DNA of 64,000 bases from Owenia fusiformis (Eukaryota; Annelida; Polychaeta; Sabellida; Oweniidae). Positions 1 through 64,000 of this stretch are shown one piece after another. A program made the position numbers and the translations under genes. How positions within the stretch are numbered: the stretch's first letter is position 1; the number at the start of each line of letters is the position of its first letter. The DNA lies in the NCBI GenBank assembly GCA_903813345.2, contig CAIIXF020000011.1, positions 32,666,166-32,730,165 of the forward strand. Reading direction: 5' to 3'. The notes beneath the pieces are model-generated. The model saw nothing but the letters and a program-made list of their open reading frames with translations. It did no database searches and had not been told where the DNA came from.

Positions 1-1055
1 TGATCATTGTTCGAGCTTTACCAAAAAATGCTGCCTTCATGGAATCATATGTTAAGCTTTTCGAATAAAATTATGTCTTTATTGGATCAAGGCTGCATTC
101 ACTTGATTTTGAACATTAAAGAGAATCGAAATATAATGCTGAGACAACAATACACTGTATGGCACACAAAATGGTTACAACAAACCTCAATGACACAGAC
201 ACAATACTTCATCATCATCTTATATATAACATTATAGTGCAGTTAGAACTTCTAACTACTGGGATTCTATATACTTAAATATGTGCAAACAAACACATTG
301 TGCAAGGTCTACAGTATACTATCTAGTGATCATTTGTATTTATATGCGACAAACATGAAAAAAAGTTTCGTCGTGTTCAGACACACCTAGTTACACTAAT
401 TGTAGTGTCGCAGAATAACGGTACAATCAATAAGTGTGACAATTAAATGTAAGATCGAGGAAAACAATCATTCGATACACTATATCATAATCGCGGCTAG
501 TGCTACCCATATAAAAAAGTTCAGCTATCCACAAACATTGAAAGCAAACATTATACTCTACCATGCATTATATGTATAATATGCCAAAAGCAAAAGTATA
601 GTGTGCATGTAATTTGATTTGATTAAATGTCTTTCTATGCAAAACAGCAATAGTTGATGGGAAAGAGACAATAATAACCGAAACACCATAATAAGACACA
701 ACACAGGTGAAGAACTTTAAGAGAATAGATAATTCAATTTAGAGCGTAGATTCTCCGCCGCAAGTTTTAAGCAATCGGTAGTTCCCCTTTTGGATTACTT
801 ATCAAAACCTATTTTGTTTGACGATTTAAGAATAATCAAATTTGTGATAAATTTCCAAACTACTGGAATTAAAAAAATCAAGATTCAAACATTCAGGTTT
901 TGTTATGCCATATCCAGTGAAAATTACCGGTTGCCAAATTTATGGAGGGGAGTGTAATATCCAATCATGCAAAGCAGCCAATCCATACAGCTTTGAACCA
1001 TACGACATTAACAGTATGACAATCATAGATACCAGGGCAGGAGCAGTTTCACTAC
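1..1055. other. Receptor intron, left edge; no exon recognised
   Basis: Downstream of exon 13d on the minus strand. I searched both strands for the expected continuation (start of the S2 remainder, TWGG-like M4 flank) and found none, so the next constant exon lies outside the window. Confidence 0.6.
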
Positions 1056-1273
1056 CTTGAAAAATGTCAAAGTGGCGCCCCCTGCGACTGACCCATATTT
1101 TATTTCGTTCTGCTTGGCTAAATCATCAGCATTTTCTATAGGAGACTGCATTCTTTCCACGGTCAAGAATGCAGCTAGGTTAGCAGTATATGATGATATC
1201 ATGATTAGCGTGAAAAACCACCATATACCACTGACTAACCTCGTTGATATAGCACGAGGGCCAAACTCGGAAC
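1056..1273 (-). CDS. GRIK: Receptor alternative exon 13d (M3 / S2 start), most canonical copy
   Basis: 218 nt, phase 1 to 0, acceptor ATTTTTAG, donor GTAGTG, no stop. Reads [53 protein letters not shown] and GGATLTFFK. This is the copy closest to vertebrate kainate receptors (SPIDSADDLAKQTKIEYG, GATMTFFK) and the only one with Ala-Thr at the ligand-contact pair. The preceding intron is 124 nt. Confidence 0.93.
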
Positions 1274-1397
1274 CTAAAAATAGTTAGCATGTGTTAGTCG
1301 AGATTAATTAATTATTAATGTTGTGCGAGAGTAACGTGAATGATTGTTAGAATGATGATGGGTGGCTAGGCGGGCTAGGCATCACTCTACATAATAC

Positions 1398-1615
1398 CTT
1401 GAAGAAAGAACGCGTTGATCCACCACGCGTGCTTCCGTAACTAATATCAGTCTGTGAAGCTAGATCCACTACATTCTTTATGGGCACGACCATCCTTTGG
1501 ACAGTGAGGAAGGCCGCGAGGTTAGCGGTGTAAGATGAGATTATGATTAGGGTGAAAAACCACCAGATGGCGCTTATAAGACGTGTAGAGTTTGCCTTGG
1601 GAGCCACTTCACAAC
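1398..1615 (-). CDS. GRIK: Receptor alternative exon 13c (M3 / S2 start)
   Basis: 218 nt, phase 1 to 0, acceptor GATTACAG, donor GTATTA, no stop. Reads [35 protein letters not shown], then [19 protein letters not shown] and GGSTRSFFK. It is the most divergent copy after M3: VERM is VQRM and the acidic ADDL block is VVDL. The preceding intron is 106 nt. Confidence 0.92.
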
Positions 1616-1721
1616 CTGTAATCATGTTTGAAAGAAATAGTCCACTATTAAAATACTATGATTGTGTTAACAGAATAGGTCACCTCCAAACTAAGGTATT
1701 ATCACACTTTGGACAGTGTAC

Positions 1722-1939
1722 CTTAAAAAATGAAACCGTTGATCCCCCTTCTGATGTGCCATATTTTATATCTGTTTGTCTTGAGAGATCGTCTGCACTT
1801 TCAATGGTTGGTACCATCTTTTCTACTGTCAAAAAAGCTGCCAAGTTTGCCGTGTAAGATGAAATCATGATAAGGGTAAAAAACCACCAACATACTCCAA
1901 CTATTCTGGTTGATGTTGCTGCTGGCATAACTTCACATC
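1722..1939 (-). CDS. GRIK: Receptor alternative exon 13b (M3 / S2 start)
   Basis: 218 nt, phase 1 to 0, acceptor GCTTTCAG, donor GTACAC, no stop. Reads [20 protein letters not shown], then [15 protein letters not shown] and GGSTVSFFK. Glu at pore +4, a Cys in M3 (GVCWW), Ser-Thr at the ligand-contact pair. Only 84 nt of intron separate it from exon 13a. Confidence 0.93.
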
Positions 1940-2023
1940 CTGAAAGCAGTATATTTGAAGCAAGCATGTTAATGGAAGACGAAGCATTATGCCGCAGGCC
2001 CTTTATGAATCTGAAAATAATAC

Positions 2024-2241
2024 CTTAAAGAAATTTTCAGTGGAGCCTCCCATACTTGTTCCATAAGGGATAGCAGTTTGCTTTGAAAGATCGTCTGCGT
2101 TTTCAATTGGTGAATTCATCTTCTCGACCGTGAGGAAGGCTGCGAGATTTGCCGTATATGACGAGATTATAATAAGTGTGAAGAAGTACCACACTGCTGA
2201 GAGCACTCGGGTGGATGTTGCATTTGGGACAATATCTGAAC
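2024..2241 (-). CDS. GRIK: Receptor alternative exon 13a (M3 / S2 start)
   Basis: 218 nt, phase 1 to 0, acceptor ACCATAG, donor GTATTA, no stop. Completes Gly and continues [20 protein letters not shown], then [15 protein letters not shown] and, at the end, GGSTENFFK. Variations: Asp at pore +4, Tyr in place of the second Trp of WWFF, and Ser-Thr at the S2 ligand-contact pair. First of four tandem copies. Confidence 0.93.
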
Positions 2242-2344
2242 CTATGGTGCAAATGCATGCATTCATATATACAAGAATATTAATTAATAATGACATATTA
2301 GATGTTTAATATAATATGTTTATTCTACTGTTTTCCCAGGGAAA

Positions 2345-2478
2345 TATGAAGGAATAAAAATCGTATTGAATCGTATTACATGAAAAAATCGTATTGTCCC
2401 CGGGAAAAAAATCGTATTGGAGCGTATCACATGAAAAAATCGTATTGTCCCCGGGAAAATAATCGTATTGGAACGTAC
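2345..2478. repeat. Short tandem duplication, unit about 68 bp
   Basis: Two copies of a unit carrying AAAAATCGTATTGTCCCCGG, lying directly next to a palindrome in the intron upstream of the alternative exon cluster. Confidence 0.7.
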
Positions 2479-2573
2479 TAACCTATTTTTGGTTTTCCTG
2501 TTATTTTTAACCTTACCTAATTGATAAAAGTATTTTCAAAATGTAACATTTTAGTGGAATGTATTATGGAATA

Positions 2574-2762
2574 AATAGGTTATTTCTGGTCGGAATTGAA
2601 TATGGGTTTCATTCCTCGGAAAATATGATATTGACCTTGGGAAATATCATATTGACACTCGGTCGCTGCGCTCCCTCGGTCAATATCATATTACCCTTCG
2701 GTCAATATCATATTGTCCCTCGGAATAAAACCCATATTCAATCCTTCCCAGTAAATAACCTA
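2574..2762. repeat. Foldback palindrome in receptor intron 12
   Basis: Long imperfect inverted repeat. The left arm begins AATAGGTTATTTCTGG and runs through GAATATGGGTTTCATTCC; the right arm has the complement. The loop is GC-rich (GGTCGCTGCGCTCCCTCGG). Same design as palindromes near 46.6 and 63.5 kb. Confidence 0.75.
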
Positions 2763-3058
2763 TATGTATCAATCTAGTCCAGGCTCAACGAAATACTTAG
2801 AAACACGGTTGCAATATCACAATCATAAGAGACTTATATGTGCGTATATCAAAATTATTTTTAAAATATTTGAGCATATCCTTGGTGTACACATGCTATA
2901 TTCATCATTTTACCATGCATTTCAATTTTGTATCTTGTTGACTGTGTAAATTATTAGTTGACCTTTCATAAATACATGTATGTTACAAAATCACAAATCA
3001 TAATCCATAAGATATACAAGAAGAAACCCACGAAGTTCAATACGATCTGATTCAAGTA

Positions 3059-3608
3059 CAGGGTGGTCAAAAAATGTCTTTGTCATTTCAGGATATTACT
3101 CCCTGATATTTCACACATTTGTACATCATTCAATTTCCAACCACCCTACCAAATTTCATGACCATCAGACTGATAGTCACAATTTTACAGCAGTTTGAAT
3201 AACATGCTTCAATTTTGGCCATCATCGCGCTGTGGGCAAACATGCACAGTTGTCAATGGGCCGAATGCATTTCTCAGCAGGTATGGCCTGAATGATACGG
3301 ATGATCTCACTTTTGAGGTTTGTGATTGTCCTGAGGTCATTCTCATACACTTTTTCCTTGCCATACCCCTACAGGTAGGGACATTTTGAACAGCGAGTGC
3401 ATGTGGCCCGACAGCACAATAGTGGCTACTAGGGCTGTTCTGTAAAGTGCTGTAACATTGTTAATATCAATCTGATGGTCATGAAATGAAGTAGGCTGGT
3501 AGGAAATTGAATGATGTACAGATGTGCAAAATATCAGGGAGTTATTTCTTAAAATGACAAATATATGAGGAAAATGGTGTAAGGGTTTCCATTTTTTTGA
3601 CCACCCTG
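3059..3608. mobile_element. Mariner-type MITE, 550 bp, TA target duplication
   Basis: Termini CAGGGTGGTCAAAAAA at the left and its complement at the right, each flanked by TA. Subterminal regions are also inverted copies (the GTACATCATTCAATTTCC block occurs near both ends). No transposase frame remains. It lies in receptor intron 12. Confidence 0.8.
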
Positions 3609-3869
3609 TATTCAAAGAAACAATTCTAGTCTTTTGACGCGTTTTTGAACCTATACAGTATGTATTCTATGAACCTTACAAGTATTAGCTGATAACAATG
3701 ATTGACTGATCGTGTCTTAAATATGCGGAATTTTAACCCTATCCTATCCATATTCAATGGAATATATAGAAAACAAAATAAAAACATCAACGTTTCAAAC
3801 TTTTATCAATTTAAATTGGAAGCAATTTAACAATAGTATGATACACTACACTAACGAACGATGGCTCAC

Positions 3870-4019
3870 CTTGCTGCATAAGCGATCCTATTGTAAACCA
3901 AAGACTGTTAAGTAGAGTGAATTGGTTCTCTACAACATCCGATTCAGGATTACATGGATGAGGATTGTACCATTCATAAGGACTGAACCTCGCCAGAATG
4001 AACAGCATAAAACTTACAC
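3870..4019 (-). CDS. GRIK: Receptor exon 12: end of M1, cytoplasmic linker and pore loop
   Basis: 150 nt, phase 1 to 1, acceptor CCACGCAG, donor GTGAGC. Encodes [39 protein letters not shown] and the pore loop [10 protein letters not shown]. The genomic codon at the Q/R position is glutamine (CAG). The exon ends one base into the Gly after MQQ, so every pore residue beyond +1 comes from whichever alternative exon follows. Confidence 0.95.
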
Positions 4020-4260
4020 CTGCGTGGTGAAAAAACAAGACATAAATTGGAATATTATTTACATGTATTATTTACATGGATGGGCCAATGAAGCTCACAC
4101 ATGGTCATCTTAGTGTTTTAAATATAAATATATACAAGACTACACGAATAATCAATAATTAAACATTTATATCATACCATCCAAGTACCAAGTACCATCT
4201 TTTTTAACATAAACTTTGATCATCCACTAACATTTTCAAGCAAATAAACTGTTGATTTAC

Positions 4261-4453
4261 CTAAATATGCTGCGATCATGTAAAGCCAGATTTCAACAGA
4301 CAAGGGTGCCAGAAAGGAGAAAAGTTCTGGGTTTTTCTTCATTGGTTTCTTGTAAAGAATACTTATGCCAAGATTCATGTATGGTTTTGTGAAGTCTATA
4401 AATTGTTCTCGTAGGTAAGTGATTGTTAGTGAAGCCACTGCCAAATCTGCTTT
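4261..4453 (-). CDS. GRIK: Receptor exon 11: S1 end and start of M1
   Basis: 193 nt, phase 0 to 1, acceptor TATTCCAG, donor GTAAAT. Encodes [18 protein letters not shown], then [18 protein letters not shown] and the start of M1 ([13 protein letters not shown]). The Arg of YLRE is the conserved carboxylate-binding Arg. Odd: the family has Pro at the pocket position of APLT/APLA, but here the codon is TCA (Ser). Confidence 0.95.
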
Positions 4454-4653
4454 CTGGAATAGAGAATTACAAGTTCGTGAACTAGGCATCAATAAAGCAG
4501 AAACCGTTACATTTATCCAAAACAGACAGTCTACTTAGAATGAATACCAATGAGTAGAAAGTTGTTAGCAAAATACAAACTCGTTCATGCCATAGAACCG
4601 GAAGAGAAATTAATCACTTTGGCCAAATTTACTAAAACCACTATAACAATATA

Positions 4654-5280
4654 CAGGGTGGGCCAAAAAACCGCCACTTTTTTTTCAAGACACTATAACT
4701 TTTTTATTTTCCAACCTACATACCCCAAACTTTGCAGTTATATAGTGTCAGGGGTTCTTAGTAATAATATAATGTAACAAGTCCTTCAACTTTGATAATA
4801 TTTTATTTGATCTAAAAGAGGAGTTCAATTGATCCGCCACCCTATTTGATGATAGATTTTAGTTTAAGTCGCCTTGCTGATATAGCAGTATCAATGGAAT
4901 GTTAGCTAAATTTTTTTCAACATGTCTTAATTGCCAGCTTTAGTTGAGCAATGGTTTAGATTGGGTGCCTTCATACATCTCCTGGGGACCTTCCCATACC
5001 CTAAACTCACTGGGGTTTGCATCAGGGCTATTAGCTTGGCGGTCATCAGGCCATATCAGTTCAGGAACATTTTGCAAATTATGCTTATTTCTCATGACAC
5101 ACCACATGTTTAAGTGAGACGCTGGTGACACATTGTATTCAAGTAAAAGTGTACAATTCATAATCCATGGCTAGATAACAACTTCAAAGTTTCATTTGGT
5201 ATGCAAATTATGATTTTGTACCAAAAATTAAAAAAGTTATAGCATTTTGAAAAAAAGTGGCGTTCTTTTGGCCCACCCTG
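4654..5280 (-). mobile_element. Mariner-type element with decayed transposase, 627 bp
   Basis: Termini CAGGGTGGGCCAAAA at both ends in inverted orientation, about 60 bp of imperfect inverted repeat, TA duplication on each side. The minus-strand frame 4940-5161 contains WPDDRQANSPDANPSEFRVW, which resembles the C-terminal catalytic block (SPDLNP then W) of mariner/Tc1 transposases. The rest of the transposase is missing. It lies in receptor intron 10. Confidence 0.8.
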
Positions 5281-5426
5281 TATATTAAAGCTAAACGAAA
5301 CGTCAACTTTTTCTAACAGATACTATTAAGAAGCATGGGACATAATTCCATCGCCAATTCTCATTTAAAGTGATGCATAAAATAGAAAAAATTAACCATT
5401 TACTAATTAAAAGCAAAGAGACGTAC

Positions 5427-5633
5427 CCTATCAATAAGTTCCCTGACCACACCAGACCATTCGCCATCTTTGTTTTGGGCTCCATATTGCCCATCAGCTA
5501 CAGGTATAATGGTATAGTTAAACTTAAGATGATTGGCTATATTTTCTAAAAGGTCTATACAATAACCCTCAAATCTATCATTACCCTGTAAAATACCATC
5601 CGGATCTTCTTTCGCCATTGCATACGGAGGTTC
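5427..5633 (-). CDS. GRIK: Receptor exon 10: ligand-binding S1
   Basis: 207 nt (69 codons), phase 0 to 0, acceptor CTTTTCAG, donor GTACGT. Contains EPPYAM, NDRFEGYCIDLLENIANHL, DGQYGAQNKDGEWSGVVREL. The Glu of EPPY and the Tyr of QYGAQ occupy the positions that line the glutamate pocket in the family. Vertebrate GKYGAQ is QYGAQ here. Confidence 0.95.
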
Positions 5634-5946
5634 CTGAAAAGCAATTTCACATTGAGCTTTAATTGATACATATTTGCATTAGTATCCACGTGAAATGTTT
5701 GATAGATTTTAATTTCATGTAACTTATACGTCCATTCTACTTCATATAATTAAAGAAAATAAAACAATGTATGTATCTATTTTTTTTATAAAAATCAAAA
5801 CATCTCGTTGGGTCAGTGCTTGAGGTTTTGTTTTGTTTTTCCGGTTGTAGGCCTATTCTTTTTAACCGTGGACTAACTGATTTTGGTCTTTCCAATTTTT
5901 GGTATTTTAGAACGAGGTCCTCATTAACAATGGATGCAGGACTTAC

Positions 5947-6060
5947 CAATACAGTTGTGACGATCAACGTTTTGTTCTTAAGTGAGTGTTTCACTTGTTG
6001 TTTGACCTTATTGTAATCTTTAGTTATATTAACACCTTTTTTAGGGTCCCACCTGCCAAT
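5947..6060 (-). CDS. GRIK: Receptor exon 9: linker and start of ligand-binding S1
   Basis: 114 nt (38 codons), phase 0 to 0, acceptor CTTATAG, donor GTAAGT. Starts IGRWDPKKGVNIT and ends LKNKTLIVTTVL, which matches the vertebrate IGTWDPASGLNMT and NRSLIVTTIL. The TTVL end is the first strand of S1. Confidence 0.93.
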
Positions 6061-6344
6061 CTATAAGTTAAGAAGACACGAGAGAATTAGACGGTTGAAA
6101 AGACTAAAGCAAATGTATACATGTATGTACGAGTTTAATCAATCGTCTATTTGCGTATTCATTTTTATTAATTTTTTAAGAAGCTTGTTGCATTCAATCT
6201 CGAACTAGTATTGTTGTAGATCAGTTTACACATGTGAAACGTCATTGGTCATCTTAAAGAAGACAATGATTTTACCTCAAAAACTTCAGTTGCAATACAA
6301 TTCATCATGTACCAAAAACTGACCCTAAGTACAAATGTACATAC

Positions 6345-6449
6345 CTTTTCTAGTCCCCCTGTTCCAAGCTCCGTGACGTCCAATTGGAAGTTAGACCTCT
6401 GGCCATTGTTATCATACACAACACTTCCAGAGAGACCATCGATGTCAGT
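6345..6449 (-). CDS. GRIK: Receptor exon 8: end of amino-terminal domain
   Basis: 105 nt (35 codons), phase 0 to 0, acceptor TTTTCCAG, donor GTATGT. Encodes DGLSGSVVYDNNGQRSNFQL and ends GTGGLEK; compare [20 protein letters not shown] and EEGLEK of vertebrate receptors. No frame break. Confidence 0.92.
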
Positions 6450-6756
6450 CTGGAAAAGTTATGACAAGTTTGATATAATATTTAAAATCCCGCAAGAATT
6501 GACTATCCTTAAAATGATGAATAATAATATTTGTTTTGACCCCTGACTTGGCAAAGCCTACTATGATTCTCTCTGCAAAATGGTGACCAAATTTGAGTAA
6601 AACTAGGCCTATTAGATTGTATATGTAGGTCCAAGATAGTAAAATAAGTCTCACACATAAGGGTTGCGTTGCCGTGCAATTTTTGATAGAATATTACATT
6701 ATATCATACATTATACAGTAAAATATAGGTAGCAAACATGGCAAATAAACACTTAC

Positions 6757-6909
6757 AATTTTCATATAATTGAGCAAACTGTTGCCATGCGCCCAGGGCT
6801 GGGCCTTACTACAGGAGAGGGATTTGGTTCTGACGTCAGACGCGGCAGACAAGGAGTGGAGAGCTTTCGCAAAGAGGTGGACGGCATCGTACATTAAGGC
6901 AGTTTCAGT
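6757..6909 (-). CDS. GRIK: Receptor exon 7: amino-terminal domain
   Basis: 153 nt (51 codons), phase 0 to 0, acceptor ATTTTCAG, donor GTAAGTG. Begins TETALMYDAVHLFAKAL (vertebrate TTDAALMYDAVHVVSVAV) and ends with SLLNYMKI; the segment CSKAQPWAHG matches CNRHKPWRFG. Confidence 0.93.
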
Positions 6910-8399
6910 CTGAAAATTAAATTATTGAAAATTGTATCTATGAAATAAAGAAATATGATATCAGCTAATCGGCGCTTAATATGAACACACAATTCTCTTA
7001 ATGATGTATGAACAATACATATGTATCGTACTCATTTTTTTAGTGTTATTATGAAAGTCCATCCAAAATTCAAAAGTACACATATCAAGAATGGGATATA
7101 ATCCTAAACTTCGAAACGTTACATTTAGGGTCCAAACAGTGAACAATACACATTTTTGACGATGACGTGCAAAATACGCAAACAAGTACGTAAAATGAAA
7201 ATAAAAAACTAATTGTAAAATGTGACATTGCTGAAATTGCCGATGAAGCAATTTACAAATACATAGTAAGTGAATACGTGAAGTAAATAGTTTTCCAAAC
7301 GTGCAAAAATATTAAGAAATTCAATTCGGAACACAAGCACTATATATTGAAGTTAATAAGGTATTGGGAAGCCACATATGAATATAGTAGATTCAGTTGG
7401 TAACTCTATAGTGACTATAGTGCAGTAGTTCACAATAAATTTCTCCAATATATACAATATATAAATAATAGAAGGAAAATTACAGCACATACAGTTAAGA
7501 CAGTAAAGACGACAAGAGAAAGTGCGAACATATATATAACTGCTTAGATATAAACAACCTACCACAACCGAATCACTATTACCCGAATGTTCAACAGTAA
7601 CATTCACAGTTTCATTTAATGTTACATTCTATCCATGTCAGCATAAATATAAAGCAAATTAATCCAATGTGTTTGCTAAGTGTGCCCAGCCATTAACAGG
7701 GAAAGTGATTTATAAGTAATTTATTTTAATGATCACGACATAGCGATGAGCACATTCGTGTCAACATGTTCCAATAACACTTTGACACACAAATCAAGAC
7801 AAATATCTGTAATAAAATTGACGGGTATATTGTATTGTGGCTTATTATCCTTTACTCTTCGATGTAATCATGAAATCGTTATCACATTTTTATCACAGAT
7901 ATAAAAGCAATGTGGTCTGATAACATCAAGTTATAGAGTTTGCACTCGTACAACACCAAAGCCATGGCATCAACTACACTGTACAAATTCAACATTAAAT
8001 AGCTTGATTTATGTTTTTACATATCAGTTTATCATACAGGGTTTTATATTTAATTACAAAGTAAAATAAAATATGACATTAACATCGAAATAATATTTAA
8101 AAAATCAGCATAGATATATATTTAGGAATGTGAAATATCGTATTAAAAAGTGAAAACTAAATAATTCATCCAATGTTTTTGCAAAATGTGCCCAGCCATT
8201 AAAAAGGAAAGTAATTTCAACGTTCATTTAAAACTATTTAGAATATATCAAGAGAACATATGATTACACAGGAGATTTGTTGTTATGATGTGATTCAGAG
8301 AAGTAACTCGCAGGCAAGCCTGGCCTTTTAAATCATCAAATCCTAACCCAAGTAATCTTGATTCAACATAATTATTTATCATGGCCATCAGTGTAATAC

Positions 8400-8549
8400 C
8401 TGAATGCTTTGCATGCTGGGTATTAGGTTTCTTCTCTTCCATGCTGGTAGCACAGCTTGTACTTGCGGGCGAGAGGGGTCAACAAGGCGGAATGCTGTAA
8501 TATTAGTACCACCATAGCGGAAGTCATTGAGATCGACCAGATCCAAATC
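8400..8549 (-). CDS. GRIK: Receptor exon 6: amino-terminal domain
   Basis: 150 nt (50 codons), phase 0 to 0, acceptor TATTTCAG, donor GTATTA. Encodes DLDLVDLNDFRYGGTNITAF followed by RLVDPSRPQVQAVL, equivalent to the vertebrate [20 protein letters not shown] block. It follows the 12.9-kb intron that holds the tRNA array. Confidence 0.93.
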
Positions 8550-8753
8550 CTGAAATATAATAGCATATAATGAATATGATAGCATATACAATCCCGGATA
8601 ATACACGTATTTAACGTATACATAAAAATATTGGGTGAGACTTGAGATAATGTATGCGGCGCCAGTCAAAATTGAAACTTCTGATTGGGTTCGAAGCCGA
8701 GATGCCCGGATATGCCCAAGCAAAAGCCAGAATTCACGTGATTTTTCACGAAG

Positions 8754-8840
8754 AAGGGGCGGAGTTTAAGCGAGATCCATCGAGACTTCTCCATTTAAGG
8801 AAAGTGTCAGTCCGCTTATAACTCCGCCTTTTTGCCCTTA
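8754..8840. repeat. Small inverted repeat
   Basis: GGGCGGAGTTTAAGCG near 8756 is matched in inverse near 8815-8835, and the inner segment TCTCCATTTAAGG is also inverted. The stretch 8550-11450 of intron 5 otherwise holds only the foldbacks listed separately. Confidence 0.5.
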
Positions 8841-9740
8841 AATGGAGAATGCCATTTTCGAAGGGGTCCTTTTTAGGGGAGATTTTCATCGGTTTTTTCC
8901 TAGATCTTTGACGTTTATGGAGTTATTTCAACCATTCTTTGTCAGTGTACACCTCTCGCCAATATTCATCTTAATAACCTATTGCCGAGTAATTTATTTT
9001 TTTGATTTGACAAAAATTCGATCAGAAACTACCTATTACGAAAAACTCCAGTGATATATTTTAGCTAGGCTTGGTCCAAGGGGCCCGTCTTAAGTGCGTG
9101 TTGAATTAAATGGAGCCCGGGTGTCGTAGTGATGAGTTTGAATTATGTCGATTATTCGATTGTTATATATAAATAAACATCGATCTTCGGCGAAGATAAA
9201 GTAAGAACAACATATATATCCGAGAAACATGTTGGTAAGTACAGTATTTCATTTATAATGGCAGAAAATCAAATTGAATCGAAATCGAATTTTCAACTTT
9301 TTCAATTTTTTTCGTTCGATTATTTTGATTTTCAATTTGATTTTTACATTCTATTTTCTTCGTCCTGCGGGACTATACTAGGCAAAGGCCCGGAACATGT
9401 ATAACATTGGAGTCAAATTCACTTATAGACCATGCTGTAAGCTTTATTTCTTTACATTTTTACGGGCCTATGCCTGGGCTATGATTCTAGGCCTAGACTA
9501 CTAGATCTATAGGACTTAGACTAGCCTAAAGCTAGAGCCTAGTTGAAAGCCCGTGCTTAGATCTAGCTCTTTCAGAGGCTGTGACTGATCTGTTAGAACA
9601 GCCTTTAGAGCCCGCTATCAACCGCTTCAAAATTGTGTTAGTCAGTTAGTGTCCTCCTTGCGAAAATTGAAAAAAATTAAAAGGTGCTTCTGTGCCGAAC
9701 AGCAAATTCTCATTATACGTTGAGAAGATACTCTTTACCA

Positions 9741-10200
9741 AGAAACCAAAAATGGAAGTTTTGACGGAAAGACATGACGTACAAGTCAAAATCTCTGAAT
9801 CTTGCTAGGTACATGACAGATAAAGAGAATTTAAATCCTGATCGGCAAAGAAGCGGCTAATAACTTACATATTTTCTCAACAAAAAGCACTGATGTAGCT
9901 CACATTGGGAGATAGTAATAAGCACTTGAAGTTGATTTCAGTAGATCAGTTACACCTGTCGTGATTTCAAGGAAAGACACAACGTATCCGTTAAAAGAGA
10001 AAAGCTTACATAAATGCGAGCAAAATCTGCAAATGTTGAACGCACAACTCTAAACAATACTTGAAATTGAATAAAATTGACAAAATATGAGAAGACAGTC
10101 TAAAACCTAACTGGGAGAGCTGCCATTGTTTGCCCGGAAATCTTCAGAGATTTTGACTGGTACTTTGTGTCTTTCCATCAAAATTGCCATTTTGGTTTCT
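9741..10200. repeat. Long imperfect inverted repeat (foldback), intron 5
   Basis: Sixty-base arms at 9741-9800 and 10141-10200 (AGAAACCAAAA, GGAAAGACA and GTCAAAATCTCTGAA in one, complement in the other), with further weaker pairing inside. No coding potential. Confidence 0.7.
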
Positions 10201-10588
10201 CGCTGGGTAATTCACAGATGAAGAGAAATCTTGATTGACAAAAATACAGCTGATAGCTAACAGCTTTTCTTAAACAGAAGATGAAGGAAGATATAAAAGA
10301 ACCTGTTATGATTTTGAAGCGGGTGATAGCCGATAGGGGGCATGTTAAGGCTGTAAGTAGAGGGTGTAGCAATAAATCTAACCCAAATAGAGTTTAACGC
10401 ATCTCAGTATAGGCAAAATTAAAATTCATTAAAGTTTCATCACTTTAGCATGTGTACATTTGCTGGCCTTCTAATATTTTGCCAATAGATTTGTTAGGCT
10501 TGATTGCAAATTCTTATGAAATATATGAGTTTATCGTATGATCTGTAAAATGAAGACCTCTGATTGGTCAGTTCTTGTGCTGTACCAA

Positions 10589-10804
10589 TCTGTATTGCTA
10601 CTGAGATTGTTCCCGTAGATCATCTCCGTTGCAATACAGAAAATATTGGTACGGAGGGGACGATCTCAGTAGCAATACAGAGGACCACACGATAAAAACG
10701 TTATTGAATGATTTGAAGTGCAATACAGGAGACTTCGTCTCGTTCCAATACGGAATTTCTCGACCAGAATATATCCTGTATTGCACTTCAAATCATTCAA
10801 TAAC
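10589..10804. repeat. Two adjacent hairpins
   Basis: First hairpin: CTGTATTGCTACTGAGAT near 10589 pairs with the complement at 10662-10680. Second: arms 10699-10730 and 10773-10804 (TTATTGAATGATTTGAAGTG) are nearly perfect. The GAAGTGCA/CTTACAGGATAT-like motif recurs near 46240. Confidence 0.75.
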
Positions 10805-11465
10805 TTATAGTATGGTTTCAATGTACTGTACTCCCGATATTTTTCGCGTACAATTTAGTTTCGTGCTTTTCGCGATCGTGTAAAAATCACGAAAATTAAT
10901 AGTCGCGAATATCGCCAATTAAAGGCTGAGGTGCAACATGCCATTGACTAAGATCTAGAGATTGTAAATTAATCTTATCCAAAGTATATGATATTGGGTA
11001 GATGGCAGTTCTTAAATATATGATAGACACGAATAATTCAACATCATAATTTAACCTTTTCCATTAAATATACCCTGTATCAAGCACAAAAACGTATTTA
11101 CACCCTTTACTAAAATGGCAACCCCTCTATCACGCACTTGTTATATAATATATATATATATCAAATCCTATATGAGCCATTTCGAACAGTGGAAATAACT
11201 GAAATAACTACATATGTTTGAATTGGAATTTCAATACTTTGAAAATATGACATACATGTAAATGATAAAGGAAAAAGACATTTCTCATTAAAAAGATGCT
11301 AAATGTATTTCAATATATAATTTACGATGGGCGCTTTTCACATACTATTCCTTAAAAACCTCATCAATTTTTTTTCTAAAACTATAAAGGCTTTAATTGT
11401 GATGAAACTATTGCATAATGCCTATGGATATTCTCAAATGGTGGAGGTATGCAAAGATTTTTAAG

Positions 11466-11524
11466 GGGATGATGATTCTCGCTTTGGGTGCGAGATGTCC
11501 CGGGTTCAATCCCCGGACGAGCCC
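11466..11524 (+). pseudogene. tRNA-Pro relic, 5' end lost
   Basis: Anticodon arm with TGG and the T arm are present, but the acceptor 5' strand and most of the D arm are missing. First recognisable member of the array. Confidence 0.8.
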
Positions 11525-11803
11525 TTGCCTTTTAATTTCAATTTAACAAATTATTGTTTTGCTGATTCAAATGCAAAATTGAGAAAAAATTGATTATTTT
11601 AATTTCAATATGACAAAATAGTGTTTTGCTGATTCAGATACAAAAATGAGTAAAAGATTGATGTTATCATGGAATGTTGATGTTATCATAATGGCTTGTT
11701 GGACAACCTTGATGAGCCCTTCTATAATTCAATTCCAACATAGCAAATTAATGGTCTGCTGATTCTAATACATGAATGAGCAATAAAACAAATGCTACAA
11801 GGC

Positions 11804-11875
11804 GGCTCGTTGGTCTAGGGGCATGATTCTCGCTTAGGGTGCGAGAGGTCCCGGGTTTAACTCCCGGACGAGCCC
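11804..11875 (+). tRNA. tRNA-Pro (AGG)
   Basis: 72 nt. Acceptor GGCTCGT pairs with ACGAGCC, discriminator C; anticodon loop TTAGGGT gives AGG. The T loop reads TTTAACT instead of TTCAACT (position 56 C to T), which would weaken the D loop-T loop contact and the B box. Confidence 0.8.
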
Positions 11876-11990
11876 TTACTTTTAATGTCAAACTATTGTT
11901 TTGCTGATTCAGAAACAAAAACGAGCTAAAGTTCATGTCTTCATGTTGGCTTTGGAAACAAAAACCAGCAAAAATTCATGTCTTCATTGC

Positions 11991-12050
11991 GGCTTTTGGT
12001 CTAGGGGCATGATTCTCGCTTAGGGTGCAAGAGGTCCCGGGTTCAATTCC
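11991..12050 (+). pseudogene. tRNA-Pro relic (AGG), 3' end replaced
   Basis: The tRNA sequence runs to TTCAATTCC, then changes to CTCCTTTTACACTGGATTC instead of the acceptor strand. The same replacement occurs in the copies at 12621 and 12797. Confidence 0.8.
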
Positions 12051-12165
12051 CTCCTTTTACACTGGATTCAACTTTGATGAGGCCTTCCTTTTTAATTTCA
12101 ATATAAAATAGTATTGTTTTGCTGATTCAGTCAAAAAATTAGCAAAATTATCGTCTTATCATGGT

Positions 12166-12237
12166 GGCTCGTTGGTCTAGGGGCATGATTCTCGCTTTGG
12201 GTGCGAGAGGTCCCGGGTTCAATTCCCGGACGAGCCC
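12166..12237 (+). tRNA. tRNA-Pro (TGG)
   Basis: Full 72-nt cloverleaf: GGCTCGT/ACGAGCC acceptor, CTCGC/GCGAG anticodon stem with loop TTTGGGT, perfect CCGGG/CCCGG T stem, TTCAATT loop. Short T runs follow. Looks functional. Confidence 0.95.
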
Positions 12238-12317
12238 TTTCCTTTTAAAATTCGATTTACATATTATTGTTTTGATGACCAAGACAGAAAAATGAGCAGA
12301 AATTCATAATAAACGGT

Positions 12318-12389
12318 GGCTCGTTGGTCTAGGGGCATGATTCTCGTTTTGGGTGCGAGAGGTCCCGGGTTCAATTCCCGGACGAGCCC
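12318..12389 (+). tRNA. tRNA-Pro (TGG)
   Basis: 72 nt, all stems paired; one anticodon-stem C is T, giving a G-T pair (CTCGT/GCGAG). T-rich run follows. Confidence 0.92.
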
Positions 12390-12469
12390 TTTCCTTTTTA
12401 ATTTCGATTTACATACTATTGTTTTGATGACCCAGTCAGAAAACTGAGCAGAAATTCATAATAAACGGT

Positions 12470-12541
12470 GGCTCGTTGGTCTAGGGGCATGATTCTTGCT
12501 TTGGGTGCGACAGGTCACCGGTTCAATTCCTGGACGAACCC
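12470..12541 (+). pseudogene. Degenerate tRNA-Pro (TGG)
   Basis: Anticodon stem CTTGC/GCGAC has a C-C mismatch, the variable region reads GGTCACCGG and the acceptor 3' strand is ACGAACC. A close sibling is at 13128, so the decayed form was itself duplicated. Confidence 0.75.
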
Positions 12542-12620
12542 TTTCTTTTTTAATTTCGATTAACATATTATTGTTTTGATGACTTAGTCACACAATGAGC
12601 AGAAATTCAGATTAAACGGT

Positions 12621-12684
12621 GACATATTGGTCTAGGGGCATGATTCTCGCTTTGGGTGCGAGAGGTCCCGCGTTCAACTCCCTC
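12621..12684 (+). pseudogene. tRNA-Pro relic (TGG), altered acceptor and lost 3' end
   Basis: Starts GACATAT instead of GGCTCGT; after TTCAACTCCC the sequence turns into the CTTTTTACACTGGATTC block. Confidence 0.75.
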
Positions 12685-12796
12685 TTTTTACACTGGATTC
12701 AACTTTGATGAGGCCTTCCTTTTTAATTTCAATATAAAATAGTATTGTTTTGCTGATTCAGTCACAAAAATTAGCAAAATTTCGTATTATCATGGC

Positions 12797-12858
12797 GGCT
12801 CGTTGGTCTAGGGGCATGTTTTTTGCTTTGGGTGCGAGAGCTCCCGGGTTCAACTCCC
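12797..12858 (+). pseudogene. tRNA-Pro relic (TGG), 3' end replaced
   Basis: Good 5' acceptor and D arm, altered anticodon stem (TTTGC), then the shared replacement CTCCTTTTACACTGG after the T loop. Confidence 0.78.
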
Positions 12859-12975
12859 TCCTTTTACACTGGATTCAACTTTGATGAGGCCTTCAATCCT
12901 TTTTAATTTCAATATAAAATAGTATTGTTTTGCTGATTCAGTCACAAAAATTAGCAAAATTCCGTATTTTCATGC

Positions 12976-13047
12976 GGCTCGTTGGTCTAGGGGCATGATT
13001 CTCGCTTTGGGTGCGAGAGGTCCCGGGTTCAATTCCCGGACGAGCCC
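12976..13047 (+). tRNA. tRNA-Pro (TGG)
   Basis: Perfect 72-nt copy of the array consensus with all stems intact; T-rich tract follows. Confidence 0.95.
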
Positions 13048-13127
13048 TTTCCTTTTTAATTTCGATTTACATATTATTGTTTTGATGACCCAGTCAGAAA
13101 ACTGAGCAGAAATTCATAATAAACGGT

Positions 13128-13199
13128 GGCTCGTTGGTCTAGGGGCATGATTCTTGCTTTGGGTGCGACAGGTCACCGGTTCAATTCCTGGACGAGCAC
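13128..13199 (+). pseudogene. Degenerate tRNA-Pro (TGG)
   Basis: Sibling of the 12470 copy: same CTTGC/GCGAC anticodon stem and CACCGG change; acceptor end ACGAGCA no longer pairs at the first position. Confidence 0.75.
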
Positions 13200-13279
13200 T
13201 TTCTTTTTTAATTTCGATTAACATATTATTGTTTTGATGACTTAGTCACAACAATGAGCAGAAATTCAGATTAAACGGT

Positions 13280-13351
13280 GGCATATTGGTCTAGGAGCAT
13301 GATTCTCGCTTTGGGTGCGAGAGGTCCCGGGTTCAATTCCCGGACGAGCCC
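13280..13351 (+). pseudogene. tRNA-Pro-like (TGG), broken acceptor stem
   Basis: Anticodon and T arms are perfect but the 5' acceptor strand is GGCATAT against ACGAGCC, with two mismatches and wobble, and the D loop reads TAGGAGC. Confidence 0.72.
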
Positions 13352-13431
13352 TTATTTTTAATTTCAATGTAACATATTATTGTTTTGCTGAGTCAGTCAC
13401 AAAAATGAGCAGAAATTCTTATTATCATCGT

Positions 13432-13503
13432 GACTCGTTGGTCTAGGGGCATGATTTTTGCTTTGGGTGCGAGAGGTCCCGGGTTCAAATCCCGGACGAA
13501 CCC
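13432..13503 (+). pseudogene. tRNA-Pro-like (TGG), acceptor mismatches
   Basis: Starts GACTCGT and ends ACGAACC, leaving two adjacent mismatches; anticodon stem has wobble pairs. T arm is perfect. Might still be transcribed. Confidence 0.65.
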
Positions 13504-13584
13504 TTTCCTTTTTAATTTCGATTTACATATTATTGTTTTGCTGAGTCAGTCACAAAAATGAGCAGAAATTCTTATTATCATGGC

Positions 13585-13656
13585 GGCTCGTTGGTCTAGG
13601 GGCATGATTCTCGCTTAGGGTGCGAGAGGTCCCAGGTTCAACTCCCGGACGAGCCC
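13585..13656 (+). tRNA. tRNA-Pro (AGG)
   Basis: 72 nt, acceptor, D and anticodon arms intact, loop TTAGGGT. T stem CCAGG/CCCGG has one A-C mismatch. Confidence 0.85.
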
Positions 13657-13727
13657 TTTTTTTAATATCAAACTTTTGTTTTGTTGATTCAGAAACATAA
13701 ACGAGCAAAAATTAATGTCTTAGTGGC

Positions 13728-13798
13728 GGCTTGTTGGTCTAGGGGCATTATTCTCGCATTGGTGTGAGATGTCCCGGGTTCAACCTCTGGACGAACCC
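13728..13798 (+). pseudogene. tRNA-Pro relic; unoccupied paralogue of the transposon-split copy
   Basis: Starts GGCTTGT; the anticodon loop is one base short (CTCGC-ATTGGT-GTGAG). The segment CTTGTTGGTCTAGGGGC is the uninterrupted counterpart of the site split at 15003/19949. Confidence 0.8.
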
Positions 13799-13875
13799 TT
13801 CTCTTTAGATTTCTTTATAAAAGTAATTAGTCTGCAGAGTCTGATACAAAAATGAGCATGTTACCATTACATGTC

Positions 13876-13905
13876 GGCTCTTCTCAGGGCATGATTCTCG
13901 CTTAG
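13876..13905 (+). pseudogene. tRNA-Pro fragment, 5' half
   Basis: GGCTCTTCTCAGGGCATGAT continuing to the anticodon region, then lost. A twin is at 20088. Confidence 0.7.
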
Positions 13906-13989
13906 GCCATACCTTTTAATTTCAATATATCAAATTATTTTTTTGCTGATTCAGATACAAAAATGAGCAAAAATTCATGTCATCATGGT

Positions 13990-14059
13990 GGCTCGTTGGC
14001 TACGGGCATGATTCTCGCTTAGGGTGCGACAGGTCCTTCGTTCAACTCCCGACGAGCCC
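13990..14059 (+). pseudogene. Degenerate tRNA-Pro (AGG), 70 nt
   Basis: D arm reads GGCTACGGG, anticodon stem ends GCGAC, T stem is CTTCG/TCCCG. Its twin at 20202 shares every change. Confidence 0.75.
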
Positions 14060-14238
14060 TGACCTTTTAATTTCAATATAACAAAATATTGATTTGCTGA
14101 TTCAGATACAAAAACGAGCATAATGTCTTTCACACCGGATTCAATTTTGATGAGCCCGTCCTTTTTGATTTCAATATAACATATTATTGTTTTGCTGTTT
14201 CAGTCACAAAAATGAGCAAAAATTCTCATTATCATGGC

Positions 14239-14310
14239 GGCTCGTTGGTCTAGGGGCATGATTCTCGCTTTGGGTGCGAGAGGTCCCGGGTTCAAATCCC
14301 GGACGAGCCC
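14239..14310 (+). tRNA. tRNA-Pro (TGG)
   Basis: Perfect 72-nt cloverleaf, T loop TTCAAAT. Confidence 0.95.
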
Positions 14311-14389
14311 TTCTTTTTAATATCAATACAACATATTATTGTTTTGCTGATTCAGAAACAAAAATGAGCAATTATTTCTATTTCATGGC

Positions 14390-14461
14390 GGCTCGTTGGT
14401 CTAGGGGCATGATTCTCGCTTAGGGTGCGAGAGGTCCCGGGTTCAAATCCCAGACGAGCCC
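14390..14461 (+). tRNA. tRNA-Pro (AGG)
   Basis: 72 nt, intact except one T-stem C-A mismatch (CCGGG/CCCAG). Confidence 0.85.
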
Positions 14462-14542
14462 TTTCTTTTTAATATCAATACAACATATTATTGTTTTGCT
14501 GATTCAGTCACAAAAATGAGCAAAATTTCGTATTATCATGGT

Positions 14543-14614
14543 GGCTCGTTGGTCTAGGGGCATGATTCTCGCTTTGGGTGCGAGAGGTCCCGGGTTCAAA
14601 TCCCGGACGAGCCC
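14543..14614 (+). tRNA. tRNA-Pro (TGG)
   Basis: Perfect 72-nt copy. Starts 153 bp after the previous gene, the array's usual spacing. Confidence 0.95.
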
Positions 14615-14693
14615 TTATTTTTAATTTCAATATAACATATTATTGTTTTGCTGATTCAGTCACAAAATCAGCAAAATTTCGTATTATCATGGT

Positions 14694-14765
14694 GGCTCGT
14701 TGGTCTAGGGGCATGATTCTCGCTTTGGGTGCGAGAGGTCCCGGGTTCAAATCCCGGACGAGCCC
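14694..14765 (+). tRNA. tRNA-Pro (TGG)
   Basis: Perfect 72-nt copy, identical in the gene body to the one at 14543; T-rich terminator follows. Confidence 0.95.
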
Positions 14766-14847
14766 TTTACTTTTTTAATTTCGATTTACATATTATTGTT
14801 TTGCTGAGTCAGTCACAGAAATGAGCAGAAATTCTTACTATCATGGT

Positions 14848-14919
14848 GGCTCGTTGGTCTAGGGGCATGATTCTCGCTTAGGGTGCGAGAGGTCCCGGGT
14901 TCAACTCCCGGACGAGCCC
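14848..14919 (+). tRNA. tRNA-Pro (AGG)
   Basis: Perfect 72-nt copy with loop TTAGGGT, the best-preserved AGG member; a run of six T follows. Confidence 0.95.
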
Positions 14920-15549
14920 ATTTTTTAATATCAAACTTTTGTTTTGTTGATTCAGAAACATAAACGAGCAAAAATTCATGTCTTCGTGGCGGCTTGTTTG
15001 TCTCACTGTGGCTAGTCGATCTATGTGGATGCAGTCATTTATATGTAATGTATCGTGGGTACTCGCGTACATTATAGGGAATGGGATCATTGCAAAAATA
15101 TGACAGCAAATCGAGGTAAGTGATCTCAGAGTTTCTACTTAACATTGTGACTTGAAATCTTGCATACATATTCAATATACATAGTATGACAATGAGTGAA
15201 AGTTTCAGCTACCATATTCCTGTTATAGGGAAGATATTTGAAAAACATTTCGTAAACTCAACATATATGTATAAAATGGATGCACCTATGTATCATTTGG
15301 ATTCAGAACGGTAACAAATGGATGCTTTAATAAATTATACTTTTATCATGATGATTTATTTACTGATGGACAACTGGCCAGATTTTCTTTGTATCCATTG
15401 TTTGGATAAACATTCCTCATTCAGTAAAGTAATTAGCCACCCCATTACAAGTAGTCTAAAGACACCCTCATGAAAAATTGAAAATACTATATATAAACCC
15501 ATCAACTGGAAAATGCCATTACAGATAAAATAAAGGACCCACGGTCCTG

Positions 15550-16544
15550 TGCTCACACAGTGTAGAACCTTCAGAGGAATGTATATCCTGATTTTCAAAC
15601 AAAAGTATTGGTAAATATGAGATCAATAAAAGATGAGTCCTTTGTTGTTGGTTCAGATATTATTTGTTGTAGTCAAAGGAAAAACTATGAATTTGACCTA
15701 GATTTTGACCTAGGCCTTTTAGTGTCCAAATTTTGAAGGAAAGTAGATTTTGAGGATGGCTTCTATTGTAGATTCTTATTAAGTTGGCTGCATCCAAGCT
15801 GTATCTAGTGTTGTGTTGTTACAATTGATAATTTTCTCAAGCCCCATTGACTTAACATGGGATACCAAAATAGCGATTTTTGAGATTTCAAAATGCCATA
15901 TCTTCCGAACCGAAAGTCGGATCAAAATCTGGTTCGCAGATTCGGATTTCTTGGACAATTCTACATATATTTCATAACTTATACATTGAATTCCAAGAAC
16001 TTTTTATTGTGACCTACTTTTCGGATGCCATATCTCAAAAACGGTAAGAGTGATCAAAAAGAACTTGCCTGTAGGGATGAGCTTTTTTCCAAGGAACATA
16101 AATAAAAATTGAAAAAAATGACAAAGTACTGGATTTGACCTAGTTCTTGACCTTTGACCTAGATTAAACCTGATTAGACCTAGATCTGGACTTTGACCTG
16201 AACTGGACCTTGACTTGGACCTGGACTTGGACCTGGAAATGGACTGGACTGGTATTTTTTCAATCTTTTCTTCACTTCTCTTGACTTTCTATAAGGCTAT
16301 CATCAGATCGATTTTTCTCGAAATTTAAAAATCAGCAATTTCTCGGAAACCGGGCGAACCTGGGAAATGGCGATGATAGGTCAAATAGACATTATGGATA
16401 TGCATAAAGTGAATGTGGAAATGACTCAATCCGAATAGCTGTTTTAATTTGTGCAGCCAATGTTGACAGAAGGACGGACCAACGGACGGACGGACGGACC
16501 AACGGACGGACGCCTGGTCGATCCCATAGGCTCACTGTGTGAGC
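15550..16544. repeat. Repeat bounded by GCTCACACAGTG / CACTGTGTGAGCC, with GGAC microsatellite
   Basis: Inverted 12-13 bp ends. The interior has repeated GACCTAGA / TTGGACCTGGACTTGG words and a GGAC tetranucleotide tract (about 16480-16512). Possibly a separate element nested in the 4.9-kb transposon; no target duplication was seen. Confidence 0.5.
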
Positions 16545-16811
16545 CAAAAACTATGGTTTTATCGCTAATACTGTTAATTTGAAAAACGGGTCCATAACAT
16601 GTAATGATGACAATGAAAATGTTGAAATTAGGTACGCCAATGAAGTGAATTCAGTTTTGATTTTGAATCAACATTTTATTTATTTATTATTTATTATTTA
16701 TTTAGAATCTTCATCTTTGAAACGATGGCACACTAAAATTAAAATATTATAGGTGCGTCTAAAACATGTTCCAGTATTTAAAACAAAGTACCAAACATTA
16801 GATGTGTGGGA

Positions 16812-17786
16812 TTAAGTCACACTTGTATCTCTAGGCTTGTATACTTTACTTAAAAATGTTTTTACAATCTTGTCAACATTTCTAAAATGATCATGCCCCC
16901 ATAATAAAAATACATCATCACCTAAAATAAAACCAAGTTTCTTTTCTGAACTTGCAGAGATAAAATAGGAAAATATAATTTCATTACATTTCTGTCTTAT
17001 ACTAAAATAAAGTGATTGGCGCTCATCATTAAAATGAATACATTCCAAAATTCTGTGTTGAACAGTGTCCTTCTTTTTTGCATCACAGAATGAACAAAAT
17101 CCATCACTCATGCGCCAAGATTCATAATTGGTTTCTAATGCAAAAATGTTAGCTCGGGCCATGAACTTCAGTTTGCACCCGTAAAAGTCATATTCATTCT
17201 TCAGATAATTTTCTAGATATGGATGATTTTTGAAACTGGAATAAAGTGATAGTGAACTATATTTTGAAACTTCAGAGTGGAATTTTACATCATTTTCACA
17301 TTTTCGAATCTTAAGGTATGATGCATACCAATCATCATCATTTCTAAAGATGACATCATCAAGACCTCTATCACTTAATAACTTATGAATGGTTGAGATG
17401 TACTTCCACGGGCCTTCTTTGTTTTCAGTAAATTGGATCATTAGTGCATTTAGAATCTTGTGTGGTAGGGATGATGGTGGTATTTTAAATTTGAGGTACC
17501 TAAAGAAATCTATAGAACGTTTTTCAGCAAGAAAGTCAATTGGGAACCAACCAAGGTCACCTAATAATGCTGAACTGGCTGGCTTGCCCCTTAGCTGAAA
17601 CACTGCTTGCCCAACCTTATATTGGATAGATTCAAGGGTTTTCCTGCTTTCATTTGTTAAAGCTGACCAAATCGGGGAACTGTGAAGTAAGGCAGGTTCT
17701 ATCATGGACTTATATATTGTTGAACCATATTCAATTCGTTTCACATTACAATGCTTAGTGAGGGTCGATGCTGTGTAATTAATCAT
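16812..17786 (-). CDS. LINE ORF fragment, C-terminal region with CCHC-like motif
   Basis: 324 codons, from MINYTASTLTKHCN to KPRDTSVT. The first residues continue the thumb region of the reverse transcriptase (EYGSTIYKSMIEPALL). The cysteine/histidine motif near residue 232-253 is typical of the C-terminal end of many LINE proteins. Separated from the polymerase frame by a single frameshift, so not functional as it stands. Confidence 0.8.
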   Translation of the reverse strand: MINYTASTLTKHCNVKRIEYGSTIYKSMIEPALLHSSPIWSALTNESRKTLESIQYKVGQAVFQLRGKPASSALLGDLGWFPIDFLAEKRSIDFFRYLKFKIPPSSLPHKILNALMIQFTENKEGPWKYISTIHKLLSDRGLDDVIFRNDDDWYASYLKIRKCENDVKFHSEVSKYSSLSLYSSFKNHPYLENYLKNEYDFYGCKLKFMARANIFALETNYESWRMSDGFCSFCDAKKKDTVQHRILECIHFNDERQSLYFSIRQKCNEIIFSYFISASSEKKLGFILGDDVFLLWGHDHFRNVDKIVKTFLSKVYKPRDTSVT

Positions 17787-18487
17787 CTTACGTGCTTGGA
17801 ATGGAATGAATCTTTAAGGTTACTATGGAACATATATCCAAGGTATTTATATTCCCTGACTTCGCTCAGTTTTAAGTCGCCTAGTTTCCATACCCTGTCA
17901 GTGTCTACCCTTTTCCCTATAATCATGACTTTTGACTTCTTACTGCTAAATTTAAATCCCCATTTTATGCCAAAATTATAAACTTTACTTAACAACTCCT
18001 TTAATCCATTCTCATCTTTTGCTAAAAGAACAATGTCATCTGCGAATAATAATGTGGGGATGTGGGACCCTTCAAATGGAATGCCAAGACCTGTGGACAT
18101 TAAAGTATCTTCCAAATCAGACATAACTACTGAAAATAATGTAGGTGAGAGAATACACCCTTGTTTAACACCTGTGTTGGAATCAAACTGATCAGTAGAA
18201 ATATTACCAAACAGGACACTGCTATGGACATTAGAGTAAAGGTGTTTTAACGTTCTCCAAAGTTTACCCTGGATTCCTCGTTCCCAAAGCTTTATGAAGA
18301 GCATATCCCTGTCTAATACATCAAAGGCCTTCGAGATATCAATAAATGACAAGTACGTTTTCAACCTATTTGACTTTCTCATACTACATAATCCTTTCAA
18401 TGTGAATATGTGGTTTTCTAAGCGCTTACTCTTTTGAAAGGCACCTTGTAAGTGTCCAAGGAGGTTATGACTTTGCAAATAAGACAT
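17783..18487 (-). CDS. LINE reverse transcriptase fragment
   Basis: 234 codons covering the polymerase palm. Motifs seen: FIDISKAFD, GVKQGCILSP, LLFADDIVLL and the Y-K-Y-L-G motif near the end. Ends at a stop created by the frameshift after SFHSKHVR. The open frame extends upstream of the ATG, so the ATG is not a real start. Confidence 0.85.
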   Translation of the reverse strand: MSYLQSHNLLGHLQGAFQKSKRLENHIFTLKGLCSMRKSNRLKTYLSFIDISKAFDVLDRDMLFIKLWERGIQGKLWRTLKHLYSNVHSSVLFGNISTDQFDSNTGVKQGCILSPTLFSVVMSDLEDTLMSTGLGIPFEGSHIPTLLFADDIVLLAKDENGLKELLSKVYNFGIKWGFKFSSKKSKVMIIGKRVDTDRVWKLGDLKLSEVREYKYLGYMFHSNLKDSFHSKHVR

Positions 18488-18642
18488 GATTTTAGATTCT
18501 AAGATGCTGGAAAATACTTTGTATACATTTGATGTAATGGTTATTCCTCGATAGTTATCAAGGATTTCACGGTCATTATCTTTATGAAGGGGTTTGAGAA
18601 TACCATATTTCCATTCATCGGGAATTGTTTCATGTATTTTTA

Positions 18643-19023
18643 TCAGCCTAAAGAGGTCAAAAAGGGGCTTGATGAGAAAATCTTTAGCCTGCTTAATAAA
18701 CTCATCGTAAAACTTAATAGTCTTACCTTTTCAGCCAGGCCATTAATTTGAAACTTCGGATTTTTACTTTTGATTCCTAGATTTTTCCAATACTCCAGAA
18801 TGGTGGCTTGAACCTCTTTAGGGTCAGTGATCAGAATTTCAGGATTATTTGGGTCTTTAATAACATAATATATTGTAACTCTAAAGAAACACTCGATCAG
18901 ATCATTGAATTTCAAGTCCTGGATGGGTAGTTTGCTTTTTTTATGCAGGTCAACCTGATAACGTTTTGATTGGTCAATCAGCCTGAAGTCACACGTTGTG
19001 TCCATGTCCATATTTTCAATCAA
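18643..19023 (-). pseudogene. LINE ORF fragment upstream of the polymerase
   Basis: 126 codons. The segment DPKEVQATILEYWKNLG resembles the linker that precedes the reverse transcriptase in LINE proteins. The frame breaks after NGLAEK, where the polymerase part continues in another frame. Confidence 0.6.
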
Positions 19024-20087
19024 TATGGTTTTGCAATACCCTTAGGTAGCCCAGGTATTATGGGAATCTCGGAACCGCTGAATAACTTAGCATAATATCA
19101 GCGATGATACATTGGATTGTACAAGGTGGTAATAATTCAAGATCAGATAAGTAAATAAATACCGACTTGGGCAAGGCTACAAGTTTCAGAGCCATTAACA
19201 TTCCTTGAAAGTGACAATGAGCAGCCAACAGATGGACCATCCGTAAATCTTGATGATTTTGTCAGCTCAGCTGAACGAGCCTCCAGATTCCTTGAAACAA
19301 ATGACCATATTTCAAGAATAATATTATCTATTTACAATTTTTTAAAATCGTGGTAAGTGGAATCTTTCCAATTACCAATATAGCATTATTATTGTTTTTG
19401 GACACTGTGGATTAAAATATTAAAAATACACACATTCAAAATGATTCATTTGAAACCTAGCCAGTCTGTTCAATGAATCCAATCAGAACGTCTACTAATC
19501 CACATAATACATCATAATTAAATTGTTTTTTAAAGCGGATATTTCATACCATTACCCAAAAAATATTATAGAACGCATTGTATTTGTATTTTACTTCACA
19601 CAGACATATTTGTGTATGTGAAATAATTATATTACTTGAATTTTGTATTCCCATTACAAGGTAAACCTATGGCAAATTATACATACCTTCTCACAGCTAT
19701 GAGCGAGATGATAAAACTGGTCGAGTGAAATCGTTTGAGTTATCTATTCTCCGTAAAAATATCAGAGAATGTGTGTTTATAGCGTAGCTTTGGTTTTGTA
19801 AATCAATGAAGTATGATATACACGGATGAGTAAATATAGATTACTTAAACAGAAGTGCAAAATTCTTCCATTGAAAAGTACAGAGGCGGGCACTCACGAA
19901 ACATTACATGTGCCTGACTGCATCCACATAGATCGACTAGCCACAGTGTGTCTAGGGGCATTATTCTCGCATGGGTGCGAGAGGTCCCGGGTTCAACCTC
20001 TGGACACCCTTCTCTTTAGATTTCTTTATAAAAGTAATTAGTCTGCAGAGTCTGATACAAAAATGAGCATGTTACCATTTACATGTC

Positions 20088-20117
20088 GGCTCTTCTCAGG
20101 GCATGATTCTCGCTTAT
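20088..20117 (+). pseudogene. tRNA-Pro fragment, twin of 13876
   Basis: Same truncated 5' half with the same CTTCTCAGGGC change; part of the duplicated block 19954-20523 (compare 13741-14311). Confidence 0.7.
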
Positions 20118-20201
20118 GCCATACCTTTTAATTTCAATATATCAAATTATTTTTTTGCTGATTCAGATACAAAAATGAGCAAAAATTCATGTCATCATGG
20201 T

Positions 20202-20271
20202 GGCTCGTTGGCTACGGGCATGATTCTCGCTTAGGGTGCGACAGGTCCTTCGTTCAACTCCCGGCGAGCCC
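20202..20271 (+). pseudogene. Degenerate tRNA-Pro (AGG), twin of 13990
   Basis: Same D-arm and T-stem changes as 13990, with a further base change in the acceptor 3' strand (CGGCGAGCC). Confidence 0.72.
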
Positions 20272-20450
20272 TGACCTTTTAATTTCAATATAACAAAATA
20301 TTGATTTGCTGATTCAGATACAAAAACGAGCATAATGTCTTTCACACCGGATTCAATTTTGATGAGCCCGTCCTTTTTGATTTCAATATAACATATTATT
20401 GTTTTGCTGTTTCAGTCACAAAAATTAGCAAAAATTCGCATTATCATGGC

Positions 20451-20522
20451 GGCTCGTTGGTCTAGGGGCATGATTCTCGCTTTGGGTGCGAGAGGTCCCG
20501 GGTTCAACTCCCGGACGAGCCC
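20451..20522 (+). tRNA. tRNA-Pro (TGG)
   Basis: Perfect 72-nt cloverleaf with T loop TTCAACT; the only intact member on the right side of the 4.9-kb insertion. Confidence 0.94.
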
Positions 20523-20577
20523 TCAATTTTAATATCAAACTTTTCTTTTACTATTTCAGAATTGATCTCATCATTGT

Positions 20578-20616
20578 GGCTTGTTGGTTTAAGGGCATGA
20601 TTCTCCTGACGAGCCC
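20578..20616 (+). pseudogene. tRNA-Pro relic with internal deletion
   Basis: GGCTTGTTGGTTTAAGGGC is joined directly to CTGACGAGCCC; anticodon and T arms are deleted. Confidence 0.72.
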
Positions 20617-20693
20617 TCTCTTTTGATTTCACTATAAAAACAATTGGTCTGCTGAGTCTGATACAGAAATGAACAATACCGTGTGTGTTATCT

Positions 20694-20766
20694 TGGTTGC
20701 TCAATGGGCTTGGGCATGATTCTCGCTTTAGGTGCGAGAAGTCCAAGATTCAAATCCTTAGACCTT
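20694..20766 (+). pseudogene. Divergent tRNA-Pro relic
   Basis: CTCGC/GCGAG anticodon stem survives around TTTAGGT, but acceptor and T stems are not complementary. Confidence 0.6.
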
Positions 20767-20887
20767 AACTTCTAACTTCCAGATGTGCGTACTAGTTTTT
20801 TGAAAATATCAATATTTCTTTCTGAAATTAGCTTCTTATAAACCTCTGAAATTAACCTCTTGATCCATCCGTGCTTTTGCATGGCTC

Positions 20888-20916
20888 TGGCTTTGGGTGC
20901 GAGAGGTCCCAGATCC
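20888..20916 (+). pseudogene. tRNA-Pro fragment
   Basis: GGCTTTGGGTGCGAGAGGTC isolated from its arms; last trace of the array. Confidence 0.55.
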
Positions 20917-21134
20917 ACTTTCTGGCCAGTTTTTTCTTGAAATTCTTTATCAGTTTCAATGTAAGTTGGGGTATGAACCTTGGATAGGGTCATTAAAATT
21001 GACCGCAACTGATTTGTTTACTTTAGTATAAAATTTAAATTGTACCTTTCATCAAAATATCAAAATTCAAAATTCGATTTTCTGTTAGCAAAAATAATGA
21101 TGAACTCATATATATTATACAATGCCCAAATATA

Positions 21135-21392
21135 AAGCTGGTAATTAAGACAGGTTGAAAGAAACTTAGCCAACATTTCACTGATACTGCTATATCAACA
21201 AGGCAACTAAGACTAAACGCTATCATCAAAGAGGGTGGTAGACCAATTGAACTATAGATAGAACTATAGATCAAATATAATCCAAGTTAAAGGACTTGTT
21301 ACATTATATTATTACTAAGAATCCCTGACACTATATAACTGTAAAATTTAGGATATATAGGTTGGAAAAAGTGCCGTTTTTGGCCCACCCTG
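21135..21392. mobile_element. Truncated mariner-type element, inverse copy of the 4654 family
   Basis: One terminus (complement of CAGGGTGGGCCAAAAA) followed by TA at 21393-21394. The next 250 bp match the left part of 4654-5280 in reverse orientation, including the CTATCATCAAA and ATATAGTGTCAGGG blocks. The other end is missing. Confidence 0.7.
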
Positions 21393-21465
21393 TAGATGAC
21401 AAATTCTTGGCGTGTTGAATCTTAAAACACGATTTTGAGGCGATGACAGAAATATATGTACTTAC

Positions 21466-21519
21466 TAATGTGGTGAGAAGATAATGGTAGTATTGTGTCA
21501 TCATATTTATTTGCTGAGC
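21466..21519 (-). CDS. GRIK: Receptor exon 5: short amino-terminal-domain exon
   Basis: 54 nt, 18 codons, phase 0 to 0, acceptor ATTTTCAG and donor GTAAGT. It reads AQQINMMTQYYHYLLTTL, matching the vertebrate block ALAMGMMTEYYHYIFTTL. The exon is too short to show as a normal open frame and was found by splice sites plus similarity. Confidence 0.93.
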
Positions 21520-21724
21520 CTGAAAATAATCAATTCAAACTTAAATGCAAAATATGCATTAACATTAAGGCAGATATAAGATGCATTCTACAGATATGAT
21601 TTCTTACATGCATTTTTGAATTTACCACTGCGCGAACCTCTGAAAATAATGTTTTTGTGGTGTATTATTCTATAACACGGAAATATAGTTTGTATTATTG
21701 GCGTTCTGTGTTGCAGTTTCTTAC

Positions 21725-21924
21725 CTGTTTTAAAATGTCTTGTACTTTAGTGTAATCACAATCTATAACTATACGTGACTCGGCCCTCTTTTTAATCTCT
21801 TTTAAAATAGGCCGATAATCTGGTTTACTATCGGGTCTTGTGAAAGCAGTGTCTATTTTGCGCACTGTGATTGAAAGTTGACTTTCAGAGGGGGCGCGTA
21901 ATAACTCCTGCAGACGGATGAGTC
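21725..21924 (-). CDS. GRIK: Receptor exon 4: amino-terminal domain
   Basis: 200 nt, acceptor TTTCCAG, donor GTAAG, phase 1 to 0. Encodes GLIRLQELLRAPS and later RPILKEIKKRAESRIVIDC, close to the vertebrate GLIRLQELIKAPS and PLLKEMKRGKE blocks. Confidence 0.95.
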
Positions 21925-22137
21925 CTGGAAAAACAATGTCCACTATAGTAACACTGAACTAAATCAGTGGACTTATAACAATTATACTACTTGTGAATAC
22001 AACGTATACACTGTCCAGTCATCCTTTTCAATTGGCAATATACCAACAGAAGATAAGTGAAATGTATTTTTGAAAAATAGTGCAAATGTTTTTCTTTAGA
22101 TTTTACTCTCTTTTGTTAAATAATAAACATTAATTAC

Positions 22138-22389
22138 CGTCATTTCCTTCATATAGGATAGTGCAAGAGGTCCATCCTAATTGTTTTATTATGTCAATAT
22201 ATGCTTTACTTAATGCAGAATAATGAGGGTAGAGATTTATTGATCTAAATTCGGATTGTTCTCTGAAGTCCCATCTTGTTTCTACATGAGGTATTTCCAT
22301 CACTTCACAAACTGACTGCACATGCGCAGCGGAAATAGATGACATAGGTCCAAATATGGCAGCTATTCCTCCTTTCATGAGATGACAAA
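22138..22389 (-). CDS. GRIK: Receptor exon 3: amino-terminal domain
   Basis: 252 nt between acceptor CTTTCAG and donor GTAAT, phase 1 to 1. Contains GGIAAIFGPMSS, VQSVCEVMEIPHVETRW and NLYPHYSALSKA, diagnostic for AMPA/kainate receptor amino-terminal domains. The paired cysteine of this family is present in CEVM. Confidence 0.95.
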
Positions 22390-23323
22390 CTGAAAGGTAC
22401 ATTGGCATATTCAAAATAGATACACATGGGGTATACATAATTTGATTATGGTGGACAATTATAATTAAAACCAGTGGAACAAAATGACCAAGCATTTTGA
22501 TGCATGTTATTTCTACTTATACCCATGATATTTGCCATTCCAAATTAAGATCTTCATATATTCCATATCTTATCGAATGGTGAAGTATTCCCTTGAATAA
22601 TGTAAGCCTGTGTGTTATACATTTTTGAAAATAGGCATACCACGGTGGAATGCGATACAAAAGATACTGAATAAGAAGAAAGCTGTTCTCTATATCTGCT
22701 AATACAACATTGAACTTATACTTCTTATCCCCCTATACCTCTTTATTACATCACTGGGTTTGGGTGGATTAATCTATCATTATGAAGCTCAAAATAACTT
22801 TCATATACAGGTCATTTTTTATCAGCTGTAACCAAAGCCTGTTATAAGGCATTAAATGATAAAACAAATGTAGCCCATTGAGGATTTGAATCGATCGTAG
22901 CCTCCTAATCACCTTGAGGTCTATGCTTTTAGCTAACAACCGTGTAGATAAGAAAAAATCATTAGTAAATGAAAATCGACAATGTGTAGTAATTGCCCCT
23001 AACTTTCTACAAATAAAAGCACAATAACATGAAATGTTTACTCTCTCATAAAGCAAAGTGACGAAGCCAGTAGTCACACCCTGAGTGTACATCGTTGATA
23101 TATTTCCCAACCTACAAATGTGTATTTTGTCGAAAGTGGATGTTGCTCCCAGTCTAAATTACCTTTGAAGAAAATAAGCTGATTGTCCCATATGTGTGTG
23201 TGTTGGGGGGGGGGGTGAAACCCAAAGTTTTGCATCTTCATTAATAGATATCCAGTGAAATATAGTGCTTTTGATCCAAGCCTATTTTATTTTGATAAAC
23301 GAACCATTCTACTTTACACCTAC

Positions 23324-23479
23324 ATTCTTTAGAAGCGTGAAAACTGTCATCCTCGTCTACTTCTCTGACCTCAGGAACTAGTGTTGTGTGTGGCAGAATA
23401 TCATATCTTTTGTTTATTCTGTCCACTGCTTGCTGGAAGGCCATCTTTTGTCCCTGGTACTTAGGTTCAAATAGCCCAG
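23324..23479 (-). CDS. GRIK: Receptor exon 2: start of amino-terminal domain
   Basis: Acceptor CTTTCAG and donor GTAGGT flank 156 nt, phase 1 at both ends. It encodes GLFEPKYQGQKMAFQQAVDR, then ILPHTTLVPEV and DDSFHASKE, which line up with the first strand and helix of the kainate receptor amino-terminal domain (LPNTTL and DSFEASK in vertebrates). Confidence 0.92.
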
Positions 23480-25554
23480 CTGAAAGGAGAGTGCAAATGC
23501 TATCTGTCATTTAACACTGGTATGACAGAGTATTTGAGAAGTCAATTTGAGAATTACCATGACAATGGACAGAAACAAATCATAAGTTGAAACTGAAGAA
23601 GTAAAGCACGAGTACGAGGGTTGTCCATAAAATTTTGAAATATTTAATAACTGCACTACTACATCGTTACTCATTAGAATATAAGTATATAATTATCATC
23701 TTATGACAATAAGGAAGAGAAATACTTGAAAGACGTTAAGTAAAAATCTCGGATGACTGAAATTCTGAAAATTATATAGTTCACTGTCAACAGTACATGT
23801 TTTCACTTGTGAGAAATGTCGATAAACTGATCAATGATCCAAAATTATGAGCAACAATGTATAATGAGATCAAATAGCACAGCAATTCAGATCTCGAGGT
23901 CTCGACTATTCCTTATAGCTGAATATGTTGGACCGTTATCCACTATGATACATTAGTCTGTTGGAAATGTTAGGGTGAATGAACATATTATTTGGATGAC
24001 ATACTAAGTCAACCCAATATGGATCAACAGTAAATCTTAACATTATGAGTTTTTTTTACAAGAGTGTTTTATCTCTCACCATCAAGTTCTATATATCAGC
24101 AGTTGTTACTAGAAGATCGTTTATTAAAGGAAATTGGGAAATTGAAAAATAATAGTCGGTGCAAACACTCATTTCCCCTGACAATACTAATAGAGCCGTG
24201 AGCTCTAAGGGTTGCTGGAACAATTCTTTAATCCAGAATTATGAGGAGACTTTGCAAGCTGTAATAATGGTTCAAATGCAATAGAATATGCCTAGAGGTT
24301 TACACTAGTTATTTCAACATTTACATATCTGTAATCCTGAGTGTGATAGTAACCTATTCAATACCATACTCGTAGTGCTTTTTTACAGATTTCGAAATTT
24401 AACTATTTAAATATAATGTTGATTTTTGTGATATTAGTGAAAATAAACTACTTTCACTGATTTTAATAATATTTGTTTAGAAAGATTTGATAAGTACGAG
24501 TTGTACGAGTGAGCAATTTGGTGACGTATATATTTGTTAAGTAGTTAAAATAGTGAGATAGTAAAGCCAGTTGAAAATAACAACAATTAGCCTTTATGAA
24601 TAATAAGACCCCTATCGGACCGAGATCAAATGAAATACATACTTTTCAAATAAATACAAACATCAAAATGATAAATTTACTTAAAGGTTGGATACCATGA
24701 TCAAAATATATATTTTAAAGCAGCCAAAATAAGGTATTCATTGAAGTTTTCTGGGTCCCCATACATCTGTACTGTGGCTTTCAAAAATTCAAATTCGCCT
24801 ACACTCTATATCTAGTGTATAACCAGAGAACATTTCTTTTGCCTCAAAGTAACTTACCATTATATTCCACCCAAAAATCTATTAAAGGAGATGTCAGCTA
24901 TATTTAATCATATGTTGTTAAGATCTCAGTCAATAGATGTATCAAACGATTAATGTGTCAGTGTGAACTGTGACCCCAATAGAGATTTATGGCATCTACA
25001 TGTAACATGTCTAGGATGTTGTGCAATAACAGAACCAAAACAATAAGACGAGGCTACATAAGATCGATATGCACCAGTGGACATCGTTAACAAAATCATA
25101 TCAATGCAATGTAATAGCATTTATTCTGACATATAAACAAGACTACTACATTTTTGTCTCTAGATGTATAATCTCAATTAACACAAAACGACAAAGGGTG
25201 CAAAACTACGACGTGTACATGCACGTCTTTTTATGGTACACAGTGCGTGTTGGGGTGAACTCTTGTTCCTGAACCTGTGTTTAGCACTATGTACATGGAT
25301 GAATCGGAACATGTTCATGTGACAATACTTAAAATTTTATGATTTCCTTACAAGACATGGAAAAATAAAGAAATGTCTTGGTTGCCAGACCTAAAAGTAA
25401 AATACAAACCTTCCACTTTATATGTACAGTATACAGTCCTATATAAATGCCCCTTAACTGTTCTCATATATTTGGTAAGACAAAGCCGACAGGAATCGTT
25501 TCATTGCAAGTTGCTTAGCTAAAATGGTTAATAGAAAGATAAAGAGGTTCTTAC
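23480..25554. other. Receptor intron 1
   Basis: About 2.1 kb, AT-rich. I see no exon, tRNA or transposon terminus in it. Confidence 0.6.
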
Positions 25555-25645
25555 CTATTCGAACTGTTGATGGTAGCGTCAACGCTACATCTAATACTGT
25601 CATCAGCCATACCAGCGTCCCAACATTAAGACCATCCACATTCAT
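25555..25645 (-). CDS. GRIK: Receptor exon 1: start codon and signal peptide
   Basis: ATG at 25645-25643 opens 30 codons plus one base, then donor GTAAG. The hydrophobic run LVWLMTVLDVALTL followed by small residues looks like a signal peptide; the mature chain would begin near TVRIAGLF, where vertebrate kainate receptors have LRFGGIFE. The start is the only upstream ATG that gives a signal peptide in frame. A non-coding 5' exon upstream cannot be excluded. Confidence 0.8.
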
Positions 25646-26390
25646 GATGGAAGACTGAGAATAAGTATCTATGTAATTGCTAAGTCATTTTACGTCTGTT
25701 TTGTAACTTCATGCAACCATGCCTGGAATGTAAAATTACATGGATAAGTATACCATTATACAAAAGTAGTACAGTCATTGAAACTAAATATAGCAGACTG
25801 CAGCATAATATATTATGAAATATTAGTGCAATATACGTATATTATACACACATGAATTATTTGTATTTTGACCTTATGATTGTGATCTGTTATCATAGTC
25901 TATAAGAATCCGCAAGCCATAACTACAAGTACGTTTATACATACGACAACCATGGACCCAATAATGATAAACCTATTTAATTCTAATATTTCAAATACTG
26001 CATTCTTCCCAACCTTATTTGACTTATTTTCAATTTTATATAGTATCAAATACAAAACATCTCGAGTAAATTCCTTCAATCAATACCCAATATTCTCAAA
26101 TGACATAAATATACTTGTTGTTCTTTGTCCATCCCATCCAGAGTCAGATAATAAACAACCGACCCAAAGAGGGCTGACTCAAGACTGTAGAGCTACGGGC
26201 ATATACTTCTGAAGGTGTTTTAAGTTTTCAATTTTGCATAGCAAAAATAGAATAGTATCTTCTTCTATATGACTTTCAAATGACTTACTTTATCATTTCA
26301 CACTAAGGTACTCTCAGGTGATTTAAAAAAACAAAACTTATTTGTAATGAACTGTTTGATGTTTATAAAGTGCCAACTGCTTTTGATATA
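25646..26390. other. Region upstream of the receptor start codon
   Basis: Should hold the 5' UTR and possibly the promoter of the receptor gene (transcribed leftwards). No convincing TATA or initiator could be singled out in this AT-rich sequence. Confidence 0.4.
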
Positions 26391-26392
26391 TG

Positions 26393-26672
26393 ATTGTATA
26401 CTGAAAAGAAACGTGATACAAATAGTGTTCTTAATAGTACCGACATGACCAGGACACAGCTTTGTTGTATACTGAAAAGAAACGTGATACAAATAGTGTT
26501 CTTAATAGTACCAACATGACTACTAGGACACAGCTTTGTTGTATACTGAAAAGAAACGTGATACAAATAGTGTTCTCAATAGTACCGACATGACTAGGAC
26601 ACAACTTTGTTGTATACTGAAAAGAAACATGATACAAATAGTGTTCTTAATAGTACCGACATGATTAGGACA
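26393..26672. repeat. Minisatellite, 71-74 bp unit, about 3.8 copies
   Basis: Repeated GTATACTGAAAAGAAACGTG units starting at 26396, 26467, 26541 and 26612. The overlapping small minus-strand frames (MYHVSFQYTTKLC repeated) are products of the repeat, not genes. Confidence 0.9.
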
Positions 26673-29600
26673 ATAGATTATATATGGATGTTTCAATTTT
26701 AGTTCACAAAATAATATTTTTAATCATGATCAGAGGCAAGGTGATGCAGGAAATTCATTTGCATGGTTATTTCCATCTTAATGTATAAATCAAAATTGTT
26801 TTTGTATATTTAATGTACAATAGTTTACATATTGTAATAGCATTTTGCACAATCAATAGTCACAAATTGAAAGTTACCGCAAAGTGAGGTTACCTTCCAC
26901 CTGTAATTACAAAAGTGCAACAGGTGATAGAAATATTACATTTGAACTACAACATTAAGATCTCATGCATATTTCATGTCGATTGCTGGTATAAGATTGC
27001 TGGTATAAGATTTTTATCATTAATTTTGCAGATTATTTTCCGGAGTAACTAGGTCATTTATTTCCTCATAAGTTATAAAAATTTTAGATGTTGGTAACAA
27101 ATATTTCTGAAGCTATGGTTGCTATGGTAACCTCAATAACGCTATACAGGGACAGGGTAATATTTGCGACGTTTAGATTATATTTTTCTATTTATTTATT
27201 TGCCAACACTTTTATAACAGTGGCACATGGATTATTATCCAGTGCGGCTACATACAACTATACAATATGAATAGAATACAAAGTCATGTATCATTTCTTA
27301 GTTTTCTTTTGAAAAAATGATCAAAATTCCATTACAATGTTGCTTAATTATACAAATGGCTGTTTTAATAGTAACTGCTGTTTATGTCCTATTTTCATAA
27401 GTGTGATATCATTGTAAATCTTGTATTATACAGAAAATATGAACGCCTCATGATACATTAGACAAGACATGAGACAATTCACCTACGTAAAGCAATGCGT
27501 AAAAAATGAACAAACAGAGTCATAGATTCAAACATGTTTGACTCGGACAACACATCATGTCACAAAAGCCGAAAATATATTAAAGATAACTTAATGAGAT
27601 TTTTCTATACTCCAGTCCGAAATGCAAATTTTTGACATATTTAATATATACGCAAATAATATTTGCATATACGTATAATATTCCAATAGTCCAAATATTT
27701 TACGCAGTGTAACATTTGAGGATTATCAGGCAATCCCTACTTATTCCTTACCTTAAACATGCTTTGTCCTTAAATACCTACTTGGAATTATTGTATTTCT
27801 AAGTCTATGGCAACTGTTCATATGTGTACAAGGTAAACGATGCTCACTTATTGAGATTTTCTAAGTACATCAAGCATGTGTATTATTTTATTATAATCAC
27901 TTGATCTGCATCAGTTAACCTGAATGCACACTTTTAATTCAAGTACTTCTTTTAACTTTTGTCAAAAAGGCTATGCATTCAATGTTTACTGCGTTTTATA
28001 CACTACTTTACTTGTTTAAAACTGTATTAAATCCGGCATTAAACGCACGATGTTTAAGTATATAATTTATAATTGTATGCATTTCCACCAGCGTTGAATG
28101 AGTTGAATGAAATAATTTGTTAGATACCGGAGTAGAAAGTTTTATCACTATTCAGGTTTTGAAGAGAACTTGCTTTCGATTAATCACGATCAAATGGCAT
28201 TTCAGGCCATTGAAATTAATAATAGTTTGATTATAAACTGATTAGTTTAGAGAATACTAGAATTGAAATTGTATTATAACAAGCACGCAGAGCGGACAAT
28301 ATTTGCAAATATACATATATTGCAATACACATACATCATAGGAATCTGAAAAAAACGAACAGATTTATGCATTTGAAATAACATACTTTGATGAATAAAT
28401 ATAAGATGTGAAAGATTCATTCGTTATCAACCAATTCCAGGAAAATAAATCCTCTACAGTAAGATTACAATGGTAATAAACCTTTTAAACAGCATGCGAT
28501 ACACATATAAACTACTCCTAAAAGTCATTTGTTGTTATCTCTCTCCCTTGACTATTGTATTATTCCAAAGCCACATCAGGCATTTGTGATCGTTGAAATG
28601 AACATTTGCTATACGGCCAACTAGAGACTCTAAAATTGCAGAGAACTAGTATTTTGCAAATTAGGTAAGCGTCGGCAGAAAGAGTGGAAGACTCTGCTAC
28701 GTGTTTGAACGAAACTTCATGTACGATTGTCAAGTAACACTAGACCCAATATTAAGTAACTTAACTCTTGAGTATGAATGAAATACCATTATACAAGCAG
28801 TCTACAAACTGAATACAACTGGTCTTGTGGTTTTTGATTGTGATAAAATGGATTCCTAAATGTTGGAGTTTCTCATTCTGATACTCAGACCATCTCTGCC
28901 TTGCAAAGAAGAATATTGATAGGAGGCTATTATATGTTTCACAACGGGGTCTCTTTGTTCGTAAGATCATAGTTTGGGATATTGGGGCTTGTTTTTTCCT
29001 TGGACCTCTATGGGGATAGAGGATAGAGATCAACGGTTTACTTTTTCACCGATCGTGCAATCTTAGATAATTTCATTTTCTTGGTGTGTTTTATGATGCT
29101 CTTTTGACACTTTTGACGGTCGATTGAGGATGTAATTCGATGATTTAGAAAATATTACCCTTATTTTTTTCATTTAATTGAAACACTCTTGATTTGGTGA
29201 AATGATTGAGTCAGGGTTATGTATTTATTCGTACATGCAATGCGATTGTTAAGTATAACACATTCAAGTACGGCTCCTAACTGAAATATTTAGAGTTCAA
29301 CTTTGGCTCACGTGTTTATGTTCACAAACAAATGTATACGTGTCAAAGGGAAATGGATTAGATTCCGAGGGGAAAGGCTAATATTGATAAAGTAGAAACA
29401 AGTTGACAGTTGAGAGGATAAAAGGATGAACATTGGCTTTTTATTTGTGTCAGAGTGTTTCAAATTAACTTAAGATTTTACACAGGTACAATTACAAGCC
29501 AAGAAGTGACCAGAACTATGATGATTTAGGAAACACAAGACCTAGATGTCAGTCAGTGCATTGGTTCTAAAGAACAATTTTGTGTTAAAATGGAATGTGG

Positions 29601-30744
29601 CACCTTACTATTAAGTGTATTAGTATCTACTGCGGTTTAAGAAGCACACCAACGCACATCTAATATTGAAATCATCTCGAGAATACAAAACATCAATTCT
29701 TCATTTCGTGTTACTGAAATCCTATCCCAAATGAATAGAATACAGTCTATGATATAAACCTACTGCTATATAATGCCATAGTTGGATAGTAAGGTAGATC
29801 AAGTAGAAAGGGTCATGAATCCAGTCATTGCTGGAATCTAACTTGACATTTTTCTTTTCATGGCAATAAAGGTAATTGTATTGATGACGTTTTGGGCAGA
29901 CATATCCAAATGTCGCTCGTTATGACTCTAACTACCATTTGCATTCGTTTGACTTAGGTTCCTAAAAGACCGATTTGTTTGTCTACTTTGTATGGTGGGA
30001 AGGGGGCATTAGATATTGTGTCTTCTCACGTTATATTGTAGTTTGGGATAGTTGGGGTTTGTTTTCCTTATTTCGTTCATGTAGTTAGATAAGATTTAAT
30101 GCAAAGCATGCGACTGAATACTCTCATTTTTCGAATACGAGGGTTGATTAAAAAGTATTGTGTAATTTCAAAGAAATACGATTCACGTTGGAATCACCTC
30201 TCATATACTGTACAAGAATTAAGATGACCATCAAATCCATTTCACAAAATTGAACTATCAAAATCAACAACCAGTCCTAGTACCTTTTTATTGAAAAATG
30301 ACAAAGCAATTATATCGTCTAAACAAATGAGGATTTGCATAAATCTGTCTGAGAGCCATAGTCCACGTTATGAATGAAAATTACTTGTTCCATATTATTC
30401 AATTTGTATGAGTCCAAATAAGTCAAATCAAATAGGTCAGCCAGTTTCACATATGCTCGATAATATACCAAGGTTGAAGTGCGTATGATGATATGAAGTC
30501 ACAAATGCTCGAAGCAATTACCATAAGTAAAAAATCTTCAAAAAATCGTAAATAATATACGAGGTGTTTCAATGTAGTATTGTCGTGAAGTGACAAGACA
30601 ATCGCACACAACAATAGAAGCATTGTTGACTTTATTTCTCATGGGGACAAGCGATGCATTACACTTTAATCGCAGGTTATCTTAACTCTTGATGCTGAGT
30701 GCAATCACCCTGAGGACAATATCCAGTAACAACCTGGAAGCCAA
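26673..30744. other. Gene-poor AT-rich stretch
   Basis: No coding similarity, tRNA or clear element termini found. Two stretches near 28960-29000 and 30040-30065 share the words AGTTTGGGAT and TTGTTTTCC, probably remnants of one dispersed repeat. Confidence 0.4.
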
Positions 30745-30832
30745 TACCCTTTGCATTCGTTCAACTTCACTTCTTAAAAAAGAGCTCCGTCTTCAGTAGT
30801 TTATAGTTTAACTAGACTCTGCACGCAGGGTA
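30745..30832 (-). mobile_element. 88-bp MITE with 9-bp target duplication
   Basis: Bounded by TACCCT and AGGGTA. The 9 bases GGAAGCCAA occur directly on both sides. Homologous to 42462-42543 and 61752-61837 (shared GCAGAGTCTAGTT and GAACGAATGCAAAGGG). A 9-bp duplication suggests the Mutator group. Confidence 0.8.
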
Positions 30833-31820
30833 GGAAGCCAAAGATCTTGAATCGAGAATCGGAGTTATAGTTGGCGACACTATCACTCAATTTACAATTA
30901 AGAAACCATTTGCTGATTTAAAGAAAAATGAACACATAACATAAAAATCTGATATTCAATCAATACTGTTTCAAATTTCGGAATCTTTGGATAGAATTCA
31001 AGAGAGGGTATAGAAGGAACCTAGATGTTGCTATAACTATAGTCCCTTTAAAAAGCAGTTTAATCGTCGCTAAGGAATATAACACGGGGTACCATCGAAT
31101 AATTTTGGCATTCGAACAATCCCGTATGTTTTTAAATTAGTATATGTGCTTTAAATCATATATATATTTTTTTGATTAAATAATTCAACTGATCTGCTCC
31201 GGTTACGTTCCCAGCTCCGGTTACGTTCCTAAGTAATATTTTTAAAACTTTTTTTTTAATTAAACAAATCAGAGTCGTGTGAATCAGAAATAACAGAATT
31301 ATTCAAAAGTATAAGGACTATTCTGTACTTTTTTCAAAAGTCTATACTTAAATGTTGTGAAAAGTTATAATCGAAAAACCATCTTTCGGAGTAAAGTCAG
31401 TCCGCGCCGATTTCAATAACTTCGTACTTGATCAGAACTGGGTTCCAACAGAATTCCTACAAACTCATGAATGAAATAGTTATTGCATGGAATACTTACT
31501 TTTGTCAAAATCAAAATAGAACTCTAGTTAAAAAATATATTGTGCTAAATTATTGCCATTTCTTAGTAAAATGTCGTTCTCCGGTACGTTGCCAAAATTA
31601 TTCGATGGTACCCCGTGTATAAGGATTGCTAAAAACCATTGTTCTTTCTCTCTCACTCCACAATACGATAGTTGTAGCTAATTGAAATTAGATAACATGA
31701 ACAATACCCCCCTTTTACAGTGAATGATTCGAAATTTGAAATTTGATCATAAATATCTCAAGTTTGGAAAAGCGATAACGCCACTATTAATTTCATCTGC
31801 TTTAAGTCATCCTACCCTTT

Positions 31821-32252
31821 CACGGTGATCCGCTTGATTACGCTGGTGACCGAAAATTCCCACATCTTTTTCACAAACGTATATCAGTATATGTATAAGA
31901 AAATGAACATGTTTGCAAACAAATAGTTTAGAAGACAACAGAATCGTCGATTTAATTCCTCACTTAAGTTACGTAAACGGAACTTCAAAAAACAGTTGAG
32001 ATCTGCACTTTTAACCCGTTCCGTTTACTTAACAATAGTGAGGTATTAAATCGACGATTCTGTTGTTTTCCGCGCTATTTGTTCGCAAACATGTGCATTT
32101 TCTAAAACATATGATACTGATGTTTGTGATAAAGATGTCGTGGGGATTCTGCCTACAACGCGTGAAATAAGGAAAAATCGTACCTTCGACGTTCCGAGAT
32201 TTCGTTACCGAAACGGTTCGGTAACCAGCGTAATCGAACTGGATCACCAGTG
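31821..32252. mobile_element. 432-bp inverted-repeat element, CAC termini, 5-bp target duplication
   Basis: Left end CACGGTGATCCGCTTGATTA, right end the complement of CACTGGTGATCCAGTTCGAT. CCTTT is duplicated at 31816-31820 and 32253-32257. The interior is largely a palindrome (AATCGACGATTCTGTTGT and GTTCGCAAACATGT, in both orientations). Same family as 60582-60866. Confidence 0.82.
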
Positions 32253-32653
32253 CCTTTGGACTGCTTGTCTTTATATCTTTAAATGAATGAATGCCAGTTG
32301 CAGCTACACCACTGGCCCCTACCTGGACGTCACGTCTTTATAACAAAATGAACTTCCATCTACCTATTATAGCTGACATTCATATTTTTGAGTTCCAAAG
32401 GAATACAATAAATGTTACAAGAGTTCATAAAGATCATATCAAGTTTGACGGTATAAATTGTACCATTATTTGTTTTCTAAGAGGCTTGAATTTTACGGCT
32501 AAAATTTGGTTTTCAGGGTAGTCTTTATTGTTTTGTCATTCCCATTTTCCAATACCATTCCTCCCAAGTCAGATTCCGGAACAATTAGTCTGCAACATTG
32601 TTTGCATTTGATCAATGAATTATATGTTAACATGCTCGGAAATCATATATTTA

Positions 32654-34105
32654 GCATTAACTTGTATTTATTATGTCACCACCAAAAGTGGTGACATATT
32701 GTTATGGTCTCCGTTTTTTTGCGACGGCGTCCGGCGGTTGGTGGTTGGCGTCCGGCGGTTGGCGTCCGGCGTCTGTAACAATTTCTTACAACTTCCTATA
32801 ACTTAACAAATACTGTTTAGACTGACTTCAATTTTTTTCTAAATCATCTACATGTTCTCAGAAGTTCAAATCTGACTTTAGATTTGACATTTGACCTTCA
32901 ATGACCTTCTCAAGGTCAAAAAGGTCTTTTTTCAACTTGCTTCACATTGACTAAATTTTTTTTCAAAATCATCTACATGTTCTCAGAAATTCAAATCTGA
33001 CTTTAGATTTGACTTTAGATTTGACATTTGACCTTCAAATCAGACTTAAGATTTGACATTTGACCTTCAATGACCTTCTCAAGGTCAAAAAAAGGTCAAA
33101 AAGGTCTGTTTTCAACTTGCTTCAAATTGACTAAATTTTTTTTTCAAAATCATCTACGTGTTCTCAGAAATTCAAATCTGACTTAAGATTTGACTTAAGA
33201 TTTGACATTTGACCTTCAATGACCTTCTCAAGGTCAAAAAAGGTCAAAAAGGTATGTTTTCAACTTGCTTCAAATTGACTTAAATATTTTTTCACAATCG
33301 TCTACATGTTCTCAGAAATTCAAATCTGACTTTAGATTTGACTTAAGATTTGACATTTGACCTTCAATGACCTTCTCAAAGTCAAAAAAGGTCAAAAAGG
33401 TCTTTTTTCAACTTGCTTCAAATTGACTAAAATTTTTTTTCAAAATCATCTACATGTTCTCAGAAATTCAAATCTGACTTTAGATTTGACATTTGACCTT
33501 CAATGACCTTTTCAAGGTCAAAAAAGGTCAAAAAGGTATTTTTTCATCTTGCTCCAATTTGACTAAATTTTTTTTTCAAAATCATCTACATGTTCTCAGA
33601 AATTCAAATATGACTTTAGATTTGACATTTGACCTTCAATTACCTTCTCAAGGTCAAAAAAAGTCTTTTTTCAACTTGCTTCAAATTGACTAATTTTTTT
33701 TTTCAAAGTCATCTACATGTTCTCAGAAATTCAAATCTGACTTTAGATTTGACATTTCACCCTTAATGACCTTCTCAAGGTCAAAAAAGGTCAAAAAGGT
33801 CTGTTTTCAACTTGCTTCAAATTGACCAAATTTTTTTTTCAAAATCATCTACATCTTTTCGGAAGTTCAAATTTGACTTAACAAGTTCTCAGAAGTTCAA
33901 ATCTGACATTAGATTTGACCTTTGACCTTCAATGACCTTCTCAAGGTCAAAAAGGTCTTTTTTCAACTTGCTTCAAATTGACTAATTTTTTTTTCAAAAT
34001 CATCTACATGTTCTCAGAAGTTCTTCTTAAGGTCAAAAGGTATTTTCCAACTTGCTTTAAATTGACCAAATTGTTTTAGGTGGTGACATTTTGTCATGTT
34101 AATGC
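32654..34105. mobile_element. GTCACCACC element with internal tandem repeats
   Basis: Ends are inverted: GCATTAAC then TATGTCACCACC at the left, and the complement at the right (GGTGGTGACA then GTTAATGC). A palindrome (ACCACC-AAAA-GTGGTG) lies at the left end, followed by a CGTCCGGCGGTTGG-rich block and then nine diverged tandem units. A decayed partial copy is at 44570-44665. Confidence 0.7.
32830..34075. repeat. Tandem repeat, units of about 125-180 bp, nine copies
   Basis: Each unit carries CATCTACATGTTCTCAGAA, TTTGACATTTGACCTTCAAT and CTCAAGGTCAAAAAGGTC. Unit starts are near 32846, 32970, 33151, 33299, 33448, 33586, 33709, 33846 and 34001. Copies vary by short internal duplications of the GACTTTAGATTT word. 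Confidence 0.88.
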
Positions 34106-34109
34106 CTTG

Positions 34110-37100
34110 TTTGTATTAGGATATTACAAATATATATTAAATTATTGTATTAACAGTTCCAGTGTAATCCACGATCTATTGATGAACAGTGTATGATACA
34201 TGTACATCTATGCTGTATCTATCACTTCCATTCATGTTAACTAAATGCACAGGGTGGGCAATAAATGGGGGCAACAAACAGACAAATAGCCTATTGAAAT
34301 TCATTCGACATTCACACAGAGAAAACTTTTGGAGTTGATCCCTATTATCAAATATATATCTCGTAATTTTGGGTATTAATGCGAGTGGATCGAACCTTGA
34401 CATGGCTTAATAAAATGTACCCGTTCGCAATTCGCCAGATCTCAATCAAAAATTGAGTGTACATGATTTACGTGTAATCTATATTTTACTCTTTTGGGAA
34501 TGAGGCCAGCGATTCAATCGAAACATGTGAGATCGAAAGATAAAATTGGCCGAAAAAATTGTTTTTCTTTGACCTCACTATATTCGTCGTATATACCTTG
34601 TTATGTAGAACTTGACTGTAAATCTTGGTCATGTCAACGTGCGAAAAACCATTGGTCACTTAGTTTTCTTTTCAATTCCACACAAACAAGTCAGTAACTT
34701 GCACAGTTGAGATAAACTGGATTTAAGATGGTGAAATTAAACTATGCATTAAAGTTAAGATATTTTCAAAGGAACTATGGGGGTCCATGGCATGCTATAT
34801 AGACTTATGCCTAAATAATGAAATAAACTTATTCTTATCGCCCCCCTCATGGTCCCAAACTCCCAAAATGGACATTGACCCATGTTCTGAAAATGAGAAT
34901 GATAAATGCACCATTCCTAGCGATAACCAGAGCCTAATACTAATTATATGTAAATATAAAAATGGTTGATGGAGCCCTTTTAAAGAAGGAAATCAAAATG
35001 AAATTGTTACAAGATTAGTACAACTCAACTGAACTGTTTTATCTTCATCAAAATACATAGGCACAAACCCATCTTGATCCATCAAGGTAATTACATATGA
35101 CTGAAGGAATACACTGGTTTAACTATATGGCACAAACCTCTCTTTCCTTCGAATAAATTTTGGAATTATAGATTGTATTTTGTTTGTTAAGTTGTATTTG
35201 GTGATTCATAATATACATATTTAACACCGAAAGGCCCTTAATTACAAATAAACTGCCCTTTAACGTATGAAATTGTAAAACATAGTATACCTGTACTTAT
35301 CTGCAGTTTATTGCGAGTTGTATCGCTATGTTTTGTTATAAATCCAAATGAATTTGATATTGTTGCCTATTCCTCTGTATAATCCAATAGCATTTGATAA
35401 ATTCCAGAGTCATTACCGAGATACTTTCAACAACGTCATATCATTGTGTCAAAAATGCACTTTCTGTGTGTTGAAAATAAGATTTACGTGCCTGACTAAG
35501 TTAAAGTCTTAAGCTGCAGCTAATCCCCTTTCAAAATTGTATGCGATCTTATTTATTGGGCCCTTTTACAAGTTAAGCCGATGTGTTGTCGAGCTATACA
35601 TTTTCCTTTACCCATGTGTATTGCCGTGTAATTTCAATTTAGAATCACAAAATTTGCAATATGAGTTGCTGTTAAGTTCACGCATGTCGGTTTCATTTCT
35701 AATTATCGTTCGCGTAAATCGGGTAAGCGTGTTAAAATAAGTAGAGGGAGACCATTGTGTGTTTGGGAAGGACACCCAATCGTTTACCTTTTGCACTTTG
35801 ATTTTGCATTCATCTTATGTAATAGGCTCGGATACTCAAGGGTCAAATCGTTTAAACCTTATCTAGAATATTTTCGCCAAAAAGACGCTAGGACTTCAAA
35901 GTTGGATACACTCCGGTTGGCGAAAAAGGAAGATCTCACTTACATAGTTAAGTGTTTAGTTGTGTTAGTGTTTAATCTGGATGGCTACATGTCAAACGTA
36001 TTCATTCATTATCCACCGAGCTTCCCAGCTTGCTTGATGGGCAAATATGGATAAATTGGCCTTCTATAAGGTCGGCGTGTCGTGACGCAAAGCGAGGTCT
36101 AATATTAGAGTATTAACACGATGGGTGTCGTTTCAAAATTAAGCGAGCAAGAACCAATGAATAATTACGTGCTTTTGCTGAAAAATATTTATCACTTTCT
36201 TGCATCACTGGGAACAATTAATAATCGCTTCTGTGACATTTGTGAGTCCCTTTATGAACTTATGAAATAAAAGAAAACGTTTAACACCTCATCGATTTGT
36301 TGGTTGCGTTTGTTTCATAACAGTACACTGTACATTGAACTGGAAAGCGACCAAAAAGATAATCAAATCATTATTTGTCAATTAGTAATCCCAGTGGGTT
36401 TCATTGTATCCTATCCGACGCTTGGATAGGATCGGAAAGAGAAGGTCTAAATCAACATGTCGCATTTTAACGAAAATAAGGAACGACAAGTGCCAGTTTT
36501 CCATAATGTCCTGTCATGCTTCAAAAAGATCCCTTTTGGCTTCGATTCATTTTCCTCTGAATAATATAAAAGCTCGCAATCCTGAATCATCATCTCGTAG
36601 ATAGAGGCTGTGGAATCCACAATGAAAGCTCATATTTATATAATAAATAGTAAATAAGAGTTAAAAAGCTTATTAAGCAAAATCAATCATGACATGCCGT
36701 TCGTTATAGGTTCATTAGAAGTTAAAATAGCGACTCAACATGATAATTAACAGGTGATTAGAAAATGTATGTCATATTTCTGAATCGTATCCGCATTTAT
36801 GGATATTTTCTCAAAATGTACGGAAAATGTCTCTTAAATACGGTGAAATGTTATTAGCAATGATTAAGCTTCGGAGGATTGTAGACCGTTCGTGTGTCAG
36901 GTTAGTTTCATGTAAAATTCGCTTTAAAATGTTAATTGATATAATGATTTTAGAGTTTCTGTGACCGTCTTTCGATAACACTTGAATTAAGTAAGGATGA
37001 CATTCGTCCCCATGAATATGAAGCTAGGTTTATGATGTCTGGCCGGGACATTTGTCCCCTTTTATATCGTTCTATACCATTCTATTTTCTGGTGTTTTTT

Positions 37101-37150
37101 CTGTTTTCGATCGCGTCTGTTTTCGATCGATCAAAATCTACGATCTACCT
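34110..37150. other. Unassigned stretch
   Basis: A lone mariner-like end (CACAGGGTGGGCAAT) sits at 34248 without a partner. The longest open frame here (35755-36054, 99 codons) has no recognisable similarity or flanking splice sites and I do not call it. Confidence 0.4.
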
Positions 37151-37152
37151 AA

Positions 37153-37918
37153 CCCTACTATCACACCAAACTAGTTCTCACTACGTTCTCTAAAACGGGC
37201 TTCAACTGTGTACGAACGGACTGGACGTACTTAGAACCGTTTGGGGTCTATTAAACTTCATCGAACGTACTCGAACGGGTAGGTCCTCTAGAACTTAGAA
37301 CATGCTCAAAATGTTATATTGGTCGTTACGTTCTACAATTAGAACGAGTGACAACCTACTAACGACGAGGTGGACGTACTACGAACAGAACCGTCGTACT
37401 TCAATCCTACTAGGGACGTTTTTACAATGAGTTGAACTGTCTGTTGACGTATTGTGAACGAGGTAGAACTAATTGCAAACGGGTTAAAACTGATTAAGAA
37501 CGTATTTATCAACGAGTTAGCAAAAATATAGCTATCACACCAGGCAAGTTGCCACTGCGTTCTTCAAAACTGGTTTTAAACTGTGTGCGAACGGAATGAA
37601 CATAGCTACAACGTTCTACGGTCTGTTTACGAACTTCATGGACTTTCCCGGACGGGGAATGTGATTTAGAATTTTGAATCGATTCAAAATTCGATGGCGA
37701 CCATACCGTTCTGTAATCAGGTCATGATGACCTTCTAGACTAAGGGACGCGTTATACGACGTTGCACACCGACGTGATGCGACTTGAACGAACTGCGAAT
37801 GAGATGGACGTATTGAAGACTGTTTATGAACGAAGAAGCTAATTATTTTAGACATATTTCCCGACCACAGCCAGATTGAGCCCGTTTTACGGCTAAGAAC
37901 TAGTTTGGTGTGATAGGG
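37153..37918. mobile_element. Inverted-repeat (foldback-like) element, about 766 bp
   Basis: Left end CCCTACTATCACACCAAACT, right end the complement of CCCTATCACACCAAACTAGT. The interior is rich in ACGAAC / GTACGTTC words spaced irregularly. A poly-G run of about 17 follows. Parts of it recur at 60037-60471 (inverse) and 60497-60977 (direct). Confidence 0.75.
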
Positions 37919-39192
37919 GGGGGGGGGGGGGGGTAATAAGTCCATGAGTTTACCAGTATGAGACCACTGTTCCAACTTCAACTTTTTCGAAATAAATTTA
38001 AGATTTTGAACCAAGTTAAAATATCTCTCAGGAATCTGTTGAAATTAGAAACTAAACCTTCGCATATTATACTTTGATAACATTAGCAAGAAGGAAATTC
38101 GTTTCCCTCTCCTTGGGAGGTAGTTCGTTCAGTGCGTTAAAACTGAGCGACAAGAAACAACGAATGGCTTAATTCTTCCGACCAAACCTTCAATATACCT
38201 TCCATCTTTTAAAAATCATGATTTATCATGCATAGACAAATAAATAAAATATCATTAGATAGTAATTTTGTAACTTTTATCTTATTTAAGTTGAGAGTAA
38301 CAGTTAAATAATCTGCTCAAAATGCACATGAAATTACAACATAGGTGGGCCTGATGATGATACCAATTTCTCCCGTACTAATTCCCATCCTTATTTAAGG
38401 TTTTTTCCTTTAAAGGTAGTGTCCATCTGACAACTAACCATTGATTCCCACTGGGGTGGATTGACTTTTTCAAATAATTTGTCTGTGCTCTCATTCATCA
38501 GCCGCGTTGAAGTGATGTTTCTCGTGAAACAGAAAGATTTGTTTCGGCAAGTTTGATTTGAATGGCAAAGTAGCACGCAAATCATAATAGTTTTAGCCAG
38601 GGTTCTTTCTTATTCTTTGAGCACAAACAATTGAAGACCATATGCCATTTAGAGCAAATGCAGAATATAATGCCATTTCTCCTTTGCCTAAGTTAAACTA
38701 AGCTGTTGAAGGGGTAATTAGAGAATACGAACAAAACCTCTTAACCATGTCAAAACGTAAACGGTGTACATAAGTAGGTAAGAAAGAACCAAATCCGAGA
38801 TAAACATGCATATAATTAGGGTTTATAAAAATCTGATTTCCAGGATTTGAAATGAAATGAAATGGTTAATCCATTTATAATTACAAACACGTTGATGAAT
38901 ATTCAGGCCAGTCAATGTTCTTTTTAAAGTAATGTTAATGTTCATTTTACGAAATAGAAAATGTTCTAAATGAAAAACGCAAAAGAGTCATAAAGAAATA
39001 TGAAGACCTCTATTTAGTATATCCAGGTCGCAAAATAATTAAAATATTCATAATTGCTATGCCAAATATGACTATCAGAATAACACAGGAGTAGAGTTCT
39101 AATTAGTTTTATGAAATATGATCGCTCCACGCGGTCTCATAGAATACCAAGTATCTCAACTAATATATGCATATGACTGAAACAAAACTTCA

Positions 39193-40335
39193 TCTTCATT
39201 TTTCTTTATCAAGTTTGAGTTGGTCTAACCCTACTTTGGAAGCTACTTCGGCATTCGGTAAAATTATACGTATTGTTGAATTAACTGTCAAGCTTGAATT
39301 GGTCAAAATTGAGTCATGTATATTGATTCTTTATCTAGTTTCAGTTGGTCTGACCCTACCTTGGAAGCTACTTCCATACTTGTTTCCCAGTTTGATTTTC
39401 AATCATACCTTGGAAATACAAGATGAGCTATTTCGGCATTCGGTAAAATTATACGTATTGTTGAATTAACTGTCAAGCTTGAATTGGTCAAAATTGAGTC
39501 ATGTATATTGATTCTTTATCAAGTTTCAGTTGGTCTAACCCTACCTTGGAAGCTAATTCGGCATTCGGTAAAATTATACGTATTGTTGAATTAATTTATC
39601 TGTCAAGCTTGAATTGGTCAAAATTGAGTTATATATATTGATTCTTTATCAAGTTTCAGTTGGTCTAACCCTACCTTGGAAGCTAATTCGGCATTCGGTA
39701 AAATTATACGTATTGTTGAATTAACTGTCAAGCTTGAATTGGTCAAAATTGGGTCATGTATATTGATTCTTTATCAAGTTTCAGTTGGTCTAACCCTACC
39801 TCGGAAGCTACTTCCACACTCGTTTCCCAGTTTGATTTTCAATCATACCTTGGAAATCCAAGATGAGCTACTTCGGCATTCGGTAAAATTATACGTATTG
39901 TTGAATTTACTGTCAAGCTTGAATTGGTCAAAATTGAGTCATGTATATTGATTCTTTATCAAGTTTCAGTTGGTCTAACCCTACCTTGGAAGCTACTTCG
40001 GTATTCGGTAAAATTATACGTATTGTTGAATTAACTGTCAAGCTTGAATTGGTCAAAATTGGGTCATGTATATTGATTCTTTATTTAGTTTCAGTTGGTC
40101 TAACCCTACCTTGGAAGCTAATTCGGCATTCGATAAAATTATACGTTTTGTTGAATTAACTGTCAAGCTTGAATTGGTCAAAATTGAGTCATGTATATTG
40201 ATTCTTTATCTAGTTTCAGTTGGTCTAACCTTACCTTGGAAGCTAATTCGGCATTCGATAAAATTATACGTATTGTTGAATTAACTGTCAAGCTTGCAAT
40301 TGTATAATTGATCAAAATTGGGTCATATGTATTGA
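39193..40335. repeat. Tandem repeat with 125-bp short and 186-bp long units
   Basis: Unit contains TATTGATTCTTTATC, CAGTTGGTCTAACCCTACC, GGCATTCGGTAAAATTATAC and GTCAAGCTTGAATTGGTC. Short units differ by 125 bp; two long units carry a 61-bp insert (CATACTTGTTTCCCAGTTTG-like). Small frames reading through are repeat products. Confidence 0.9.
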
Positions 40336-41238
40336 TGCACAGGTATTCACCGGGGTATTGACCTCCATAGAAGTGAAATATTTGTATAATATATTTTACC
40401 ATTTCATTACAGAAAGTTCTGATAACATTAAGTAAAAGACCCCTAACCATTTGGGATATCATCCACATTACAGGAAATTACAAGACGTAAATGGTTTAAC
40501 GAGAATAACTCCCAATCATACGTATAATTAGACCAGAGGATAGACCAAAATAAGTCTCAATATAATCAAATACCATCTTATTATTTTTGGAAAAATGAAT
40601 AAAATCGCTGAACGTTAGTGGAACGTAATCAACTTGGGCACCCCGGGTAGAACAGTTAGGTGGGCAATAACCATCAAATTACCCGACACCACGGGGTAAC
40701 TGCTAAAATCTAAACATAACTCATAACTAGGCCCTATCCTGGTAAACGAAGCTACTAAATAAATGATGCTGAAGATTATATGACCAAATTACTGTCTGTG
40801 CCAGCTCACCTAGAGATTCCTGCAATTCGACCTCGAAAACAATAACACCTGAACTAATACCTTTAACTAATACCAAGTTTAATACCTCGTGCCTTCATAC
40901 CATCAATCGTTTGCCATTATCCAAATTTATCCATCACCAAATACGACATTTATCCATCATCAAATACGATAGTGATACTGACGTTGGGTGGTGATTGGTC
41001 TTAATTTTCTCTTTGCACGAAATCATGAAATAATCTGAATGATGGATTGATGACTTGAACTGTTTTCCATTGCACGACTTCCAAGCATTTTGCTTCATTT
41101 CGACTTGTAAATCAGATGGAGAGGTTAAGTTACACGCATTTGGGAAAACTTGAACGTAAACGTTATTTATGACCCTAGAAATTCTTGCCCCTCCCCGCTT
41201 CTGGTTTAAACGGGGACATTATTACAGTACAACTATCA

Positions 41239-41635
41239 ATACCCCATGCAGACAGATCGACTAAAATTACATTCGTATGATGTGAGACTCGAACCTGCAG
41301 GCCTTAATATTTATGCATGTTTTTCTGTTTTCAAAAATTCTATATGTGATCATTTCTTAGTTTTTCAAAGAAATCTACAAATATTTTGTTGCGGTTTTAT
41401 CTTTACATCGTAAATTCAATCACCGCCATCACTATTCAAACGAGTTTCCTTGAAATATCAAGACGTCGTGCTATTCTCATACTTATAGAACTCAATGTGA
41501 CTGTCATTCACCATTTATAAAGCAGCAAAAATTAATTTGCTTTATGGGTGGCAAAATGTTTCTAATTTCCCGGTGAATGTCGAGTCTCGCATCATACGAA
41601 TGTAATTTTAGGCGACCTGTCTGCATTGGGTGTAT
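41239..41635. mobile_element. Inverted-repeat element with about 57-bp arms
   Basis: Arms contain ATGCAGACAG, CTAAAATTACATTCGTATGA and GAGACTCGA at the left and their complement at 41577-41635. No target duplication was identified and the superfamily is unknown. Confidence 0.7.
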
Positions 41636-42461
41636 CACACTTTCATACTCAATCGGCAAATCAAGGCCAGTGACATAAAATAGTCAATAGGGGACCATAA
41701 TGTTAAACATTTAACGTACTGTACGAGCACGTTCTTCAAAACAGCGCTAACTTAATCTCCCCATTAAATCAAATCAAAACCTATATAACTGTTTCAAATA
41801 TCAGAGGCGATCGTCTAGAGCATTTATGTGAGGCTCGGGACATAACTTTTTATTTAACTTCATTTGCACATACTCTAGGTATGACTTAAGCTGAAAACTA
41901 TAGACAAATGATGGATATAATACAGGAATTGTGATTTAATATTCTTTAAGTGCATTCCCAGATCTCGGAGTGGATCTAGCAATATGGTTTATTCAAGGGA
42001 ACTAATAGAAGACCGTTTCTCTCAAGAGACTATACTGGTATTACTGGCATTTTGTATGTGACAGTTTAGAATACTAATCGAGTCATTAAAATACACTTTC
42101 CAATACTTGATTTTGCATCTTTAAAAAAGAGCTCTATTTACATCATTGTTGAAATGATTGACCTAGAAATATGTTTACAATGGATCCACTCGCATCTCTT
42201 TATTCAGAATTTAGGTTGAATTATGTTCTTGATCTCCTTGAAACAACTTAACCTTCGTTTGTAGACATGCTGGATGTATTAGGATGTGTTTGAATGATCA
42301 ATGCTGTTAGAACCTGTTGCGCATGACGGATGTAAGCCCAAAAAGCTTTCCATTTATTATTTGACTCTATCCGACCAATATTTCAGAATATAGTCAAATT
42401 TTAGAAATTGAGACCAGAAGATTTATATAATTTAAATGATATTACACGTTCACGTACACGT

Positions 42462-42543
42462 TACCCTGCGCGCAGAGTCTAGTTATAAACTAAGAAGATG
42501 AAGCTCTCTTTTGAAAAGCGAAGTCGAACGAATGCAAAGGGTA
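42462..42543 (+). mobile_element. 82-bp MITE with 9-bp target duplication
   Basis: TACCCTGCGCGCAGAGTCTA to AATGCAAAGGGTA, flanked on both sides by CGTACACGT. Second copy of the family at 30745. Confidence 0.82.
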
Positions 42544-42689
42544 CGTACACGTTCCCTTACAAACACGAAGCTTAAACCCATTATTGGTAAAAATAGATAA
42601 GTTGCAATTAACGTGCCCGTTTGAAATATATAAGCCAACTAGCCTATCAGCCCATAGAAATATCTAAAAAGGTATGAACCGCAAAATAT

Positions 42690-43310
42690 TTCCAAACATT
42701 CATAGACTATCAACATCATCTAATCTTCTATCCTTTTCATTTGTCAGAACTAATTGTTTTATGTGGCGTGCCACTCCCCCGTGGGTTTGCTGTATGATGG
42801 CTTCATTCACTTGAGGATATCTTCGGCCGTTCGTTGTACAGAAAACGTTAGTGCCTAGCCCTCTGGGGTGTATTCGACGATATTATCCCTACTCTTCGGT
42901 CTATATTTCTTAAATCCAGCTATAATATATACAAATATTTCCAATCATAGCCTATCAACATCATCTAGCTCTTTATCCTTTTCAATTGTCAGAACTAATT
43001 GTTTTATGTGTCATGCCAACCCCCGTGGGTTTGCTGTATGATGGCTTCATTCACTTGAGGATATCTTCGGCCGTTCGTTGTACAGAAAACGTTAGTGCCT
43101 AGCCCTCTGGGGTGTATTCGACGATATTATCCCTACTCTTCGGTCTATATTTCTTAAATCCAGCTATAATATATACAAATATTTCCAATCATAGCCTATC
43201 AACATCATCTAGCTCTAAATCCCTTTCAATTGTCAGAACTAATTGTTTTATGTGCCATGCCACCTCCCCGTGGGTTTGCTGCACGATGGCTTCATTCACT
43301 TGAGGATATC
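42690..43310. repeat. Tandem repeat, 244-245 bp unit, about 2.6 copies
   Basis: Unit includes CAGAACTAATTGTTTTATGT, CGTGGGTTTGCTGTATGATG and CTTCGGCCGTTCGTTGTACA; the CAGAAC word recurs at 42745, 42989 and 43234. Confidence 0.9.
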
Positions 43311-43584
43311 TTTGATCTTTGCCAGTGCTACACGTAATTACCAATATTAATGATCTATTCTTAACTAAAAAACTCCAGCTTCCTTGCGACCTATCTATTG
43401 ACTGTCAATGTCGAATTGATTCATTCAGATTTATAGATGAGAGTTCGATTATTTTACAAATAGCCTCAATAACTTCAGGGGATTTTTAGAGTGACTTTTT
43501 GTATTGAAAGTAATTGGTTTCGTTAGAGCATGTCGAGTCAAAGGTTTCAATAACGAAGTATATGCTACGCGGTAAACAACATAC

Positions 43585-44215
43585 AAATATATGTCATATT
43601 CCGCAACGAATATGGCATATTCACATGTGGTGTATGACAGATTCACCTGCGGTATATGGCATACTCACTAACCAATGATACGATACGGAAGTACTTAATT
43701 GTCAATTGCAACGATTGAACGAACGGGTAAAGGTTTATAATTATAAATTATTAGAATGATTACTGAATCAACAATACAGTGCATTGAATATATCAACTAA
43801 AATAATGCAGAAGTATCACTCAGCAATCTCACGTAAGAAACTTACTCAGTAAATCCAAGATTCATATATTAGTACTTGAAGCACTAACTATATTGGTAAT
43901 CCAGCGTAGTTTTACATATTTAGAGAGTCGATTCTCGCAACCAATCAAATCAATACGTTCTGTATCACGTTTTCATCGGCGGTAAATGTCATAATGTCAT
44001 ACTCACCTGTGGTATATGGCATATTCCGCAAGTGAGTATGACATATTCCGCAGGTGAGTATCGGGTATTCACTAAAATAAATGAATTGCATATATTCACT
44101 ACTGAATATGGCCTACTCATTTGCAGAATATGCCCTATACCGCAGGTGAGTATGGCATATTCACCTGTATCACAAATACCGCGAAACCTTAAATATGTGC
44201 CACATTCCGCGTAAC
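43585..44215. repeat. Cluster of inverted GGTGAGTATGGCATATTC-type repeats
   Basis: The words CATATTCCGCAGGTGAGTAT and their complement recur at 43595-43680, 43995-44060 and 44105-44175, giving overlapping hairpins. No coding potential. Confidence 0.65.
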
Positions 44216-44569
44216 ATTATATACCTACGAATATAAAACGACGCCAATGGTGCCAACGATGCTTTATCAACGCCGAAACGACATCGATTTTGTATGGGCT
44301 TTTTATATATTTTTGTATGTTCTTCATCTTGTTCTCTTTTGATCACTAAATTTTGAAACACCACCCCCCCTCCCCCTGATATTGGCAACCATAATTCCAC
44401 CATTGGACAATGCGGGGAAAAGTCTGTCTTCTTTGCTTGGATCTTTATATTTAAAAGCTGGTATATGAATACTACTCATTGTACCCAAAAATAATTTTCA
44501 TTCGCAATAGTCTGGAAATTAATAACAGAATTATTCCGATCAAAAAATCCATGCATGTAAATCAAAGAA

Positions 44570-44665
44570 AAATTGTTGGTTCGCTGAAATGTTACGGACG
44601 CCGATGGCCAAACGCCGAACACCGTTCACAAAAAGGTAGAAGACTATAACGAAATGACATAAAAA
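44570..44665 (-). repeat. Decayed fragment of the GTCACCACC element
   Basis: Read on the minus strand it matches 32690-32790: a TGTCATTTCGTTATAGTCTT block, CGGCGTTTGGCC and GGCGTCCGTAACA. Confidence 0.6.
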
Positions 44666-45141
44666 CCAAAAGGTATTTAAGATGTGCATATCTATGTAAT
44701 TGGAACATTTAAAACAACAGCAGGTCATACCAAAACAAACCCCATCATCCCAAGGATATTATAAACAAAAAGACTCCCCCTCCCTTCAATTCAGGAACTA
44801 TTACCATAGAAACCTTTTTAAATGTTAAAGGTGGTTATAAACCCTAGAGAAACTAGCGATGTTTATCAAAGCTGTAAAATTCATTGCATTATCTTTTAAC
44901 ATCCTTCAATTCTTAAAGATAAGTCGAACTGACATGTTGAAAAAACAAGGTATAAAGCCGCAGAAGAAGGTTGAAGATCAAAACCTAGACCATGACACAA
45001 TTGCAACCAGCTGTTTCAATGTTTTCTGTTCTGAGATTGTAAGATATCTAACCTTATGTTTTAAATGATGTAGCTTGTATAGGTGTGAATTGTAAAAACA
45101 AATTGATCGAGAAACCTGTTTGGATTTCCTATGATTGACTT

Positions 45142-45231
45142 GGCGAACACCATGCAAAGCCATGAATTGGTATGATACTATAAAGAAACACCATGCAAAG
45201 CCATGAATTGGTATGATACTATAAAGAAACA
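45142..45231. repeat. 42-bp unit duplicated in tandem
   Basis: ACACCATGCAAAGCCATGAA followed by TTGGTATGATACTATAAAGA, twice. Confidence 0.85.
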
Positions 45232-45915
45232 TCGAACGGTGGTATATATTGTAAATTCAATTCGTAGGTATTGCCGTTTCAATACTTTGCATAATTATCT
45301 CAAGCAATCAAACATAATTTGAGGCTTCCCCAATGCTTATAGAATAAATGTGATATTCACTTACTAACTATGTGTATATGTTATGTTTATATGAGGGTGT
45401 AAATGGCATAAAATAAGTATAGTAATGAATAGAGGAAGTTTTCATGTGATTAAAGAATAATGGTTTTCGTAGGTGAAATGTAAAGATTAATCTTCATGAA
45501 AATAAAAAATAAAAAGTAAAAAGATACAACTGCTATAACAGTGATATTTTTCTATTTCCTTTTACCGCGTTTCTTCAACGGATCTTTCTACATCGGCTGA
45601 AAGAGCAGAAAAATGTTAGATGAAACTTTGGACTTCTGCAAGTCTATGATATTAGGAACTGCTTCAAGAAAATATTGCTGATAATTGACTTTTTAAATGC
45701 CAGGTAACATTGACCTTTTAGAATTGACAGAAAATTCAACCCTCATTTGCGATGAAACATGTTTCGCTGTTCTATGGGGAGAACTGTCTATTTTGGCTCT
45801 AATCAGTTTCCATAATGAATGCAATCTATTCGATGTCTCAGCCAGCGGAGGGGGATTGTGCAAACCCGGGGACATCCATATGCACTCTGGTCAACCTCTG
45901 ACATAATACTTAGAG

Positions 45916-46027
45916 GTTATGTCACTATGACGTGAAATATGCCTTAGTTCTCCCAATATAGGCCGACCTTGGGAGGCTCTATATTTGGGCAAGAACGAAG
46001 GCATATTTCACGTCATAGTGACATAAC
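45916..46027. repeat. Foldback palindrome
   Basis: Arms GTTATGTCACTATGACGTGA and onwards to ATATGCCTT, nearly perfect for about 48 bases, loop CCGACCTTGGGA. Confidence 0.85.
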
Positions 46028-46289
46028 TGATGTATTACATGCCTTTGTTCCCATGGTTACTTTGTATCAATGACGTGACGTCATGATATTATCATGGTTA
46101 TTAAAGAAATCTAATATCAAAACGAGGTAAGCGGGCTATATCGGGGTAATCGGGCAATATCGGTGGATATAGCTCGCTAACTTTCCCATTGACTTCCATA
46201 CAAATGCTTCGTTAGGTATGTAATACTATAGGTAATTGAATGTTTTGAAGTGCATTACAGGATATACTAGTAGTGTACTCATACGATAA

Positions 46290-46570
46290 ATAGAGATTAT
46301 CCTACACTTAGTGTACTAAATGTATAATAACATGAAAAAATAAATTTGACATTTATTGGCAAAATGAATATCCGGAGGATATCGTTACGATATACTCCGG
46401 GCGGAGGATATCGTGACGATATACTCCGGAAAACCCAATATGCGGAGGATATTGTGACGATATACTCCGCTTGTTGATTTCCCGCCAAATTGACTCTATT
46501 AGGCATGAAATTCATTTTACAATGATATTATACATTCAGTACACTCCTTGTAAGTGTAGGATAATAAGAA
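46290..46570. repeat. Large palindrome with nested ATATC/GATAT hairpins
   Basis: Outer arms carry ATTATCCTACACTTA and AATGTATAATA, complemented at 46530-46567. The centre has three copies of CGGAGGATATCGTGACGATA, each itself a hairpin. Confidence 0.75.
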
Positions 46571-46707
46571 CATCCTATGATTTTTTTCAGAATATCATTT
46601 TAATCTACTCGGTGATATTGACATATGCACTCGTTCGCTTCGCTCTCTCGTGCAGATATCAATATCACCTCGTAGATAAAAATGATATTCCTCAAAATCA
46701 TAGGATA
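46571..46707. repeat. Foldback palindrome
   Basis: Arms TCCTATGATTTT, AATATCATTTT and GGTGATATTGA in both orientations; GC-rich loop CGTTCGCTTCGCTCTCTCG. Confidence 0.82.
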
Positions 46708-46727
46708 TCCTATAATTATCCTATATG

Positions 46728-46842
46728 AGGTTCAAGATATCGGGATTATCCGGAGGCCAATATAATGTATCTGCCCGAGGGCCCTAGGTCCCGAGGATAG
46801 ATATATCATATTGGCCAAGGGATAATCCTAATATCATGAACC
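46728..46842. repeat. Foldback palindrome
   Basis: Arms GGTTCAAGATATCGGGATTA and GGCCAATAT with complement on the right; loop CCCGAGGGCCCTAGGTCCCG. The arms extend weakly outwards (CCTATA). Confidence 0.8.
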
Positions 46843-47099
46843 GACTATAGGATCTGTTTATCCCATACCAATCTTGGTCATCTCGCAGTTCAGAAAGTTC
46901 AATCAACCGTGGATATATTTTAGATATTTACGTCCAGCTTGGACATGGCCGCGTTTTCCTGTTCTTTCAGTATAGTATTTTACTCATCAACATTTATTTT
47001 CTCGAATTTTTGATCATTAACAGGTTGCTTCTTCCCTTCCCATCGAACAGATCGCGATTGTCTGCGTTTTTCTCATCATGCGAACATTACAAAAATGAA

Positions 47100-50000
47100 C
47101 CAATATGCGAACGGCGATCACGACGTAGAGGGCAGATATACTATATCTGCCCGCTCGGGGAGGGACGTAAAGCTATATCTGCCTGCTGATGAAAATATAA
47201 GTTTTTACAAACCTGCTTTATGTACCTGTAACACGTCCAAGTATGAGATGAAGACATATAATGACCTTGGGAAAAGAGAATATCTCCCTACAATCAACAA
47301 AAATATTTGCATTTCATGTTTGCTGTAGTCTTGCTCTAGCAACTTGGTAGAGTAGATAGTCCAGGGTCTTGAAGCAATACTAGTTTGCTGCAAATCAATC
47401 CAATTCGCAATATACTTTTATCAATGGCCGTTAGATGAACTAATGTGAATAATGGTTATTGGTTGAAAGGCACGTAAAATCTATTTGGCGTTATAGTGGT
47501 TGGTTGATAAAGGCACATCTAAGTACGATACAGTACGACTGCCACTTTTAACCACTTACTATTGAAAATGAAATTAATTGTTTGAACATGTTATTCAATA
47601 GAGACATGATAAATAATTAAAAGCATGAATCATAGTAACGATCAAAAAGTGGAAACCATGAATGAAGATGCGACAAACTGACAACATTGATTAGTTGAAA
47701 ACTACAATCATGTAATTGGAAATGCTAGAATTGAAAATTGAGTAATCAATTGATCGCTTTTCAACAGGAAATTTTTCATACTATCTGTCTTCCATTTGTG
47801 TATCATTCATCATCTCGTACTGAAGGGTCATATATTTTGGAAATCAATCAAAGATATCCTAGTGATCAAGTTGCTTAAAAGTATCCCAATATAGTTTTCT
47901 TTGCCTCTCGATATTTTTCAAAGAGTCAAAATATTCATCGATATTAGTTAATTGAAATTTAAATTACATTTAATAAAAATGAATTTTTTGATGGTGCTCT
48001 ATTGTAAGCACGCCCAGTTATTATCGCGTTCTGCGATGGGAGCCGAGTGGACGAAGATGGACTTGTCTTACAGTTTGCCTCTTTAAACTTTTGAGCGTTT
48101 CGTATTCATTGTTTTATTCATCAAACACTTTAATTGTCATATTTTACCATTTTCACGATTTTGATTTCGCCTCCATTAATTTAAAAGCATGTAATAGAAA
48201 CTACCTGCCCCGGGCCCAAAGGGAGCAAATGTCACGTAACATTAACCAGGGGTACATTATCTAAACTGGATATCTAAGTACTCTATAGGATAAGGTTTAA
48301 GTTGTACTTGAATGAAATTGCAATAATGTTTTTGTAATTGAAATAATAGTTGGCCAAGGGGGTCCTGGGGGATCAAGATAATGTAAATTTTTCTATAGCT
48401 CCAACAGGGATCGATCAATACAGGAAAACTTTACGTATCGTTCTAACCCGGGCATTCTAATGGCTCTCCGGGCGCTCCCTACTTAGCAAGGCACTGAGGC
48501 CCTCTTCCCCACTCTGATTAACAAAAAGTGAAAAAGTTGTATCCTGTGTGAATACATTGCCTAACATAGTGTGTGTAATTACAATAGTTTCATCTTTATT
48601 TGACAATACTAATATGTGTAAACGTGAGCAAAACGAAGACATCGTCGAGATAAAGTACATTCTATGGACATTTAATATCAAACCATGTACCATGGCCAGT
48701 GCATCTGGTTCATCTTACTCGTCAGTGAAGAATATTGAATTATACAATACGACGCTAAATGGTTCCATGCAGCCATAGATCGCCGCCTTCATTCCACAAG
48801 GGAATTGGTATAATTTCATTCACTGCACGATGTTTAATGTCATTGTCTATATTTCTGTTCAATGTATCTTGATGGATTGTTGTATTGTCGGTCATCCACC
48901 CCAATTACTAGTAGGCCCTAGCTCTGGGCCTTGGGGTATTGCTCATGTGGTGAGTGTTGCGTGTCCAATCATCCTTGCATAGTCCATAGATAATACTTTA
49001 TTAATCTAATGGTATATTTTTCATTATTAAGATAACATCAACATAACAGAAAAACATCATTGAAGGGGTTTATTCCTCAAGGTGTGTAAAAATAGCATAA
49101 ATACAAAAATTGTTTTCTCCACTAATCACTGATCAATGCTCTAATTGTTCTCAAGTTTCAGAAACCATGTGAAAATCTCATAAAAGTCTAATATCTTGAA
49201 AATTCCTCGAAGGAGACCTATGAAACAAACCCTAACTGGTACAATCCAAATGCCGTTATCCGTCAAAAGAGGCCCAAAATGCTGACTACCTTAAAAGAGA
49301 CACATGGATCTGCTTTCGAATCGACAAAATTGTATAAACCTATATCAGCAGGTGAGAACATTGACTTAGTAAAAGTTTCCAGTCTTTCCATCTCATTCAC
49401 ATTCAGAAAAATTGAATTGACTCCAATCCCATGGTATCATTTCTTTGGCAATATCTTAATCAAGACAATTACGCTTCAAGAATCGTAATTCAACATGATA
49501 TATTTTAGAAAAATACCCCAGAGTAATAATAGAGATAAAGCTGATTCTGGACACTCGTTGGAAGTACCTGATGACACTAGAGAGTTGATGCAAGATTACC
49601 TTATTTGGTATTCGCTATATACACTGTTCATTCATGCCGACACCAATACTCAAGTGATATTACGAAGATAGATGAAAACATTGCAATAGGCTTCAACAAT
49701 AAATCAATCAGTAAAAATGTGATTCTAGAGTTTTCGAGCTTGTTTCTTCATGGATAGATAACAAAATCAGTATAGAGAATAATATGTTGCAGATGTCTTG
49801 TTGATGCTGCATTCTAGTATCTATTCAACTATCGATTTATCTTTATTGCAACAGGTCCGAAATTGGCACTCTAAAACTGAAGGATAACGATTCAGACTTA
49901 CATTGGAATTAGTCATTCACCACCCCGAGTGCATTGAAGGTTAGAGTCGACCGCATTCGGATGAAGATCTTCTATAGAAAGATCAATCAAGCAAATGGAT

Positions 50001-50115
50001 TGGAAATATTACATCTATACCTTATATGAATGTTGACCTGTAAAATTTCAAATCAAAATTGATGCATATTGTACAAAGAGAATACCAATGGTTTTACTAA
50101 AATTCAAATTATATA
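47100..50115. other. Unassigned stretch
   Basis: Only a small perfect palindrome (GGGCAGATATACTATATCTG at 47131) stands out. Small frames near 48.5 and 49.3 kb have no recognisable features. Confidence 0.4.
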
Positions 50116-50321
50116 GAGGGTGTCCCAAAAATGTATTAATATGAATATGGAATAACTCTGTTGGTGATGATGGATACAATTTAATAATCATAAAGATCTC
50201 AAGTCTTCACCAAGTAACTATATTTACTTTTAGAAATGCTTGTTTTAGTACCATGGCCCATTTTCCATTCATGTTTGGCTTTTTCGATTTTCACTCTGGT
50301 ACAATTTTTGGACACCCGGTG
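50116..50321. mobile_element. 206-bp mariner-like MITE
   Basis: Ends GAGGGTGTCCCAAAAATGTA and the complement of CACCGGGTGTCCAAAAATTG, each next to TA. No coding sequence. Confidence 0.7.
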
Positions 50322-50329
50322 TAAAAGGG

Positions 50330-53100
50330 TAGGAGGTCCTATTAATTTATGGTCCTACTCTCCATTATGGTGACCTCTTTGTGCTCTTTCCTTATTATAT
50401 TATACACAATCAGGGCCAGTAAGAGCCTTTAAAAAGGGGGACCATAATCCCTGGGGGACCATAATTGTGCATTTCATGTGCTTGTGGATTAGCTAAACAG
50501 TCCATATCGTAACTATACTGATGACCGTGACTACATTCACAATGTGTGGACATATTAGGAATGTTATACAAAACAGCATAGACGAACTGGAAGTCTATTT
50601 GAAAATTTCCCATGACATCATTTATCATTAAGGATATAAATATAGTACAATATGATTCCATTTTTCTAGTGATCTCAATGCCTATACATAGATGACAGGA
50701 TGACGTCGCTTTAAATGTAATTAAGCCACAAATCATACGTTTTCTCTCACATTGACGTGTAACTGTAATTGAAAACGTTTGCTTCTGATATATTTAGCCT
50801 TAGAGCAATCTTCCCCAATGAAATCATAATTTTCAAATCATCTTCATCGTCAACATTAAAGGGGGCATTAAAGTTGAACGTCGAAACCGAGTGAAGTGAG
50901 CTTGAAATGTTGCATATAGGTCAAGGTTGCTGACATTTTTGCAGCAGAAAAACGAACGCTCTTCTTGTTACAGTTTCGCAATATTGCTCCATGTGCGTCC
51001 CAATATGCTTATTGTAATTAACTAATAAGTAGCTTAGCGCATTTGCCACATAAGAGCATTCTGTCAACATACGTGAAACCTAACCAAATTTTTGGACATA
51101 AATTTGTCCAATGGCAAAATTGTTTTTGGACAAAATGAATTATATCCAATCACTTTTTTGTGCGCCTTAATCAAGATCAGTGTTCGTTCAATTGCAATTT
51201 CCGTTCTTATAGCAAGATTTGCTTCTATATTCTGTGTAACAGATAGCTTCACAGGAGACGTTACCATTCCCATAGTTGACAGACCAATATGTTTCTCAAA
51301 CACCATGGGAGTAATAAAGCCAACCTGATTAATACACTGACTAAGTATACATGTGTTATACTAGATTTCTTGTCAAACATCCATTATGGGCTACTATCTT
51401 TGAAACTATCGATCATATAATAAATTGCTGCCAAAGACGTTACCAATTTCAAAGGGATTGTCAATCACACGCCACTATCAATGATATTAGCCGAAAGGAT
51501 ATTGCTCATCATCTAAAAAGAAATTCATCAAACAATTTCATCTGTTTCATTGATAATATTTGACAGTATAATTTATTGTATTTGAGAAGCATCTTGACGT
51601 TTATGCCGTATGGTTAATCTAGAAAATGGATATTAAAGTACCATTGCCAGAAGGGGAAAGACCAAAAAGTATTATAGACACAGTACCGAATTAAAGGAAA
51701 CAACCCTTAACATCCCAAAATGATCTAATCGGTGTAAAAAGTATGAATCGCCCCATTCCTACCAGAATATAGTGGACTATATTCTAGTGGACCCAGTCAT
51801 CATTATACATTTAGTAGCCTGTCAAATAGTTATAATTCGCTCCTTTAAAAGACAGTTTCATTTACATATACGAATAATGCATAGGCCCTGTCGTCAAGGA
51901 ACAAATTGGGTGAGGTATGTTCCTTCATGGTAACATTTTAATAAAAGGTTTGTTTTCACATACTGTATGCTTTACGCAAAAAACTATTGTGAAAGGTTGT
52001 ATCAGTACACTCATTAACTCTATCTATATTCCCACCAATTCCATGACTTGTAGAGTTTTTGTTCTGGTCTGTTTAAGTGGTGTATACTCTTAAAGGTTGG
52101 TTCCAGACGGATTCTATTAATCACCTATTGATAACAACTCATCTCGTAAGTAAACAGTATAATCCTAAGCCGGGGATAATACGGGGAAGTATCCCGTGGT
52201 GTCAATCCAAAATATCCAAAACATAGAAGCGTTTGCTTAGCTAATTTAACAGTGGATTTAAATATGATATTCGTGAATTAGATAATGCCATACTAAGCTG
52301 TGGTTCAAGTCACTTACAATATTATGTTCTGAAACATGAATAATTGAATTATGGATATCTTCCCATATTAGGTAAACCACACCAAGGGGCATCTTTACGA
52401 ATTCCAGAAAAAGGTATCACGTCAAACCGAATTCGACAAGATGACGTATGGATTTAAGTATTTAGCTCAAATATTGCAATTATACATCTACATGCATTTT
52501 TACTGAATTTTGCATCAGGAATGTGGTCTAATTAAAGTCACATACTCCCTCCAAATGTTTGGCAACCAAACCCCAAATGGAACATCGTTAACTCCCAGCA
52601 GATGGAACTTTGTACATCGAACAGGATGCAATTAAACCACGTTCTAAGCCTTTTTAGAGATTCAGCAATTTGTCATGAACTGTTTATCTATTCTTTAGTG
52701 AGGTACAAAATTTAAATTTAAATAGGCTTAAAACGTTATCCAATTGGGTCAGGGATTGTCAAACCTTTGAGGAATATTTGAGAGAACACTTTAGAATGTT
52801 GATTCACATTATCAATGAAAATTCATGAATTCCAAGCCGTGAGTTTCTCTCAAACTATTCAGGTCAAAGAGCAGCGAGCACTTAGAACTATCGTCGTATC
52901 AGTAATTAACTGCCGTTCCTGTGATAAAACACAACCTCTCTTTTACACACAGTTGCAAAAATAATGTAATTTAGCCAATAAACCATGCTGTTTGTTTTTG
53001 TGCGTTTTCAGTATGGCGAAAATATGATTGGAATTTTTGGTCTTCCGTCTGAGTCAGAATTCACAGAGGGTATGGGTCTAGAAATGTTAGTATGGTCGTT
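50330..53100. other. Unassigned stretch
   Basis: AT-rich, with a short inverted repeat around 51767 (GAATATAGTGGACTATATTC). No gene recognised. Confidence 0.4.
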
Positions 53101-53109
53101 TTAGTTTCC

Positions 53110-55320
53110 GGTTGATTTCACACTCATTACATGATTTTAAACAATCATAGGGCATGATTTCTGTTTGATCGCACACCCATTACATTTTTTTTAAATCATT
53201 TTATTTAGCCTAGGGTTTACAGTTTACACTATTACATCCCCTAGGGGTCTACATATAAAATTTTGAGATGTCATGCAATAGGTTAGACAGTTTTGTATGG
53301 TTATAAGAATCTCTGAGTGTCTCAGTTCAACCTTCATACAGCACAGTTTCTGTATGATCGCACACCCATTACATTGTGTTCAACCTTCATACAGCACGGT
53401 TTCTATTTGATCGCACACCCATTACATTGTGTTCAACCTTCATACAGCACGATTTCTGTTTGATCGCACACCCATTACATTGTGTTCAACCTTCATACAG
53501 CACGGTTTCTATTTGATCGCACATCCATTACATTGTGTTCAACCTTCATACAGCACGGTTTCTATTTGATCGCACATCCATTACATTGTGTTCAACCTTC
53601 ATACAGCACGGTTTCTGTTTGATCGCACATCCATTACATAGTGTTCAACCTTCATACAGCACGGTTTCTGTTTGATCACACACCCATTACATTGTCTTCA
53701 ACCTTCATACAGCACGGTTTCTGTTTGATCGCACACCCATTACATTGTGTTCAACCTTCATACAGCACGGTTTCTGTTTGATCGCACACCCATTACATTG
53801 TGTTCAACCTTCATACAGCACGGTTTCTATTTGATCGCACACCCATTACATTGTGTTCAACCTTCATACAGCACGATTTCTGTTTGATCGCACACCCATT
53901 ACATTGTGTTCAACCTTCATACAGCACAGTTTCTGTATGATCGCACACCCATTACATTGTGTTCAACCTTCATACAGCACGGTTTCTATTTGATCGCACA
54001 CCCATTACATTGTGTTCAACCTTCATACAGCACGATTTCTGTTTGATCGCACACCCATTACATTGTGTTCAACCTTCATACAGCACGGTTTCTATTTGAT
54101 CGCACATCCATTACATTGTGTTCAACCTTCATACAGCACGGTTTCTATTTGATCGCACATCCATTACATTGTGTTCAACCTTCATACAGCACGGTTTCTG
54201 TTTGATCGCACATCCATTACATAGTGTTCAACCTTCATACAGCACGGTTTCTGTTTGATCACACACCCATTACATTGTCTTCAACCTTCATACAGCACGG
54301 TTTCTGTTTGATCGCACACCCATTACATTGTGTTCAACCTTCATACAGCACGGTTTCTGTTTGATCACACACCCATTACATTGTCTTCAACCTTCATACA
54401 GCACGGTTTCTGTTTGATCACACACCCATTACATTGTGTTCAACCTTCATACAGCACGGTTTCTGTTTGATCGCACATCCATTACATTGTGTTCAACCTT
54501 CATACAGCACGGTTTCTGTTTGATCGTTCACCCATTACATTGTGTTCAACCTTCATACAGCACGGTTTCTGGTTGATCACACACCCATTACATTGTGTTC
54601 AACCTTCATACAGCACGGTTTCTGTTTGATCGCACATCCATTACATTGTGTTCAACCTTCATACAGCACGGTTTCTGTTTGATCGTTCACCCATTACATT
54701 GTGTTCAACCTTCATACAGCACGGTTTCTGTTTGATCGTTCACCCATTACATTGTGTTCAACCTTCATACAGCACGGTTTCTGTTTGATCACACACCCAT
54801 TACATTGTGTTCAACCTTCATACAGCACGGTTTCTGTTTGATCGTTCACCCATTACATTGTGTTCAACCTTCATACAGCACGGTTTCTGGTTGATCGTAC
54901 ACCCATTACATTGTGTTCAACCTTCATACAGCACGGTTTCTGTTTGATCACACACCCATTACATTGTGTTAAATCTTCAAATAGAACGGCTTCTCAGTTT
55001 GATTGCACAATCATTACATTGTGTTAAACCTCAATAGAGCCTTGTTTCCATTTGATTGCACAACCATTACAATTGTATTGTGTTAAACATATAGCACGAT
55101 TAATTTTGTTTCTTTTCACACCTATTAAGTTGTGTTAAACCTTCACATCGCATGGTTTCTGTTTGATTGTACACCCTCTACATTGTGTTAAACCTTAATA
55201 CAGCGTGGTTTCTGGTTGATTGCTTCCCCATATCATTGTGCTAAATCATCAAAGGACAAAGTTTCTGGTTGATTGCACACCCATTTAATTGTGTTAAACA
55301 ATCACAGAGCATGGTTACTT
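53110..55320. repeat. 53-bp satellite array with higher-order structure
   Basis: Unit contains TTCAACCTTCATACAGCACG, GTTTCTGTTTGATCGCACA and CCCATTACATTGTG. About 31 well-conserved units span roughly 53320-54970; both edges decay gradually. Variants (CACATCC, CGTTCACCC, ATTGTCT, CTATTTG) recur in the same order after 583 bp (11 units). Confidence 0.95.
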
Positions 55321-55797
55321 TGACATTATTTTTTGTAAAGAAACTAATAGAGCTTCTTTTAGAATTTTAATCGGATATGGGTGTCGGGGTATTGTGACAT
55401 CACATAAACATCACGGATGTTGCTCTAAGCAGGCTTTAAATCAGAATTAGCACTATCGATGCAAATAATCAGATTACAGGATTATACGGAAGATTAGCGT
55501 CTAACATTGCTACATTTCACCCAAATATCGTACCATCAAATATGCAAACGATCTGCTATTCGATACAACAAAATGGATTACAGATATGTCAGCTAACAGA
55601 ATGGGGATTCGGATGCTAAAATACGAAAGTCTTCCTCTGACAAAAGATAATCATTATACATGTACAGTATACTGGTATACTATCTGATTATCACATCCTG
55701 ATGGGAATGGAATCTTATATTTCAACCGATCTTACTTCCATATTTGGGCATCTTGACTTTTCGATCCACGGCATTTGATCTTTCAAAAATGGCAATG

Positions 55798-55858
55798 AAT
55801 GACCTGGGACGCGACTCCCGACACGACTAAGGAGTAATCGTGTCGCGTCCGAGTCCTG
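55798..55858. repeat. GC-rich hairpin
   Basis: GGGACGCGACTCCCGACACGACT pairs with ATCGTGTCGCGTCC across a short loop in otherwise AT-rich DNA. Confidence 0.6.
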
Positions 55859-55951
55859 AGACAAAAATAGCCGATATATTTGGAGCATTTTAAAACGTGT
55901 TTTTACTTAGAACATAAAGCTAAAAAGTGCGACACCACTAAGCCTGAGACC

Positions 55952-56261
55952 CAGGGGCGGATCTAGGAACCAACAAGGGGGGGGGGGGGGGGGGGTGCTC
56001 AAATTTCAGGTCAGAGAAAAAAACGTCCGCGCTTGCGCTAAAAATTTTTTTGGGCCCCTAAAATCCAAAAGTGGGCCCAAACTTTGAAATTTTGAGGCCC
56101 ATTTTCTTCAAAATTTGGCCTGAAATTAAAAAATAAGGCCTTAGAAGGCCCAGTAATGACCAAAAAGGCCTACTTTTTGGAGCCCAATTTTTTTTTCTGG
56201 GCCCACCCAAGGGGGGGGGGGGCGGGCCCCCGCCCCCCCCCCCTCCCCTAATCCGCCAGTG
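55952..56261. mobile_element. CAGGGGCGGAT-type inverted-repeat element
   Basis: Left end CAGGGGCGGATCTAGG, right end the complement of CACTGGCGGATTAGGGG; poly-G/poly-C tracts just inside. AGACC (or TGAGACC, depending on where the ends are drawn) is repeated on both sides. Similar termini are usual in hAT-type MITEs; a 5-bp reading would place it elsewhere. Confidence 0.7.
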
Positions 56262-56459
56262 AGACCTATTGTGTATGGTTGTTCTCCCGTCTCAGTATTT
56301 AAACTGTTTAAAAGAATACTCTACGGGCTAGCTTGGGTAGTAGATAATGATGATATGGAAATGGCAAAGATTTGATGCAATACTTAAATTGTTGATGTTG
56401 GCGCAGTTTAGCAAATGGGTTTCCATTAGTGCTATACCTATGTGTTCTACGTAACACCT

Positions 56460-57003
56460 ATAAACAATAATAATTATTCTATGTTATGATGAAACCACTC
56501 GTGGTGTCGGACGCATTGTTTATTCAACCCGTTCAACAGCCTCTTCTGCTGCTAGCGTACTTAATAAAACACCCAAAAAGGATTTCTTAAGATTTCTTTG
56601 TGAAACTGACTTTGAACATGACATTTTAAAGAACACTGAACAAGTTCAAGAATACCAGCCAAAAGCGAAAGTTAAAATCAACATTGGAACTTGTTTTAGC
56701 CTCACCAAAAATGCCTACAGTTTTCACACCTCTTCATCTCATTTGTTTTCATTATAAGAATGGATAATTTATCAAATCAACTAAAAGCTTGGTGCACTTG
56801 TCATACATTAAGACCCTCCGACCTTCCAAATGAACACCCGCTTCTTGTTCGCCATGGTGACATTTGAATTGAATTTGAGCTATACATCAGGACACACAAC
56901 TCCAACATCGACAGAGACAAAGGAGACCATGAGTTTAACCCACTTTGTATTTACTGGATTAACACTGATCTGAATCAACTACTCGGTACTACAATGGGAC
57001 AAT
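56460..57003 (+). pseudogene. Possible decayed coding stretch, function unknown
   Basis: An open frame without ATG runs to a stop at 56755 (segments GVGRIVYSTRSTASSAASVL and KKDFLRFLCETDFEHDILKN). A second frame from ATG 56760 to stop 57003 is broken by one TGA at 56865 (segments HPLLVRHGDI and DHEFNPLCIYWINTDLNQLL). Residue composition looks protein-like and less AT-driven than the surroundings. I do not recognise the family; it may be a relic of a retrogene or transposon. Confidence 0.3.
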
Positions 57004-57009
57004 AAATGC

Positions 57010-60000
57010 TTATTGTTCTGACTATTTTTTATTAATTAATTCTATTATTTGATTTAATAGTATAAGCTTAATAATGCGTATCAATATACAAGTTATGAAC
57101 GACTTTAATGTAGTATATCCAGTATTATTCAATTTTTCATTTGTGTCAAATAACTAGTTTTTACGATACTGATATTGCACGTAGACTTTGCAACAGTGGC
57201 TATAAATAACCTGAATTCTACAGAAATACATCGTTACGAATATGATCTGAATGTCATATCTGAAAGAACACCTAATGATACCATCTATCAATATGTGACA
57301 ACGAACACGATACAGAGACATTATGTAAGCGTTGGTATGGAACATTACGTAAATGACGTGAAGCTTCGATTTAGACTTAAAACAAGCCAATTTCCTCTCC
57401 GAGCACAATATTCTCGTAACTCTTGCTTCCATGAATAATTGATAGACGGACATAGCTGTAACATCATTTTTACGATCACTTATCTATTTCAATTCCCATA
57501 TCACTGCTGAGTAGAGAGCTCTCAAGAAAGAGGTCTGCATAGTCAGAAACAGAAATTCTTGTACTTTTACTTGTTACCTACATGTACATAGTACCCTGAT
57601 TCTGATAGTTTGATATAAAAGAGAGTTCCAGCTTGTATACATGTACCAGGCTCTTTGACTCCCATGGTATGTTCGGTACAGCAAGAGACAATGACTTTGA
57701 GAAAGTAAGTTTTTTTTAGATATTTCTCATAGAAATGGGTTTCTACAAGTGCTCAAATAAATATCAGATTAGTTTTGAAACTCAAGAATTTTAGTCTGAT
57801 ACCAATGAGGAATAAGCATCAAATGTCATTGGAAATGACAATTGCATTAGACTACGTTGATTTCAGAACGACAAAAAAATTATCAAATACCACAACTAAA
57901 CAAGTAATCTACGATATGTTAGGATTCTACATGCTTTCTTTCCTAATTAGACAAAATGGCTAGTTTTGCCCATGACATTGGACGATGATAATCCACTTAT
58001 GATCAAATGATACATTTTTGATTCACTTTCCTAAACAACTAAATTCTCACTTATCCGCCTTGTCTGACGTTTAAATACGATTAGTTCCTTCGTATACTGC
58101 ATGTAATGGTCCATGCAAAGTTAATGGCGACTAATCGAGTTAAAGCTAACCCCTTAATTGAAGTTATTAGATTGTCCTCTAGTTGTGAGTTCTTTTGCCC
58201 CGTGCCCTTTACAATAGGGAGTTTAAGCGTGCATATAAAATCGAAAGGCCAACCTATACGTATGACCAATCGCCCATACAAATGTATCGCTTAAATATTT
58301 TCCGTTCACGTTTAGGTTGTGAAAAACATTGACGTTATTGCACCAATTTACCAATACTAAAATCAAAGAAACAATAAATAAAAAGATAGCACACGGGCTT
58401 CCAATGATTCAATCGTATATGATAACAATGACCTAATCGAGCCTATAATGGATTTTGCAACCGATAATTTAATCGGAACTGTTCGAAGCGATTTCAATTA
58501 AGTAGTTTGCCTTTGGGAGTTTTTTCGGAAAATCAATAGAATGAATTGTTATCAGGCTAATAGTCTATAAACATAGAGCACATATAAATATTAATGCATT
58601 ACCTTTTATAGTGAATATCGACGTTTTGTTTAACTTTGTATTCATTTATATAGTGTACTTTATAAATTAGACATCACCTAGAGAATGGCGCGTTTTGATT
58701 TTTGAAATACTGTAAGTAGTTGGGATATGGTTGCTTCCGGCGCAAAATTATAAAGCAAAATAAATCGAATGACAAATGAAAGTAAACATACACATTTACT
58801 CCGTATTGCGAAAAAATAGATAAATGGGAAAAATGAAAGTTGGTTGATTGGCAAGTTAATGTTAAATCTAGCCTAGAATTGCTCGTTATTTATCATGTTT
58901 ATTGATACTGGTACGTCAACAAACATATCCCCGTCATATCAAAAGAGAATCAAAGCTGGTTCGTATTTCAATGTTGAAAAGTCAGGTATTTCTTTAGCTG
59001 TATCCAGTGGATTTAGCCACGGTGTTACTGTTTACCACATATCAAAAAGATAACACACTCGATGAGATTTCTACAGCATTTTCATCAGAAACACTCTTGC
59101 TGGTTCTGTATATCTGTTCCCTTTACAAATGTTTTGCAATTTCGATTACATTTTTTATAAAGATCAAACTTCGCGTTTTTATTCAACACGGAATTGTAGT
59201 TTACAATAATATAATTTTTCTACGTACCTAACTCTGGACTCTGAAGTTCTGCTAGTTACGATCCTCTATGGCTCTTCAATATAAATATATGTATATGATA
59301 GTTTTATCATTTTAATCCATTGGAGTAATAAGTATTCCTACTATAATCAACTGTTTCCATTTTTCATAAAATGCTATTGATAATTTCCATTCACGTTTCC
59401 CGTGTCAGAACTGGTATATTGAACTAATGGACCGCTTCACCGTCTATTGCATCTTACTGTGAAAAATTATCAACATTAGCCTATTCTACAGTCTCTTCAA
59501 TCTTCCACGGGTTGCGTCCAATCGTGTAGACCTCATCATCTCAGCTTTAGATATCTTATACGAAATCCTGAATTATGGAAATATTCCATGGACACGCTGA
59601 TGGCTCCCTGGGATACCGAAACGCATCCTCGGAATTAAGCTTTATGTGATCACGTGACTAGGGAGATAATTTCGCTCCCTGGAGAAACGTGTAATAAATA
59701 TTACCACGCTATCTGATCATGTTGCGAGCTGGTACCTGATATACACAATAGTAGGCTTAGTATTAAGTAAAAGTATACACAAAAACGATTATTGTTTCCT
59801 TGACTTTATGATTCATAATCTAGCAATCCGATGTATATTGAATTCATGGCGTATAGGGAGAAATATATCAGATAGTTATTGATGATTCTGACCAAAAACA
59901 AATATGGCCAATGTGTCAGGATATAATTTTGAACTTTGGATGAAGGGGAAATCTCAGTATAATCCGAATGGATGTGAATTGCATCTGACTCTTTGAATAT

Positions 60001-60030
60001 TTGAAAAAGACCTCAGAAAGTTGCAGCTAC
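57010..60030. other. Unassigned stretch
   Basis: Frames are open on both strands at 57154-57453 but show no family signature. No tRNA or element ends found. Confidence 0.4.
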
Positions 60031-60036
60031 ATGTAC

Positions 60037-60471
60037 TTTCATTCCGTTGGCACACAGTTTAAAACCAGTTTTGTAGAAGGCAGTGGCAACTTGTTTGGCG
60101 TGATAGCTAATGTTTTTGCAAACTCGTTCATAAGCAGTCTTTAATACGTTCTTAATCAGTTTAAACCCGTTTGCAATTAGTTCTACCTCGTTCTCTATAC
60201 GTACTCAGACAGAACGTACCTATTAGGATTGAAGTACGACGGTTACGTTCGTAGTACGTCCAGTTCGTCGTTAGTACGTTGTCACACGTTCTAATAGTAG
60301 AATGTGACGACCACGAGAACATTTGGAGCATGTTCTAAGTTCTAGAGGACCTACCCGTTCGAGGACGTTCGATGAAGTTTGTAAATAGACCCCAAACGTA
60401 CGTCCAGTTTGTTCGTACACAGTTGAAGCCTGTTTTCGAGAACGTACTTGAGAACTAGTTTGGTGTGATGG
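60037..60471 (-). mobile_element. Partial inverse copy of the 37153 element
   Basis: Matches 37158-37605 in reverse orientation, ending in AGAACTAGTTTGGTGTGATG. Words such as GGACCTACCCGTTCGAG and GTACGTCCAG are shared. Confidence 0.75.
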
Positions 60472-60496
60472 TACCGAATGCATGTAACGACGTTAA

Positions 60497-60977
60497 CCCT
60501 ACCATCACACCGACATGGTGCGATCTGAAGCAACTGCAAATGATCAGATTGACGTATTGTAGACTTTACATGTACGAGGTACACCGGTGATCCACTCGAT
60601 TACGCTGGTTACCCAAAATGTCGGAACCTCGAAGGTACGATTTTTCTTTTTCCCTTATTTCAGACGTGGGCAGAATTCTGTGGTCTTCTGAATTATTTGT
60701 TCGCAAACATGTACATTTTCTTGGACATATGATACTGACACATGTTTGTTATAAAAATGCTCTGGGAATTTTGCCTACAGCGCGTGAAATAAGGAAAAAA
60801 GAAAAATCGTACCTTCGAAGTTCCGACATGTTACCTAAACCAGCGTAATTGAGCGGATCACCAGTGAGGTAGCTAATTATTTTAGACATATTTCCTGACC
60901 AGCCAGATTTAGCCCGTTTTGTGACTTTTTTGTGGGTCTGGAAAGAACGGTTGAAAATTAGTTGTGTGTGATAGGGG
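60497..60977 (+). mobile_element. Second partial copy of the 37153 element, in direct orientation
   Basis: Begins CCCTACCATCACACCGACAT and ends GTGTGTGATAGGGG. It matches 37750-37918 (GCTAATTATTTTAGACATAT) and is interrupted by the element at 60582-60866. Confidence 0.72.
60582..60866. mobile_element. 285-bp inverted-repeat element, CAC termini, 5-bp target duplication
   Basis: Ends CACCGGTGATCC and complement of CACTGGTGATCC; AGGTA duplicated at 60577-60581 and 60867-60871. Inner arms GGTACGATTTTTCTTTTTCC are inverted. The matching unoccupied site is near 37833 (CGAAGAAGCTAATT). Confidence 0.83.
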
Positions 60978-61309
60978 GGTTGGCAATAGGTCTATATTGA
61001 TATTGCTTAACCGAAATTTGGTTACTTAATAGGTTACAGGTTTACATGATTATGTTAGATAGAGGTACGTAGAATGACGTTGCATACGTCTCATACACGT
61101 ACATGCCACCCATTAATGTTGATATACATGTAAGTACACTTAGATGATGCATTTGTTAACATGATAAATGATTACATAATATTGTGATATAGGTAACACC
61201 AGATCTGATCAGGAAGAAACCCCGTCGAGTTCCGATGATTTATTGTTGTGAAATAATGGTTATAACTTATTAATTAATTTTATATGTAGAAATGCATACC
61301 CTAACTCTA

Positions 61310-61475
61310 CCCTAAAGAACGATTGCCCAAAATACACCAAAAGTTTGGCAACTGAAGAAAGATTGCTCAAAATACACCCCCTATAAAAGTTTGGCAACCG
61401 TGATGAAAGATTGCTCAAAATACACTCCCTACAAACGTTTGGCAATGCTGAAGAAAGATTACCAAATTACACCCC
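61310..61475. repeat. Degenerate tandem repeat, unit about 52-60 bp
   Basis: GAAAGATTGCTCAAAATACA followed by TTTGGCAA, about 3.5 times. Confidence 0.8.
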
Positions 61476-61751
61476 CCCATAGGCCCTTTTGTAAAATGCG
61501 TTTATCGTAGATTACAATATTTAACAAAGATAATTTGTACCCGTCACCAAATCAGTAAACAAAAAGCTTTAACACGTGACGAATTAGTAGCAGTTGCGAT
61601 TACTAAGTGGTGGGAAGTGAATTTCAAGTCCAGGAATATTTCATTGCATGATAAATGTGATCACCCACTACGAGATGAAGAAAAATGTGCTATACTTAGC
61701 GAATGTCCCCTTTGTATCAAAATAGATGAACGTCATGTCCATTTGCAGATC

Positions 61752-61837
61752 TACCCTGGTCACAATGTCTAGTTTAGTTACAAACTACGAGAAGAAGCAC
61801 TCTTTTAAGAAGCGAAGTCGAAAGAATGCAAAGGGTA
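61752..61837 (+). mobile_element. 86-bp MITE, third copy, near-perfect 9-bp target duplication
   Basis: TACCCTGGTCACAATGTCTA to AATGCAAAGGGTA; flanks TTGCAGATC and TGGCAGATC agree at eight of nine bases. Confidence 0.78.
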
Positions 61838-63457
61838 TGGCAGATCAGGAGAGTGATATTTTATTTTCGTATTCTACATTGACTACGCCCTGAATGAAAT
61901 CTTGAACAGCTTAAAAGATCGTACCCTTCTAATTAGAGGATGTTGCCCTTTAAGACCCTTAATACAATTATACTTATCCGATTTCTCGGTTCTAATGGTG
62001 TTAACGAACCTGCATCAGAAGATCATATACAAATATCCAATTATGATTATGAGCTTTTGATATGATAGGAATCTTTGACTTCCCGTTTAATAAATCCAAA
62101 CATATGCTTCAATTTTCAAATCATTGCCCCCATGCATTTCCTCATTCCCATGATATCTCCCATATCTAAAGGGTTATACACTTCCTCTCGCGGCAATTTT
62201 GATCTGGCTTATGATCACGATTGCCACCTTACCCACCCGTCCCATTTATAAGCTATGGTAACAATCAAAGACTAAAATGGAGGCATTCGCTACTTCACTA
62301 AAGTGACGTTTTCAGACGTATCAGTTTGGGTTGCAATCTCGATCTATTTAAAGGGAATTGCTCATTTTCTAATGTCGAAAAAGTCCCGAAGGAAATAGGT
62401 TTATTCAAAACAATTAACCGGATATCAGTTCATCCTGATCAACGAGGTACAGTTGTTCCAACTAAGACCAAAATGCGATTAGTGAAAATGCCAATGACAT
62501 TCGCTGTGAGCATATTTAAATTTTTACTTTGGTAGGAAGACAACGCAATTCATCATTCGCATTAGTTTTACAAATACAATTCAAATGAACGGTTGAAGTC
62601 GACATTATCTTGATTGTCACCGAAACCCACGCTACTAAATATACAAAAGAAAAGCGCACCCACCTCTTGTAACATAATGTTAGAAATAAGACTTAATTAT
62701 TATTGACAACTATATAATCTTGCTGTGATTCATTGAATGGACTTTCTTTTCTTGAAAGTACAGGCACAAATCATGAGTATTTACAAAGTTATGCTACAAA
62801 TAGAGATGGGTGGCATAATGGACTTAAATCCCATGTACGCCCAGCCCCAGTTTGTGATGGAGAGTTTGCAATTTACCCCACTCGATCGAGTAGCACTCGT
62901 TTTATTATTTTCAGTTGATCAGTCATCACTGAAGACTAAGAACCTATTGAATGCCTTATCTGAACAAATATTATTCTTACCAATTTGTATTGTTTCACCG
63001 ACTGCATTTAGCTCCTGAGCAGTTTTCTCTATTATGGCATCGTGCAATTTTCTCCAATTACCATCAATTTCATGTCGGTGTAAAGTCGAGGAGAAATGGC
63101 CAATAGACTGATTAACAAGACCTCTTAAAGTATTGGATATACGACCTTTTCTCTATGTCATACCAACTACTAAATCTGTAATTAGGGAGTTGAAAAGTCA
63201 TTTTCACATTCGGTGACAATGAATGGTAGTAGTCCTTTGTAAATTCAATGATTTATTTCTAATGACACCTTCACGCACACTCACAACTTACACATATTCC
63301 TATCTGAAATGCAATATCATTATTTACAGCATGATCAGAGTAATATCAGGTATATAATAGTAAGTGATAAATCACATATTTTGTAAAGGGGTGATATCAG
63401 CGAAAAAACTAAAATTTTCATTTTCCAATTTTTTAGGTAGATATTGCTATTGACCAT

Positions 63458-63565
63458 GGTTATTCACTTGTTGGTATGATATGAGGAATATCCCTCGGAT
63501 GATATCAATATATTGATATCATCTTTGTGATATTCCCCATATCAAATCCCTCCTGGTGAATAACT
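63458..63565. repeat. Foldback palindrome at the right edge
   Basis: Arms GGTTATTCAC, GGAATATC and GATGATATCAATA with complement on the right, meeting at TATTGATATC. The rest of 61840-64000 shows no gene. Confidence 0.8.
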
Positions 63566-64000
63566 TCTTTATCTTCGTGCTCATTTCGTCATCGAACTAA
63601 CTAGCGATAGAAGCAGTACTAAATGATGTGACAGAGACTAAAATCTGTATTGTGAAAAGTCGAGGAAAGGGTCGTCTTCAGCATTTATAACATTATTGCG
63701 AAAGTCAAGCTTAATATCATGTTATTTTATGCAAGTGGACAGGAGTTCAGAAACAGATGTCGGGTTACAATTAATGGAAATGCTTGTGACCTAAACGCAA
63801 ATTCACGTATTCATTTATACCACAAACCCCATCTATTAACATAACATTTGGCTAACGAATTGAAAACATGCGAACGCATAAGGACACAACAATGGTGTAT
63901 GATTCAGAAAGTTAATTTCTCTAATCTCTCTTCTTAATTACTGACAGTAATTGTTTATGTTCCAATTTATTTATCTTGAGAATATTGGATATTATACAAA

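Follow-up and report, generated by a model that had tools for sequence, protein, structure and literature searches.

Four tandem exons in a kainate-type receptor gene

We identified four homologous tandem exons, each 218 nt in length, on the minus strand (2241-1056) of a 64,000-nt stretch of the Owenia fusiformis genome (hereafter, the window), and we refer to them as exons a to d in the order of transcription. They sit between a common M1-M2 exon and a common S2 exon, the latter lying just left of the window. All four are preceded by AG and followed by GT, keep an open coding frame, have intron phase 1 before and phase 0 after, and encode Gly at the split first codon, confirming the original prediction of four copies that share the 218-nt length, the 1/0 phases and the AG/GT sites and contain no stop codon. 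Each exon encodes 72 residues, 39 of which are invariant in the alignment of the four, and each matches the Pfam Lig_chan domain with a score of 76-82 bits. The cluster and its introns are as follows.

2242..3869, minus strand: intron of 1628 nt leading into the cluster, with TGCATG at three sites, the final one stopping 14 nt short of exon a
2024..2241, minus strand: 218-nt alternative exon a, encoding the filter tail (S-D), M3, the linker and the start of S2 (with GGST)
1722..1939, minus strand: 218-nt alternative exon b, with C-E as the filter tail, and GGST
1398..1615, minus strand: 218-nt alternative exon c, with C-E as the filter tail, and GGST
1056..1273, minus strand: 218-nt alternative exon d, with S-E as the filter tail, and GGAT; of the four, the closest to vertebrate GluK1/2
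1274..2023, minus strand: stretch with the short introns between the copies, 84 nt (1940-2023), 106 nt (1616-1721) and 124 nt (1274-1397)
1..1055, minus strand: in-window part of the downstream intron of the cluster; the intron is 1352 nt, its last 297 bases lying left of the window

A tblastn search of the window with each of exons a-d recovered the other three but no further convincing match that could be a fifth copy, and none was found in the next 20 kb to the left of the window by tblastn with exon d. The intron upstream of exon a also contains, at 2351-2743, the words AATCGTATTG and AATATCATATTG, repeated at 51-nt and 21-39-nt steps.

The other recognizable parts of the gene are listed below in the order of transcription.

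25553..25645, minus strand: probable first coding exon with signal peptide, placed by eye from open frames
21466..23477, minus strand: ATD exon regions, approximately 23477-23325, 22387-22133, 21925-21713 and 21522-21466 (edges approximate)
6345..8567, minus strand: ATD exon regions, approximately 8567-8391, 6915-6757 and 6443-6345 (edges approximate)
5947..6060, minus strand: exon region at the ATD-S1 junction (edges approximate)
5427..5633, minus strand: common exon, S1 first half, 207 nt
4261..4453, minus strand: common exon, S1 second half to the start of M1, 193 nt
3870..4019, minus strand: common exon of 150 nt upstream of the cluster, running through M1-M2 as far as the first two glutamines of the filter (MQQ|G) and ending in phase 1
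left of the window, starting at L009:9703: common S2 exon (T-SKIQTYERMW), after the 297 further intron bases

A 256-residue piece composed of the upstream S1, M1 and M2 exons and exon d has its best matches among kainate receptors (top entry at 7.7e-121): GluK1 and GluK2, the best named solved relatives, were matched with E-values of about 1e-119 to 1e-118, versus 4e-99 for GluK5 and 2e-94 or weaker for AMPA receptors. Furthermore, ATD, S1, M1-M3, S2 and M4 are found in this order, with GluK the closest relatives, as in a kainate-type ionotropic glutamate receptor (iGluR). To the left of the window we found one S2 exon and one S2-M4 exon, each just once in the 20 kb that the search covered; therefore, the gene reaches at least M4 and the M3 exon alone has been multiplied. 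The exons on either side of the cluster are part of the same gene, and each was found once in the stretches searched. Thus, both the assignment to the kainate type, supported by the GluK1/GluK2 best matches and by Pfam Lig_chan, and the notion that the copies are alternative exons of one gene, flanked as they are by common single-copy exons, have been borne out.

Several other elements lie in or near the introns of this gene. ARAGORN predicts fifteen plus-strand tRNA-Pro genes at 11804-14919 and also at 20451-20522, many of them spaced by about 152 nt, in one intron of the receptor gene, and 11 tRNA matches attain the Rfam gathering score. Two intronic elements at 3057-3610 and 4652-5282 have matching inverted ends (TACAGGGTGG...CCACCCTGTA) and by eye resemble short DNA transposons, and two overlapping long open frames (333 and 315 aa) at 16815-18730 on the minus strand have, again by eye, the look of a reverse-transcriptase element.

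The reading frame permits one exon per message

We placed exons a-d, in all 16 possible inclusion patterns, between the M1-M2 exon and the S2 exon, of which 225 nt were used. The patterns that remain open are exactly the four single-exon ones (4/16), while each of the other 12 hits a stop, 2 codons past the M1-M2 exon if all four exons are skipped, and at 85-86 codons if two, three or four are included. It had been argued from the exon length that a single exon per mRNA is the sole productive choice. The argument holds in that two copies shift the frame; however, length alone would permit all four together, since 872 nt is also 2 modulo 3, and it is the out-of-frame stops that block quadruple inclusion. 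With this amendment the claim itself survives the 16-pattern test. As the reading frame permits just one exon at a time, one gene could make four channels, and we consider it very probable, judging from these sequence features, that the four exons form a mutually exclusive cluster in a kainate receptor gene.

In the mechanism that we propose, each mRNA would carry one of exons a-d, spliced to the M1-M2 exon on one side and to the single S2 exon on the other. Each of the four would be used in some cell or stage, the choice presumably being set by regulated splice-site competition, and wrongly spliced messages would be cleared by nonsense-mediated decay. Frame-breaking combined with such decay is the best-supported candidate for the exclusion device.

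A search for other devices returned little. Docking/selector pairing was scored in two arrangements, and 2 of 24 and 15 of 24 shuffles, respectively, paired as well as the real sequence, in a comparison of low power. None of the seven donors (0/7) fits the strict U12 pattern. A neighbouring receptor gene has a 118-nt intron at the matching place, so the shortness of the introns between the copies is no clear bar to splicing. Hence, we found no positive exclusion device, as pairing did not exceed the shuffles, no donor was U12-like and the introns of 106 and 124 nt are close to 118 nt. The word TGCATG, which we take to be an Rbfox site, has 5 occurrences in the cluster introns, 3294 nt in all, where 0.88 would be expected (P 0.002, uncorrected and for a word picked after looking), and we treat this excess as a lead only. 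Words of 8-10 nt common to the introns comprise one AT-rich 10-mer in two introns and one 8-mer in two.

The four exons are old and constrained as protein

Pairwise identities among exons a-d are 60-65% at the DNA level and 64-69% at the protein level. In all six pairs, synonymous sites have reached or passed saturation (proportion different 0.75-0.94), with dN at 0.23-0.30; accordingly, all four exons are old and have been constrained as protein. Differences are found at 61-74% of third codon positions, compared with 18-25% of first and second positions. In neutral simulations, 0 of 2000 replicates attained the observed protein identity for each of the six pairs, which rules out chance similarity.

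These data bear on three other explanations of the cluster. First, one canonical exon, most likely d, might nearly always be used, the others being rarely used or decaying duplicates. Exon d is nearest to GluK1/2 (75-76% versus 65-69% for a-c) and joins GluK1/2 in our tree with a support of 81/86 (see below), and among the seven acceptors scored, that of exon a is the poorest in pyrimidines (fraction 0.50). However, in all four exons synonymous change is saturated, dN is low, the splice dinucleotides are intact and no stop occurs, and since unused copies that old would be expected to have decayed, we regard this explanation as improbable. Second, inclusion might be non-exclusive, with the out-of-frame combinations serving to make truncated receptors or to lower expression; the 12 non-single patterns all give an early stop and could act as a poison switch, but purposeful out-of-frame use alone leaves the protein-level upkeep of four divergent coding sequences unexplained, which makes this explanation somewhat less probable still. 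Third, the copies might be leftovers of genes duplicated in tandem, or artefacts of assembly. This is most improbable, since, although the neighbouring gene does show tandem cassette duplication, no other receptor exons were found between the copies, which are 84-124 nt apart, and recent assembly copies are ruled out by a divergence far too high for assembly duplication, with all four copies intact. Mutually exclusive use of the four exons remains our preferred reading.

Parts of the receptor altered by the choice of exon

Few parts of glutamate receptors are as conserved as M3. As had been predicted, the 12-residue gate motif is identical in exons a-d, and between F19 and V38 a single one of the 20 positions is variable (position 24, I/M). 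The accompanying suggestion that the four channel types would differ in the gate itself is therefore to be dropped. Instead, the differences fall in the filter tail and the M2-M3 turn, in the M3-S2 linker, and in the start of S2, including the agonist-site position 66.

At exon positions 1 and 2, which correspond in the alignments to C589 and D590 of GluA, a has S-D, b and c have C-E, and d has S-E. C589 and D590 are two of the five filter residues listed in PMC9068512, and a simulation study (PMC9976283) describes a calcium site at the backbone atoms of G588, C589 and D590. In positions 39-49, which we take to be the M3-S2 linker, 9 of the 11 residues differ among the four exons. Position 66, aligned with A689 of GluK2, is Ala in d and Ser in a, b and c, and GluK1 has Ser at the equivalent of GluK2 A689. 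A689 and T690 are given as ligand contacts in PMC4550381, which, citing other work, ties the A689 contact to the rate of desensitisation. Gly at position 65 and Thr at position 67 are kept in all four exons, and by the residue rule of PMC6307864 the glutamate type has Gly and Thr at 653/655, as numbered in that paper. We matched 653/655 to exon positions 65/67 by an ungapped alignment that sets C589 as position 1 and presumes that PMC6307864 uses GluA2 numbering; if so, all four versions should still bind glutamate.

The four subunits would thus share the gate motif, the glutamate-defining residues and the rest of the receptor, and would differ in the filter tail, the linker and position 66. 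As the last two filter residues, the linker and position 66 differ, we predict that permeation or block, gating and desensitisation should differ as well. The four subunit versions could also mix in tetramers, and one gene could in this way give four different nerve-signal channels. If the exons are used, the animal can alter permeation, gating coupling and agonist response by splicing alone. Moreover, four natural variants in one constant background would amount to a clean experiment on the contributions of the filter tail, the M3-S2 linker and the residue equivalent to 689.

Comparison with known exon swaps

The closest known case is the flip/flop splicing of AMPA receptors (GRIA1-4), which likewise uses mutually exclusive iGluR exons whose length is not a multiple of three. 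According to PMC8257547, the flip/flop exons are 115 nt, erroneous combinations are thought to be sent to nonsense-mediated decay, and no other regulatory mechanism has been described. However, flip/flop involves two exons at the end of S2 before M4, whereas here four exons of a kainate gene cover the filter tail to the start of S2. That flip/flop affects a different segment had been pointed out in the original prediction, and the account in PMC8257547 agrees with it. Homologous exons also swap a channel segment in voltage-gated sodium channels, fly Cav2 and the insect nAChR alpha6, but these are different channel families and segments, and we found no iGluR M3 swap among them. Clusters of the Dscam type have more than two interchangeable exons between constant exons, as here (PMC6071210); in contrast to their docking/selector pairing, we detected no competing pairing above shuffles, at low power, and the breaking of the frame by double inclusion suffices here for exclusion at the protein level. 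In vertebrates, kainate receptor diversity at the gene level includes Ser in GluK1 and Ala in GluK2, matching Ser in exons a-c and Ala in d; there the two residues are spread over separate genes, whereas here the variants belong to one gene and the rest of the receptor is identical.

Drosophila exons are reportedly the subject of work by Hatje and Kollmar in 2013, and there may be an insect precedent for such an exon swap. Splicing of kainate subunits is described as altering their N- and C-terminal ends (PMC12580572). We found no M3 swap in passages of PMC5740500, PMC5225553, PMC8257547, PMC12580572, PMC6071210, PMC10642201 and PMC6307864, and the terms "splic", "exon" and "isoform" are absent from the main text of PMC6307864. 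In agreement with the claim that no described system swaps M3, we found no described exon swap of the iGluR M3 or pore in the open-access literature, with subscription papers mostly outside the scope of this survey and its longest listings covered in part. Exclusive exons are known in ion channels and AMPA receptors; a swap running from the filter tail through M3 to the start of S2, not found described in that open-access literature, appears to be new.

Duplicated receptor exons elsewhere in the genome

We searched the genome (498 Mb in 525 contigs) with exon d and scored at least 25 candidates, of which at least 21 are M3-like matches. Among the matches listed, only exons a-d lie within a few hundred bases of their neighbours; the pair that comes next in closeness is separated by 4.5 kb. 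A search for relatives in viral_contigs gave 53 pattern matches, 0 of which were confirmed. We constructed a tree of 72 columns from the best 11 of the at least 21 genome matches and four vertebrate sequences, leaving out the 10 weakest. Exons a-d form one clade in 0% of 200 bootstrap trees, which counts against our preferred reading, though the tree is mostly unresolved; as 72 columns are too few, the order of the duplications is not readable from it. The neighbouring gene and a gene at C11:11.5 Mb encode M1 to M3 in one uninterrupted stretch, whereas in the gene in the window M1-M2 is flanked by an intron at either end.

We found three more cases of duplicated receptor exons or exon blocks, in two further genes of the genome. 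The neighbouring kainate-like gene, 0.6 Mb away (C11:33.25 Mb; L011 4934 to L012 928), has its 3' part, comprising the second half of S1, M1-M3, S2 and M4, twice after one S1 exon, and between these two 3' parts we found neither an S1 nor an ATD exon. These parts are possibly alternative 3' cassettes, and they share an identical run of 173 nt over M2-M3 that looks like gene conversion. An AMPA-like gene (L022; C2:34.94 Mb) has tandem ATD exons at 984-1187 and 1232-1435, 204 nt each and 44 nt apart, as well as tandem S2 exons at 8526-8770 and 9044-9291, of 245 and 248 nt. Both pairs are candidates for further mutually exclusive exons. Since the neighbouring and the AMPA-like genes show it too, within-gene exon duplication recurs in the receptors of this genome, beside the duplication of whole genes, a pattern that favours our reading of exons a-d.

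Putting these observations together, we tentatively suggest that one kainate gene may make four channel types through a cassette in which the filter end, the gate linker and the Ala/Ser of the agonist pocket co-vary around a constant gate motif, and that this lineage may diversify its glutamate receptors by duplicating exons and 3' cassettes (the four M3 exons, the 3' parts of the neighbouring gene, and the ATD and S2 exons of the AMPA-like gene) in addition to whole genes; we hold this combined reading as possible rather than probable.

A different kind of repetition occurs in a second AMPA-like gene (L005 2218-3134; C2:34.97 Mb), where the end of an S2 exon, KVSSNLDSKGYGIGTPLGSQLR, is repeated many times at steps of about 62 nt; this array is a minisatellite derived from the exon end.
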